Shown one piece after another: positions 1 through 64,000 of a stretch of DNA of 64,000 nucleotides (position 1 is its first letter; each line of letters begins with the position of its first letter). The notes below the pieces were generated by a model. That model saw only the letters and a program-made list of their open reading frames with translations, had not been told where the DNA came from and did not search any database. Origin of the DNA: Prostheceraeus crozeri (taxonomy: Eukaryota; Platyhelminthes; Polycladida; Euryleptidae); NCBI GenBank assembly GCA_907163375.1, contig CAJQUW010004442.1:372001-436000 (forward strand), written 5' to 3'. Position numbers and translations under genes: made by a program.

Positions 1-1
1 A

Positions 2-133
2 TACTTTGATTACGACATCAAAATTCTAAGTAGGCATCATGCAGCGGTTGAAGCTCGTATGGAGGAAGCGTCAGCAATTGAAAAACTACGTCCAACCATC
101 AACCGACTTCTCTATAGCAATAGGCCTGTATAA
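2..133 (+). pseudogene. C-terminal tail of a Penelope-like (GIY-YIG) retroelement ORF
   Basis: The frame starting at base 2 is open to a TAA at 131-133 and runs off the left edge of the window. The 43 residues read like the end of the GIY-YIG endonuclease domain of Penelope-like elements: an (I)KIL segment, then a helix with E-A-x-x-I-E, then a K/R-P-x-I-N ending (RPTIN at residues 30-34). I recognised this by family pattern only. The upstream part lies outside the window, so whether the source ORF is intact cannot be seen. Confidence 0.5.
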
Positions 134-1734
134 TGTACTATTCATTATTGTAATTTGCCTTTTTTGTGTACTTCGATGGGATCAAGCTACTGTGTAACGA
201 AAATTTGGTGATCGTATTTCTTTTATTTTTTATTGCCTGCGTCAAAAATAAAGCTGGGAGTGGAAAACTGTTTTTCTTTTGAATATCAAAGAAAGCGCTT
301 TAGCAATGTCCTCCCGTATGACGCCATTATCAATCTTATCAGAGCGGCCTGCCGTCCACACCCGCCCGGTACCTATGGATCTGCTTTTGGTACACTTGGT
401 CCCCTTTCTAGTATTGTGGTCACATCTATGCATTCGACTGATCCAGCAAATACGAGGCACTTAAAATTGATGGGAAATGAATGCATAAATGTCGATAAAC
501 CGGAGGTAACTGATACAGAATTAACTGTTTCAATTAAAATAAAGGAAAATCACAGGTAAATTTTCAATTGTCCTTTTATAAAATTCTTCAAAGATGTGCA
601 TTCTAGTGGGCTGCATAATCTAATCTGCAACTCATGTAAGTCAGACAGCACTAGTGGGGAAGAGCTCACTCGCTGTTACATCTCAGTCGTTGATGATATG
701 AAATTTTCCCCCATGACTTTTGAAAACGGCGATCTGAGCAGCGATCAAAGACTCAGCTGCAGAGTTGAAAACTCAGCACATCTTCAGTGCCTTATTAGAA
801 CAACTTATTAAAACAAACGAAGGCAATTAGTGGCAAAGGGAACGTGCCTTGGCATTGTGAAGGTGCACAGGCGCACCCAGAGAGGCACGCAGGCTCAGAA
901 ACGCGCCCGGATTCCCAACCAAATAGGGAAAACGAGGGCAATTACGAGAAAGCGCGACTCGACATCCGCAAAGCCATTGAACAACAGTCGCCCAAAGCTG
1001 TTTTAATTAGACATGTCTACACAAAATTCAAGGCAATCGCCAAGATTCCCTCTATTGAGCCAATAGGCGAAAGAGGAGGGGGAGAAATGCCGGGAGAAAG
1101 GAGTACTGAAGCGGAGGGAGGGACAGTTGTCTTTATGTCTGATTTGTCCCACCGTATCATAATTCGATGACCCCAACTCTATCTTTCATTTCCTAATTCA
1201 AATTCTTCCTTCCTTTATACGATTGAAATGAGAGAATGTCTGTGAAGGAAATTTTAGAGAATTGACTGGAAAAGTGGCTTTATTTGAAGATACAGTCGTG
1301 TCACACACGAAAGTAAAAGGAATGGCGGGTGATGAAGCAAGGAATGACTGCAAGCTGATCAATGCAAGCGAAACGGTAAATTTCTCTAATGATTGCAGAT
1401 TTTAATTAACTAATTAGCAGATTATATCAAAGTTCGAAGAATATTTTGATTCGGAAAAATCTCCTGCACAGATCGATCATATAATGTTCAAAAATGACAA
1501 CTGAATGCTAAAAACCGAATTTAAAAATGCCAAGTTAAAGACATTGAAGGATTATAGATATACATGTAAACAATTTATTAGATCGCATACATCACGCTAG
1601 TGGAAAACCAATTATGAAGCAGAAGAAGCAGCATTTACTAATTATTAAAGGCTCACCAACACAGACAGGATGTCAGTAGTGTGCTTGAAAGTAGTACTTG
1701 AATACCAGCCGAAATTTATATATAATAATTAAGT
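134..1734. other. No recognisable gene
   Basis: About 1.6 kb with only short open frames (for example 233-559 and 844-1170) that show no family motif, splice context or codon pattern I can defend. It contains low-complexity AT tracts. I see no coding feature. Confidence 0.5.
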
Positions 1735-2404
1735 CAATTTTTTATGACCAAAAATCGAAAAAAATATGATCCAACAAAGCTTGAGATATAACCAAATATG
1801 ACGTAAAAAACCCAAAATGTGACCAAAATATGACAAAATCTTAAATTGTAGTTTGCCAAGATTTAAAAATCTTAAAATACAGCAAAAATTATGTTTCCAT
1901 TTTCAGACAAAAAGCTTAAAAGTTCAATTTAGGACAAATAAAACGATTTATTTCAAACTTTTACCATACAATACCCATTTACAGCTTGTTGTACAAAACA
2001 GTACTGTAATTTGCTTCATTTGATGTTTGAAAAAGTCTGTCTTTGTATAGCATCTTCTTCAACATGGGGAAGAACTCTCTAACGAAGCAACGGTTGGCGG
2101 GCAAGGAAAGACAGACGACGAACGAGGCAATCCTGGCGCCCCGGCAACATTCATATCTGTAGGCAATACATGCATTGGAACTGTCCTCAGACTGTATCGC
2201 GCTGCTGAGAAGACCAATATTGCGTCATTCTGCAAGAATCGGTCATTTCTATATCTACTTCCCGGCAACTCTAACAGTCTAAAACTACAGCAAAATGACC
2301 AAAATCTGACTAAATATGATGAGACAAAGAAAATATGACAATATTACCTTACCCAAAAAATATGACAAAAATATGACCAGATATGACATGTCATAAAAAA
2401 ATTG
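1735..2404. repeat. Probable decayed hAT-type element with ATATGAC-rich ends
   Basis: The segment begins CAATTTTTTATGACC and ends in a tract whose reverse complement begins CAATTTTTTTATGAC, giving short inverted ends. Both ends are packed with degenerate repeats of A(A)ATATGAC/TGACCAAAA. The outward sequence at the right (ATTGCCCTAG) resembles a CAGGGCAA-type hAT terminus, but no 8-bp target duplication is visible. The centre (about 2050-2270) has a more GC-rich stretch without a usable ORF. The superfamily assignment is tentative. Confidence 0.4.
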
Positions 2405-4389
2405 CCCTAGTAACATTTTTATCATATAACATTATATATGTATATTAATATGCATGATTGTGCATCTCAAATTTACCCCGGGTATGGCTGCAAACTCAAA
2501 TGAAGAGTTGTGTTGATGATGAGGGATGTGAACTAGGCGTGCTAATGATTCATGATATTGTACACTCGGATGAAATTGCAGATATTCAGGTCTGTTTACT
2601 TTTCTTGATGCAACTCAATATTCAATAATTCTACTTAGATTCTGTTTTCAAAACCAGCACTTATTGATTATCACAGCCGCACTAACTTAGTGCTAAAGTA
2701 GTATCTAATGAGTGCCCGCCGAAATTTCACTTGATGTGCTAATTTCACATCTTAAATGATGCACCGTCAACATCGCATCCTGTAGTATTTTTTACTGAAT
2801 ATGCTTCTACTGTTAATTTTCGTATTAGGCACGAAGGATACATTAGAGTCATAAAAACTTAGTCATCATATCAAGTACGAGTACATGATGTACTTCAGAA
2901 TCTAAGTGCTATTTTCAAAAATCCTTTTATAATGATATCAAGTTATGACTTGAGCTGGAACAATTTGAAAGTCCCTGAACTGCATTAGAAACTTCAATCT
3001 GCGTCTCATTAGATAAACTGCGCTTTTCTTTGCTGCTGTCTGACAAAATGAGAAACCGCGCAGAACATGGGCATACGCACTGATTCGTAGTATTAGCCAT
3101 AAGGTGTACTGTGAAAGTCTCATTTTCGACCTCGTTCCCTACAGAATTTCGGTCTGGCTGCCGGACTATTTAGCGGTGAAATAATAGTCGAGTCACGTTT
3201 CGAAATCATTGTTGTCAACAGCGCATTGAAAAAGTCTCCTAAACCATGTGAGCCTTATATGATACCAGTGCATCACACCACAATGCGTGAAATGTCAATT
3301 ATGTATTTACTCATTCTTGGCTAGCATATATTTTTATGTATGTTATTTTTACATAGCAGTGTAAGTGAATATCTTTATACGTGAAACGAATCTGTGTCAT
3401 TAATACTATTTACGCAAGCTTGCGTTTTGCAATTGGCTGCGTATAATGATTTCTTTGAGAAAACAAGCTGAAGGATTGACATCCTAATGAAATATTAAAG
3501 CGAGTCCTTTTGTTGATATAAGAACAAAGGCAATAACGATTCATAATCCAATAATCTGCTAATGGATTGTAATATAATTTTTATTTTGCTTCCATCAGCA
3601 GGAAGTTTCCTAAAAAATTCATTGACCCTCAGTCTACCAAACTCTTTTTCAGAGTTAAACCTTTTTCGATGAGAAAGAAAAATATGGGCAATTTGTCAAC
3701 AATCAAAGCATCGTAAGGCAATGAAAATTCCCTTGAAATTCTAAGTCAAACAGTGGTATCTTTTGTCGCCATCGGAGGTCATAAAACGTCACAGACAGTG
3801 ATCAAGGTGTCTCCCCTTGGTCGTCTGATTAATACGAGTACTTTTTTTGTTCACATAATTAAGTAGTATGATAGTACTTATGCATACACTGCTGACAAAC
3901 CCCGCGATTACCGTGTTCAAACTGCGCGGTTGGTTGCCCGCATGAAGATCCAACCACGTAAGCCTAAGACTTTTGAAATAGGCACCTTCTGCATTCTTGC
4001 TCAACACGCACTCAGCACAACAGCATGAAGTGGGATAATTAAAATTTCAGCCACATAGCGTCTAGCCTGATCTTGCTGTTGAGCACATACAATGTTCATT
4101 TATTTAATTAATATGATCCCAACGTTATATTAGCCATGCATGCATCATGTTCATTAATGGATATGTCAGCGTGTGAATAAGAGCTCTTTTTACTGTCGGC
4201 ATTCTAGACATACAGTGTTGTGCAGCAAAATTGCCCACCCCATTAAATTTGTAAAAAATCGTACGAATCTTTATTAATCTTAAAATCTTAATTACACATT
4301 TATTTATGCAAACCAAAATTGAACAAACATTTCAGAATGGTCATAAAAATGTAAAGATAAGCAAAACTAAAAGTGTGTGTAGCCACCTC
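2405..4389. other. No recognisable gene
   Basis: About 2 kb of AT-rich sequence with only short open frames on either strand and no motif I recognise. No clear repeat boundaries were seen. Confidence 0.5.
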
Positions 4390-5290
4390 TAGAGGAAGTG
4401 CACTCCTTTATGCGTTGTGGCATACTCTGGATTGCTGCTGACCTTAATGCTCTGATTTCGTCGTCTGTTTCCCAAAAAGCTTGCGCTGAGGAATGCGATC
4501 AATGCCTCCCTGATAATGTGAGCCTTTGTTGTAGCATAGCCCACAAATTATCTATACAGTTCAAGTCCAGATGTACACTGGCCAGGGGAGCACAGGAATG
4601 TGTCGGTCTTCAAGGAAATTTCGCACGGATGAACTGTGGTGGCAGGTCGCGCTGTCTTGCTGGTAGACATAACCACACATCGCAATAAGGGCGCAAATGC
4701 TGCGATAAAATGTCAACATCCTTGGCAGAATTCATAGTCCCATCTACAGGAATGATCGATCCGGGGCCAAAGATCGAAATACAAACCAAAAAACATCACC
4801 TTTCGAAGAAATCGACGGTCAGGACTTGCCTTTTCTATTGTAACTGAATATCCTTTTTTGCGACGGACAAAACATGTGCGAGTAGAGTACACGTCGACAG
4901 AAGCTTCGTTGGAGAATATTGCTAGTGCCCAATCATTTGCAATCCGGTTTTGATGGTCAAGTGCGCTGTGATGATGAACGAGACGGTGATTTCCGTGGCC
5001 GATATGATCATATTCCACCACGAAGCAAAGATCATCGAGCAGTTGAAAGATTCACTTCCAATGCATGATTACCAACATTCTTAGCCAGAAGTCTAGATGT
5101 AAGACGCGGGTCCTTCATACTTTCTCGGGCCAATGCTCGTTCAGTTCATGTGCTCAGACGATTGTGTCCGCCACAAAATTCACGCTTTGTATTGGTAGAA
5201 CCAGTTGTTGTAGTGTGATAAGCAGAACAGCTGCATGTAATTGCCTCTCCTTTATCTCTGCTCGTTATGTATCTCTGGTCATGTTAGACG
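4390..5290 (-). pseudogene. Decayed Tc1/mariner-type transposase
   Basis: Read on the minus strand in shifting frames, the segment resembles a Tc1-like transposase. An N-proximal part carries D-P-R-L-T-S-R (about 5090-5120). A catalytic-core stretch, W-x-x-x-I-F-S-N-E, lies at about 4925-4950, where the usual S-D-E aspartate is N. A D-L-N-C-I-D-N-L-W-A-M-L stretch (about 4550-4590) matches the S-P-D-L-N-P-I-E-x-L-W block. The C-terminus S-M-P-Q-R-I-K-E then GG (about 4395-4430) is typical of the family. At least two frameshifts and several stops are present, so it is inactive. Product: cut-and-paste DDE transposase acting on TA target sites. Confidence 0.6.
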
Positions 5291-5302
5291 CCGCCAGCTG
5301 CT

Positions 5303-5878
5303 ATTACATGTTTAAGGTGTCAAGTCACTTAAAGCCGCTGGCGTTGCTAATAAACTGAACTTGCTTGTCGGTCTCAGCACAAGCCTGGTTGTTCTCTCTC
5401 TCTCCCACACACTCGAATATATAGTAAGGGCCAAGTTAGAACATGGCGTCGCGAATAGACTTTAAAATGGCTCCTTCCTTCGATATTGAATCCGAGTCCA
5501 TCTGTACCGTGAATGGCGATCATGTGGACGGGATTCGAGTGCCTCAGTGGGATCTCTGCGATCAGTGACACTGATAAGCGTGAAGAAACTCGACCTGTCA
5601 GCAAGACTCTCCGCATCGTGAATCACTTGCCCGTGATTGAGGGCGAATTCTAAGGCGAAATCGGCGATTTCTTCGCAACCTGCACATACATTGGCAGGGC
5701 CTCCGAGTGATTCCCGTGCGCGCGCTCATCGCGAGGGATTACATGTTTAAGGTGTCAAGTCACTTAAAGCCGCTGGCGTTGCTAATAAACTGAACTTGCT
5801 TGTCGGTCTCAGCACAAGCCTGGTTGTTCTCTCTCTCTCCCACACACTCGAATATATAGTAAGGGCCAAGTTAGAACA
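5303..5878. mobile_element. Short LTR-like element with 141-bp direct repeats (TRIM-like)
   Basis: Two almost identical 141-bp direct repeats, 5303-5443 and 5738-5878, flank only 294 bp. From the internal TG (5309) to the terminal ACA each repeat has retroviral-type TG...CA ends. The base after the first repeat starts TGGCGTCGCG, the usual form of a tRNA primer-binding site, and a purine-rich GCGAGGGA precedes the second repeat. No gag or pol coding is present. This fits an internally deleted or miniature LTR retrotransposon. No clear 5-bp target duplication was found, so a simple segmental duplication is the alternative. Confidence 0.5.
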
Positions 5879-6589
5879 CCAGTCTTCTTGAATAATTTGA
5901 TAGTACGTTCGTAGCTTCGTCGAGAAACTTTCAATGTAGGGCCTAAGCGAAATTCGGCTGATATTCATACCAGAAACATGATGAGCAATTATCAAAGCGC
6001 GAATATTCTCGGCATATACATAACAGACTGCCTAATTGACCAATCGAAAAGAAGCGCGCTCTTAAATAAATAAAGTTTGTCCAGTAGTTAAAAATAGTAA
6101 CTGACGACATGCTGAAAATGATAACTCACCCCACGGAAAAAAGGAAAGATAGTTAAGCAGGTGGAGCATTTTGAAGGAATTCACAGCAATCCGCAAGTGA
6201 CACACGACTATTTTTCCTATCTCCGCAAGATATTAAAAATTTCTTTTTGCCCACCTGGCATGTTCTCGCATGTGCTATCGTTTTGAATCAGCTTGCACTT
6301 CTAGGAGTTCCATTTATTATAGGAGTTCTTCCGAGTTTCAAAACAATGTAAAAGGGTCATTTATCAAATTGCATTAATGCCGGATTCTCAATCTTCAGCT
6401 TATGGTGAACTGACTTAGGCAGGGTTGGAACCGGTCACAGTCCGCAAATTTTGAAGACCGACCGGCCAATTCATTTAAGTAGATCCATGTCGACCGGTAA
6501 CGACATTCAGTCTAGAATAAATTGCTTAGTCAATTATTACAACATTAGCATGTAAATGTAACTAACTTTGATAGTATCTACTTGCATGC
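5879..6589. other. No recognisable gene
   Basis: About 0.7 kb of AT-rich sequence. A short GC-richer patch with repeated CCGGTC/GACCGG words at 6428-6500 may be the edge of an old repeat. Nothing else supportable. Confidence 0.45.
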
Positions 6590-6597
6590 TTTGTGAT

Positions 6598-7681
6598 CAG
6601 TGGCGTCGCGTGCTCCCAGACCATTGGCTTTCACTCGGCATTGGAATACTATTTCTATACCAAACACTTTTATGTTACAACATTAATTTTCATGAATTTA
6701 AATGAATTTTTACTAACAACATCCCGAACATTATTTAAGGCCAAGGGAATGTGCACATGAGAAGTGATTGCTCATGTCGCTTAACCGCCTTACTCAAGGA
6801 GCTGAGATCACATTATCACGAGAAAAAAGGAGGCAAGGCCTGCAGTTTCCTTTGTTTCTCACGGACGGTCAGCCACTCACATGTTTCAAATTTTGATGCA
6901 TTAAAATGTCTTGTGTAGTGCTTCTTATTTCTTTCTCAGTGACTACTTTCATTTTATATCAGGTGTTGTCCAACCTTGTTTGACGACTGTCATCTTTTCA
7001 GTATATTCCCTTCGGACGAAAGGCGTGGTTATGATCTCATCTGTAGTACTCAACATAGCGTCACATCAATAACGTAAAAACAAATTATGGAATTCTACCG
7101 AATCTGGGTTTTCGAGTCAGATGCATTACTCTGCATTCATTGGAGAACGCTCATCATCTGATCACAGTCTTGCCTGAACGTCAGCCATCTGCTACTGTTG
7201 ACGTATTGGCCTCTCTGACATTAAGCGAATCCGGGAACAATTGGGTTGCACTTCCCTTACTATATTTAGATACCGTGCCTTGATTAAGAATTGCGTAGAA
7301 TTTCATTGCAAAAATTGGAGAAGGTAAAGCATTATGTCTATCGGAAAAGCCAATATTGTCGCGGGCGCGTGCGAATGCGCGTGCGCTTACTGCCTCACAC
7401 GCACACAACTCTCTTTCGCTGTCTGAACATCAGTGCTCCGTCTGGACACACGACTAGCTTGTGTGTCTAATTGTTCGAAGAAAACAGCTGTGATTCGAGC
7501 ACGTGCTGCAAAACTGTTAGCTCTGAGATTAAGCGTCTGATTTTGAGACGGAAAGTTGTGCACAGCTATCACATGAAGCTATCGCATTTAAATGAATGAT
7601 GACACTTCATTTTTATAATTGTTGGAAAATTATTTTTGAGGATGCGCCGAAGGCCTCGCAGGTACGGAGAAGACGCCACTG
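6598..7681. mobile_element. Non-autonomous hAT transposon, copy 1
   Basis: The element starts CAGTGGCGTC and ends GACGCCACTG, a 10-bp terminal inverted repeat of hAT type. It is flanked by a perfect 8-bp target duplication, TTTGTGAT, at 6590-6597 and 7682-7689. A second copy in the same orientation lies at 44908-45967. Its interior has no transposase-like ORF, so it must have been mobilised in trans. It includes runs of alternating GCGCGTG/GTGTGTG near 7360-7460. The perfect duplication suggests a fairly recent insertion or good preservation. Confidence 0.9.
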
Positions 7682-7689
7682 TTTGTGAT

Positions 7690-8284
7690 ATATTGGGAAC
7701 TGTTCTTTAAACAGTTAAAAAATTATTGCTGGCAACTTATACATGCAATGTAGTGCAAACCGTGCTTAATACCAAATAAAGTTTCCTGAATCATATACGT
7801 ATGTAAAATTCTAAAATGTACCAGGTATTGATTTTGGAAGCATTGCGCATTGTTCAACCTACCTTTTATATTTATTCAAAATCTTGAATAATTTCAATTC
7901 ATTTGATAGTTTATATAACACGTGGAGCTTAGAGATGCAATGAGCAATATATTTCAATGCAACCTAGGGCCTACTACCCGAACATTTGACAGTGGATCGT
8001 GGATAATTGTTTGATAAGCTAGTTGCACGTAATAAATTTTGATTGACATACATGTAGATACAGTAAGACTCCCGCTCGGTCTTGGGACACTCACTAAAAT
8101 AAAAGTTGATGACAAGTTTGACGGACTCATTGTTCCAGACACTTATGCGTCAGCTCGCAGTCATTAATGTAAACTCAAAATATATGAATTTGAATTGCAG
8201 TGGAGAGAGTTCTCAATTGAAATCGCAAATCACTAGAATTTGCTCACAAGTGAAGAAGTAAATAATACTTCAGTGAATCATTTT
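7690..8284. other. No recognisable gene
   Basis: About 0.6 kb of AT-rich sequence without supportable coding or repeat structure. Confidence 0.4.
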
Positions 8285-8585
8285 AAATCAAATTTGCACG
8301 TCACAGACAAAAGCATTTCGCTGGGCATCGGTTTGCCCGTTGGTGTCGATAGAAGCCTTACGAATTGTCTTTCTCCATACAATCCGGTCATTTGCGCTCC
8401 CCATGGCATTCGTGAGACTCATCTGCGTCCATAGCTAAACATCATCCGTCCACACTCTTCATGGTTTTCCGCGCTTGTTGTCTCCTTCGACTATGCCCAG
8501 CATGGCTGTCTTGACCTTTCGGTTATCAGACATTCGACAGATATGTCCGAACAACCCCAACTTCCTCGTAGACGCTTTTCAGTTG
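8285..8585 (-). pseudogene. 3' end of a LINE ORF2 (decayed)
   Basis: On the minus strand, with in-frame stops, the segment reads L-F-G-H-I-C-R-M-x-D-N-R-K-V-K-T, then a G-x-V-E-G-x-N-x-R-G-K-P block, W-T-D-D-V, D-R-I-V-W-R and finally D-T-N-G-Q. This is the conserved C-terminal tail found after the reverse transcriptase in many invertebrate LINEs (RTE/CR1/L2-like). Only about 100 codons survive, interrupted by at least two stops. It is a 5'-truncated dead copy. Confidence 0.6.
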
Positions 8586-10582
8586 CTGTTTTGGTGTAAA
8601 CTTTCTTAGGACCTATTCGTTTGTGGTGAAACTGAACTATTTGATGTTCGGTGGGAGACAGTAGCAAACCATCTCAAATGCCTGCGACATGCGCCAATCT
8701 TCCATGCGAAAGGTCCATATAAGCCTACTCAGCGATTAACTTACTTCAAGATGAACAAAATGAATCTCAAAATTCATAATTTCTGAACCATTGAATGGAA
8801 GTTTCACACCTTTGTATTTGAGAAAACAATTATTTTATTTTTCAATATAATCAACTTGAAAATCTATTCCCTCATGGTTGTTATGCCAGCTTTAGTTTAT
8901 CTGCATCTATCAAATAATTATCGATAATTGAAGCCAAGAATAAAAGACGTGCTTTGTTTTAGAAAAGAAAACACGGCCAACGTATAACAATTCATTCACC
9001 CCATCTGTTATGGCAGTAATTGTGCAATTATCAGCACGAAATGTAACAGGACCACCTACTTGCGTGCCAGTCAGGCCCAGTAACTAGTTGCTTATTCTCT
9101 ACTTAATTTGTATGTTTAACTTCCGCGTGCTTCACCATATTGTTCATTAGCATCTCGCAATTTCAGTTTCATTTTCTTTTATGTGCATCGGCAGGTGGCA
9201 TTCATGACGAACGATAGCTGGTAGAACGCTTAAAAGAAGAAGGAGAATACTATCAAGAACGACAAGCTCGGATATATGCGCATTGAAAGAATAAAAAATG
9301 CGCGCAGTTATTCTTCACAAGCACTCATCGATGTTCACTTTGTCCTGAACATGCTGTGTGAAAAGGGGAAAGCATCGACAAAAAGTCACTTTTATAATGT
9401 AATTTAATATTGTAATTTGATGCTTTTGACATGCATGTGAAGCTAGCTTGAGATGTGCAATGGTTGTGAATTGAAACCCGAACACAAGCCATAATTGTGA
9501 ACCCAAAAAATTTCCCAATGCTGAAAAACCCGAACACAACCCGAATTAAAGTCATTAGAAAATCAAATTACTGTGACCGTGGAGAATGTGTATCCCAATA
9601 TTCGGTGGGCTTGATCCTTTGTGAATGGAATTAAATGAAGAGGATATTGCTCATCTTGGGTAATGATTTTTCATGAAGTCTGTGAAGCATGAATATCACT
9701 TTGCAAGAACATATTGATTGATTAGAGCAGAATTGAACTTGATTGAATATCGATTGAAACCAAAACTCCACGTATTATATTTCATCATTCGCATTATATG
9801 TTTTTCCTAAAATTTTGCCAATGCTGTATTTCGGTGAAACAAGAAATGTATACCGTTGTTAATAGATATGTGATTGAGGACATTTATGCAACATTCTATG
9901 ACAAGTACATGTAAATCCGCATAAAATTTGAATACATTTGAGTTTATGAAATATATGCATGTGCGAGTATATCTGCAAAGGAAGTCAACTAAAAAAAGCA
10001 CATTTATAAATTTCTAAATATCATAAACTCATAACGTGAAAACAAGCCCGCAATTAAACTATCAATCCGAACCCGATCTCTGGTCGGGCCGGGTTCGAAC
10101 ACCTCAATAGACAATAGAATAAATGACTAATGGATTTTTTTCCTAATAATGTACCTATAACTTTTAATTGTTATAAAATAATAATAATTAGCTAGCGACA
10201 CACAAAAAATTAGTAGTACGACTGTAATTCATATATATTGCACCGATCTGGCCTGATCAATTGTGATGGAAAGAAGTCCTACATGAATCTTTGGAAATTT
10301 AATAATAAACTGATTTGAGACCCTAGTGTAAAAATAATTAACCATTAACATAAAACATGGTGTCTCATAGATGCAGATTTATTTTCGAGATTATATCTGA
10401 TAGCATTTATGTTCTATGTGTCACTTCGAGATATTATCTTACATAGCATCTATATTGTGGTTTATATATTGCTATTGTTGGCATGTTTGGTTAGTTCCAT
10501 TCTTTTTTGCTGTTCATGACTATTATTTTCTGTACTATTCTGGATGTTGACTGATTCAGCTAATTGACGCTCCATTGCGCTG
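8586..10582. other. No recognisable gene; GC-rich repeat traces
   Basis: AT-rich, with short overlapping open frames only. Words such as GAACCCGAACAC (near 9475 and 9530) and GGTCGGGCCGGGTTCG (near 10082) resemble the terminal sequences of some hAT elements and may bracket an old insertion of about 0.65 kb. I could not define its ends or a target duplication. Confidence 0.35.
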
Positions 10583-10789
10583 TTATAATGTGTTGTCACA
10601 CTCATTAAAAATTCTTGTTCTATGATATATTGTGCTGTTCCTTACAATGCTTCCACAAAGTCGATGTAGGCTATCTTTCCTTTCTTTCAATTGTTTTATA
10701 TAACACCTTCCATATCTTTCTGTTTCTCCGATACGCACCCCTTTAAATTCATTGCATTCAATTTCGTATATTATTTCCTGTTTGCACAT
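10583..10789 (-). pseudogene. GIY-YIG-like endonuclease fragment of a retroelement
   Basis: The minus-strand frame begins with C-K-Q-E-I-I-Y-E-I-E-C-N and then I-G-E-T-E-R. This matches the first part of the GIY-YIG endonuclease found at the C-terminus of Penelope-like elements (Y-x-I-x-C ... Y-I-G-x-T-x-R), although the YIG tyrosine is R here. Plus-strand open frames over 10691-11152 are the antisense of this region. Downstream residues are decayed. The assignment rests on short motifs only. Confidence 0.35.
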
Positions 10790-12984
10790 TTTCCTTTGCC
10801 AATAAACCTACATACCAAACACACATCTGTACATTTCTTTTTCTCAAAAGGATTAGATTTTCGAGATTTTGATTTTATGACTTCCTTTGCAGTTTCTTCA
10901 GCCTTCATTTTGAATCCACTGTCTTTAATTTCATTTTACAACTCTTTCTTCCAAATTGAGTTTGGAGCTAATCGCATAAATAATGTACTTTCATCCATAA
11001 ATTCCTTTTTTGTGCCAAGTTTTCTGTTTCATTTGTCTTGCTTTTCTTCTTTGAGTTTGTTCGAGCTACTGAATTCTCTCTGTATGTACTTTGGTCTAAT
11101 TTTGTCTCTTTCATCTATTTTGTTGGAAGTATTCAATGTTGTAAGTTTGTAGTTTGTAATCTGAATTCAAGACTATAGCAAGAATATTGCATTCGTTTGC
11201 TCATTTCGGTCAGATGCTTGTCTCATTTCATGGTAAGTTCTAATTGTAATGTGCAAAATTCTTAGCACTTGTTGTGCAAGAATTGCTTCTTTTGTGATCC
11301 ATGAAAACGGTGCTCCTTTATTGAAGCAACGTCTTTCATATAAAATTCATGCATTATGTATGTCACTTTCACTTTTTTGCATTCAATTGTTGCATTTCAA
11401 GCTTTCAAATCTAAATCTCACAATTTCTTATCGTTGTAGTTTGAAGGAAAATCAATGTCTAACTTTCTTGATTGATAAAATTTAGAATTCCAATTTCTTG
11501 TACAATTTTCATTGCATTTTTGCCATTTTTAATTATGTACATTGTTTTCTTGTTGAATTATCATGTCATTCTCGCATACTTTATACTTTATTTCACAGAT
11601 CAAAGCAACTTTTCAGGTTGACCTCACATTTAATATGTTGCTCAATTGAATAAAGCGATGCAAAAATTCTGAGGAAAAGTAAAAAGAAAAACTAAGATAA
11701 CAGAAAAACCATTAAAATTCAAAATTCCAGGGTCTTTATTATCAGGAGAAAATACCTAGAAATGCAAATAATGATTACAGATTTGAAAATTACAGATATG
11801 ATGCATAATTACATATTTACATTGTCCATGATTTACAGCGAAACGAGTTACATGTACAAGATTGATGATGATACAAGTAACATTCTGCATCACCCTATAG
11901 AGAAATGTAGAGAATATTAAAGCTATACATTGTATGAGAGTTTAGTACGTACGTATCGCTTTCATGTGAGTGGTCAGCATAAATGAGTACAAAAATAAAT
12001 CACGTCATGCAAAATTGAAGGAGAGGAGGCAATTTCTTATCATGTTTACAAATGATATGATGACATTTTGCTTCAAAGCATTTCAAAAATCACTTTTTGA
12101 GCCTCAGTCAAGCCTTAAGAGTCAATTCAACTGCATTATCGTGCACTGAATTTTCTTATGTGCAAGTCCTTGGAATATACAATGGACACTGATGAAAACA
12201 TGTTGATCGTCAATGATTGTCCACAGTTCTTAGTAGTGCTCGTATTGATGAACATTGAGAGCATTTTTGTACTTAACACAACTCAAAGAAAGAGGAGACC
12301 ATTGTTCTTTATCGATGACCAAAATTACTGTCCAGCAGGGAATTCGAGCGGATTTTCTTCAATCGATCGATATTTCGATCATGCTTTATTTTTGACCTAT
12401 CGATCATCCTTGGCTATAAAAGCCATCGTTCGATCATCGATCAAAACGCCCCGATCATCGATCGATCACATCGATCAACAGAATTTGTGAAGATGGAACA
12501 ATGTTTTTCGCGAAGTTTAACGTTCGTAATTTTGGGAACTAGTAAGAAAAGCATGCAGACAGGCGTCTTAAAAAGGGTATGTTCTATTTTTCAATAGAGG
12601 GCCTATTCTGTCCGACTACATAAAAGTCTGTAGGCTATCTGTAAAATATCGATACTACGAGTAAAAGAGTTGTGGTTCTCGTTAGACCTTTGGATTCATC
12701 ATATCGTGAAAATTGAAATGAATTACTCAGTAGTTGGTATTATAAGAAATGACAGGCTTCAGTTCTCGACCAATAATCTTTCCTTTCATATACATGTAGT
12801 ATCTGGAATTTTCAACTACGGCTTGCAATAAAGTGATAAAGCTTACAGTGCGTTTCTTAAATCGCTGCACAGAATATGCTGTCATTAAAACGCGAAATGA
12901 ATACTAGTTGCAAACATACTTGCTACCATACTAAGTACAGCTCAATATTGATAAAGTGGGGAAATAGCATTTTATGGAACGTGT
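10790..12984. other. No intact gene; CGAT-rich tract at 12350-12475
   Basis: The first part may be upstream sequence of the decayed retroelement on the minus strand. At 12350-12475 there is an unusual cluster of CGATCA/CGATCG/TGATCG words with partial dyad symmetry around GGCTATAAAAGCC (12411-12423). No gene is supportable. The rest is AT-rich. Confidence 0.4.
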
Positions 12985-13545
12985 GTGAAGTTAGCGGAGC
13001 CCCAAGAGGAACCACTTTTATCTTGGTATTGGATTCTTTTATTTGTTATTGGATTTCTCAATAACGATTGCCAATTTGTGGAATCTGAGCCCAGATTCAT
13101 GATTAGGAGACTGAAATTGATAACGTAAAAGTTGTTTCGAAGAGAATCACGCTGTCATAAAAAAATGGCTTCGTTGGGTAGTTTCGCTGACTTCACACAC
13201 GTACATGAACATGTTTCGATAGCACCGGTTTTAACTGCACTGTTGTGAAAAATGAACCATATATTTGCCGTCAGCGCGACCAATTGGAACAGGTAGTCAC
13301 AAAATAGAATTGATTTACCACGCCTATCAGTGAAGCCAAGGAGTTGGTTCCGCTAACTTCACAACGGAACCACTTTTATCTGTGAACTTGAATTTCTGAA
13401 ACTCGACTGTGAATTTATGGAATCTGAGCCTAGATTCGTGATCAGGAGGCTGAAATTGACACAGGAGAAGTTGTTTCGAATAGAATTTCGCTTTAATGAA
13501 TAATGCTTCCGGTGGGATGGTTCCGCCAACTTCACACACGTTTTT
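12985..13545. repeat. Two related tandem repeat units with MITE-like ends
   Basis: Units at about 12985-13202 and 13330-13545 share long stretches: GGAACCACTTTTATC, then a GGAATCTGAGCC...AGATTC block, and GAAGTTGTTTCGAA near the end. The outer ends are inverted to each other, GTGTGAAGTTAGCGGA at the left and TTCCGCCAACTTCACAC at the right. Each unit also ends in (T)TCGCTGACTTCACAC or its relative. This is best read as a tandem or nested pair of a short inverted-repeat element. No ORF of substance is present. Confidence 0.55.
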
Positions 13546-15273
13546 ATGGAACAGTTTCGCATGTTTCTTCTGTAAATTATGACAAGGATAGGCTTGACTA
13601 ATAAATTTTGCGTTGAACCTAACTCGAGGAAATAGAAAAATAATGTAATAGCAACAATTGTATCGCTTTCATAAGTCGATTAGCATCCGTTGAATAAGAC
13701 AAGTTTTTGACCTGCGCAAGCATGATAATGACGTTTTCGGATTATTGATAATACCATCAATTAAATTACGTTTAAAATCTCTGATGATCTTTTAATAAAA
13801 AAATCTGAGATGTAAAATATGATCTAATAATTAAAAAGCAACATGTCTGAGGTAGTCGAGTTTAATTTGCTTAGTTTTATATCATGTCTATCATGACGAA
13901 CGCTAATATCATGGCTAGGATGTGAACTTCCTTGACACACACACACACGCGCGCGCATAATCCATTGCCTAAGAATGATTCTATAAATGACTTTAAATGC
14001 CAGCGCACATTTCTGCACATCAAGTCATAAAAACGATTTCTGAATATAATGAATATAATAATATGAAAATGATTACTGAATATAGGTCTGACATAAGTTT
14101 CAATTGAAGCTGGGACATTCCCATAACGACGTCTACATGTTTCATAATTTTAATAAACTTATAGTTAATAAGACTTAAGGTTTGTCCTTAAGAGGACAGG
14201 TGGTGCGTTCCCACCGGCAGACATTAAACGTTCAAGGCGCGTCAAACTTTTGACTATCCTAGGACTACATTTTAGAGCCAAACTTGACGAGATCGGTGTG
14301 GAGGACCTTCCCACTAGTCCATTTTTCACTCAGCGCTTCTAAAGCGGGGCTGGACCTTACCCCTAATGGTCCTCTGACTTGTGATCCTCGACAAATGCAT
14401 GAATGCATGAATAGTCCGGCAGCCAGAACGAGTTTCTGCAAGGAACGAGGCCGAAAGTGAGACTAGTGAGTTCCACATGTCGCAGATTGCAGTTTTTGGC
14501 TAAAATGAGTTTTGGCATGGAATGTTTTATTATGCATTATATCGGCTATGTATGCTATGTATGCAAGAATGTGGTTGAATGTGGATTGCCGACATTTGAG
14601 GGGTGCCTGAAGATATTCCATGCCAAAAATTATGACTCTGGGCTAAGTACTTTTCGTTTAATCAGAGAAAACATACAAAATTTCAGAAGGTCTTTAAGCA
14701 CAAAGACTTGACGGATCTGATTGCGTGCCGGGCGGACCTACCCGGGGGTCCATAACATAGCGCTATACGGGCTGGACTTCACCCTTAAGTGTACGAGATC
14801 GTACAAGGCCGCTTAACAAGTGATCTCCTTGGTCAAAGTTTCAGGCTCGATTGATTAGGAACGTATATATAAATAGACACTTAGTAATCACCATGTCAAC
14901 CCCATGGAGACCAGTAACCGACACAGTCCATTCATCACACTAGGGTAGTTAGCGATAAAAAAAAACGTTAAAACAAATAAAACAATAGCCAGTCGTCAGC
15001 AGGTATCCGCCTGATTGCGTTTCGGCCCCTCTACCTGAACGCTCAAGCCCAGGCGGGCGGGTCCCCGCATAAACTTATATGCGGCTGGCATTCTAAAATC
15101 AATACAGTAATGATATGTGTAATAATAAGTAATACTGATAGTAATAGTAAAAACAAAAACAAAACAACCGCAAAAGACGGATACATCCAAAACAAACTAA
15201 AATATATGTGTGAAATACTGAAATGGTATAACCAATAAAAAAAATGTTAAGAAAACAGTGTTAATTATATTGT
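13546..15273. other. No gene; related short segments near 14.3 and 14.75 kb
   Basis: Two segments of about 90 nt (near 14320-14400 and 14735-14830) share GGTCC, AGCGCT and a GGGCTGGAC(C/T)T(T/C)ACCC core, followed by a similar TGATC ending. They could be copies of a short interspersed repeat. A GC-rich stretch near 15030-15080 precedes the retroelement fragment. Simple CA/CG dinucleotide repeats lie at 13937-13960. Confidence 0.35.
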
Positions 15274-16152
15274 TTAAAATGCGCACTGCGATGTCAGCTG
15301 CCTGGCTGAGAAATATCCAAACTTGACTAGAAAATTGTTATGACCGGTTAGGATTTTCTCAGTACATGCCTTCATTTTAGACTTACAATATCCTCTGCTG
15401 CTCATCACAAAAAGTGTCATATTAATTCGTTTAATTAGATCTTCAAGATGTGAGCAGATGCGACAATAACGTAAAACCTGGCCGGCAAATACATTAATTC
15501 CCATGTTATAAGGTATTGCACTGTCTGGAAATGTCAACAGAACAACAGGGAAATCAAAATCTTCCACTTTATGATATATTGAGGTTCGAAGACCGTCACT
15601 ACTAGATTGGAGTCTCATATCGAGGTAAACAACGGCTTTGTCATTGACTTCGTTTCTATCTGCAAGAAGCTCCATTGGGTAAATTTTCGGAATTAAGGTA
15701 TTGAAATGCTTGTAATTTATTACGCATATATCGTCTATATATCTCGAAGTGTTTGACAATAATTTAGCTAGTCCAAACTTTTTATTTTTAACCAATTGTT
15801 TCATAAAAGCAAATTCGCAATTTAACAGAAACAAGTCGGCAAGTAAAGGACTGCAATTCCCTCCCATTGGTACTCCTCGAATTTGTCTGAACACGTAACC
15901 GGAAAAAGAAATGTAGACTTCAGACACTATAAAATCAATAGCCTTCTTAAAAGAGTCCACGTCATAACAAGAATACCCCTTATATTTGATTTTGGAGAAA
16001 AACGACTTCTCATATCCTACACACAAGTATCTACGATTAGTGGAATTGAATGTGAGATCAAGGATGGAAAAAATATTATTCTTGATAGCACCTTGATCTA
16101 AGTTTGTATAAAGAGTAGAGAAGTCAAAAACTTGCATAGAGTAGACGTTCAC
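15274..16152 (-). pseudogene. Reverse transcriptase core of a Penelope-type or related retroelement (fragment)
   Basis: A 292-codon open frame on the minus strand holds several RT core motifs in order. F-D-F-S-T-L-Y-T (about residues 9-16) is motif A. G-V-P-M-G-G-N-C-S-P-L-L-A-D-L-F (about 93-108) is motif B. R-Y-I-D-D (about 137-141) is the catalytic motif C. Y-L-D-M-R-L (about 176-181) is motif D/E, and the thumb follows. It makes cDNA from element RNA. The upstream fingers region and any endonuclease are missing, and no ATG fits the start (the frame opens with GTG inside the domain), so it is a truncated copy. The exact clade is uncertain. Confidence 0.65.
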
Positions 16153-18174
16153 GTTAGAAATTTAGCATTTTATTGGCGGAATAAGTTATTGATAAGTTGG
16201 CAATTTCCTTTGAAGCGGAAGTCATAACTGTAGTTTGAAAAGTAAGTGCGCGTTTCATGTTTCGAATACGTAGGCCCTATGAATATACATATGCACTCTC
16301 TGTATTCATAAAAGATATTGAATTTAGTAGGGGGCCATATAATTTGTGAATGCTCATGCATCTTAATTCCGAGGAAGAACCGTCTTGAGTGAATCTCAAA
16401 ATATGATTCATTTTGAATATTCAATATGGTTCAATTTCAAGCATAATTTGCAACTTCATTCAAATGTTTGCAAGGTCACGCGACAGTCAATTCAAAAATT
16501 GCAAGGTCACGCGACAGACAAATGGAAACAGCTGGAAACACGAAAAGAAAGCTCGTACAGATGCGCATTGTCTTTGTAACGGCATGCTCATATTTTGATT
16601 AGATTTTGCAATCGCGAAAGAAATTAGACCACGTTCATATCTTGTAAATAATAAACACCAACGAGCGCGTTCGTCCGGTATATAGAACTGAGTGACGAAT
16701 GTGCGACATGAAGATTTTAACACAATTAATCAATTGTCATCAAGGCAGACGTAAAGTGAATAAGAAATTTTTCTGAAGCATTTAAGTTGTTTTCCGTCCA
16801 CGCAATTTGCAGTTATTGTCTATTTGGAAGTTTTGTGTATTAAGAGTTGCACCTGCCCCTTTATATCATAAACTGTTACTGTCATTAAATGGTAATCATT
16901 GCAGAATATTGACACTCTAAATCGAAAAGTACACATATTTTTCAGTTGATTGATAGAAACAATGAATTTTAAGGAACCGGCATAACATTTCGAAATTAGC
17001 TGAAATTTTAAATGAGAGCTTCTTTATAGACCGCACGGGTGCAGCACTACCGGATGAATTTTAAAAAAATTGATAATCGCTCCACCTTAATTCAAATTTA
17101 CATTTGAATGCCGTACTCACGGCTATTCAGGGGACGTGAATCCAGTCTCATGCCAATGTCTTTACAGGGAATTTTCTATGTATCCGATAAATCTCACATT
17201 CTGAAAAATATGCTATTTCTAGGCCTGACGGATTCGCTGATTAATTCAGGTGCAAGAGGATCTGGTCAAGATATTCAAGTTTCAATGATTCCCTAAAATA
17301 GTCAAATCAAGGAAGTTGTGTGATTAGATGAGTACTAATGAATTATAGCGTAGGCTGTTAGGAGATGTTTGATCAGAACATCTAATGATGGCGTCAGGTG
17401 TGTTATTCTTGCTATTCATAGAACGCGTGAGAGTTCATCGGTCGTGTTTTAAAAGATATACTTCTGGTATACCAAGTCTGTTGTCTTCAATTTTAATTCA
17501 CTGCATTTGATTTGATTCATTAACCTTTATGACAATGCTTTAACTCTTCAATACACTTGCCGTCAGAAAGCTAAGGGAATGAATATTTTGTTCATGGGTA
17601 AGGTTATCAATTCAAAACAATGCTAATTAGTGCTGCTACCGTCTTTGTATTCTTTGAACTTTGAATTGCATGCATCTTTCAAAGACAAAGGACTTTTACT
17701 AATTGAGTTCATATAATAAGCGTTGTATTATCAATAACATCACATTGTGGTAATCACGTTTAGACTGATGGAAATGGCGAAATAATTTAATTTCAGGTAG
17801 ACATGATATACAAAGCAATCAGCACATTAAGTGAGATTTTCGTGGCTACTCTTCGAATGCTACTTTTTCACACACTACTGATATGTCATCTAAGTCAGTG
17901 TGCATGTAACTACTTATTAATAGTGCTTTTTTGCAAACACAATATAAACACACGTAGTTGCATTCCCACTTGAAAAATGGGAGCGGATCTGAATAGCTGC
18001 ATGCACTTCATTCAATATCAGGAATCATCAGCAGACACATCTCTAAAGCATTGTCAAATCCCTACTTTCTGGCTTACAGAAAGCAGCAATTATCAATTAT
18101 TACAGGTGCACCAACATGGACTACATTTCAGTAGTGTGTTGAATTGCAAAAAATGCTCTAACGTCACTATACTC
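16153..18174. other. No recognisable gene
   Basis: AT-rich, short open frames only. A 17-bp word GCAAGGTCACGCGACAG occurs twice in tandem (16470-16486 and 16500-16516). No other supportable structure. Confidence 0.4.
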
Positions 18175-18345
18175 CCCATAGTGGGGGCTTGGACGTTGAT
18201 GACACAGTCGCTTTTCTGGAGCGCTATAGTACTTTTAGTCCGGATGACCTTCCTCCCGACTTCCAATGACACTTTCGGGGCTCGACCACTGGACCGAAAG
18301 ATCTTTGGGTCAAGCACTTAACCACTGTGCCACGGAGTGTGCTGA
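18175..18345 (-). repeat. Possible SINE-like repeat
   Basis: The segment ends in CAAGCACTTAACCACTGTGCC, read here 3'-ward, preceded by GGGCTCGACC-type sequence. On the minus strand this resembles the head of tRNA-derived SINEs (A-box side GGCACAGTGG-TTAAG). It is short and diverged, and no poly(A) or tandem tail was identified. Confidence 0.3.
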
Positions 18346-19448
18346 ATTGAAGTAGTTATTTAATGAGCATAGCGGGTATTTCACTGAATATGCTAATTAC
18401 GTGCACCGAATTCGTTGTGGGCAAGGCTGCATACTAGTGTATCTGGTAGGCTATGACTTTGCTTATCTTTTAAATCTGCACATTGCCATGATGTGAAAAA
18501 TGTCATGGGGCAATATCCTAAGGAACATATCATTATATAATATCTAAAGGAATTTTCACCATGACAAATTAATTTCTCGTATCTTTATCAGACAAACCCC
18601 GCCACTAATGCAAAAAATGCACGTGCGAAATGTCATGCGCGCCACTTTTTGCCAGCTCCAATTTAATGCACGCACACAACCTTGACCTATTTCTGATGTC
18701 TAGACATATGAATATATAATCATACCGAGAACTTTGTACATCCAACGACTGGAGCTCATAGTCTCATACACAAACCATCGAATCTTTCTTGAAAGTCTAC
18801 AAGATGCAGAATAAGCGCCAATGCGGCACACACTGATCTTTGCTGGACCTCTACTTATGTTAGTTCGTTTGGAGGCAAAGGTAACGAATTGCGGACCTTT
18901 TCATGCAATTTATTAATGACATGTCCCAATTTCACTCTCTTCAAAGAAAAACTAAAAGTACAAGTTTCATATCCTTCTTTTATAATCTGTTTGGGTTGCG
19001 GGGTTAACTTTTTGGCGGGGCTTATCTGGAAATGATCCCATTTCATTAGTATTACATGAGCTGCAATTTGCCTCAGAGCCATCGTTGATGCTATTTTAAA
19101 ATTTAACATGGATAGGACGTGGCTATTTTTCGATTTCTTTTAGATGTGCCTTTAGATGAAGATGATGTTACATGAATTAAGACTATAGTAAATTTTATTG
19201 AGCAAGCACGAAAAAACTGTAGTAAATGAACTCCACTCGTATTAGTTCACTATCTAATCATAAACTGAAGATGTCAGATATCTAAAATGAACCCATTGTA
19301 GGCTTTAACCTACTGTATTGAGATACAACCGTTCAATAGTTCGAAGACTACTGAAGATTTTTAAGCAAACCTAGAGTTTAAAGCGGGCTATTGCATTCAC
19401 TATCGGAAAGTTGTCTCCAAAGTCATGTAGAAAGTCTGTTTCGGTGCA
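18346..19448. other. No recognisable gene
   Basis: About 1.1 kb, AT-rich, no defendable coding or repeat structure. Confidence 0.4.
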
Positions 19449-19667
19449 CACTGTAAACTGTCACCTCCTAAAATCGAAGAAATCTGCATCCTAAAGCGCG
19501 ACACACTAGAATTTTAGGAGGTTGCGTGAAATAGAATGCTGACATACTAAAGAGAACAATAACACTAGTGCGCTAGCCTCCTAAAACGCTTTGCTTTAGG
19601 ATTTTTTTATTAGTTACGAATAGTGTCTCGCTTCAGTGTGTGATTTAGGAGGTGCTGGTTTAGAGTG
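19449..19667. repeat. MITE-like inverted-repeat element
   Basis: The left end CACTGTAAAC...CACCTCCTAAA and the right end TTTAGGAGGTG...TTTAGAGTG are inverted to each other over about 25 bp with a few mismatches. CCTCCTAAA/TTTAGGAGG words recur inside. It is 219 bp long with no coding. The flanks show no convincing target duplication. Confidence 0.5.
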
Positions 19668-21099
19668 CATGGTAAAATACAGTAAAAGAATTAAATTAAA
19701 AGTCCGACGTGTTTCGTGCATACATGCACGCATGAACTTGGACAACCAACAGTAAAAACAAAAAAGAATAAATTTCTGATTTTCTTTTGATAATTGCCTT
19801 GATTTCAATGCATGCGATACACCAAAAACAAAAATACATATTTTCGCGAATATTTCATTATATTTACTGTCTGTTTGTGTCGGTTGTCCCATTGATGAAG
19901 TGCGAGTGCGCGAAACGCGTCGGGGTTCTTAAATTAAATTCTCATGGCCGTAAAATGCATTTTTCCACGGAGAGATGCAACCTTTTAACATGAATAATAA
20001 TCTCTTGTTGTTGGATACTCTCTTGTTGTAGCACATATAAATTCGATAAGTGCAAATTGCTCCTAAAGACATATGTACATGTATTGAAATTAAAAGATCC
20101 CTTAATAGAAAAATATTACTCTGACAGATGTAAATGAAACGGAGGAAAAAATAAGAAATTTTTCTATATGTAATACTTATCAACGAATCTCTTGCTAAAA
20201 ATAAATCACTTCTTAGAAAAAAGTACATGCATAATTAAATAATCTATTATGTCTATTAGGTGATCGCGCTCTTTATAAGCTCTAATTATTCGTAATTTCA
20301 AATTCATTAGCGCTTCATTCTCGCTACTGCTCCAGCTGTGAACATGCGCCTGTCCTGCTCATCTTCGACAGAAGAGCTCGTCTTTAAACTATTTTTTCTT
20401 CCGCTCGTGCGGTGCTATCTCTGGAAGTGGGGGATTAATTAAAACAAGATTGAGGAAGGCGTCAATTAATTTCTGTTTCCCGACCGCCAGCCGTGCTGGA
20501 CAAGGAAGCGGGGCGGAGGAGTGACTTGTTACCTGCTCCCGACACGGGGAATACGACGTGACTGAGCACTGCTCATCGTGCATTGAAGGGAAAATTGCTC
20601 ATTAAATCGTTTGTTAAGCTCGCTGGGGGTCGGCTCGTGCGTCAGACCGAATCGGTGACATATTGGCTGTTGCTGGGCCGCACTGGACCGTTCCATAGAG
20701 CACCTATTGGTCTGATAATGTGTTAGTCACTTGGATGGACAATGAGACAGGTGTGTTGACAGTAAGTCCGAATAAAAATGGCATGCAGGAACAATAGCGT
20801 CGTAATAGCATTCGTGTGACTTGGATTTGAACACAATTTGCAAAATGAGACAGGTTCGGAGCAGCAAAATATGATGTTTAAAAGCATAAAGCATAATATC
20901 TCTACCAAAAAATCATTATAAAAAGAGACAATGTGCACAAAAATGTTCAGATTCACGACCGAAAGAAACTTTAAGAAAGGTCCGAAATTCATTCCATCTC
21001 AGAGACTCGATGATAAACGAACAAAAGATGCAAGAATTTCGCTCGCTCATCTTACATAGCATATCAGATGGAATGAATACATTGAATCTAACACGCTCC
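19668..21099. other. No recognisable gene
   Basis: About 1.4 kb, AT-rich apart from a mixed GC stretch at 20330-20560. No motif recognised. Confidence 0.4.
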
Positions 21100-22960
21100 T
21101 TATGACTGATAATGCGATTGATTCCCATCACGAACTTATTCCCATTCCTGTAAAATGTCCGTTTAAGGGCAGGCGCTTTCCTCCACCCAAAGTATCTCCA
21201 GATGTGGAAAGGAAACTCAATGCACTTGTTAATTCTGTTGACAGTTTAATTTCAAGACAACTCAAACATCCATGCATCAACTGTGAAGAATCTGTCTCAC
21301 CTGGAATGGAAGACATTGAAAGAATTGAAAGAGGACAATATTCCCAATGACAAAAGGTGGTGAGATGGTTGTTGCAAGTTCGAATTATTATAACACCCTC
21401 GCCTTCGATCATTTGAGTGATATATCTACCAACGAAAAGTTATCAAGCGACCCGACACCCAAGGAGAAAAATCCATTAATGCATTATGGAAGAATGCGGT
21501 TGAAACCTCATCCGTTATGCCAGAAAAGCAGGTCAACAAATTGAAAGCCAAAAATTCAGTGATATCCGAATTTTGCCATCTACCGAAAACATATAAGCAT
21601 GATATGGATATTCGTCCAAGTTTCCAACAGCGGTAACCCATTTGAGAGGGTGTCGTTATTGCATACTCAAACATTTTCTCAATGGAGAATACTTACCAGT
21701 TGTCATCAACTTTGAAAAGTACACCAAAGAATCATCTGGAAAACAAGACAATAATTATCATTGATGTAATCAATCTTAATACTGATATTGACACCCAAGA
21801 AGTCATATCTGTGGTTACGGATTTATTTAAGATCAGATTCTCTGATGCGGTATGGGGAATTCCTATAGATAGACTGATAGAAATTCTTACTTTTATTTTC
21901 CAAAATAATTCCTTTCATTTTGAATGACGTTTTTATAGACAAAAGTGTGGACTTGCCTTGAGATCGAAAGTGTCACCGATACTTGCGATTCTCGTGATGG
22001 ATTCTTTTGAAAGATCGACTGTTTTTCAACGAACACTTAACTACCCTCCTACGTTTTTGCGCTATATTGACGATTGTGTTCTGGTGACGGAGGGTAGCAC
22101 AAGCATATAGACGATGATTTCCGAGGTAAATACTCATCATCAGAGCATCAAATTTTATATATGGATCCCAGGCAGTGATGGTTACTAATCTGTATTTTTA
22201 TTATCAACCATTTGTATTGATGCAACTGGTACTTTGCACCATCGATTCTACAGTAAGGAGGCAAATAAAGTAATTTTCATCCACTCTTCATCAGCCCTAC
22301 CATCCTTTGTGAAAGATATCACTATCATTGAAGAATTTCGACGCGTAGATGGACTTTGCTCCATATAATGAGGACAGGAGAATTGCAACTACTGCCAGAA
22401 ATTGAAGAGAAATGGCTGTTTCCATCACATCATGAAACGCTGTTCGTGCCAATGCTTCTCGTCGCTCAAATTATGCAGGATTCGGCGATTCGTGCATCCT
22501 TAAAGTACCTTTTGTGAGTGGCAAATTTAACTATGGGCTTCGTCGAATGATTTATAAAATTGGACTTAACGTTCGCGTTGCTCATCAGCAGCCTTCCAAC
22601 AATTCACAGCAGCTTAGAAAGATACGACGTTACAGTAATTACCCAAAACGATCCTGCATAATTAATGATCCATGTTTATGCAACACAAAGTTTGTGGTGT
22701 ACAGAGGCCATTGTCGAGAGTATGAGTCATTCTCCTCGTTCATAGGAAGCACATGAAGATGTTTCCATGAACGAGTTGTCGAACATCTTCAACCAAGTCG
22801 GTCACGGGTCCTTATAAACATGCTCTCCCATCAAAAATCTCCCAAAACACCTTCACATTCAACATCATCAGCAGTCATCCGAACGAAATATGATCCAGAA
22901 TAGCTGAAGCAATCGCTATAAATCAGACATCTCCCATTTAAATAGCAAGGATGAATTCGT
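21100..22960 (+). pseudogene. Decayed Penelope-like element (RT plus GIY-YIG)
   Basis: Fragments in several plus-strand frames line up in Penelope order. An N-terminal part lies at 21102-21350. A linker with D-P-T-P-K-E-K-N-P is at about 21449-21475, and an L-P-K-T-Y-K stretch near 21580. RT motifs then follow at about 21955-22110: G-L-A-L-R-S-K-V-S-P-I-L-A and R-Y-I-D-D-C-V-L-V. The GIY-YIG endonuclease lies at about 22690-22900: F-V-V-Y-R-G-H-C-R, F-I-G-S-T, then I-A-E-A-I-A-I-N-Q-T-S-like residues. There are many stops and frameshifts, so it is inactive. Role of the intact family: target-primed retrotransposition. Confidence 0.6.
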
Positions 22961-25900
22961 TGATTATAGTCCTTTCTTATTCAATTTTTTGTGTACGTGT
23001 ATAAATGTATATCTTTTGATTATTTGTTATTTTGTAATTACATTTTCTTTGTACATGCATTAGCTTGAATCTTTCCTCTCGTGGATGACAACAAGTGACG
23101 CTTTGCTTTTATATGTGCTTATTATTATGTCGTGTGCTTTATGTCAGCTGCGTTTTACTTCAAGTCAATGTGAATGGTGCGAGTTATTGTCGGTCCAAAT
23201 TGTCTCGTCATCTATTATTCGCCTGAAGATGGAGCAGGTCTCCGCAACATGTCACGCATCGTATCGCTATAGACTACAATTTGCAGATCGGTCTTCTCAC
23301 TATAAACTTTTTCTTTTGATTAAATCGTGCGTCTGCTGTTCATGCCTTCTCCACTGTAGAAAGAAACTTTATTGCAATAAGTCAAATTGCTGGCTGGAGG
23401 AGGTCGCTGACTTGTTTTAAACGACATTGTAAAGATGCACAACTTAGAGAAGTCAGTTTCGCGTATATGTGCTTGTTGCATGCATAATATTAATATAGTG
23501 TATATCAAAATGGTAATAGCAGTAAAGAAAGAATTATTTATTATTCCCTAAAATGACAGATATGCGTTCACATTGGTCAGCGAATATTGCAAAACACAGC
23601 AATGGGCATGACAGATACAACTAGATATGACGTTAACAGTTCGGAAAACCCCATCGCGACGGGGATCATAAGCAAAATGACCAGCTAGGACGCGTTTCGA
23701 GTTCGTTAACCTTTTGTGGACCGCGCTCAGACTTCAGGAACAAATCGGTTGCGAGAAACCCCCAAACTATAGCAAAGTGTGACCCAGAGTAGGCACAATC
23801 TAGTCTTATCCACCAAGTACCTGACAGAAGCCCTGTACCACCATTGCAGATCCTGATATGTTGCAATAGATTCAGGACAATGTATTAAGCCGACAACGGA
23901 CATGCACATACATGTTCTTATGCAAAGGTCTACCATATAAAGCTCCTTAGTGCCGGCTCTTTTGCACCTGTGCCATGTTGGAAGTTTGGAACAAGCCAAC
24001 AATGAAAAATGTAGCAAAAAATTATTTTCAACAAAATAATCATTGTCAAAAGATATTTTACGAACCCATAATCCATGATTCCTTGACTGTCGAGAACCTA
24101 ATATCAGCCACTGCGGATATCCACTATCCTCTTGTCTTCGGTGCATTCAATTAGATTTATAAATAACATGTGACATACCCTACTGAGTGTAGAAAGAGTG
24201 TGACTTTGAGAGAGCGAACACAAATTTGGAAAAGTTGTTTTGCACATGAAACTCTTCTTTAGTAAGAGAATAAATACGCTCGCACTTAAAGCAGGATAGT
24301 GAGTCAACGGCGAAAGGAATTCTAATGAAAACTTTTCTACATTTAGGACCAACCTGGATCACTAGCAATTTGTTCACGATTATACTTGATGTAGCAAGTT
24401 GGATTCCATGCAGTTAGCCGGTTTTCTCGATCTGTTCTTGTAAATTTCTATGACGGCATGTAAGCCATATCAACACCAGTTATCAATTTAGCGGTTTGCA
24501 TTACAATTTTAATCGGTCATCACATGAACACAAATGACCAGAACCCAGCACACCTGAACACTTCTTTACATACTATTTTTGCATGTTTTGAAGAGAATAA
24601 CTATTTCAAGATTTAATAGAGTCCACAAAACCGATGTTCGCAGATCCAAGTTGATACGTCAAACACAAGCCCACTGTCGATCTGACAACCAATAAGATCG
24701 GTCCATGCAATTTTATACACGTAATCATAAAAAAAACTGCACTTCAGGTCTTTCGATCCACATCAATTACTGAATTTGATCAGTCAATGAGTTAGAACTC
24801 CAAGTCCAAAACAAAAAAAAACAAGAAAAGTTATGCTAATATGAAGGCTGTAAATATGAATAAGCATTATTTTTCTCACTTAATTGCAAAATTTTAATAT
24901 CACACATTGTTAGGATGCACAATAATATTGTAGGCTTATTTATGTAACAAAATTGAATTAAAGGATGGATAGATTAAATCTCTGAAGATTGACAACATAA
25001 AAGAGTGCGTGAACAATTGCACGCAATTAAGCGTTGAAAGCTTTTTTGCGTTGACCTTTATAGGCACATTTCCATCAATTCTTGTTCTCAATTGCGAAGA
25101 GAAGAATTTCTTTTAAAACATAATAAGCTCATGCGCTGACAATGACAAACAACGATTCAAGAAAACAATAACAATTATCAAAAGCAGTTATTCGAATACT
25201 TTCAAGAAAAGAGATTTACCACTAAGACCTAGGGTTTGATTTAATAATCTAGATTAATATATGATTTTGTCTCTTCATTGGTTGCAGCTGCGCAAAAATA
25301 ATTCGCATTCTTTTTGAAAGTTGCTCATTAAACATTCAATTTACCATTTATGAATAACTAGAAAACTGTCAGCACTGCACTGACATTCAAATTAAGGCCA
25401 GTCAGAGCTCACCATAACATGCATACTTAAGGATTGCGCCCTGACCTGGTACCAACTCTGATATACGGCCACTAAGTGATTCCGCCGATTGAGTATTTTA
25501 AGTAGTATCGGATATTTCCAAATGTATCTTCCTTTTCAAATGAATATAATCGGGGATGATAGAACAGAGTTGCAGCAGGTAGGTCTAATGTGTTTGATTT
25601 ACACCTCGTCACCTCACGCTATCCCCTCATCCATCATCAATCAGCTCTTCATTATCACACATTTGCCCCTCGACATTATCACCGTCCCGCTCGCACGTTC
25701 TGCAACTTGGAGAACCCCTGGCCAGTGGAAGAAGGTCGGGATTCGCCCCAGGGGTAATCGCTTCACCGTCAGTTGCCCGGCTCTCTCAAAAATTGACAGT
25801 TACGGCCTAGTGGGGAAGTAATAAGGCATTAAAGGGCGCGCCCTGACCGGCGGCGCACAGATGGGAGCAGGTAGAGGGCAATTGCGTCACCAGCTTGCAG

Positions 25901-26980
25901 ACAAACCGTCCGGACCGTCGCCTTATCGCTGCTCGATGGTAACCCACATTTGATCCTTCATGTCCAACACCTAGACCTTCATGATGGTTCTTCTGAATTT
26001 CAAATACAAACTGAGATGACACGAAAGCGATTGACGGTGATAAACTCAGTATTCATAGAATCTTAAAAATGAAATTTCTAGAATTTAAACAAGATAAAAC
26101 ATGTGAATTGCGATCATTGTACTATATTGTACAGTGCCGGTTTTGTGTTGTGCGAGCGGAAAACCCCCCTCACCATAAAATTTTGACTGCATTTTAATCA
26201 CAGCTGCTTCACGTTCGATTAACTAAAGCTGGATACTAAACTTAGCGTCATAATTGGCATCAGAGTATGTTGGTATGCTCCTGGTTGCATACTCGGGTAG
26301 TGTTGAGTTGCAAGGACTACTAAAATTAGATACTTCTATACATAAATATATAGATATGAATCTATTTGTAGAAGTCGCTACTATAGTTATAGGCTAATCG
26401 AATTTTTTTCAATTAATACGTGAATTGCATAACAAAATTCACATTTGGCTCCCATCGCGCAATACAACGGTTTTTCAGAACGACAGATATCTTTTCAACC
26501 AATATACCCCATCGCATTGATGAAGAAGAAAAGAGGACAGAAACTCGCTTGTCCCATGGCTTTCTGATGACGATGTGATTATTCTTTCCAACGACGAGAT
26601 AGGTGTTTTTTTTGTGAAACTGCAAAAACAGTTTGGCTGACTTTGCAACCTCAATATGTTTAGCAACATGATTAACGAGGATCAATAATAACATTTAAGC
26701 AGAAGCATAGCAGCAATGCGCGAAGCCCCCTCCGATCGGGGGTCAGTAAGACCGGCTTGCACCTCTACCGGTATTGCACCTCTAGACATGCTACAGATTC
26801 GTAAATCTATGCATTGGGGAATGGAGTAACAGCAGTTTTGCGTGCTGTACTCGTAGGACCGACTGCCAGCTATTCTTCTCCATTTTGTTTCATCTCTACA
26901 CAAAGTTGTATTTTGAACCCGAATTTAAGTTGAAATAATAATAAAGATTGCAGAGTGCCAGTTTGCTTGGGCGGAGCATA
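22961..26980. other. No recognisable gene
   Basis: About 4 kb. Open frames such as 23085-23420 (+), 23727-24146 (-) and 25489-25821 (+) lack family motifs. I could not connect them by splice sites. No rRNA, tRNA or clear repeat was seen. Confidence 0.4.
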
Positions 26981-27137
26981 AAAAGATGATCTTCTTCTCA
27001 GACTTAACAAATTCAGCACGAAAAAGTCCTTTCAATATATCTTAAACAAGATTGGGCCATTCCGAGCCGTACTGACGAGCCCTACCGCTACCAAGGAATT
27101 TTCGTGCTTAATTTGTTAAAGTCGGAGAACATCTTTC
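26981..27137. repeat. Foldback (inverted-repeat) element
   Basis: The left arm AAAGATGATCTTCTTCTCAG continues to TTAACAAATTCAGCACGAAAA. It is matched by the right arm read in reverse complement (AAAGATGTTCTCCGACTTTAA, then AAATTAAGCACGAAAA). Each arm is about 45 nt with a loop of about 55 nt. No coding. Probably a small MITE or foldback element. Confidence 0.55.
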
Positions 27138-29939
27138 TATTAAGTTAAAATGTTATGAATAAAGCCTTATATTTGCTCCACTCTTTGCTCTGTATGTTCC
27201 AGTGAATAGATGGAACATAAAATGAAAACATTACAAATTCAATTTATTTATGCATGATTAAAGGAAATTGTAAATTAAGCCATTCAATTCTCGTATTCGG
27301 AGGTTGTTCACTTATAATCGCAAACAAACAATTAACTTGTATAGTACAAAATATGTTGAAAAAATGTCATGTAAGCGCACAGTGAAAAATCAGCACCAGT
27401 ATCAAAATGGACTATATATTCAAGGGTATAATTCAATCAACACCTGGATTGGCAATTAAATAGTGCCGGTGGTTGGCTGGTTCATGGAGGCTGAAATACA
27501 CAGTATATGTAGTTTATGGTTTACTTTGTGGCACAATCATTAGAGCCGGTGAAAGCTAAACTACTTGTTCTGTTTAATGTGACGTGTGATTGTCTTGATT
27601 TTGAATAGGAATTGCTTGTTATCAATTATGATCGAGTATTCCGTATTCATTCCTCAATGAGCCTGAACTCAATATCATCCTTATTTGTTCTCTTTTAATC
27701 GCCAGATATGTGCCATCAGATCTCAATGGAAATGCTGCAATCACTAGCAAGCTGTTCATCAATGACAATTCTTCATTCTGTCATACCATATACTATACTC
27801 GATGGGCTGCAGAAGTGACAACCCCATTGAGAAGTGGCGCAGTGTGCTACAAATAATGTTTCTCATGTATGGAGCAGCGATATTGAGTCGTCTGACGATG
27901 ACCAGCGTTGATGGTCGCAAGTGCTTGCGCTTCACGTCACTTCTTCTTCTGGCGCATCAATAACCAATTGCATACATGGAAGACGCTTTCTTTCATGTCA
28001 TAACTCTGATCATAAGAAGACTTGCAATGGCTGCATGATTGTATTCCGGTAAGGGCGTTTAGACTTTCTTCGTCTACCTGATATTAATGGTCCCTCACTG
28101 CATTGACTGCGACGTGTTTTGCTGTCATCATCAAGAAATGATACCAACAGACATTGATTGCGTAAGAAATTCCCGTAAATGATCAGCAGATCCATACATT
28201 CTATCTTCATGCCAAAATTATTTACTAATGTTCTTTAAATATAAAAATATATCTATTTATATTATTTATTTCAGCAAATCATTTGGGTAGGCTGTACCTA
28301 TCAGGCATCAGGAGCGGTAAAGTTTTGCCAGTTCCCCGCTCCACGCGTCTTCTGCAGCGGCCCAGCTATTGCATCTTTCACCCTCTCCGCTCCCAGATAA
28401 GAATCAGCTCCGTTCCGATTAAAGTTCAAAATATTGCATATTTGATTTCATGCGCTCACATAACGTGCATGTACAATGTACATACATGTATGGTTGAGCT
28501 AACTGTCAAAATGATGCTCGATGTTTGTCAACATTGTAGTTGCTAACTCATGGCAGATTTATTAAACTATGCAGCTATACTTGTACAACGTGCGGCAAGT
28601 GGGTGTATCTTGTATATAGTTTGTGGTCGTTCAAAGTCGTTCAAATTTCTCCATATGCAAGAAAATGTGCCACATATCTAGTTCTATTCGGTTGCACCAT
28701 CACTGTAAATTCTAAGGTGTATAAAAGGCTAAAAAGTATGTGCAAAAATCTATTTTCGCTGGTTTTCTCACATAATAAGGCACTACCCTCAAATATGTGC
28801 GAAAATGTCATTTTTTATTCAGTGTCATCCCGTTGCAGACTTATTGAAAAAATATATCACCTGGGTACATAAATGTGATTAAAGATAATTTAATGGATAT
28901 TTTGCCTTATAACAGAAATTATCTTGTATAATCTTATCACATGGTATATTTGTTTATATATTAAATCATTTCACTGATGTTTGAAAAGCATAACACTTTC
29001 AAGGAAGGATCAACGCTTATAATGGTTGTCTGTCCTGTATGTCATACAGAATTGCGGAATGCACATAGTGTATTGATACATTTGACTGAACATATTTCTA
29101 CAATTGGAAAGTAGGTAGATACTTCAGCAAGAAATCAGATCCATGGTTTATACAACACTATCAATGACCTATTCCCATCCATTCTGCATACGTGATCTAG
29201 TGCATATATATATGGAGGAATGGAGGAAGGAAAGAGGTTGTTTTTGTCTCATTAGTTGATCGAGTAAAATGTCAGGATTATGCTGTGTAAGCGGCTAAAA
29301 ATTACAGATCGCCAATTGTGGATCCTCGGATGCGATCTTGGTCGCTCTGATCATGAATTGTGCACTATACGTGCGTAGCTATACATTTCAAATTACATCA
29401 GTTAGGTAGAGTTTTAAATGATGCTGATTGTTCAAGTCAGCTGTTTTATTCGGTAGTGCATGTTACTGGCAACAAGTTACTCACTAGCTCATCGGAAATT
29501 GGACATTGACCTGCATGTGCGCTGATGCCGAAGGAGGATGTCATTATAAATCAAAAGTAAACAGATACCCAATCCTTGCAGACACGTATCGCTTCTAAAT
29601 ATTGACCTTGCAATAAATTATCGCTGCAGTAAGCGACAAAGGTGTTAAGGAAGAATGACCTTAGTGGTATTGTCTTACACGCAAGTCAACTGGTGTAAAG
29701 CCTTTCTCGAGTACAGTTTTAGCTGCATCTTTATTGTGGAAGTGAGTGCGATTGAAGGAGAAGAGACAAAGCGCAGGGGCAGACTGAGAGAAAACCAAGA
29801 GAGGCAGGCCAATTTCGCGCTGTTCAGTTACTCGGCAAGTAAAGTAAGACGCAATTAGTGATATAGCCAAACTATTTTTATACATTATTTTGTGTCCTCA
29901 TAGCAATGGAAGTATAATTTTAGTCATCGCAGTCTGTTA
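27138..29939. other. No recognisable gene
   Basis: About 2.8 kb of AT-rich sequence, short open frames only. None shows a conserved motif. Confidence 0.4.
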
Positions 29940-30107
29940 GGTAAGAAGATTTGGGAATAGGCCAAGTGCTTATTAGAAAAATACAAAAATACAAAAAACT
30001 ACGATACGTATTTCTTTGACCACCGGTCAATATGATCAGGGAGTATACTCCATTTGTATTTTTGTGTTTTTCTATTAAACACTTGGCCTATTCCAGATCT
30101 TCTTACC
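29940..30107. repeat. MITE with about 60-bp inverted arms
   Basis: The element begins GGTAAGAAGATTTGGGAATA and ends with the near-exact reverse complement. The arms continue through GGCCAAGTG and GAAAAA(T/C)ACAAAAATACAAA. Total 168 bp, almost entirely stem. No coding. The centre carries a CCGGTCAATATGATC loop. Confidence 0.7.
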
Positions 30108-30268
30108 TTTCATAATACACAGTCAAGGCATTTTTTACATAATGCAGTCTGAGACTGATTTCTAAGTGAATCAAACTAGAAAGCTAAATTAAGTCATGAA
30201 ATTTCACAATGAGGCATGTGTATTTTCACTATTTTGTTTGCCATCCTGAATATCATATTAAAAAGTTC

Positions 30269-30670
30269 GGTAATTCTCTTTCCCCCACATTTTTGTTGTT
30301 AACACCCGCGAGAGTTGCATCATCAGCGATCTTCTCTTGCTCGCAAGAGCAGTCTCACTACCGTCGCACAGACGCTATGAGTGTGTGAAATTCCTCTGGT
30401 TTGCAGAAAATTCACAGCATTTGCTTTGTTGCTTACTGTAGACAGCAATAACACGAAGTTCGTGATAAATATTTCACAGCTGTATCTTGTATTCTAGCTG
30501 AGCATCCAGGGGACCAATCCTTCATCCTAGACTTCAAGTAAGACTTGTGAGTGGTGCTGTGATGGTGTCACTCAGAGAGCAGATCAAGTATATTCTAAAT
30601 CCAATCTGACTTGATGAAATTTGATGAATTTGGAAAAATTTGAAAATGTGGGGGGAAGAATAGAAGTACC
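30269..30670. mobile_element. Short non-autonomous DNA transposon, copy 1
   Basis: The 402-bp element has inverted ends (GGTAATTCTC...CCCCCACATTTTT against AAAATGTGGGGGGAAGAATAG...GTACC). It is flanked by a perfect 8-bp target duplication AAAAGTTC at 30261-30268 and 30671-30678. A second copy, inverted relative to this one, lies at 39225-39642. The 8-bp duplication fits hAT-type integration. No coding capacity. Confidence 0.8.
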
Positions 30671-30678
30671 AAAAGTTC

Positions 30679-31804
30679 CTTTGTTGCATGCAGTCTACTA
30701 GGGATTGCAGTCATTGAGGAAAGGAAAGTCAGGCCTTCCATGAAATATGATTCAGAAGAATAGGGTGCAGATCATAATTGAGGAAGCGTAAAGCCAGACA
30801 GGACCTTCGGCGCATAGTACCCGTCTTCTTTAGTCTATCTTATACTGTCTGTTTCATGCTAGAATTCGTCAATAACTTTATTGTCTGATTTTATCTCATC
30901 TATCTTCTAAAAATTTAAATCAATCAACAAATGCTATCCCCCACCAAATGTCATCGAAGATATCCAATATGACACACGCTTCACAAATCGATGCTTAATA
31001 GATCCACAAAAATGTTAATGGATCCACAAATATATACGTGTACGTCTGTAGAAACTGTTTAACTGAGACAATTGCCACGAAATTTGAAGTACAGGTACAA
31101 GTGAGCGCATTATCTGAGTATATACGTTCCTAATGTTCGATAAGGTGTGTGTATGTTTGTTAGTCGCTAAGGTGAGTCACGTGACATTGTTTCTCCTACA
31201 CAACCGGTAGAATTATTGTGGAATCAGGCAAAGCGTCGCAATCGAAAACAATTTGGAACTCATCGCTCAATGTTGGACTCGTACATGTTTGGATAAACAT
31301 GAATAATAACCGAATAACGTACGAATAATACGCCACTTATCTGTGCCTTAAATTTCGTGGCAATCGGTTCAGTTAAATAGCCGCTACAGAGACGTTTGTA
31401 TTTGGGGTGAATATACAAAGAAGACCCGCTCAATATACTCATCCTTCTGCTAGCTTTACATTAATATAACCGATTAATATATTTTTGTGAAAGAATAATT
31501 AATCATGTCACCTAGCTGCGTAGGAAAGAAGTTGCGCTTCATTAATCGCATCCACGTAAGAGACAGATATTCCAAAAGAAAATTCAAGAATTAAGAATAT
31601 AAAAATTAAATTGAGAAATTGAGAAAGAAAAATGTCTAATTCATTAGCAATCAGCATATGGTAAACTTAATCCAATTTTTTGATAGGATTAGAGGGTACA
31701 CGTGAGCCTGAAAAAGTGAGAATTATCATAAATCATGATTGCAAATTACCGAGTACTTTTACCTAGCGAAGAATTGTTACTATGTTGAAGTTTTATTTTA
31801 TAGT
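30679..31804. other. No recognisable gene
   Basis: About 1.1 kb of AT-rich sequence without supportable features. Confidence 0.4.
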
Positions 31805-32451
31805 TACCGTAAAATGGGGTGACTTGGGACAATTTTAACACTTTTTTTGAAATTTCGAGAAAACGATTGAATTTTTAAAACTCCTGAATAGCCACATTTA
31901 TGCGAATGGCTAAGAGGAATAAATTTGTAGGTGTAGCGGATTCCATCGTCATGCTCTTGTACATGCATTTTCACCCAAGTTCCAAGTTCACCCGTGGTGG
32001 GGTGACTTGGGACACCTTGCAAACTGAGTGGCATTCGCTTCCCACGTGTGCAGATACCTTCGCTTAATATCTTAAAACTCTTGAAATGAACCCCAAATTA
32101 TTTAAAGTCAAGACAAAACAATTTCAGTGGTCGACCCAAATCAACCCATGAAGGGTCAATATGGAACAATAAAATCTATTGTAAATGTTCTATGAAATGG
32201 AATTAAAAAACGCGTGCATGCAAAAAACAATGTTGTAGTACGGCATAATAAAAAATGTCACTATGCGATCTAGTCAGTCAAGCCTAGCTGTTCCCAACGG
32301 TTGTACACCTATTAATTTCACTACATTCAAACAATCCCCGGCGTGTGGTACGTGGCTCGCACAAGCTCTGTAGAATTTCTGAGCACAGCACATCCGATTC
32401 ATCAGGCCTGCTGCTTGGCCACTCAAAGTATGTGCTGACATATGCGTAGGT

Positions 32452-32820
32452 TCACAAAAATGTCATTCTGACCGACGACCTTTCCGATGAACTTCTTTTT
32501 GTTCCCCGATGCCGTCTGTAGCGCAACCAGAAGCCACATGCCTTTTTATTGATGTCTTTCAATTCATGTAAAATTTTTATTGTTGGTTCATCACGGTTCA
32601 TCAGGTTCCGATAAGTGTTAACTAGTCTTTCTGGATCATCAACCTCAGCGTCATCGTATGTCTTGAAGAAATTCAACATCGCAAGACTGTCTGACAGATC
32701 AATGCTGCTGAATTCATCATTCGCTTCGGGTGGTAGCACAATGTCGAGGACTTTTTGTTTAGTGGATATATTCCGGTCGTTCCGAACCCCGCCTATCTGC
32801 AAATTAGCTGAGCCTCGGCC
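32452..32820 (-). CDS. Hypothetical ORF inside the DNA transposon
   Basis: The minus-strand frame of at least 116 codons is open through about 32820 and lacks an obvious ATG at its 5' end; it may be an exon. The protein is acidic in the middle (an E-A-N-D-E-F and D-D-A-E-V-D-D-P-E-R region) and basic at the end (K-R-S-S-S-E-R-S-S-V-R). I do not recognise a family. It could be cargo of the transposon, the remains of a captured host exon, or chance. Confidence 0.3.
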   Translation of the reverse strand, partial: GRGSANLQIGGVRNDRNISTKQKVLDIVLPPEANDEFSSIDLSDSLAMLNFFKTYDDAEVDDPERLVNTYRNLMNRDEPTIKILHELKDINKKACGFWLRYRRHRGTKRSSSERSSVRMTFL

Positions 32821-32889
32821 ATCAAATTCAATAACTTAGAGTTTCATGTACTTCTCTCAGTTACATGTACTTCATTTGAGTCGTCATTA

Positions 32890-32960
32890 AGAGAAGCCAG
32901 CATAGTGGATGAAGGCTGGCTATAACCACAACGTGCAAGGTTCGAATCCCGGGAAATTCA
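32890..32960 (+). repeat. tRNA-like (SINE head) sequence
   Basis: The stretch contains an A-box-like CATAGTGGATGAAGGC and, about 35 nt later, GGTTCGAATCCCGGG, an exact match to the B-box and T-loop of tRNA genes. It does not fold into a full cloverleaf that I can support, so it is more likely a tRNA-derived SINE head or tRNA pseudogene. Confidence 0.4.
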
Positions 32961-33772
32961 TGCATTTTGTTCCACGTCCGTTTAGTACAGTAGGCCTATT
33001 ATTCCTATTAATGTAATTTGAAATAGTCATTTGAATCACTTTGTCAAGAATAATTCAGCTATAGAAGAATTTCTTTTATCAGTTTTGAGTCGATGTGACA
33101 CACAATTCCTGACAAATGTTACGAAGTTTAATAAATAGTTGAACGGTTTGGGGTGACTTGGGACACTCAGGATCGGAGCATCGCAGTAAAATGAAGTTTT
33201 GAGAGGGAAAAAGCTTTCATAGAGCCATGAAAAATGAGTTCCAAGACTATCATGCTTATACTAACACAATTCTATGAAGAATTAGAGATGACTTTGCTAA
33301 CTTACTATAGAACCAGACAAAAGTTTAAAAATTTTTTCAACAGAGATTTTTCTGCATGTTATGAAACTGCGATTTTTAGAAGTATGAAATTAAGCAAAAG
33401 TTTCTAAACTATTATTTTGTGGCAAGGAATCCAGCAAGCTTTCTGATGCATTTTCGTAAATTATTATAAGCAAAAGAATGTCTTCAAAAAATCAGTTTGA
33501 AGTGGCTTATTTAGTTTTGTCCCAAGTCACCCCCACTGTCCCAAGTCACCCCATATTACGGTACATGTTATTTTGTATGGCCCTATATTGTATAATTAAA
33601 TCGCCGTTGATCAACAACGCTTTTTAAACGTTTGATTTAAATTCAATAGATTGCAATTTATTCATTTTTGCCATCTTTACAAAATCAGCCATTCGGAAAT
33701 TAACTTAAGTACTTTAAGAATTCGCACTTATACATCCAAAGAGTCTTATCAATCCAATCTATTTCATTTCAG

Positions 33773-33973
33773 CTACTCTGCGACGCTACGAGCATGGTTA
33801 AAACATACGCAAAAATGAAGAAGTCTCTTTATCAAATACCTCTTTATGCAGACACATGGTCCTATCGTATGGAAAGCATTCTTGTACGGTTGGGAGAAAG
33901 TCTGGAAGGCAGCATTGGCAATTTCAAGGCGTACAGACAAATTAAAATAATGTCTTGTAAGGATGCTGGTCTG
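33773..33973 (+). CDS. Putative internal exon of an unknown gene
   Basis: The exon is bounded by a good acceptor (CATTTCAG just before 33773) and a strong donor (CTG|GTAAGT at 33974). One frame is open over all 67 codons and the other two are closed. The encoded segment (for example M-V-K-T-Y-A-K-M-K-K, L-V-R-L-G-E-S-L-E-G-S-I-G-N-F) has no family I recognise. Both ends are phase 0, so it could join directly to the exon at 35401. A further candidate exon lies at about 34048-34126, but its phase is ambiguous. Confidence 0.35.
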
Positions 33974-34112
33974 GTAAGTTTACACACATTTACGTACATG
34001 CACATGCACATTTATTCAAATATCCTCATTTTATCCACTAATTTCAGATTCGAAGGCTTTGAAAGGGTTTTTGTCACTGATCGTGAAGCTGCATATTAAT
34101 CCAAGTGCATTT

Positions 34113-34340
34113 TCAGCATTGGGCAAGTAAGTGTACTTTAAGGATTTGATCAACAACTGTCAATTGAATGTATAATTGAGAATTTAAAATATTTTTGTCA
34201 CATTTATTGTGTAGCTGAGAGATAATGAGAAGGTTTGACAGATTTTCAAAAGATAAAGACTGACGTGTGTCACTATGAATATGATTCAAGTGCGAAAATG
34301 ATCGTTCAACATCAGCGGCAGTAAGGGGAGCAAATTTCAT
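34113..34340 (-). pseudogene. hAT transposase C-terminal dimerisation domain fragment
   Basis: The minus-strand frame reads M-K-F-A-P-L-T-A-A-D-V-E-R-S-F-S and, after a short gap, S-D-T-R-Q-S-L-S-F-E-N-L. This is the conserved hAT dimerisation block (A-P-x-S/T-x-x-x-V-E-R-x-F-S ... R-x-x-L-x-x-E-x-L). The rest of the transposase is not recognisable nearby. It could be a transposon relic or an exon of a domesticated hAT-derived gene on the minus strand. Confidence 0.55.
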
Positions 34341-35400
34341 ACTGATTCACATACAGTAGTGATTACAAAGTGAGTAATCCTGAAGTTCCGGAATCTTCTC
34401 ATAGTATTGGTAATCGTCAACTCCCACTGAGGGGAGCAACACTCACTGACGGCAGCAAGTAAGCCTGGGCATTGCCCAAAATCAAAACTATTCAAACATA
34501 GCATCAGATCAATTGAGTAACATAGTATGCAGCTTATCATCCACACATACAGCTGAAGGCAAGAAATAGGCTACTAATCATAATGGGATCATACTCTATT
34601 GCCCTATGGTATTCGATTAAGCTATCCTTTTCTTACAGGCCTTTCATACATTCTGGAGACGGCTCATATTAATCGCGATATAAGATACTACGATACTACG
34701 GCTCATACGATGATTACGATACATTTATATTGCATGTATTTTGCAGTTTGCTATACACTTTGTTACTGCTATGATATGGTCTACATTGTGTAACAAAGAA
34801 GTGATAAGCCTATTGATAAGGAATGACAATGAGAGATTCTCATACGCTTTACGATGAGATGATCAGTATGATAACACAATATACAATAAATATTTTATCA
34901 ATTTGTCTCTCGAATCAAATTATAGTATACTATAGTAACTGATGAGGTGATTGCGAATCGCAATAACGCAACCGTGATGAACCGTAGATGGTAAACGCTT
35001 TAGCCGTAACCGACCGTAGCCGTGACACCTTTTGGCCTCAGCCACACTGAAAGCAAGGCAAACGCGAGCGTCTCGAGCAAACGTATGTCCGCAAGCTATA
35101 ATCGCTCTGGTTTGCTTTGCTCGCAGTGTGGCCACCTACAACAGCTACAATGATGACTTCATAAAAGCTCCAAAACGCTTTGCTCGGAAAAGCTTGGAAA
35201 AGCTCGCAGTGTGGCTGTTGAAAATGTGGCTATTGAAAATGAATCCTGGAGCCCCGACAGTTAAATCCCGTACATAGACACAAATCCCGTGATAAACCTC
35301 AGTTATTATTATAAAAATACATCTTTATACATTTATTCAAATTTTTCTATATATACATGCATATATGCTTTTATTATGCCTACATATATGTGTCATTTTC

Positions 35401-35645
35401 AGGAATCGACATTCATTGGTGGAATCCCGAAAAGTCCGGAGCTCAATGTCTTCCTCAATGGGGTTAAGATATCTGCGGCCAATTTCACAGAAACTGTCTC
35501 AGTGCTTGTTGGTTCGTACCAATGTTTCAATCTAAATTATTCGGCCGAACAAGAGAGTGTTCTGGAATGCTTGGAAGGACTGGTTGGCTTGAGACGGTCG
35601 TTCAAATCACCAAACATTAAGAATTTGGTAAAATCTTTTATGTAA
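35401..35645 (+). CDS. Putative terminal exon of the same unknown gene
   Basis: An acceptor TGTGTCATTTTCAG precedes 35401. The frame is open from GAATCG to TAA at 35643-35645 (about 80 codons). It includes E-S-T-F-I-G-G-I-P-K-S-P-E-L-N-V-F-L-N-G and ends in S-P-N-I-K-N-L-V-K-S-F-M. The phase fits the 33773-33973 exon. No family is recognised. It may be part of a low-expressed host gene or a captured transposon exon. Confidence 0.35.
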
Positions 35646-35734
35646 ATGCACGACCCCTCACTTTGTCTCCTCAAATTTTTAGATTCATATTGTATGCTGT
35701 TATTGCGTTATTAAACTACCAACCTTTTTGTAAT

Positions 35735-36315
35735 TGCTTTTTAAGACATTCAACGTACAATTTACAATGTACAAATTTATAGTTTTGATTATTCTTTCTA
35801 AACTTATTTTGTTAATAAGTTTTGCAACCACTGTTTTTAGAGATGTCAAATGTCAATGTCGTGCAAAGAGTACAATTTAAAAAATTTAGATTTTTTCAAT
35901 ATTATTCTGCTGTAAGAAATTCTTTTCTTAAGTTATTTTTAAGAAATTCTACATATAATATCTTGTTCAGTGTACAATTTTGAGTTCTACATCATTAGTA
36001 AGCTTATTTTGATATTAAGTTTTGTGACCACTTTTTAAGAAATTCCATGTCGATATCATGTTTAGCGTGCACAATTTTGAAGTTTGGATTCTTTTCTAAG
36101 CTTTTTTGTTATTAAGTTTTGTATCCACTTTTTAAGAAATTCAATGTTGATGTCATATAGAGTGTACAATTTTAAAGTCTAGATTTTTTCCAAGAATATT
36201 TTGATAATTATGTTTTGTAACCATTTATTGAGAAATTCAACTTACAATATCACGTATAGAGTGTGCAATTTTGAAGACGTTTCTTTCTAAGCTTATTTTC
36301 TTATCAAGTTTTGAT
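35735..36315. repeat. Degenerate tandem repeat, unit about 120-130 bp
   Basis: About four to five diverged units share the words TTTTTAAGAAATTC, then (G)AGTGTACAATTTT, TTTCTAAGCTTATTTTG and TTAAGTTTTGT(A/G)ACCACT. Strongly AT-rich. It directly follows the putative terminal exon at 35401-35645. No coding. Confidence 0.7.
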
Positions 36316-37919
36316 GATGTAACGTATGGCGAGTGTAGCAGCTTCATTTTGTGTGTTTCTTCCATTCTCAACGCAAATAGCTTTACATCCTGACGAGGAC
36401 ATGTTACTCCTGCCACGATGGAATGATGGACTTGCTCAATTTTCCAGTGGGCCGTCTGGCCCCATGTATGACCTCAAGAAATGGTGTGGCTTTTAGCATT
36501 CGTCGTCAATAAAGATTTACGCATTCCAATTTATGTTCTATTCAACTAATTACATGGGACAATTGCTGCAGATCTTGCATCTTACTTCAGCAACGAAGTT
36601 CATTTACAACTACATGTATATTTGATTTAGCAATATCTAGCGGGTAAATACAATTTTTGGCGTGAGTACGCAATTAAGTAATACATAATACATAGTACTG
36701 ATAAATTTGGACAGGAAGATTAGATATAACTTAAATCTGAATCGCGAAGAAACATGAGCGAGGTGATAAAACCTGCGAAAATACGCTATAATACATCTGC
36801 GATATTTTCGCTGATATTATTACCTTCTTTAGCCTTTTATCAGTGACATTTTTAGGGTCAGTTTTCGCAGGTAAATTTTAGCCTTATGATTTACAGTGCA
36901 TGAATAATCATGATGAGTAAGAAGGTCCATGACTTCGCTCCAGCATGTGCGCATCAGATGACAGGACTTCTTGACGTGATGCCTAAATGATGCCATACCA
37001 CTCATTGACTTCTATATAGTGTGTGGTATTAGTGCATTTGGCAGTGCATTATGCTTACTCCACATAACTATGCTTTTTTCCGATCAGTTCGAAGCCGCTC
37101 CGCTCTGCTCGGCTCCAACCTCATAACCACGCTGCGCCGCTCCAAACCCTTTCCGCTCCGATTTATCCCCTCACTAGATCCCTGGTACCCACTGAACCTA
37201 CAGCTTGTGAATGACACTGATTGTCGATTATGATTTCCATAATTACAAATATGCCACTACAAACAGCGATTATGACGCAAACTGAGACACTTCATCAATG
37301 ATTCACTTAAAGACATACCGATGTGAAAATATTCTAGTTTTCGAAACTGTCTTTAACCATTTTTGAGGTGCTTCTACGACGTCGAGAAAGTGTGCGCATT
37401 TGTACCCAGACAATATCATGAGTTCTAAAAAACAGGTTTTCCTGCATGACGATATTTTTCAATCCATCACTTGCATCAACTCTTTTCAATTGAGTGACCT
37501 AATAAGTGAATCACCAACGGCAAATGTTGTTTTAATACATGAAATGGAGCACTCTTAACGTAGATAGAAAAAACTATTCGCAAGTTTACGTTGTCGTGTG
37601 TTTGTTTTACATAATACTACTCTTATTTGCGACAGCTTCTGAATATCTTGGAAGCATTCTAAACTTCCACATCCACCTCTACAGCAGGATAATTGAATAT
37701 GTATTGGATTCTTATTTTGCTGTCGCTGTGAGCAGAGCATTAAGGGGCATATCAATACGTTTGTGTCATGCTCTTCAATCACTGAGATCTCAAGAATAGT
37801 TTAAAAATTATGCATTTTAAAAGCATGTTTCAAGGCATACTAAAAGTCTTTAGTTATAAAATCAACGAATGAGACTTGATGCAGCGATCTGCTGGTGCAA
37901 TTGACTGATTAGCGTTCTG
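36316..37919. other. No recognisable gene
   Basis: About 1.6 kb. The GC-richer stretch at 37075-37190 contains repeated CGCTCC/CCGCTC words. No supported coding. Confidence 0.4.
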
Positions 37920-38107
37920 AAGCAATGACAAAACAAGACACATTACACGAATTTGCAAGAATTTAAGCTAGTAGGAAAAACAATTATTTATTTAAAAACC
38001 TTTAGGAGGTATGACATACCGTTGTAATCTGCAGTGTGATTGATCTTAGGTTGATACTCTTTTATCATTAAAGCTTCTACAACATTTATATGATAATTAC
38101 TGTTGCC
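37920..38107. repeat. Left inverted arm flanking a Penelope-like fragment
   Basis: This 188-bp stretch is essentially the exact reverse complement of 38980-39167, which holds the last codons and 3' flank of the Penelope-like ORF. Inverted partial copies upstream of the main body are a known feature of Penelope-like insertions. The junction to the plus-oriented RT fragment is at 38107/38108. Confidence 0.8.
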
Positions 38108-39099
38108 AATCTCTTCATAGCAGAATTAGAACAAGGTTGGATGGGAGAACAATTTTCGCCCCTGTTCTACTCCAGATATGTAGATGACTGCATATGCGTA
38201 TTTGATAACGTAGACAAAATTCACAAATTCCAAGAGTACCTAAACAGACAACATCCTAACCTAAAATTCACCACTGAAGTGGGCAACAACAAATTACCTT
38301 TCCTAGATGTATTCATTAACACCGAAGAAACTTTACAAACTTCCATTTACCGTAAAGATACGTATACTGGCCTCTTATTAAATTACAATTCCGTTTGCCC
38401 TAGGCAATGGAAAGTTGGACTTATTAATGGGATGTTACATCGAGCATATACAGTATCAAACTGCTGGGAAATGTTTCATAACGAAGTAAAAAACATGACT
38501 AGTATTTTTCAGAAAAATGGCTACCCACGGAGTACAGTAGAAAAATCGTACGTAACTTTCTTAACAAAAAGAATACAGTGATTTCCAACGGGCACAATGA
38601 TACATGTACGAGTACAGCAGATGCACATGTAAACTATACAGTACTACCGTATATTGGTCAACCATCGCTTACATTACGGAATAATTTGATGAAAATATAC
38701 AAAAGATACGGTATCAACTCTAAGATTGTATTCAACACTACGAAAGTAAAATCATACTTCTCTTTGAAATGCAAATCGGGACCTTTGCTGAAGTCTTGTG
38801 TGGTCTATGAATTCACATGCTTGGGTGATCCAAGCAGCCAATATATTGGCAAAACCAAACGAAGACTCCAACAAAGGATCGAAGAGCATAGAAGTACAGA
38901 TACAGCAGTTTACAAACATATCAATACATGTAATCATTGTACGTATGATATAAGTAATCAATTTCGCATAAGGTATAAAGGCAACAGTAATTATCATATA
39001 AATGTTGTAGAAGCTTTAATGATAAAAGAGTATCAACCTAAGATCAATCACACTGCAGATTACAACGGTATGTCATACCTCCTAAAGGTTTTTAAATAA
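38108..39099 (+). pseudogene. Penelope-like element: 5'-truncated RT followed by GIY-YIG endonuclease
   Basis: The RT part (38108-38581) starts within N-L-F-I-A-E-L-E, just after motif B. It keeps the catalytic R-Y-V-D-D-C and the L-P-F-L-D-V block. The frame then shifts near 38578 into a second open frame ending at 39099. That frame holds the linker and a GIY-YIG nuclease: V-V-Y-E-F-T-C, Q-Y-I-G-K-T-K-R-R-L, then E-E-H-R, ending V-V-E-A-L-M-I-K-E-Y-Q-P-K-I-N. The RT fingers and motif A are gone, so the copy is dead. The sequence is otherwise well preserved, which suggests a fairly young insertion. Confidence 0.8.
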
Positions 39100-39167
39100 A
39101 TAATTGTTTTTCCTACTAGCTTAAATTCTTGCAAATTCGTGTAATGTGTCTTGTTTTGTCATTGCTT
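38980..39167. repeat. Right inverted arm (3' end of the Penelope-like fragment)
   Basis: Reverse complement of 37920-38107. It covers the last 40 codons of the GIY-YIG ORF and 68 nt of 3' flank, so the element probably ends at about 39167. Confidence 0.8.
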
Positions 39168-39224
39168 TATAAAATCAACTTTGCACGCATGAAAACTGTC
39201 AATTTGTTGTCAAAATCAATATTT

Positions 39225-39642
39225 GGTGGGTACTTCTATTCTTCCCCCCTCCCCCCTCCCCCACATTTTCCATTTTTACCGAATTCATCAAATTTCGTCA
39301 AACTTAGTCACATTGGATTTAGAATCGACTTGATCTGTCACTGAGTGATGGCTACAACACCACTGAGAAGTCCTACTTGAACCTTGGGATGAATGATTGA
39401 TCCCTTGGATACTCAGTTAGAATAAAATATACAGCTGGCTGTGATCATGAACTTCGTATATGATTCTTGTCTACAGTGAACGACGAAGTGCCGAAAATTT
39501 TCTGAAAAGCAGAGGAATTTTACATGCTCAACGCTTTTGTGACGGTAGACTGAGACTGCATTTAGGGGCAAGAGAAGATCGTTGACGATGCAGCCATCGC
39601 GGGTGTCAACAAGAAAAATGTGGGAGGAAGAATAGAAGTACC
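39225..39642. mobile_element. Short non-autonomous DNA transposon, copy 2
   Basis: A relative of 30269-30670 in inverted orientation, 418 bp. The ends GGTGGGTACTTCTATTC and GAATAGAAGTACC are inverted. It is flanked by a perfect 8-bp target duplication CAATATTT (39217-39224 and 39643-39650). It sits 57 bp downstream of the Penelope-like arm. No coding. Confidence 0.8.
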
Positions 39643-39650
39643 CAATATTT

Positions 39651-42352
39651 ATTAGTTTGCATAAGAAAACTAATGCATAATTATCATTATTATAAAAATG
39701 AAAAGTACATGCTCTTTTCCGCCGTAATTGGTGAAAGGCAGAACCGATATATTTTTCATCGGCGGCGGCGTTTATCGGCGTACATCTGTTGAGTTCATGA
39801 GAATAGAAATTGGATCTCTCCTTAGTATCTAAGTATGGGCCTATTCTTCGCTATCATTCGCTTAATTGAAAAAACGGATAGTCTAAATGTCATTGCTGAT
39901 TAAAATTTGTACAGAAGAATTCGGTAAATATTTGCCATCTGAAAATGTTGTGATGCATATAGCCTACCCAGTCGGCACAATTCACTGAAGTTGCTTTTTA
40001 TCAACCAATAGTTCTTAATTAAACAACAATCGTGATTTTTGTGTAATTAATAGAAATACGACACCCCTACATAAAGCTGAGTAACCGATTAATTATTTGT
40101 ATGACATCACGTATTCATTACTGTACAGTACTGCAGTCCACGTAATATACATCCTACACTTGAATTCTAGCAAAGTGAAAATGTTATAGCTTAACCGATC
40201 GATACCCATACAAGCTTATTCACCGACAACTTTGTTCTTGTCAGAATGTAGGGCTACTCTCTTGGTTATACCCAACTAGAAAGTATATTTGCACTTTTCC
40301 TCAGGAACAAACGATATGTTCCTAAGTTCCAGTTAGAAATGCAGTGGAGACAGCTAATAATCCATAAAATAAAACGAAAAATGTCTCCGCCGGCGCGACG
40401 CCGAAGAAGTGACCGGTGGCGGCGGCGCAGGGGTTTAGGCAGAACACGGACTGAAATGCGGTATAGGATATCATTTATCATTTCGATGTTCTTTTATGTG
40501 ATTTGATGTCTTAAATATATTACTAAATTCAACCTTTTATGTAAACAATACTTTAAACGGCGGCGACGGATATGCATAAACCCCTACCCCAGGCTATGTT
40601 CAGGATCATCTATAATTAATTCGCAAGTATGAGTGAATAGTATTAGTAAATTATACAATTTACTACTAAGAGTGAGGAGGATTATCTTCCGACAAAAATT
40701 TCAAGCTATTTTTGATTCCTTCGACGCAATGCTAAATTCGTAATTCAGTGTTTCTAAAGATACTTGACATTTGTAGCATTTTGGTATGTAGGCAATGAGA
40801 CTCTTCGTCGAATTCAGACACTGGTATGATACGAATAAAATCAGTCATTATTTAAGTTTTGTTCGATAATTAAAAATGTTAGAAAAACTCGATTTCTTTT
40901 TTTAATGTTAAATGCCAAACATGAGGACTATTAAGCTGCTAGAAGAAACTTATCTTCTAATACTACTGATACAAATATTGATAAGTAGTACAAATTGCTT
41001 AAGCAGAGCTAAAATTCTGAATCATATTAAACAAATGTTGAAGTACAGAAAAATAGGAAGGACAATTGCCAACAGAAAAACAAACAATTTAGTTAAGCGT
41101 TTTTGATTATTCGCTCCAAAAACTTCAGATACTTTCATGCTTGTCTGAAATTCCGATATCCTCATGCTTCTTATTCAGTGCAGATCGTGCTCAGTCCAAT
41201 ACCTCATGTAAGCACGATTCAGCGCGTGTAATTTCGACCTTTATTCATATTGGCAAAGTGTTTCCTCGAGATTTCCCAACTCCCTGTGGAGCCAGAGGAA
41301 GAGAAGTCTCAGCAGGAGAATTTTGCAACTTGTGGAGTCAAGGCGAAAGCTGGCAGAAGGAGGTGATGAGGTTGTGCGGGAAATAATTGGTTATTGGAAA
41401 GAAGTTGGCGATGAAAAAGAGTTACCTTTCCAATTTGTTTCTCGAATCATGATAATGAGGAAGATGAAAATAAAACAAAACCTACTGCTTGGCGTGCGGA
41501 AGTAAAATTGGTTCCATTACGCGATGCAGTCGAAAGCAATCTCTAGATTGTCTTCCTCAATTCTTAATCTACTTCCTGCAAAGTCGTTTTCCGGAGGTGT
41601 AACGCCAATCGAGAAATTGGGGCTGAGAATTCCGACATTCTGGCGAGTAGACTTGAGGAGGGGCGAGAAGGAAGCTTTTCATTCCGGTGCTATGAAGGTG
41701 TCGGCGAGATCCGGGAGCTATCGAAGCTTTCTCAGAGATGAACGATCGCTAACTCCAAAATTCTATCCCATTGCGGGACTGTGAGATTGCATGCTTGTGT
41801 AAAATCGTGATTCAATCTGCTTGCAGTATTAGTTAACCATGAAATGCAGTTTGCAGAATTCAGAATTGGATGCTAGTGAGTGAATATCGAAACAGTGGGA
41901 TTTATTGGCAAATGACCGGATGGAAATGCATTAGATTTCTTCTGACGAGTAAATTTCGTTGTTGCTCGGTAATCTATCCATGAAATGCTGGGTGATCTTC
42001 ACTACTAACAACACTCACTCGGTCCGGAGGTGACCACATCCATAGAGGACCACAGCAATCATTTCCTAAAATCTCTGTACCATCTGTGGATTAGAATCTT
42101 GGTCAGGGCGACGAAATTAATCATTTTATACACAACCTTTAACCCCACTTTTGACGGAGCGCGATTCGACCTATTGTCACATTTTTGCTGTGGTCTTCTT
42201 AAAACTAATCCGCCCGACCTGCGCCTTTGTCACTTTGGCTTTGCGCATCTTCAAACTTTTTCAAGGAAATTGAAGGACTATGTACCGATTCCATGATCAA
42301 AATCCCTCGTTCTCGGAGCGATGATCTTTATTGCATGATATTTCGCCGACCA
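39651..42352. other. No recognisable gene
   Basis: About 2.7 kb. Two patches rich in CGGCGG/GCCGCC words occur at 39755-39780 and 40385-40430. Open frames at 41141-41386 and 41524-41784 have no motif I recognise. Confidence 0.4.
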
Positions 42353-42470
42353 GGGGTGACCGCACAGAAACACTGTTAGGATAACAAATCGCAAACATTG
42401 TCATTCACCCATTGAAATTTGCTTGTCACTAAAAACTCACTATCTAACACTGTTTCTGTGCGGTCGCCCA
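42353..42470. repeat. Hairpin MITE
   Basis: The left arm GTGACCGCACAGAAACACTG is matched by the right arm CAGTGTTTCTGTGCGGTCG-type sequence in inverted orientation, about 28 bp per arm around a 60-nt loop. No coding. No target duplication identified. Confidence 0.6.
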
Positions 42471-42539
42471 AGTTTGGTAGGTATCATCAGTGCCAGTGGT
42501 TGCAACTCTAGCATTAATCACAATTAAAGAAGATCAGAA

Positions 42540-43515
42540 GCAATAGAAATCATTGAGGCAAAAGAAGGTCACTAAAGACAATCAATCGCTGACGCTGAGC
42601 GGAGCACCACGCTCAAACTATATCCCCGTAGCATGCAGGGATATGTTCGGTTCGAGTAACACAATTGTCACTCGCTTGAATGTGTCAGCTTCCTAAAAAT
42701 AATCTCGCTAGATAACGAGATTCTTGAGCGATGACCTGGGAATTCCACAAATCAATGCGATGGGTCTCTTCGCACGTATGCGAAGCAGTGGCTGACTCAT
42801 CGAATTGCCGGCAATTCTTGTGTTTAGTTCGCTGTTTATTTTGCCAATATGATGTTTGTCAGTCATTACGATTGACTTTATACGTACCGTATTTTTTGCG
42901 GACTGGAGAGCAGTTTTTGGGAATAGTAAAAATGTCGGAAAGTTTGGTGGAAGGCCGTCCGTCACATTTTGTACGTAAGGTAGGGTTCCTGTTCGTTCCA
43001 CGTCTACTTCTTATTGGGCATCTTTTCGGGTTTAAAAAAACCATATGTCTAGGATAACCATTTGCCGATAAAACTCTGAATCTCCTTAAACTCCTCATCT
43101 GCGGCTGTGGCGTCTGAGAAATTAGTAGAAACTAAATCAGATAAACTTCTGATCATTGACTTTTTATGAACTGGTGAGTGATGTAGAGAGAAATCAAGAC
43201 ATTCATTAGTGTGAGCATGCTTCGTTTAGCTCTGTATGACACACCATTGTTCGCCACATGTTGAACCATTACGTCAAGAAAAGCCAAGCATCTTCTATCA
43301 CCATCGAACTCCATACTAAAATTGATGAGCGATTCTATAAAATTTATGTAGGCAAAGTAAGATTGCATTTCATCATCCGGAAAAATCACAAACGCATCGT
43401 CTACATGGCGTATCCAAATTCGAACACAGAAATTCAGATTGGCCAGGATACCATTCCTAACGTCATCCAACATTCGATTTTCCACCAAGCTTTCAGACAT
43501 TTTCACCGTTCCCAA
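42540..43515 (-). pseudogene. Decayed Penelope-like element, minus strand
   Basis: At 43153-43515 the minus-strand frame shows R-H-V-D-D-A-F-V-I-F (RT motif C, Y changed to H) followed by A-F-L-D-V-M-V-Q. Further downstream (about 43060-42750) pieces of the linker and a GIY-YIG domain can be traced: K-Y-G-T-Y-K-V-N-R-N-D-C, Y-Y-W-Q-N-K-Q-R-T, then an S-A-T-A block. Several frameshifts are needed. Inactive relic. Confidence 0.5.
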
Positions 43516-44899
43516 AGACCATCATCCAAACATCAATAAGAATAGCATTTTTGTAGAGTCAATTGCAATGACTGTAAGAAACATTAATTCACCAAACAAA
43601 CAACGAATTTAACAGCACAAGGCAACATGGAGAAATCTACATTTCGATAGGTCAACCATTGCTTCGAATGCGAACGAAGAGAGCCATCGCATTGACTTGT
43701 GGATTTCCAAAGTCATCGCTCATGAACACAGATTTAAAATCTGTGCTCATGAATTTCGCTATCGAGAGAAACTATTTTTAGCACATTAAGGCGTCAATCG
43801 AACACATGCATGCGCTCGCAAGTCAATTTAACATTATATCTAGTCTTAATTAATTAGTCAATTCAGAGCGCAAACCAAGCGATTCTGTCTCTGGATCCCT
43901 TGGTCGCGAGTAGGGTCAAAATATTGGTTTCTAGAAAAGGTCTTTGTCTTTAAAAAGTGATTTTTTTCTTATTATCTTGATACTCATAGCATTATCGAAT
44001 CTTTGAGCTGAGGCCGAAATTACCGTATTTCGTCGAATGATAGCAGCCCTCGAATGGTGGCTGCGGTTGCTATTGGAAGCTATGAATGCAGTCAAGTAAA
44101 AAAAATGTTGTTTAATATAGGTAGGCATATAATGTTTAAGCTTTGCATTATTAGATCTACAATACTGTCCCTTAAAGTAGCTTACGCCTCCATGAACTTA
44201 ATGCATGATTGAAAATAAATTGCCGGCTAAATTAACCCCTTTGCTGCGGATGCGGGGATGCACACCAAGTGGGCCTGATCTTGCAGGCTCGATTATGATT
44301 GACGTGGTGCGTGCGACTATCTAGTGTGCTATGTTTGCTAATGCCTGGTGGGTACCCTTCCGAATCCGCACACGATGCTGTGACCAGAGCTGGAAGTAGG
44401 CCGGGCTTGGGCCTGCAAAACTTTGTAAGCACCTGCCCCGGACCTGAAATATCTAGAACCCGGGAGGACACTCATTATGACTGAAACAAATAATTTAAAT
44501 TCTCTGAATCAATTCATTTATAGCTTATCAGTCTGATTCTTAAGCATTATAATACAAATAAGTACCTGCAAAAATATATCATAAATATGTTTTCTCAACC
44601 AAATTCTGTGGGAGGAGTCTCATGCCATTATCTGAGTGAAGGCATCAATTGAATATATTAGGTAATTAAATATTAAGTCTAGTCAAGCAGAACGTTATTC
44701 CTATTCGATAATGGATGCCGTTAGCCTCGATAGCTCCATATGCTGCAAATGCTTTTTTTCTAATTGAAACGTGTTCACTGTATCACGTGGAGATGATGTT
44801 AAGCAGCAATCGACAGACAATTAGCAGGTGATATTTCTCTGGAATTTTTGGTCAAAAGTGTCGATTGAATATTAGTTCAACTTTTGATCAATGACTTCA
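43516..44899. other. No recognisable gene
   Basis: About 1.4 kb. A short perfect-type dyad, GAACACAGATTT/AAATCTGTGCTC, lies at 43717-43744. A GC-rich segment at 44230-44470 has no assigned identity. Confidence 0.4.
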
Positions 44900-44907
44900 C
44901 TTTTCAA

Positions 44908-45967
44908 CAGTGGCGTCGCGTGCTCCCTGACCATAGGCCTTCACTCAGCATTGGAATACTACTTCTATACAAAGCACTTTTATGTCGTAACAATTATTTT
45001 CATAAAAGCTGAATTTTTAATAACAATTTTCCGAACATTTAAGGTCAGGTGAAAGTGCACATGAGAAGTGATTGCTCATGTCGATTAACCGCCTTACTCA
45101 AGAAGCTGAGATCACTATATCCCCTTTCTGTCCAGACCACATTTTCTCGAAAAAAAGGAGGCAAGGCCAACAGTTTCTTGTGTTTCTCACGGCCGGTCAG
45201 CCACTCACATGTTTCAAATTTTGATGCATTAAAATGTCTTGTGTATTTCTTATTTCTTTCTCTATGAGTACTTTCAATTTTATATCAGGTATTGGCCTAC
45301 CTTGCTTGACGGCTGTCATCTTTTTAGTATATTCCCTTGGGATGAAAGGCGGGGTTATGATCTCATCTGCAGTAAGCGTCATATAAAAATCACATAAAAA
45401 CAAATTATGGAATTTACCGAATCTGGGTGTTCGAGTCAGATGCATTACTCTGCATTCATTGGAGAACGCTCATCATCTGATTGCAGTCTTGTCTGAACGT
45501 CAGCCATCTGCTACTGTTGACGTACTGGTCTCTCTCACATTAAGCGAATCCGGGAACAATTGGGTTGCGCTTCCCTTACTATATTTAGGCACCGCGCCTC
45601 GATCAAGAATTGCGTAGAATTTCATAGCAAAAATTGGAGAAGGCAGAGCATTATGTCTATCGGGAAAGCCATTATTGGCGCGGGCGTGTGCGCTTACTGC
45701 CTCACACGCACACAACTCTCTTTCGCTGTCTGAACACACGGCTAGCTTGTGTGTGTGATTGTTCGAAGAAAACAGCTGTGATTCAAGCACGTGCTGTAAA
45801 ACTGTTCACTCTTGAGGTTGAGCGTCTGATTTTGAGACGGGAGGCTGTGCACAGCTATCACGAGAAGCTATCGAATTTAAATGAATGATGACACTTTTCA
45901 TTTTTATAAATGTTGGTAATTTTTCAGGATGCGCTAAGGCCTCGCAGGCACGGAGAAGACGCCACTG
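44908..45967. mobile_element. Non-autonomous hAT transposon, copy 2
   Basis: Same family and orientation as 6598-7681, 1060 bp, with CAGTGGCGTC and GACGCCACTG ends. It is flanked by a perfect 8-bp target duplication CTTTTCAA (44900-44907 and 45968-45975). The copies differ by several small indels, for example in the GCGCGTGCG tract near 45680, so they are not a recent segmental duplication. No transposase coding. Confidence 0.9.
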
Positions 45968-45975
45968 CTTTTCAA

Positions 45976-46980
45976 ATAGGCTAAATGTGTTCAACGCTTT
46001 TGTTTTCCCTGATTTTAGTATACTTTACAATAATAGACAGCTATCAGTGCATCAAACAAGATCCAATTTATTTGTGATAGATGAATCTGTTTATTTGTGC
46101 TACATGCACAATACGTAAAAAATCACTTTGTATCAGATGTTTAAAAATTCACCTTGCTGCTCAACAGTAGTCAATTTACTTGCAGATGGCACATTAGGCC
46201 CCACAGCATGCGAAAATGTAATCAAGAATTGGCTTTTTTGAATGAGTCTTAAGGCGATTGCACTCAACTAGCGTATTTGATACTTTCATTAAGGATGGTA
46301 AATTGCACAAAGCGATAAATTCTATTACCCACGCCCAGATGCAAAATTCATCCGGACCCGGGTCGAAAAGAGCGGCCCGGTTCCAGCTCTGGCTGTGAGT
46401 GACTTAAACGAGGTTGCTCCCTGCATCCTGCATTCGTACAGAGCGTAGTGATTGATGTTGCCGAACCCCCCCCCCCCTCCCACATCCGCACACAACAAGA
46501 GCTTTGGGTCTTCCCACAGCGAAGTGGTTAAAGCACATACATGTAGTGACAGCCTTAAGATATTTCATATTGAAACTTTAATTACCCATGTCGCTTTTTC
46601 TCATTCAATTATTATTTCGATTCTCATTAGATTCATTTAATTTCATCCTATAACTTGACTTCCAGATGAAAACGGTACTAAGTAGCCATTTACACTTTTA
46701 GGAGGTCCAAACACTATATTCAATATGTGTCAGAAATTTTTGGCAATTAGCTGCTTCCACAACCCATTCTTTACACATAGCTTTTCGATATATAATCCGT
46801 ATATTATTCGACTCAATCATTTTTATAAGCATTGTTCTATTCGATTTTGCTAAAATGAGTTTGCATTAGCGCAAATATTGCATGGTCAATATCATATCAA
46901 TCGTCAATCATATCAATACAAATTTGTTTCTACAAAATTTGCTATGGTTGTGGCTCTATAAAAAATTGCCATGGTTCGGA
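45976..46980. other. No recognisable gene; flank of the Polinton
   Basis: About 1 kb between the hAT copy and the inferred Polinton left end. A C(10) homopolymer run occurs near 46467-46478. No coding seen. Confidence 0.4.
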
Positions 46981-47032
46981 AGTAGTAAGCAAAACTCCAC
47001 TTCTGGACCGCGCAAGATGGCGGCCATCGCTG

Positions 47033-47220
47033 CGTCCCCCCCCCCTCTGGCACGGCAGAGTGTCGTGGTCGGCCGCCGTGGTGCTTCGTGTCTGAGTCCC
47101 CCCCCCTCTGGAACGACAGAGGTTGTGGTCTGTCGTGGTGTGCCGGCCAGGTGGGTCCACGTTCACAACATGTTCGCTGACGTCCCCCCCCCTCTGCAAC
47201 GACAGAGTGTGAGACTCGGG
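47033..47220. repeat. Three poly-C / CTCTG-N6-CAGAG direct repeats
   Basis: Starting at about 47033, 47097 and 47183, a run of nine or ten C is followed by CTCTG, six bases and CAGAG. The result is a C-tract next to a 5-bp-stem hairpin. A weaker fourth copy, GTCCCCCCC followed by TGGACAG, starts near 47439. Each copy is preceded by GT. They lie in the left terminal region of the Polinton, where replication-initiation or packaging sites would be expected, but no function is shown. Confidence 0.7.
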
Positions 47221-47227
47221 TGAGTTG

Positions 47228-47286
47228 GTCCGACCGCCTGGTTGACGTGGGCGACCGTCTAGGTTGACGTGGGCGACCGCCAGGAT
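47228..47286. repeat. Tandem GTTGACGTGGGCGACCG repeat
   Basis: The word GTTGACGTGGGCGACCG occurs twice in tandem with a 22-23-bp period, with partial copies (CGACCGCC) at both ends. It contains TGACGT, a CRE-like half site. Part of the same GC-rich left terminal region. Confidence 0.6.
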
Positions 47287-47323
47287 TAGTCTTGAGGCTA
47301 TAGTGTGTGATGTTTTTGGTGTG

Positions 47324-47702
47324 TAGCGTCCAAACGAAGCATCGGATGAGAAAACGGAGGCCAGATTCGGAATCTACGTGAAATTTTGGGTTAGGAAGGA
47401 TGTTTCCAGCGAAATCGGAGACAAAAAATTTTCGGCTGCGTCCCCCCCCTGGACAGCTTGCTTCCAGTGGACGGATTTTGTCGTGCGATAGCTCGTTTGA
47501 AAGCTAAGAGTGAGACAAATTCAGTGAAAGAATCGGCTTGTTCGTATCTGCCTTCGTTTAGATGTGAGACGCCATTTAAGATTTTGGGACATTGGTGAAA
47601 AACGACAGAGTTAGAATTTGGGACGTTTTGGGCTGTAGCTTCAAAACGAACTATCGGATTGGTAAACGGATGCCAGATTTGGAATCAACTTGATGTTATT
47701 GT
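47324..47702. repeat. Pair of about 70-bp direct repeats in the left terminal region
   Basis: The segments near 47324-47395 and 47630-47702 share the order AAACGAA, ATCGGAT, AAACGGA, GCCAGATT and GGAATC. They lie upstream of the first gene's CCAAT/TATA promoter. A diverged inverted piece (AGCTCGTTTGAAAGCTAAG) occurs between them. Non-coding. Confidence 0.5.
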
Positions 47703-47808
47703 CCAATGAGGATCATCATCCAATGAGAATCAAGCATTTCTTTATAAATAGCGAGCCTTCCGCAGTGAGAATCATTCCATCGTTGAATCACACGAGTGAC
47801 GGACGCAC
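47703..47808 (+). promoter_or_regulatory. Promoter and 5'UTR cassette of the leftmost gene
   Basis: Two CCAATGAG boxes (47703-47710, 47720-47727) precede a TATA box TATAAATA (47743-47750). An initiator-like TCATTC follows (47772-47777), its A 31 bp from the first T of the TATA box, the classical spacing. A 25-nt block (47784-47808) beginning TGAATCACAC and ending GACGCAC matches, 22 of 25, the inverted block 63926-63950 in front of the polymerase gene. A CT-rich tract follows both. Confidence 0.75.
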
Positions 47809-47850
47809 ATTTTCTCTCTCTCTAGTTCCCTGTTCTATTATCCAACTAAA

Positions 47851-48626
47851 ATGGTAAGTCGCTACTTCCCTCCCTCTCCTCCCTTGAACGTAAACTTAAT
47901 ACAATCTTTTTTCATTTTCAGGCATCTACTCCATCTGCTGCACTAGTAGGACAAAATGGCGGTCAAACGTTACAAGGTTCGCTACGGTCAGATCATCTAC
48001 AACTGAGGCCAGTGGAAGAAACATCCAAGGTACATAATCCTACACCGCTACAGCGTAAATTTAAACAAGCCTTGCGTTATGATGATCATAGCGTAGTACT
48101 CCAAACGGGAATGCTCCCTTCCACGGATGTCAAGATAATGCACAATCAGTATGGGGACTACATACTGATCCCCGTGAGTCCATACATTCGCCACCAACTT
48201 GATATTATTGAGGAGTACGTGACATTAAATATGGACATTCCTACTCCTCTTGCTCAAGAGTGGAAGGCGAGAGATGACAAGGATACTCCCTATAGAAAGA
48301 TTTGGGATGGTAATCACATTTGCCTACCGGTATCACATTGGTGTACTTACTATAAGAAGGAGGGAGATCATTCAATACCCATCAGATGTGATGAGCTCGG
48401 AGAAGGTACTTGGGATATCCTTTTCAAAGTGAATGGGCTATATTATGGTCGACACAAGGATAATAAAATAGCCTCTCTCTCCATGCATATGGAATCCATC
48501 CTATATATTCCGAAACCACCCAACGTGGACGACATAATTGATCAAATCCTTAACAGCAGTGGTACGAAGCGCAAGTCGGAGAAGAATGCTACATCAAAAC
48601 GCAAATCAAAGAAGGAGAATTGCTAG
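47851..48626 (+). CDS. Leftmost Polinton protein, unknown function, spliced start
   Basis: The gene starts with an exon that is just ATG (47851-47853). It is followed immediately by the donor GTAAGT and a 68-bp intron ending TTTTCATTTTCAG at 47921. Exon 2 (47922-48626) continues in frame as A-S-T-P-S. The product is 235 aa with a flexible, Gln/Gly-rich N-terminus, a mixed alpha/beta-type middle rich in aromatic residues (W-D-G-N-H, P-V-S-H-W-C-T-Y-Y), and a strongly basic Lys/Ser tail (K-R-K-S-E-K ... K-R-K-S-K-K) that looks like a nuclear-localisation or nucleic-acid-binding tail. I recognise no enzyme motif. A DNA-binding role is plausible but unproven. Its promoter and 5' end match those of the polymerase gene at the other end, so the two are probably co-expressed early genes. 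Confidence 0.8.
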
Positions 48627-48660
48627 TCCTTTCCTAACTCTACCCTATGACAATTCGCTT

Positions 48661-48786
48661 ATGTGCTTTGAGTGTCGTAGACGTGGTCTTATTAGATACA
48701 TTTTACTTCTTCGTTGCCATCATATCATTTGTGTATTTTGTCGTGAAAAGCATCGATGTAATTCTTCATTTTGTAATATGTTATAG
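48661..48786 (+). CDS. Possible small Cys/His (RING-like) protein
   Basis: A 41-codon frame from ATG to TAG lies between the first gene and the exonuclease-like gene. It has M-C-F-E-C, then eleven residues, then C-H-H-I-I-C-V-F-C and further Cys, resembling the first and central parts of a RING/zinc-ribbon domain. The frame is open upstream to about 48538, overlapping the previous gene. It may be an exon, a decayed RING gene or chance. The Cys pattern echoes the clearer RING protein at 49870-50193. Confidence 0.3.
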   Translation: MCFECRRRGLIRYILLLRCHHIICVFCREKHRCNSSFCNML

Positions 48787-48820
48787 AACGTTTCCTTAGA
48801 TGTGTAAATTTCCGTTTTAG

Positions 48821-49369
48821 GCTTCTATCATCATTTTTATGGATTGTGAGGGTGAACCTGTACAGGAGCTCAGTGCTATTGCTATGAACAATTGGACATA
48901 TCAGATTGTTAGTGTCTATCATCAACATGCCAACTGCGATCCCAATGTTGATCAATGGGCGAGAAAACACATTCATGGACTTAATCTGAAATATTTGCAA
49001 GACTATGGCTTTTCTTGTGAGAGTGCTCTTCTTATTGACTTTAAACGATGGTTAGCTGCTTTCAATGTTATACGCATCTTTTGTAATAATCCTGGTAAGG
49101 AGAGGAAAGTATTTCCCAATCTAATCATTGATGATATTTTGCTCCCACCTTGGGATAGTAGAGTGAATCAACATTATCATGAAGTCACAAAACGTTTTAA
49201 GGATTTGTGTGTTCCTATTTTGTCTGTTCGTTGTAGTAGCTACGTTCATAACCAATGCTTCTTTCCTCCTTACCTCAACACTGCCAAAGTCCTGTATGGT
49301 TATCATTGCTCGCTGTATGATAGTTACCAGCTGTATCTATTTTATCTCTTTCAAACCATTGATTTATAA
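48821..49369 (+). CDS. DEDDh-type 3'-5' exonuclease-like protein
   Basis: From the ATG at 48839 the protein is 176 aa. It shows F-M-D-C-E-G-E-P-V-Q-E-L (Asp2 and Glu4: the D-x-E of Exo motif I), a central D-D pair (residues 98-99) and H-C-S-L-Y-D near the C-terminus (H156-x4-D161, the Exo III pattern). These are the catalytic marks of RNase-H-fold DEDDh exonucleases; the fold is inferred from motifs only. Upstream of the ATG is a good acceptor (TTTCCGTTTTAG at 48820). Exon sequence from 48821 is in frame and reads A-S-I-I-I-F-M-D. This means the true start may be an ATG-only exon spliced here, possibly the leader exon at 47851. It could proofread replication or degrade host nucleic acid. Confidence 0.6.
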   Translation, partial: ASIIIFMDCEGEPVQELSAIAMNNWTYQIVSVYHQHANCDPNVDQWARKHIHGLNLKYLQDYGFSCESALLIDFKRWLAAFNVIRIFCNNPGKERKVFPNLIIDDILLPPWDSRVNQHYHEVTKRFKDLCVPILSVRCSSYVHNQCFFPPYLNTAKVLYGYHCSLYDSYQLYLFYLFQTIDL

Positions 49370-49456
49370 TGCATGCTTGTTACCGTTATTCAATAAATGT
49401 TACTATGAGAAGAGTTGTTGTTTTCATGCAATGGATGGGTTAGTTAAAGGGCGATC

Positions 49457-49867
49457 ATGTCTTTCTCAAACGACTGCGGAACATTACGTTTTCATAGGCA
49501 AAGTTTAAAAGGAGCTGTTCAAGATTATGTGATAAATTTTCATAAAGATGAGACCGACATCGAAGCAGTGGTAGATGATGCTAGCACTCTATTTCTAGAG
49601 TTAATGAATACATTCTCTGATAGCATTGTCATGGCGCGATTAGTTGCGAAAATTAAGTTTAGTCATTTTGGAAAGGAAGAGGTGGAAAGTCGCTCTTTCC
49701 ATTTTGCTTCTTATTCAATGGAAGTGGTAGATCACCCCGAAGAATTTTTTAAAAGACATATGATAAAAATTGCTGAACGTCTTAACGCATTTAACCATCA
49801 TGGTAGCAGTCTAGTGATTGAAGCGATTTCAGATATTCACATTCAACTTTCCATAAAGAAAAATTGA
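49457..49867 (+). CDS. Stand-alone homologue of the polymerase N-terminal module
   Basis: 136 aa. The order of conserved positions parallels the segment between the zinc fingers and exonuclease of this element's own polymerase (about 63100-63360). There is an N-proximal (A/L)-V-(Q/R)-D-Y, a mid helix ending in L-F-L-E-L, a K-(I/L)-K-(F/Y) strand, S-Y-S/S-S-S-A-T-E-V-V-D, and a final strand pair S-L-V-I-E-A ... I-x-(I/L). I infer duplication of that module as a separate gene. Known Polinton polymerases carry this module fused. It may bind the polymerase or its protein primer, but this is speculation. It has an ATG start, a TGA at 49865-49867, and the next ATG three bases later. An ATGCAAT word lies 31 nt upstream. 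Confidence 0.55.
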   Translation: MSFSNDCGTLRFHRQSLKGAVQDYVINFHKDETDIEAVVDDASTLFLELMNTFSDSIVMARLVAKIKFSHFGKEEVESRSFHFASYSMEVVDHPEEFFKRHMIKIAERLNAFNHHGSSLVIEAISDIHIQLSIKKN

Positions 49868-49869
49868 AA

Positions 49870-50193
49870 ATGCAGTGGTACTTGATTGTAGCACAACTGG
49901 TTTTCGAGCTATGTCTGCTCACTCTCGAAGTATATTCCTTCTGTACATGCGTCTATTATTTAGAAAAGGCTAGCAAATTCATATCTTCAAAAAGACTTGC
50001 TATAGACATCAGTAACGGTGAAACTATGTGTTGCGATGTATGTAAGCGAAAGGATGGAAATGAAAAGCGCATCTTCAAGAGATGTAAGCATGCTTTTTGT
50101 CAACGCTGTTTCATACGTAATTGCATTCAACTTTGCCAATGTAACCACTGTGACATTGCTCATTTCGAGTGTCACTTATGTCGCAATAGTTAG
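49870..50193 (+). CDS. Membrane-anchored RING-finger protein
   Basis: 107 aa. Residues about 4-30 form one hydrophobic segment (W-Y-L-I-V-A-Q-L-V-F ... C-V-Y-Y-L), a probable transmembrane anchor or signal-anchor. Residues 55-94 form a RING-type zinc-binding pattern: C55-x2-C58-x13-C72-x-H74-x2-C77-x2-C80 then C91-x2-C94. More Cys/His follow. RING proteins act as E3 ubiquitin ligases. A membrane-tethered viral RING could down-modulate host membrane proteins, but no substrate is known here. The start is three bases after the previous stop, an operon-like spacing. Confidence 0.65.
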   Translation: MQWYLIVAQLVFELCLLTLEVYSFCTCVYYLEKASKFISSKRLAIDISNGETMCCDVCKRKDGNEKRIFKRCKHAFCQRCFIRNCIQLCQCNHCDIAHFECHLCRNS

Positions 50194-50198
50194 TGCCT

Positions 50199-50206
50199 AT
50201 GCAAAT
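50199..50206 (+). promoter_or_regulatory. ATGCAAAT motif, copy 1
   Basis: Octamer-like ATGCAAAT, 39 nt before the ATG at 50245. First of six correctly oriented copies placed just before start codons in this element. Confidence 0.5.
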
Positions 50207-50244
50207 GTGGTAAAGATAGGTTTTAGCAAAGACTAACACGGAAA

Positions 50245-50601
50245 ATGGCGAAACGTAAAATGACGAAACGTAAAAGTCAAAAGTTTTCTTCAGCCATTCA
50301 AGCTCTCCGACGAATGAAAGCAAATCAGCGATACAATGCTATACGACATGCTAACGATAAATTCATTTGTGAAATTATTTCTCATGTGAGGAAGTTGAGG
50401 ACGAAGAAATTAGCGCCAAAACAACGAAAGTTACTTAAGCGATATGCTACGAAATTGCGTTTCATCTCCAATCCTAAAGTCGCCCTTCAAAGAAAGAGGA
50501 AAACTCTAACACAAAAGGGCGGTTTCCTTTCAGCAATACTTCCAATGATAGCTCCTGCCGTGGGCAACCTATTGGGAAATATCTTTGGCTCTAAGCGTTA
50601 A
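50245..50601 (+). CDS. Small very basic virion-type protein with hydrophobic tail
   Basis: 118 aa. The first two thirds are Lys/Arg-rich (M-A-K-R-K-M-T-K-R-K-S-Q-K). The end carries L-T-Q-K-G-G-F-L-S-A-I-L-P-M-I-A-P-A-V-G, an amphipathic or hydrophobic helix after a K-G-G-F site. A Gly-Gly followed by a hydrophobic residue resembles processing sites of adenain-type proteases, and a matching protease is encoded at 54984. The arrangement recalls small cleaved core proteins of adenovirus-like particles. A DNA-condensing core or minor virion role is likely but not proven. Confidence 0.65.
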   Translation: MAKRKMTKRKSQKFSSAIQALRRMKANQRYNAIRHANDKFICEIISHVRKLRTKKLAPKQRKLLKRYATKLRFISNPKVALQRKRKTLTQKGGFLSAILPMIAPAVGNLLGNIFGSKR

Positions 50602-50603
50602 TT

Positions 50604-50611
50604 ATGCAAAT
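50604..50611 (+). promoter_or_regulatory. ATGCAAAT motif, copy 2
   Basis: ATGCAAAT, 22 nt before the ATPase start at 50633 and just after the previous stop. Confidence 0.5.
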
Positions 50612-50632
50612 GTTGAGTCTCAAAGTAATAAA

Positions 50633-51250
50633 ATGGATTTCAGACTTCAATGTGATAAAGTTCTGACTGTATCAGGTCCATCTCATGCAGGTAAAACTGT
50701 TTTCACGCTGAATTTATTGGATAAAAGAAGGGAGTTGTTTAAGGAACCTATCAATCGAGTGATTTGGTGTTATGGTATTTATCAACCGTCGCTGTTTCAG
50801 GAATTGCAAAGTCGCAACTTTATTCGACATGAAGGAATTATTCCAGTGGATAAACTTCAGTCTAATGATGTTGTTGTATTGGATGATTTATTAAAAGAAA
50901 GTAAGAATTCAAAAGATGTTACAGATATGTTCACTCGCGCAGCACACCATAAAAGGTGTTTTATCATCTATATTACACAAAATTTGTTTCCTGATGGAAA
51001 AGAAGCTCGTACACGAAACCTGAATACACACTATTATGCTATTTTCAAGAATCCGCGAGATAAAAGTCAATTTGAAATTTTAGCGCGACAAGTTGCACCC
51101 AGAGGATCAAAAGCCTTAATTGAAATTTTTCAAGCAGCTACTGAAAAACCATACGGTTACTTATTCATTGACTTTACGCAAGAGTGTCCGGAAGAATTTA
51201 GATTTCGAAGTGATATTTTGAAAACTCCCATGATTATCTACAAACTATGA
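50633..51250 (+). CDS. A32/FtsK-HerA-type genome-packaging ATPase
   Basis: 205 aa from the first ATG. Walker A is G15-P-S-H-A-G-K-T22. Walker B is V-V-V-L-D-D at 80-85. The sensor-like I-T-Q-N-L-F is at about 114-119. It is followed by the Polinton-typical N-T-H-Y-Y ... F-K-N-P-R-D block (131-143), A-R-Q (151-153) and P-Y-G-Y-L near the end. These are the conserved marks of Polinton packaging ATPases, which pump DNA into icosahedral particles. The length fits the family. The stop overlaps the next start (ATGA at 51247), so translation units are packed as in a virus. All catalytic motifs look intact. Confidence 0.92.
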   Translation: MDFRLQCDKVLTVSGPSHAGKTVFTLNLLDKRRELFKEPINRVIWCYGIYQPSLFQELQSRNFIRHEGIIPVDKLQSNDVVVLDDLLKESKNSKDVTDMFTRAAHHKRCFIIYITQNLFPDGKEARTRNLNTHYYAIFKNPRDKSQFEILARQVAPRGSKALIEIFQAATEKPYGYLFIDFTQECPEEFRFRSDILKTPMIIYKL

Positions 51251-51939
51251 GTTCTTATTCTCGCATGATTGTTATTCCTCAGGATGAATATGTACAATTG
51301 ACTGCCATGCAGCAAGTAAAGCAACCTCTTGCAAATCAAATGTATAGGAAAGAAATAGATTATCAGCAAAATGTTCACATCAAAGATCCACATCGTGCTG
51401 TATTATTACAATCGGAAACTGTTGAGCAATTGAAAAACTTGAAGAATAAGATGCGTGACTCTGTATCGACTGCTACACCTTTAGCATCTCGCGCACATGC
51501 CATATCTCTTTTCAACAGTATTGAACCCCATCTCAATGTAAATGATAGAGGAGAAATCATTACAGATGAAAATAAAGTGATTGATGCTTCACGTTATGAA
51601 GACTTGATTCAGTATGCGACACGTAGAAAGCGCCGTCAGGGCTATGTTCCACCTGGTTGGTCATACTTTCTTAAACTATTGAAAAAGCATAATGTGCCAA
51701 AATTTGCTTTAAATAATGAGACATTGAAAGAACTTGATTCAACAGTGGCTACTACTCCAATGCTTCAGGCGATGAAAATGCCAACAAATTGGTTTAAGAC
51801 GTCACCTGCTACATCCCCTCCCACACTCACTAAGCAAACAAGAGGAAGAACTCGACGTAGATCTACATCGCCACTAAAACTGGTAAAAGGAAAACGTAAA
51901 ACAGCTCCTCCTAGGAAATACATGTTCTCAGACTATTAA
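51247..51939 (+). CDS. Conserved Polinton protein of unknown function (coiled-coil/basic tail)
   Basis: 230 aa. It begins M-I-V-I-P-Q-D-E-Y (after a short lead) and has a Gln-rich, probably helical N-terminal third. A middle segment with L-F-N-S-I-E-P-H-L-N-V-N-D-R-G-E-I resembles a repeated Polinton theme. P-P-G-W-S-Y-F follows, and the end is basic (R-G-R-T-R-R-R-S-T-S-P). The same overall plan (helical lead, 'N-x-x-G-E-I' segment, P-P-G-W, basic tail) is familiar from an unnamed ORF in many Polintons. A minor structural role is a guess. The ATG overlaps the ATPase stop. Confidence 0.6.
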   Translation: MSSYSRMIVIPQDEYVQLTAMQQVKQPLANQMYRKEIDYQQNVHIKDPHRAVLLQSETVEQLKNLKNKMRDSVSTATPLASRAHAISLFNSIEPHLNVNDRGEIITDENKVIDASRYEDLIQYATRRKRRQGYVPPGWSYFLKLLKKHNVPKFALNNETLKELDSTVATTPMLQAMKMPTNWFKTSPATSPPTLTKQTRGRTRRRSTSPLKLVKGKRKTAPPRKYMFSDY

Positions 51940-51940
51940 T

Positions 51941-52156
51941 ATGAAGCAGATGTGTTGCTTGCCATGTAATGAGCCGCCAGAGGTGAATGTCGTTGTCACT
52001 TGCACTTGCTGCGCCAGCTCTCATAATGAAACCCCTAAGCAATGTGAACACGATCGCAAAACCGCTAAAGCTAAATGCTGCAGTTGTTGTAAATGTAGAA
52101 AGGCAAGAAAGAAAAAAGATGAGAAGGAGGAAAAAGAGTCAGCCGTCATCGACTGA
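51941..52156 (+). CDS. Cys-rich small ORF overlapping the integrase start
   Basis: 71 codons, two bases after the previous stop. Twelve cysteines, mostly in pairs (C-C-L-P-C, C-T-C-C, C-C-S-C-C-K-C), are followed by a charged Lys/Glu tail. It overlaps the 5' part of the integrase frame. The integrase frame there reads as low-complexity Ala/Val, as expected if the Cys codons are the selected frame. It could bind metal. Function unknown. Confidence 0.5.
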   Translation: MKQMCCLPCNEPPEVNVVVTCTCCASSHNETPKQCEHDRKTAKAKCCSCCKCRKARKKKDEKEEKESAVID

Positions 52157-53207
52157 ACGTTTGAAGTCAATCTATTATGATGTAAAACATCCGGCAGGAT
52201 TTGCATCTATCAAGAAATTATCAAAAGCGAGTGGTCTTCCACAATCACAAGTGAAACGATGGTTAAAGGGTCAGGCTACCTATACACTCCACAAACAAGC
52301 GAAAAAGAAGTACCGCACCCGCCATTATATTGTTCATGACATCGATGAACAGTGGCAAGCAGATTTGTGCGATGTTGCCTCCATTTCAAAACATAACTCG
52401 GGCAATAATTTTATTTTAACCGTCATTGATATTTTCTCGCGTTATGCGTGGGCTCAACCTTTAAAAACTAAAGAAGGGAAAGGAGTAGCAAAAGCATTCC
52501 AAACAATTTTTCGAGAAGGTCGCATTCCAAAAAGAATTCAGAGTGATCAAGGAAAAGAGTTTGAAAATCAGCATGTGACAAGATTATTTGAGAGGCATGA
52601 CATTGAGTTGTTTAGTGTAAAGAGCGCTTATAAAGCTGCACTCGTTGAACGTTTTAATCGCACATTAAAAAATCGTTTGTGGCGACATTTTACTGCCAAC
52701 TTGACACAAAATTGGACAAAGGTTCTACAAGATACACTCCATGCCTACAATCACTCTATCCATCGTTCTATTGGACTCAGACCAGTAGATGTAAATGCTA
52801 ACAATGTAGATAAAGTGCGCGAATCATTCCAACGTAAACGCACTCATGTGAAAAGTGATGTGAAAATTGGCGATAAAGTTCGTATCTCAAAAGTGAAAAG
52901 TGTTTTTGCTAAAGGGTACCTCCCGAATTGGACAGAGGAGGTATTTACAGTATCAAGGATTAATCAAAAAGACTCTCCGACCACCTACAAGTTGAAAGAT
53001 TACGATAATGAAGAAATTGAGGGTAGCTTTTACCGCGATGAGATTGAGGTAGTCACTGAAAGTGAAACATATTTGGTAGAGAAAATCATTCGATGTAAAA
53101 AACGGCAAGGTGAAGAATGGTGTCTTGTTAAATGGACTGGTTATCCTTCAAGTATGAACTCTTGGATGCGTCGTGCCGACATCTTTCATCTAAGTGATCG
53201 ACAGTGA
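52119..53207 (+). CDS. Polinton integrase with C-terminal chromodomain
   Basis: 362 aa from this ATG; an in-frame ATG at 51987 would add 44 low-complexity residues. The catalytic core has W-Q-A-D82, Q-S-D143-Q-G and V-E177-R-F-N-R-T-L-K, the D,D-35-E triad of the retroviral-type integrase fold. The N-terminal S-I-Y-Y-D-V-K-H-P-A-G-F block is typical of Polintons. An SH3-like region (I-G-D-K-V-R-I, about 250-256) precedes a chromodomain at about 317-356 (Y-L-V-E-K-I-I, L-V-K-W-T-G-Y-P, N-S-W). It inserts element DNA into host DNA, and the chromodomain probably steers it to modified histones. Nothing is broken. Confidence 0.92.
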   Translation: MRRRKKSQPSSTERLKSIYYDVKHPAGFASIKKLSKASGLPQSQVKRWLKGQATYTLHKQAKKKYRTRHYIVHDIDEQWQADLCDVASISKHNSGNNFILTVIDIFSRYAWAQPLKTKEGKGVAKAFQTIFREGRIPKRIQSDQGKEFENQHVTRLFERHDIELFSVKSAYKAALVERFNRTLKNRLWRHFTANLTQNWTKVLQDTLHAYNHSIHRSIGLRPVDVNANNVDKVRESFQRKRTHVKSDVKIGDKVRISKVKSVFAKGYLPNWTEEVFTVSRINQKDSPTTYKLKDYDNEEIEGSFYRDEIEVVTESETYLVEKIIRCKKRQGEEWCLVKWTGYPSSMNSWMRRADIFHLSDRQ

Positions 53208-53210
53208 TTC

Positions 53211-53218
53211 ATGCAAAG
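53211..53218 (+). promoter_or_regulatory. ATGCAAAG motif, copy 3
   Basis: ATGCAAAG, 31 nt before the ATG at 53249, directly after the integrase stop. Confidence 0.45.
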
Positions 53219-53248
53219 TTGTAACTAACAATGTTTAGGGTTTGAGCT

Positions 53249-53704
53249 ATGAATCCAACTGCCTCATTTTATTCACGACCCTCCTACGTAAGTGGTGGAG
53301 GACAAATTTACATCGGTGCTCGCCGCCAACGTGGAGGTAGCATACTTGGTGCACTGAAATCTGTTGTAGCACCTCTCATATCCAATGTCGGTAGATCTTT
53401 AAAACGAAATGTTTTAAGTAATGCCGTTGGCTTTGCTGGTGATGTTGCTAGTGATCTTTCCAGAGGTAGAAGTTTCAAGAGCAGTTTGTTGAATCGTGGG
53501 AAGGAACGCGGTTTAAAAACATTGAAGCAGACCATTGCTGGTGTTACTCAAGGAAAGAAATCACCTAAACGAATGAGAAAAGGAAGGAGGAAACATCGCG
53601 GAGCTGGTAAGGTGCAATCTTCAGTCAAAAGGCATTCACGCAAACGTCGCAGAGGCTCTAATCATTCATCAGGCGCTAAACGACGACGCTGCTATAACTT
53701 CTAA
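53249..53704 (+). CDS. Gly/Arg-rich virion-type protein (pVI/core-like)
   Basis: 151 aa. An N-terminal Gly-rich stretch (V-S-G-G-G-Q, R-R-Q-R-G-G-S-I-L) leads into an amphipathic helix region (A-L-K-S-V-V-A-P-L-I) and a strongly basic C-terminus with runs of Lys/Arg. The Q-R-G-G-S-I-L site parallels Q-K-G-G-F-L in the protein at 50245. Polintons usually encode such a protein next to the capsid gene, and by analogy with adenovirus it may be a cleaved, DNA- or membrane-active internal protein. Its stop lies two bases before the capsid ATG. Confidence 0.65.
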   Translation: MNPTASFYSRPSYVSGGGQIYIGARRQRGGSILGALKSVVAPLISNVGRSLKRNVLSNAVGFAGDVASDLSRGRSFKSSLLNRGKERGLKTLKQTIAGVTQGKKSPKRMRKGRRKHRGAGKVQSSVKRHSRKRRRGSNHSSGAKRRRCYNF

Positions 53705-53706
53705 TC

Positions 53707-54984
53707 ATGGAGTGTAAAACTTCCGGTTTTTGTTTGTTCGATCAACAAGCCATACAGACAGATATTCTTAGTTCAAGTATTGTAGATTATCATCCTCGAA
53801 CAGCTGAGAATGCTGGCCCCATTGAATTTGTTATTCCTGGTGGTAGTGATGACTACATAGATTTGAGTTATGCGATGCTTGATTTGAGGTTTAGAATTCA
53901 GCAAGCAGATGGAACTGCTATTGACGATGCACATAAAGTTGGACTGAACAATTTACCATTGACTACATTACTTCGCGATGTTTCTCTAACGATTGGAGAG
54001 CAGCAGGTGGAAGGTGGTCAAAGCGATTATCCCTATAAATCATATTTCACTCATGTATCGCAGTTTCATCCAGCAGCACAAAAAAGTCATATGGAAGCCA
54101 TGGGATGGTACAGAGATGAAGCAGGAAAATTTGATGTTGAAACAAACAGTGGCTTTGTAAAGCGATCTGCTATGATTAAAGATAGTAGAGTATGTCAGCT
54201 ATATGGTCCGCTGAATTTAGACTTCTTTAGACAGTCAAAGTTTTTACTCTGTAATACCAGCATGCGACTCAAGCTGACATTGAATAAGCCTGAATTTGCG
54301 CTGAATGCATTTGCTAAAGTTGACAATTTTAGAATTCATGTGGAAGATATTGCACTTTACATTCGTCGAGTAGTACCGAATCCAAGTGTCATTAGAGGGC
54401 ATGCTGAAGGTCTTAACCACCAAAATGCCATTTACCCCGTTCAGCATACAAAGCTTCTCACCTTTACAATTCCGAAAGATCAAAAGAGTTTCATGAAAGA
54501 TGGCCTCTTTCCATCGGAAGCACCGAAGCTCCTCATGGTGGCAATGGTTGAAAATGATGCATTTAATGGTAATATAAAGAAGAATCCTTTCAATTTTAAA
54601 CACAATCAGTTAAGTGAAATTGCTTTACGTGTTAATGGTGTGAGTCATCCTGGTCCACCCTACAAACCAGATTTTGCTTCGGATCAATTTATGCGCAGTT
54701 ATGTTGATTTTATGGATGTCTTTGGCTTTTACAATACGGATGATACCAACGGACTGACTATGAAAGAGTTTAAGAGTGGATATACTATTTATGCATTTGA
54801 TTTGACTGCTGACAGCGATATTAGTGCACCCTATCGTCAAGCGAACGTGCCTCATAATATTCGTTTGGATTTGACGTTCAAAAGAACACTACCTGAGACG
54901 ATCAATGTATTAATTTATGCAGTCTTCGATTCAAATATTGAAATTACAAAGTATCGTGACGTGATTCTTCAGTATAATCGTTAA
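53707..54984 (+). CDS. Putative double-jelly-roll major capsid protein
   Basis: 425 aa, beta-rich, no signal peptide. It contains P-I-E-F-V-I-P-G (about 36-43), D-D-Y-I-D-L-S near 46-52, a conserved Y-P-Y-K-S-Y-F-T (near 112-119), and alternating beta strands with R-x-x-L-T/L-x-L-T patterns throughout. This family is widespread in invertebrate genomes, often listed as 'F54H12.2-like', and is placed as the Polinton capsid protein by position next to protease and ATPase. It is somewhat shorter than the roughly 500-650 aa of other double-jelly-roll capsids. No break seen. Fold prediction would settle the call. Confidence 0.65.
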   Translation: MECKTSGFCLFDQQAIQTDILSSSIVDYHPRTAENAGPIEFVIPGGSDDYIDLSYAMLDLRFRIQQADGTAIDDAHKVGLNNLPLTTLLRDVSLTIGEQQVEGGQSDYPYKSYFTHVSQFHPAAQKSHMEAMGWYRDEAGKFDVETNSGFVKRSAMIKDSRVCQLYGPLNLDFFRQSKFLLCNTSMRLKLTLNKPEFALNAFAKVDNFRIHVEDIALYIRRVVPNPSVIRGHAEGLNHQNAIYPVQHTKLLTFTIPKDQKSFMKDGLFPSEAPKLLMVAMVENDAFNGNIKKNPFNFKHNQLSEIALRVNGVSHPGPPYKPDFASDQFMRSYVDFMDVFGFYNTDDTNGLTMKEFKSGYTIYAFDLTADSDISAPYRQANVPHNIRLDLTFKRTLPETINVLIYAVFDSNIEITKYRDVILQYNR

Positions 54985-55445
54985 TGAGTTGGTTGACTGC
55001 TGACGATATTAAGACTAAAGTGCAGCATAATGCAGACGAAGCGACGTTGAAAGCTTTCGATAATGTCTATTCACTCGATACCTTACCACCTGCAGTAAAT
55101 CACTATCCCATCTTTATTGTGCTAAACACTCATTCACAGAATTTAGGCGGTGAGCATTGGAAAGCGATCTTTATTGGAAAAGACCGACGTGGTGAACTAT
55201 TTGACTCTCTTGCTCAACCTCCAAATATACCAACACAGCAGTGGTTGAGAAAACATACGCGTCAATATCAGCGAAATGAACGCATACTACAACATCCACT
55301 TTCATCAACGTGTGGTGCTTTTGTACTGTACTTCATCTTAAAACGTTTACATGTATCTCGATTTGCATCTATTATTCAAAACTTTTCATGTAATCCATCC
55401 TCTAATGAAAAAATGATTTGTAAGTTCTATCATGATTTGAAATAA
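54984..55445 (+). CDS. Adenain-type cysteine protease
   Basis: 153 aa, starting on the last base of the capsid stop. The catalytic residues are in the adenain/Ulp1 order: H58-W59 (in G-G-E-H-W), D74 (G-E-L-F-D-S), Q103 and C110 (P-L-S-S-T-C-G-A-F). This family matures virion proteins by cleavage after Gly-Gly-type sites. Likely substrates are the two GG-containing basic proteins at 50245 and 53249. The TAA stop is contained in an AATAAA (55441-55446), probably its polyadenylation signal. Confidence 0.88.
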   Translation: MSWLTADDIKTKVQHNADEATLKAFDNVYSLDTLPPAVNHYPIFIVLNTHSQNLGGEHWKAIFIGKDRRGELFDSLAQPPNIPTQQWLRKHTRQYQRNERILQHPLSSTCGAFVLYFILKRLHVSRFASIIQNFSCNPSSNEKMICKFYHDLK

Positions 55446-55476
55446 AAACATCATGTTGGAAAAATTGTTTTTTATT
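55441..55476. terminator. Facing polyadenylation signals between convergent genes
   Basis: AATAAA at 55441-55446 serves the plus-strand protease. TTTATT at 55471-55476 (AATAAA on the minus strand) overlaps the stop of the TBP-like gene. Only 26 bp separate the two stops, so transcripts ending 10-30 nt after each signal would overlap. Confidence 0.55.
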
Positions 55477-56017
55477 TTACAATCCGCTGGGTACGTACAT
55501 ACTCAATGAGATAGTCTAGGATCATATTTGCTTGTTCATGAGATTTTAGTCCAGTAATGATCACTTTACTATTATGAAAGATTGCCACATGCACAGGCAA
55601 CCAACAACTAATGAGAGCTGCAGGAAAAAGTTCGGGTTCATAACACAAACTGTAACTGCTGGTACGAATCTTCAAAAATGATAGACTGTCACTCAATTGA
55701 GTAGAGATCACCATATTGTCCACAGTCAGATTCGACATCACACACCTCTCCCTCTTCCATATCCGACGTAGTAGTCTTTGTAGCTCTAAGCGCATTGACT
55801 GCGCCGATGAATGAGAAAGGGCGCCGAGAATCTGTACAGTCCCATTTGGGAAGAGTTGAAGATTCCGTGAATTGTTCATCTTCACCACTAACATTTGAGG
55901 ACGGCCCGGGTAATACTTGCTGTTTGGAAGCTGTTGGCGTAATGTTGTGAGATCGATTTTGGTGTAGAGTCTGAAGCGACGGAGAATGTTGACGATGGTG
56001 TAGCGATGGCGCTTCAT
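55472..56017 (-). CDS. TATA-binding protein (TBP)-like protein
   Basis: 181 aa, the size of a bare TBP core, with two repeats. Repeat 1 has K-I-D-L-T-T-L, Y-Y-P-G-R and L-F-P-N-G-T-V-Q-I-L-G-A (about 20-66). Repeat 2 has V-D-N-M-V, S-Y-S-L-C-Y-E-P-E-L-F-P and A-I-F-H-N-S-K-V-I-I-T-G (about 99-156). Y-E-P-E-L-F-P matches the TBP signature. Three of the four DNA-intercalating Phe positions are kept (F56, F131, F147), and the first is Pro40. The minor-groove N-x-V and T of repeat 2 (N101, V103, T155) are kept, while those of repeat 1 are partly changed. The start is the first ATG (56017), since sequence upstream in frame does not look TBP-like. It lies within the tail of the PC4-like frame. A role in promoter recognition for the element is inferred. 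Confidence 0.85.
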   Translation of the reverse strand: MKRHRYTIVNILRRFRLYTKIDLTTLRQQLPNSKYYPGRPQMLVVKMNNSRNLQLFPNGTVQILGALSHSSAQSMRLELQRLLRRIWKRERCVMSNLTVDNMVISTQLSDSLSFLKIRTSSYSLCYEPELFPAALISCWLPVHVAIFHNSKVIITGLKSHEQANMILDYLIEYVRTQRIVK

Positions 56018-56339
56018 GATGAAAGAATGAGTAAATTGAGCGATGTACCTTCCTTTTATACTTTTCCCAACTACCTTGATGAAATGTGAAGTTAGTATGA
56101 AGTTGGGAATGATAGAGTTGAATTCGCCGATTGTTGACGCGCAGCCAGATGCGATTTCCAATACGTGAATGTCTTTTCATATAGAAGTATTTCAAGTCCT
56201 TCATGATATGATGTAGAGATTGAAAATGACGATAAGATAAAACAAACTCTCTTCTCACATTTCCAGTTGAATCTTTGAAATAGACGTTTCGATCATGATC
56301 CGTTTCAATACGTTGTAGGGAATCTAATTTCCAACTCAT
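55689..56339 (-). CDS. PC4-like protein A with long overlapping tail
   Basis: 216 codons, from ATG at 56339. The first ~108 residues are a paralogue of the protein at 56362-56718: L-D-S-L-Q-R-I, a G-N-V block, an L-S-Y-R-H-F-Q-S-L helix, then I-G-N-R-I-W-L, and W-E-K-Y-K-R-K-V-H-R-S-I. The strand-strand-helix pattern with basic residues resembles PC4 (p15) cofactor domains, possibly two in tandem; this is tentative. The remaining ~108 residues (Ser/His-rich, then acidic D-M-E-E-G-E) lie in a different frame over the TBP-like gene and may be a shadow or a genuine dual-coding tail. An ATTTGCAT (minus-strand ATGCAAAT) at 56367-56374 lies 28 nt upstream. Confidence 0.55.
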   Translation of the reverse strand: MSWKLDSLQRIETDHDRNVYFKDSTGNVRREFVLSYRHFQSLHHIMKDLKYFYMKRHSRIGNRIWLRVNNRRIQLYHSQLHTNFTFHQGSWEKYKRKVHRSIYSFFHHEAPSLHHRQHSPSLQTLHQNRSHNITPTASKQQVLPGPSSNVSGEDEQFTESSTLPKWDCTDSRRPFSFIGAVNALRATKTTTSDMEEGEVCDVESDCGQYGDLYSIE

Positions 56340-56361
56340 GGTGCGTGGTAATCATATCTGA

Positions 56362-56718
56362 TTAAGATTTGCATAGTAGGGCGATGAACTCACGACGAAT
56401 AAATGTCATGATGGAGCGATGTATGTATCTTCTATACTTCTCCCAATTGTATTTGCGAAATGAGAAACAGTTTGCGGAATGAGAATGGTAGATTTGAATT
56501 TCATTTCTGTAATGTTGAAGCCAAACTTGATCACCCAAGGAGATGAATCTTAATGTTTCAAAATATTCCAAATCCCTCATGATATCATTGAGGTTGACAA
56601 ATTGTCGCCATGTTAATGTAATTCCTCTTGATGTATGACCATGAGAATTTTTGAAATGTACGTTTCCATCACGATCAACTCTGATATATTGTAGAGAGTC
56701 CAAAATCCAAGTCTTCAT
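56362..56718 (-). CDS. PC4-like protein B
   Basis: 118 aa from the ATG at 56718. It shares with protein A the order L-D-S-L-Q, G-N-V-H-F, an L-T-W-R-Q-F-V-N-L-N-D helix, L-G-D-Q-V-W-L, and W-E-K-Y-R-R-Y-I-H-R-S-I-M-T-F-I. It ends soon after this domain, which shows where the domain stops in protein A. The order of a basic strand, a turn and a G-I-T-L-T-x-x-Q-F-x-x-L motif resembles the single-stranded-DNA-binding PC4 fold. It is divergent from the plus-strand gene at 56754 over a 35-bp gap. Confidence 0.5.
   Translation of the reverse strand: MKTWILDSLQYIRVDRDGNVHFKNSHGHTSRGITLTWRQFVNLNDIMRDLEYFETLRFISLGDQVWLQHYRNEIQIYHSHSANCFSFRKYNWEKYRRYIHRSIMTFIRREFIALLCKS
56367..56374 (-). promoter_or_regulatory. 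ATGCAAAT motif, minus strand, copy 4
   Basis: Reads ATTTGCAT on the plus strand, 28 nt before the minus-strand ATG at 56339. It lies in the last codons of PC4-like protein B. Confidence 0.45.
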
Positions 56719-56724
56719 GATGTT

Positions 56725-56732
56725 ATGCAAAG
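56725..56732 (+). promoter_or_regulatory. ATGCAAAG motif, copy 5, in a divergent gap
   Basis: ATGCAAAG in the 35-bp gap between the minus gene start (56718) and the plus gene start (56754), followed by an AATATAAAA run (56746-56754). The same short stretch must serve both directions if each gene has its own promoter. Confidence 0.5.
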
Positions 56733-56753
56733 TTGCAGATTAGCAATATAAAA

Positions 56754-58151
56754 ATGTCGTTTTATCATATTTTGCTTAGCAATGCGGCTACAAAGAGATT
56801 TACTAGCAATCGAGCCGCACTCTTTTCTACTCCCATTGATCATGCACAACAGCTAAATGGGAATTGGGAAGTGGGTGTCACTCAACTTGTTTATAGCAAC
56901 TGTGTCTATACTTTTGATCATGAGGTGTTGACTATTAATATGAGACGTACAGCTGCTTACCAATGTGAAAAGGGGTGCCGAATATACATTCCACAGTGGC
57001 CAAAGAAAGATCTCTTATCATGTAAAAAGTTTATATATGATTTCTTGAATAAAGCGTGTAAACATATTGTCCAATTTACTCCGCACAATGATGATTATAA
57101 TTATGTACATCATGTAGTTGAGAAAGATTGGATTGTTGGTTTAAGTCCAAGTTTAAGAAATGATTTAGGCTACCTCGCTAGCGCCTTAACAAGCTATGAT
57201 AATTTTAACGTTAATTACCACATAAGTGGTCATAAACAGTTAATATATCGAGAGGAAGCTTATTATGTAGATCTTATTCCAAGAAATGAGAAGACGTTGG
57301 TGAAGAAGATTGTGATTAAGCCAAGAAAGACAAACATGACTCCTGAAACATTATTGAAGAAATTTAATTATCTCCTTCGAGTAGATGACAAACAAGTGGC
57401 AACATTGACTTATATTAAATCATCTAATCATATTGCAATAAGCAAATTAAATGATGATGATCTAGTATTAGTTTGTTCAAAAGATTTTCATCAGTTCTTA
57501 CGACATCGTTCTGCAGCTGTTCATGGAAAATCTGATATGCAACATTTACCATGTGAAAGGTCAAATCAATTTGATACAGAATGGGCCGTATCTTTATACA
57601 GAAAGTGTGTAGAGCCTTTTGGTGGTTTCTTACATGAAACAAGAGTGTTGATGCCTCGCATTATTACTTCGGTTAAATTGGTTGTAGATTATTTAAATGA
57701 AGTGATTAATGAGCAACATATTTCATTTTCTGAAAAAGAAGGTACTTTGTCTCTCACTATAAATGGAAAAGGTATTGAACTAATTATGGATAAAACTCTA
57801 ATGGACATTTTGGGTTTTGATCAAAATATCTTTAAAAGTGGTACTGTAACCAAAGCTAGCGCAGACATGTCGCTATCGCGTCGTATTAACTATTTTCAGA
57901 TATATTCCAATATTGGTGAAGATGTACGTGTGGGAGATGTTGAAGCTCCATTGCTAGCAATGATACCATACCAGCCAAAAAGCTGCAGTATTTTATCTGA
58001 GCATACTTTCAAGAAAGTGCATTATACAAAGCTGAAATCAAACTACATCCCACAAATTGATATTGCCATTTATGATGATGCTGGTGCGTTGATTCCTTTT
58101 CATAAAGATGCTGTGACAAGTATTACACTCCATTTCCGAATGAAGAGTTAA
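56754..58151 (+). CDS. Large structural-type protein 1 (paralogue of the next gene)
   Basis: 465 aa from the ATG at 56754. It begins M-S-F-Y-H-I-L-L-S-N-A-A-T-K-R-F, with L-N-G-N-W-E-V-G-V at about 34-42. Later it has F-L-R-H-R-S-A-A-V and I-S-F-S-E-K-E-G-T-L-S-L. The N-terminal 'polypeptide, N-A-x, P-(L/I)-x-L-x-G-x-W-E-V-G-(V/L)' pattern belongs to a protein family seen in many invertebrate Polintons. A minor capsid, vertex or spike role is the best guess from size and position, not from fold evidence. No transmembrane segment or break seen. Confidence 0.6.
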   Translation: MSFYHILLSNAATKRFTSNRAALFSTPIDHAQQLNGNWEVGVTQLVYSNCVYTFDHEVLTINMRRTAAYQCEKGCRIYIPQWPKKDLLSCKKFIYDFLNKACKHIVQFTPHNDDYNYVHHVVEKDWIVGLSPSLRNDLGYLASALTSYDNFNVNYHISGHKQLIYREEAYYVDLIPRNEKTLVKKIVIKPRKTNMTPETLLKKFNYLLRVDDKQVATLTYIKSSNHIAISKLNDDDLVLVCSKDFHQFLRHRSAAVHGKSDMQHLPCERSNQFDTEWAVSLYRKCVEPFGGFLHETRVLMPRIITSVKLVVDYLNEVINEQHISFSEKEGTLSLTINGKGIELIMDKTLMDILGFDQNIFKSGTVTKASADMSLSRRINYFQIYSNIGEDVRVGDVEAPLLAMIPYQPKSCSILSEHTFKKVHYTKLKSNYIPQIDIAIYDDAGALIPFHKDAVTSITLHFRMKS

Positions 58152-58158
58152 TGCAAAA
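58151..58158 (+). promoter_or_regulatory. ATGCAAAA motif, copy 6
   Basis: ATGCAAAA starts on the last base of the previous stop and lies 40 nt before the likely ATG at 58191. It is followed by an AT-rich CTAATATATTTT tract. Confidence 0.45.
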
Positions 58159-58190
58159 GTATGCTAATATATTTTTCCAATGTGAATAAT

Positions 58191-59711
58191 ATGGAAAGTG
58201 AAAATAAGGACTCGTTTCTAATCTACTTGCCCAGTAATGCTTCTATGAATAAATTTCCCAAAAATAAACCATCAGACTATCGAGTAGAATTAAATCGGCC
58301 ACTGCATTTAGAAGGTGAATGGGAAGTTGGCGTTTCTAGTATTTGCTATGATAGCAATATTCAGAATGTGAATGATTTGGAAGAAATGATATTGACTCCT
58401 CGCACCCATGATGGAATAACGATGAATAATGCATTTCAGTTCCCATACAATTTAACATCAGATGGAAAGTGGAACTATGAATGGATTCAGATAAAATCAG
58501 ATTCTTATGAGCCATTTGGGAATGAGAAAATTATTAAGGCATTCAACAGTGGTAATACTTCCATCATGAAGAATAAAAATCAGAAAGCTTATGAGTTTAC
58601 TATCTATCATTGGAGTGGGAGACAGTTCCTCCGCTTTCATTCTTTTACTAAAGGTCTTACGCTGAGGTTGGATAGTGAATTCTATCCACATCTTGGTTTT
58701 GGTCATGGACTACATCTAACGTCAATTGCTACTGCAAATGTTAAAAAAGTTTATTCAACTCGAATCAACAAATTTCATTATAGATTTAAAATATTTGATG
58801 AAGATGTTGTAGAATGCGAAGAACGCATCATTTTGAAAAAGCGTGGTGTTCAACCTTTATCACTTATTGAGTTAGTAAAACGATGGAATGAGACTGTGGG
58901 TAAGAAGTATGGAGAGAAAATTATGGCGGACAAAAATAAGTTGGTTATTCAGAAATATAATGACAAACTTACAGTTTATTTCTCTCCAACCTTGCGTCAT
59001 TTTGTAAGACATTATACGCCTATTATTGGAAGCGGTGTGGTGTATGCTTCTCATGAATATCACACTAAAGCTGATTCAGTTAATGATGAATGGTGGGTGG
59101 ACATCTATGGCGATCGCATCAAGAAAATTTACCAGTCTTATGAAGAATCTAAAGTTGCTATCAATATAATGCCGCGTCTATATCATACAGTTGAAAGCTT
59201 CATTCATGTAGTAAATCCTTATATACAACAGAAGTTGAAGCATGTGATGAAAAGTAAATATGATGTAAAGACACACCACATTTCGTTTTCAATTGAAAAA
59301 CAACGCGTTGTTCTGAAACTGGGTGATGACATTCAATGTCAATTGAGTAAAAATTTGAAAAAACTCTTTGGCTTTTCAATGCTACAAACTGTGTTTGCTG
59401 CTGCGCATACGATTGGTATAGAAACACCAATGACACTTGATAAACATGAACAACACCTTTACATTCAAAGTGATTTGATTTTACCTATTTCTGTTGGCGA
59501 GAAAAAAGAATACATTTTACGTGATTTCATTCATGATAAAGACGCTTCATATGGAATAGTCGAGAAGATGTTTGAATCTATTTTCTATCATCCCGTCGTC
59601 AAACAAACTATACCCTCTATTGCTATCAAAATTACCAATGGTTTACAAGAGTGTATCCATGTGAAAGATACTAAATCCCTCGTAACTTTAGTGTTTCGGA
59701 AAACAAAGTGA
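58191..59711 (+). CDS. Large structural-type protein 2 (paralogue of the previous gene)
   Basis: 506 aa from the ATG at 58191; an in-frame ATG at 58161 is possible, but 58191 aligns with the start of its paralogue. F-L-I-Y-L-P-S-N-A-S-M-N-K-F (9-22) and L-E-G-E-W-E-V-G-V (40-48) match the other protein's N-terminus. Later blocks also match: L-R-H-F-V-R-H-Y, I-S-F-S-I-E-K-Q and L-F-G-F. Duplication followed by divergence is clear. Likely a virion surface component, as inferred for its partner. AATAAA follows at 59735. Confidence 0.6.
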   Translation: MESENKDSFLIYLPSNASMNKFPKNKPSDYRVELNRPLHLEGEWEVGVSSICYDSNIQNVNDLEEMILTPRTHDGITMNNAFQFPYNLTSDGKWNYEWIQIKSDSYEPFGNEKIIKAFNSGNTSIMKNKNQKAYEFTIYHWSGRQFLRFHSFTKGLTLRLDSEFYPHLGFGHGLHLTSIATANVKKVYSTRINKFHYRFKIFDEDVVECEERIILKKRGVQPLSLIELVKRWNETVGKKYGEKIMADKNKLVIQKYNDKLTVYFSPTLRHFVRHYTPIIGSGVVYASHEYHTKADSVNDEWWVDIYGDRIKKIYQSYEESKVAINIMPRLYHTVESFIHVVNPYIQQKLKHVMKSKYDVKTHHISFSIEKQRVVLKLGDDIQCQLSKNLKKLFGFSMLQTVFAAAHTIGIETPMTLDKHEQHLYIQSDLILPISVGEKKEYILRDFIHDKDASYGIVEKMFESIFYHPVVKQTIPSIAIKITNGLQECIHVKDTKSLVTLVFRKTK

Positions 59712-59727
59712 AGTCATTGTGATATGT

Positions 59728-59740
59728 TTATTGAAATAAA
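59728..59740. terminator. Shared bidirectional polyadenylation signal
   Basis: TTTATTGAAATAAA holds an AATAAA on each strand (minus at 59728-59733, plus at 59735-59740). The plus gene ends at 59711 and the minus-strand polymerase at 59891, so one short element can serve both convergent genes. Confidence 0.6.
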
Positions 59741-59890
59741 AATATGTATATGAAAAAGTCTTTTCACAGATATAGGGGGAATGGGCTGACTGTAGGCATA
59801 TATTCACAAGGAAGAAACGATCTCATGCGATACATAAAACAACCATGTATATCTACAAAAAGCAACATCAAAATACTGAGTTAAAGTTGA

Positions 59891-62800
59891 TTATGTCAAT
59901 ACATCTCCTGAATGTGGTAGCGTGAGTTTTATTCTTTTGGGTGGAGGTATGTTTGTGTCAGGATGTCCATGTGGAAGAGATGTGTTATGTCCTATCCAAC
60001 ACCTCTTATCCTCCCATGCTGAAAGTGCTCGTTTCTTGAACGTGTACGTTTTCACAGTATGAACTTGAGATTTTAAGATTGTCATATTGACAAACGTTAT
60101 AGTTTTATTTTTATAGGCCTTCTTATAGGACCGATGTTTCATTTTATGAACAATGGATTTTGATATACCTTTAGCACGCTTAATACTATCTGCACATTCT
60201 TTTAGTTTCATGGAATACATTTTAGGACGGAGGAGAATCATTTCATCTATTTCCTTTCCTGCTGTTTCATCCTTAAAACAACCAAGTTTGGCTTTATTCT
60301 GTATGGAATAGAGTGGATGAGTGGGATTGTAGTTAGATGTATCGAAATATTTTTCTAATGACTTACCTACTTCATTAAAATTTAAATCTTTTTGAGTGGT
60401 AATTCCTAAAAAGAAACTATCTGTATCACCACCCAGCAAGCGAACCTCTTTTACGAGAGGGCATGGTTTTAATATTTTGTAGAAGAGTTGATACATTTCA
60501 AGCTTGGAATAATCTAAAACGGCTTGCCCAATATAGATGGGTTTGCACAACTCAACTTCTGATTTAATCATTTTAACACCTACAAGATCCTCATCGATGA
60601 TGTCTCTATCAATGAAAAGAGGTGATGAGGTCAATTTGTGATATTTTTGTTCATCAACGACTAGTTTGTAATTCATACGTTTTCTAACATCCTCCATGGT
60701 CTTTCCGAATAGACTATTATTCTTATATTTATAAAAATCCTTTTCAAAATTATTTTGGGCGAGTGCACGTTTTTGACTGTTACTATCTATGTAGGGTTTG
60801 AGGAAGGCTTTCTGTCTAAATTTGATAATGCGGTGAACTGACTTTAGAAGCATGCCCATTTCTAAATAGAATTTTAATATGCAGAAGTGTACGAGATAAT
60901 TTTTCTTATCATATTGGGTGAGTAAAAGTTTGCGGCATGGTTTGTACCTTGGCTGTCCACACTCTGTTAAGTTATTATGAAATTGTGACATGAATGGTGA
61001 AAACATATCTTCAGTCACTTCGCCAGATTCAGGTGCGAGTGGGAAATCAGCAGTTTTATTTTTAATACTATTTGGATAAATCAAATCCACTTCAAAATAA
61101 TATCCCCAATCACCTTCATCTGGAATATTCAGTATGTTTGAAGGGTTGGAGTAATACTCAAGCTCATTTTGATTTAACCAACTAAACTCGGAATGAGGTA
61201 GTGGTTTAGACAGTGAACTGCCATATAAATTATTTTGGTCATAGTACTTTAGGTGGATATGATCATCACCTACTGTTTCAGATTTTATATGATGTTTATT
61301 TACAAATGTGAGACCACCGCGTATTCCGCGCTCAAATATATTATACATCTCCGGGTCTTGTAAGAGATGAATGGTCTCACCAGTCATTTTAAAGGCTGAT
61401 TTAAAGGACATGGCTGGTAGACTGACAAAGTGGATAGGATCTAATTTGTCTTCTTCTAATGCCACTCGTCGAAATTCCTGAAAGACATCAGCCAGCAAAA
61501 TGACATCTAATTCTAAGTAAGCGATCATATAATCGCCAAACGTTTTACAATTAAATTTTAACCATGCCTCTTGAGCATGTTCATAGTCCTCTACTGGACA
61601 ATCTTCACCCGTCAAATCGTTTTTGAATTTGTCAATGGAAGGAAGGGTTGTTTCATTTAGTTTAGACATTGAGCTAAAATACGCATAGGGAAAGACTCCT
61701 TTGCGAGTGATTATTTCATCCGTTAAGTTTGGATAGTGTTTCTTCAAAGTTTGACTATGGGGAAGAAACTTGAGATTACGAACGAGAGAAGCTAGTGACG
61801 CTGACATGAATTGAAATGAATCTAAAAATTTTATTTCGAAGAAGACTGTCTTATTTTCTTTAGTTTTATCTACTGGTACTTTTGCTGTCATTGCCATGAA
61901 TTTTTCTCTCGTTTGTGCTATTACATTAAACTGCCACGATTTCATCTGGCTCAACCCTCCTTTTATGAGCATATGACTGTCATAGCCCTTAAAGTTATGA
62001 AAAATGACGGGTAGTACACGACGTCTCAACCTAAGTGAAAAGTTACATTTGGAGCAGAGTGCGTTTCTAAATTTACCAGTGATGTGATCATGATCACGCA
62101 CTTTCTTAATTTTATCGTCATCAAACGTTTTATGACATTTAGGACAGGATGTGCAACTTTCAAATTTTTGTTTGTCTTCATCTGACATATGTAGTGACTT
62201 ACGCTGCAATTGGGAATCATATGATTGTTGAAATTTTGCAGCTTTATCGAGAAATTCTAGAAATTTTGAAATGCAATCTTCACCTTGCCAAGTATGCATT
62301 TTGTTTTGTCTATTCCTAAAGTGGTCATGCCATACTTCATAGCAGGATATGGCTGCTGGCTTGTGGATGATATCATCAATGTAGCATTCTATGTCTGCGT
62401 AAATGACACGCAGGGGACTTAATTCGTCACCATTATCCCTATGTGAAAATATTTTATCTTTGGGCATGCGTTCCATTTGTAATTTACCTCGCTTGCACCA
62501 TTCATAGTGAGTTTCAAATTTATCTTTACTCCAAAATGAGCGGATGCAGCGGTCGCATACAAAATGTTCACCTCTTTTAGAGTGCCCCAAGTGAGTGTAC
62601 AAGCGAGAGATTTTGGGAATACCACAGTAGTGCCATTCCTCGCTATCATCTTGTTTTACTAATAAGAGGTTGACTACACGTTCATAACAAGTTGAACGTG
62701 AATTATAGCGGGCACCCTTCAACCCCTTCTCCCACACGTGAACGACAATTTTAATCTTATTATGTTTTTCGAACGTTTCTACATCTTTGATTTTCATGTT

Positions 62801-63848
62801 GTTACTATCACAACCTTCAAAGTCTAGTTCATCCTCCCACTGTCTATAGCTATAGGTGCGATCTCGATGCGCGTTGATATCATTATAGTGAAGGATGGAT
62901 AGGACTGCATATTTAAAAACACTGTGATTTACAATCAACATTGATGACAGCTTTCTTATTATACAACGTTTTTGGAAGTTTAAATGTGCCTCGAGCTGCA
63001 TGACTTTCTAATAGGGAAATTTTGAATATGGCTGAGTCCACACCATCAAAAATGAGAGCGCTGTCGCGTTGATTGAATTTAAACATTGAATGTGAAAATT
63101 TAGCCAAGACTCGCAGTCTACAACTTCGGTTGCGGAAGAGGAAGGAATATGAAACTGTATTCTCTCCGTCACTTGACCCGTTTGAAAATCTATTTTAATA
63201 TATTTTAGTTTAAGGTAGATGAGCGCCTTCATTCTAAAATTGTCTAAATTATTGAAGAGCGCTTCGATAATGTTAGAATTTTGAAGGAGCCACTCAGGAA
63301 AATCTACAATTTGAGTATTGGACTCCATGCAGTAGTCGCGTACTAAATTATTATGTGAAACATTAATGAGGGAGATGGTAGAGGTACCGTTGGTGTAGTG
63401 ATCATTTGCATGCGTGTGTTGAAGTCTGTGCGAAGATCGCTGAAAGTGACTATCAAAAGAAAGAGGGCACAAATCGCAAGGAAAGGAGATGTCATCGTCA
63501 GAATCAACTTCACCTCCGGAGATTGACGCCGCTTTGCGTTGACACACACGTTGTTTGATGTGTCGAAGGAGACTGTGCTTCCTTGTAAACATATGTCCGC
63601 AGTCGGCACATTCCCACTCGTTGCCTTGCCGCGAGAGTCCTGAGCTGGAACTCACATCACCTGAAAGAGAAATCATTCTTTCATCTCTGTTCAAGCCTCA
63701 GTGTAGTGTTACAACCTACCTTGACTCAATAACTCTAAACTTTCCTCGAGAAGAGAGGGCGTTGGTGATGAAGTTGATGCCTGAAATTGAGGAAGATGCT
63801 ATTAGTCACACGTTTGAGGGAGATGAGAGGAAATTTTCAACTTACCAT
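59891..63848 (-). CDS. Protein-primed DNA polymerase B, three-exon 5' end, two frameshifts
   Basis: The start is an ATG-only exon (63846-63848) followed by GTAAGT. Introns 63781-63845 (65 bp) and 63661-63719 (59 bp) keep the frame across exon 2 (63720-63780). The N-terminus carries a C2H2 finger (C-A-D-C-G-H-M-F ... H-I-K-Q-R-V-C) and a second, partial one (C-D-L-C ... H-x4-H). The main open segment (63001 downward) has a Cys/His finger, exonuclease motifs D203-I-E205, N-F-K-G-Y-D (336-341) and Y-x3-D499, and an H-N-H-like C-P-K-C block. Polymerase motifs are D588-x-N-N-L-Y-G, K-N-N-S-L-F-G-K (760-767) and G-D859-T-D861-S. A TAG at 63008-63010 and two compensating shifts (about 63060-63085 and the A5/T5 run 62915-62919) interrupt the coding. 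Otherwise complete. Confidence 0.9.
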
Positions 63849-63991
63849 TTCAACGAAATCAAGTTTAAGGTTGATACTTCTACAAGATAGAGACTTCACT
63901 CAAATAATAGTCAAAGAGAGAGATCGTGCGTTCGTCACTTGTATGATTCACAGATTAAATGAAATGACCTGAATGTCACTTTGCTTATATA
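63846..63991 (-). promoter_or_regulatory. Promoter and 5'UTR cassette of the polymerase gene
   Basis: On the minus strand a TATATAAG box (63991-63984) is followed by an initiator-like TCATTT (63967-63962). Then come the 25-nt block 63950-63926 (22 of 25 identical to 47784-47808), a CT-rich TCTCTCTCTTT tract and the ATG at 63848. The order and content mirror the leftmost gene's promoter. More distal elements (CCAAT boxes) would lie beyond the window. Confidence 0.75.
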
Positions 63992-64000
63992 CTTTCATCC

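Follow-up and report, generated by a model that had tools for sequence, protein, structure and literature searches.

Why would a Polinton carry a gene for the basal transcription factor TBP, and which promoters could its product serve? The locus that raises this question lies in a 64,000-nt stretch of a Prostheceraeus crozeri contig (the window), where a minus-strand gene at 55472..56017 has an intact ATG, 181 codons and a stop codon, and encodes two TBP repeats. We propose that the gene is expressed early and that its product, a TBP of altered specificity, activates TGCAAA promoters, a reading to which we give a little less than an even chance.

That 55472-56017 encodes a complete two-repeat TBP is near certain. 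Two stretches of the 181-aa product match PF00352 (TBP; E 7.6e-21; 74.2 bits, the Pfam cut-off being 22.9), which bears out the earlier note's reading of both repeats. In a phmmer search against the PDB, 35 distinct TBP-containing sequences (E 2.8e-14 to 3.9e-8) were found among 37 rows at E<=10, the remaining two being TonB at E 1.6-1.7. The AlphaFold model of the protein has a pLDDT of 94.7, and in the fold search against the PDB that the earlier note had proposed, TBP-containing entries ranked first and made up all 44 matches at E<=1e-3, as expected of the saddle fold. Since these Pfam and PDB E-values are joined by 60 listed homologues, every one of which carries a TBP domain, a chance match to TBP is excluded. 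The YEPELFP signature is indeed present, at residues 126-132. The earlier claim of conserved F-x-N/S-G-K-type T-G segments held for repeat 2 (FHNSKVIITG), where alone the F-x-x-G-x-x-x-T-G element is kept, and failed for repeat 1 (FPNGTVQILG), where 48 of 54 family members have Leu in place of the Thr. A protein translated from the first ATG corresponds exactly to a TBP core with no N-terminal extension, again as claimed; the mechanical ORF could reach a TTG at 56161, and the stretch so added overlaps an upstream ORF. A putative poly(A) signal, AATAAA (55471..55476, minus strand), overlaps the stop codon.

The TBP gene lies within an element that has terminal inverted repeats (TIRs), an integrase, a protease and PolB motifs and is on these grounds a Polinton, a Maverick-type endogenous DNA virus, in agreement with the location among Polinton genes described earlier. 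It spans at least 16 kb and, since its right TIR is cut by the window end, must be somewhat longer. The retroviral-type integrase with a chromodomain lies at 51987..53207 on the plus strand (rve, E 1.8e-10; Chromo, E 6.6e-7; Pfam). The adenovirus-type/Ulp1-like cysteine protease (54984..55445, plus strand) is convergent with the TBP gene, and its stop codon at 55445 is 26 nt away from it, the distance that the earlier note had given. Its match to Peptidase_C48 (E 6.6e-4; 20.0 bits) falls just under the cut-off of 20.7, that to Peptidase_C5 has E 0.048, and 4 of its 60 listed homologues carry PF00770 or PF02902. H58 and C110 are invariant among 33 sequences, namely the window protease and 32 of the 60 matches, which are the best 60 of 65 candidates. 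A putative poly(A) signal for the protease gene, AATAAA at 55441, thus places AATAAA at the stops of both strands. On the plus strand there are also a putative major capsid protein (53707..54984), named from position and size and with no Pfam match; a small basic ORF (53249..53704), from its position perhaps a minor virion gene; a putative packaging ATPase (50633..51250), with a GPSHAGKT Walker A motif seen by eye and Pox_A32 at E 0.022, below cut-off, which like the capsid ORF occupies the position usual for such a gene in Polintons; and a small basic pX-like protein (50245..50601; Adeno_PX E 0.0024, below cut-off). The 1036-aa ORF at 59891..63001 (minus strand) appears to be a PolB of the protein-primed type from exonuclease motifs, NNLYG and GDTDS recognised by eye; it gave no Pfam PolB match at E<=0.1, and an endonuclease VII domain is inserted at residues 263-321 (Endonuclease_7, E 8.5e-7). 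Pfam returned no RNA polymerase match among the 19 element ORFs scanned.

The TIRs are imperfect. The inner part of the left one (47743..47935, plus strand) contains TATAAATA, TCATTC 29 nt on, and an ATG (47851) followed directly by a 68-nt GTAAGT...TTTCAG intron. The right one (63767..64000, minus strand) contains TATATAAG (63991), TCATTT 24 and 29 nt on, and an ATG (63848) followed by a 65-nt GTAAGT...TTTCAG intron. The spliced frame of the left TIR joins the ORF at 48012 in frame; that of the right TIR heads toward a C2H2 zinc-finger ORF (63008-63694, minus strand) that occupies the element's right end, upstream of PolB, and a second intron may be needed there. Outside the element, a cluster of poly-C-rich direct repeats (46455-47449) lies just to its left, two adjacent ORFs at 38090-39099 resemble by eye a piece of a Penelope-type reverse transcriptase and a GIY-YIG endonuclease, and further reverse-transcriptase-like pieces occur at 15274-16152 and 43153-43515. 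Such Penelope-type ORFs beside the element suggest an animal genome.

Could the TBP gene simply be a host gene, whether a captured recent copy of host TBP or an exapted gene that has nothing to do with the element? Hosts do possess TBP genes, and our comparison was made with human and yeast TBP rather than the host's own, which leaves this reading some room. The window protein (P0001) is only 21.7% identical to human TBP, whereas human and yeast TBP are 81% identical; it is 28% identical to the TBP of M. jannaschii, and three family members show 18-28% identity to four reference TBPs. At least 60 relatives are present in the protein database (the best 60 of 99 candidates), 34-81% identical to the window protein over local alignments. 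We aligned P0001 with 53 of these 60 matches, leaving out P0005, P0041, P0042, P0044, P0046, P0052 and P0061. In a 60-row maximum-likelihood tree, a branch with 100/100 support parts the 54 family members from six other TBPs (human, yeast, E. cuniculi, M. jannaschii and two from IMG/VR), these references being few and the branches long. The two IMG/VR proteins, about 50% identical to human TBP, came from a viral-contig scan with ordinary TBPs and served only as tree references. Since the gene moreover lies inside the element, 26 nt from the protease, we regard a host origin of this kind as almost certainly wrong; the identity figures and the tree practically refute it, and the recent copy that the earlier note had named as a possible refutation is contradicted by the low identity, the diverged relatives and the branch.

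Two ORFs of the minus strand lie in tandem upstream of the TBP gene: U1 (216 aa, 55689..56339), whose 3' part overlaps the TBP gene by 329 nt out of frame, and its paralogue U2 (118 aa, 56365..56718), 43% identical to U1. Neither has a Pfam match above cut-off. A low-confidence model built from 4 sequences (pLDDT 56.5) suggests that they consist of two strand-strand-strand-helix repeats, and a fold search with it found nothing at E<=1e-3. A PC4- or PUR-like identity may be considered, although PUR-alpha appeared only among the weak fold rows, at E 0.34.

The overlap with U1 bears on how often TBP and protease genes are seen together in other Polintons, because gene callers may drop the TBP gene for this reason. 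A JGI protein, P0122, corresponds to the U1 frame in its full 216 aa (99% identity across the 125 aa used as query), and the best 60 of 99 TBP matches include none from its 10,296-bp contig, which suggests that the gene caller chose the overlapping U1 frame there and so hid TBP. Four of the 60 listed TBP matches share their contig size with one of the 60 listed protease matches (5702, 1649, 2052 and 1771 bp). When the sizes were jittered by up to 15%, 0.62 coincidences arose on average, and four or more arose in 0.4% of trials. There is good evidence that the 5702-bp pair (69% and 69% identity) represents TBP and protease on the same contig, and fair evidence for the 1649- and 2052-bp pairs, in each of which the two identities are likewise similar; the 1771-bp pair (81% versus 41% identity) is probably due to chance. 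The coinciding sizes thus support co-occurrence of the two genes in a few relatives. Two counts speak against broad co-occurrence. Among the 30 near-full-length listed protease matches at least 67% identical to the query (P0062-P0091; two more at this identity cover only 70% and are not counted), only 2 share a size with a listed TBP match, and none of the 8 TBP contigs of at least 10 kb shares its size with a listed protease match. It is possible that the patchy presence of TBP among the protease relatives is real. A scan of viral contigs with the window TBP, the TBP alignment, PolB, the protease alignment and a 33-nt promoter stretch found no relative, nor did a scan of genome contigs with the protease alignment; in both scans, records near the window may be excluded.

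What kind of DNA would such a TBP recognise? Numbered by alignment to yeast TBP, the 54 aligned family members all keep N159, V161, F116, F207, T215, G216 and E188; 53 keep E186 and F190, 48 keep L189, and N69 is present in all 49 members with a residue at that position (the other 5 have gaps). Three of the four DNA-kinking phenylalanines (F116, F190 and F207) are therefore retained. The fourth, F99, is Pro in 53 members and Gln in one. On the rest of the DNA face, L114 is replaced by Gln in 51 members, V122 by Gln in 54, V203 by His in 54, T124 by Leu in 48, I194 by Leu in 54 and L205 by Ala, Thr or Ser in 54. The four kinking phenylalanines and hydrophobic minor-groove face of a canonical TATA reader are thus not found in this family. 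The alignment shows that the TFIIB stirrup contacts E186, E188 and L189 are conserved, and this conservation, together with the remodelled N-terminal repeat, could also be read as the mark of a decoy, which would shut down host transcription by sequestering TFIIB or occupying promoters of the host. A decoy would hardly have to keep the DNA-contacting Asn, Phe and Thr residues that nearly all members keep, and it leaves the set of ATGCAAA motifs described below unexplained; we think it quite improbable.

The regions upstream of the genes contain two classes of motif. We scanned the 50 nt before 20 ORF starts (mechanical ORFs, all of at least 80 aa) for enriched k-mers, and the top ones were ATGCAA (7 of 20) and ATGCAAA (6 of 20). 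None of 500 random placements per k gave a 6-mer or 7-mer as enriched, the placements being anywhere in the element and unmatched for the base make-up of gene starts. ATGCAAA occurs nine times in the element, six times before a gene and three times not. As a putative late promoter it stands on the plus strand at 50199..50205 (46 nt upstream of the pX-like ATG), 50604..50610 (29 nt upstream of the ATPase ATG), 53211..53217 (38 nt upstream of the small basic ORF's ATG at 53249), 56725..56731 (29 nt upstream of the ATG at 56754 of a 465-aa ORF) and 58151..58157 (10 nt before the first and 40 nt before the second ATG of a 516-aa ORF), and on the minus strand at 56368..56374 (35 nt upstream of the U1 ATG). 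Two of these ATGs follow the motif by only 29 nt, and the first ATG of the 516-aa ORF by 10 nt, so that those transcripts would be almost leaderless if it sits at -30. Three of the six genes look, on weak evidence, virion-related. No copy of the motif precedes the protease, the integrase, PolB or the ORF assigned putatively to the major capsid protein, and it therefore does not mark all virion genes.

The second class consists of a TATA box followed by TCATT, and comprises both TIR-borne genes and the TBP gene itself. Before the latter, a putative early core promoter, TATAAAAG (56053..56060, minus strand), lies 43 nt upstream of the ATG, with an initiator-like TCATTC (56025..56030, minus strand) 30 nt downstream of the TATA start. 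This TATA box is inside the U1 frame, and it may be a coding coincidence because the same bases encode part of U1. Among 12 aligned TBP homologues with at least 17 residues before the core, 9 have Ile-Lys, by eye, at the offset of the window TATAAA, which could reflect either a conserved TATA box or a conserved overlapping U1 frame. With loose spacing, 7 TATA-TCATT pairs were found in the 64 kb, 5 of them in the element; about 2 would be expected in 64 kb, and up to 6 occurred in 60 simulated sequences.

These TATA boxes admit other roles for the protein. The TATA-like sites in both TIRs would fit a DNA-end or replication factor, the TBP fold bending TIR DNA and thereby helping protein-primed replication or integration. 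We know of no precedent for a TBP fold in that role, and the TIR sites look like promoters, because initiator-like, ATG and splice-site sequences sit downstream of them; we hold this to be very unlikely. A somewhat stronger contender is that the viral TBP is a general booster that binds ordinary TATA boxes, those in the TIRs and at its own promoter included, and so raises transcription across the element, and that a host POU-domain factor reads ATGCAAA(T). The canonical TATA boxes in both TIRs and before the TBP gene agree with such a role, as does the retention in repeat 2 of Asn, Phe, Val161 and Thr215, which hold TATA; ATGCAAAT, too, equals the octamer recognised by host POU factors. It is hard to see why a protein that simply binds TATA should have Gln, Gln and His in place of hydrophobic DNA-facing residues in 51-54 of 54 members, or should have lost F99 in all 54, and ATGCAAA stands at core-promoter distance from most of the ATGs. 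We therefore consider the booster role rather unlikely.

Our preferred reading, an altered-specificity TBP, builds on what is demonstrated here, namely the gene and its family, the predicted fold, the divergence from TBP of human and yeast, the substitutions and the two motif classes; TGCAAA binding, TFIIB docking and timing we infer. Host TFIID would first transcribe the two genes that start in the TIRs and the TBP gene, all three of which have a TATA box and a TCATT initiator. The viral TBP could then bind the minor groove of the TGCAAA-type boxes before six other genes, boxes that stand approximately where a TATA box would, and kink the DNA through its three retained phenylalanines. The Gln, Gln, His and small-residue substitutions would let its DNA face accept G:C pairs that a normal TBP rejects. 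Its intact C-terminal stirrup may dock host TFIIB, by which host RNA polymerase II would be brought to the TGCAAA genes, presumably late. The link between TGCAAA and TBP is drawn here from one element. That a whole lineage of animal Polintons possesses a natural altered-specificity TBP, one that recognises TGCAAA and not TATAAA and makes an early-to-late switch through host Pol II and TFIIB, is a more tentative proposal, which we think less likely than not.

The searchable part of the literature describes no Polinton TBP, and in the papers it offered on Polinton gene control, mostly on virophages and giant viruses, we found no account of the matter. A basal transcription factor on an element of about 16 kb would mean that promoter specificity can be supplied by small endogenous viruses themselves, and would add one more viral TBP whose DNA face is polar. 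The idea of an altered-specificity TBP, known from TGTAAA mutants, would become testable in nature, a compact orthogonal pair of TBP and promoter would be supplied, and the promoter motif would help in reading early and late genes in other Polintons.

Compared with cellular and archaeal TBPs, the Polinton protein shares the two-repeat saddle, the core length, N69/N159, F116/F190/F207, V161, T215 and the stirrup residues E186/E188/L189, and its family differs in having Pro at F99, Gln at L114 and V122, His at V203 and Leu at T124 in 48-54 of 54 members. The element itself resembles Polinton/Maverick elements and adintoviruses in its integrase, adenovirus-type protease, PolB motifs, pX-like protein and TIRs. 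In word searches, three Polinton and adintovirus papers (PMC11071308, PMC11071296 and PMC8097293) gave no mention of TATA, and the two checked for TBP gave none of TBP either.

TBP-like folds are already known in many DNA viruses. TBP-like proteins occur in Nucleocytoviricota and asfarvirus (e.g., B263R), TBP is reported in 59% of mirusviruses (PMC10132985), and it is also reported in elements of a green alga that putatively derive from mirusviruses (PMC10675990). Our fold search against BFVD gave 48 matches at E<=1e-3, with 6-20% identity, TM 0.41-0.74 and lengths of 186-1252 aa; those with names include Heterosigma akashiwo virus, Terrestrivirus, an asfa-like B263R homologue, iridescent viruses and ascoviruses. 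Of the 48, 17 are without a name, and since these include the top-ranking A0A5P9U4S6 (189 aa, 20% identity, E 7.3e-12), a similar bare-core viral TBP is already present in BFVD.

The positions changed in the TBP mutants that read TGTAAA are 194, 203 and 205, and all three differ from yeast TBP in 54 of 54 family members; G at the second base of the box is a further likeness. The Polinton case differs in being natural, in its residues (L, H and A/T/S), and in that the N-terminal repeat is altered too, its recognition of TGCAAA being predicted. The engineered proteins are reported to carry three changes in the second repeat (PMC10005294, PMC2731028).

A functional parallel may lie with herpesviruses, which belong to a different virus realm from Polintons. 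KSHV ORF24 is a herpesvirus TBP mimic that serves non-TATA (TATT) late promoters with host Pol II; its residues at 114, 122, 124 and 205 are Ser, Asn, Asn and Ser/Gly, F99 is retained, V161 and T215 are altered, and the TFIIB glutamates are missing (PMC12529657). EBV BcRF1 and HCMV UL87 are reported as further late TBP mimics of beta- and gammaherpesviruses. Positions 114, 122, 124 and 205 differ from TBP in both proteins, 114 and 122 being polar and 205 small in both, and L114Q, V122Q and V203H give the Polinton TBP a polar DNA-facing interface as well. The likeness is partial, because the Polinton family keeps V161 and T215; it also keeps E186 (53 of 54) and E188 (54 of 54) and has lost F99. 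ORF24 is a 752-aa multidomain protein with a CTD and an Rpb1-binding N-terminus, whereas the Polinton TBP is a 181-aa bare core. The two virus groups have therefore altered overlapping positions and kept different partner surfaces. By analogy, the Polinton TBP perhaps works like a herpesvirus late TBP mimic, though not as a member of that group; if so, one protein would do, via overlapping positions on the saddle, a job for which beta- and gammaherpesviruses use a complex of six.
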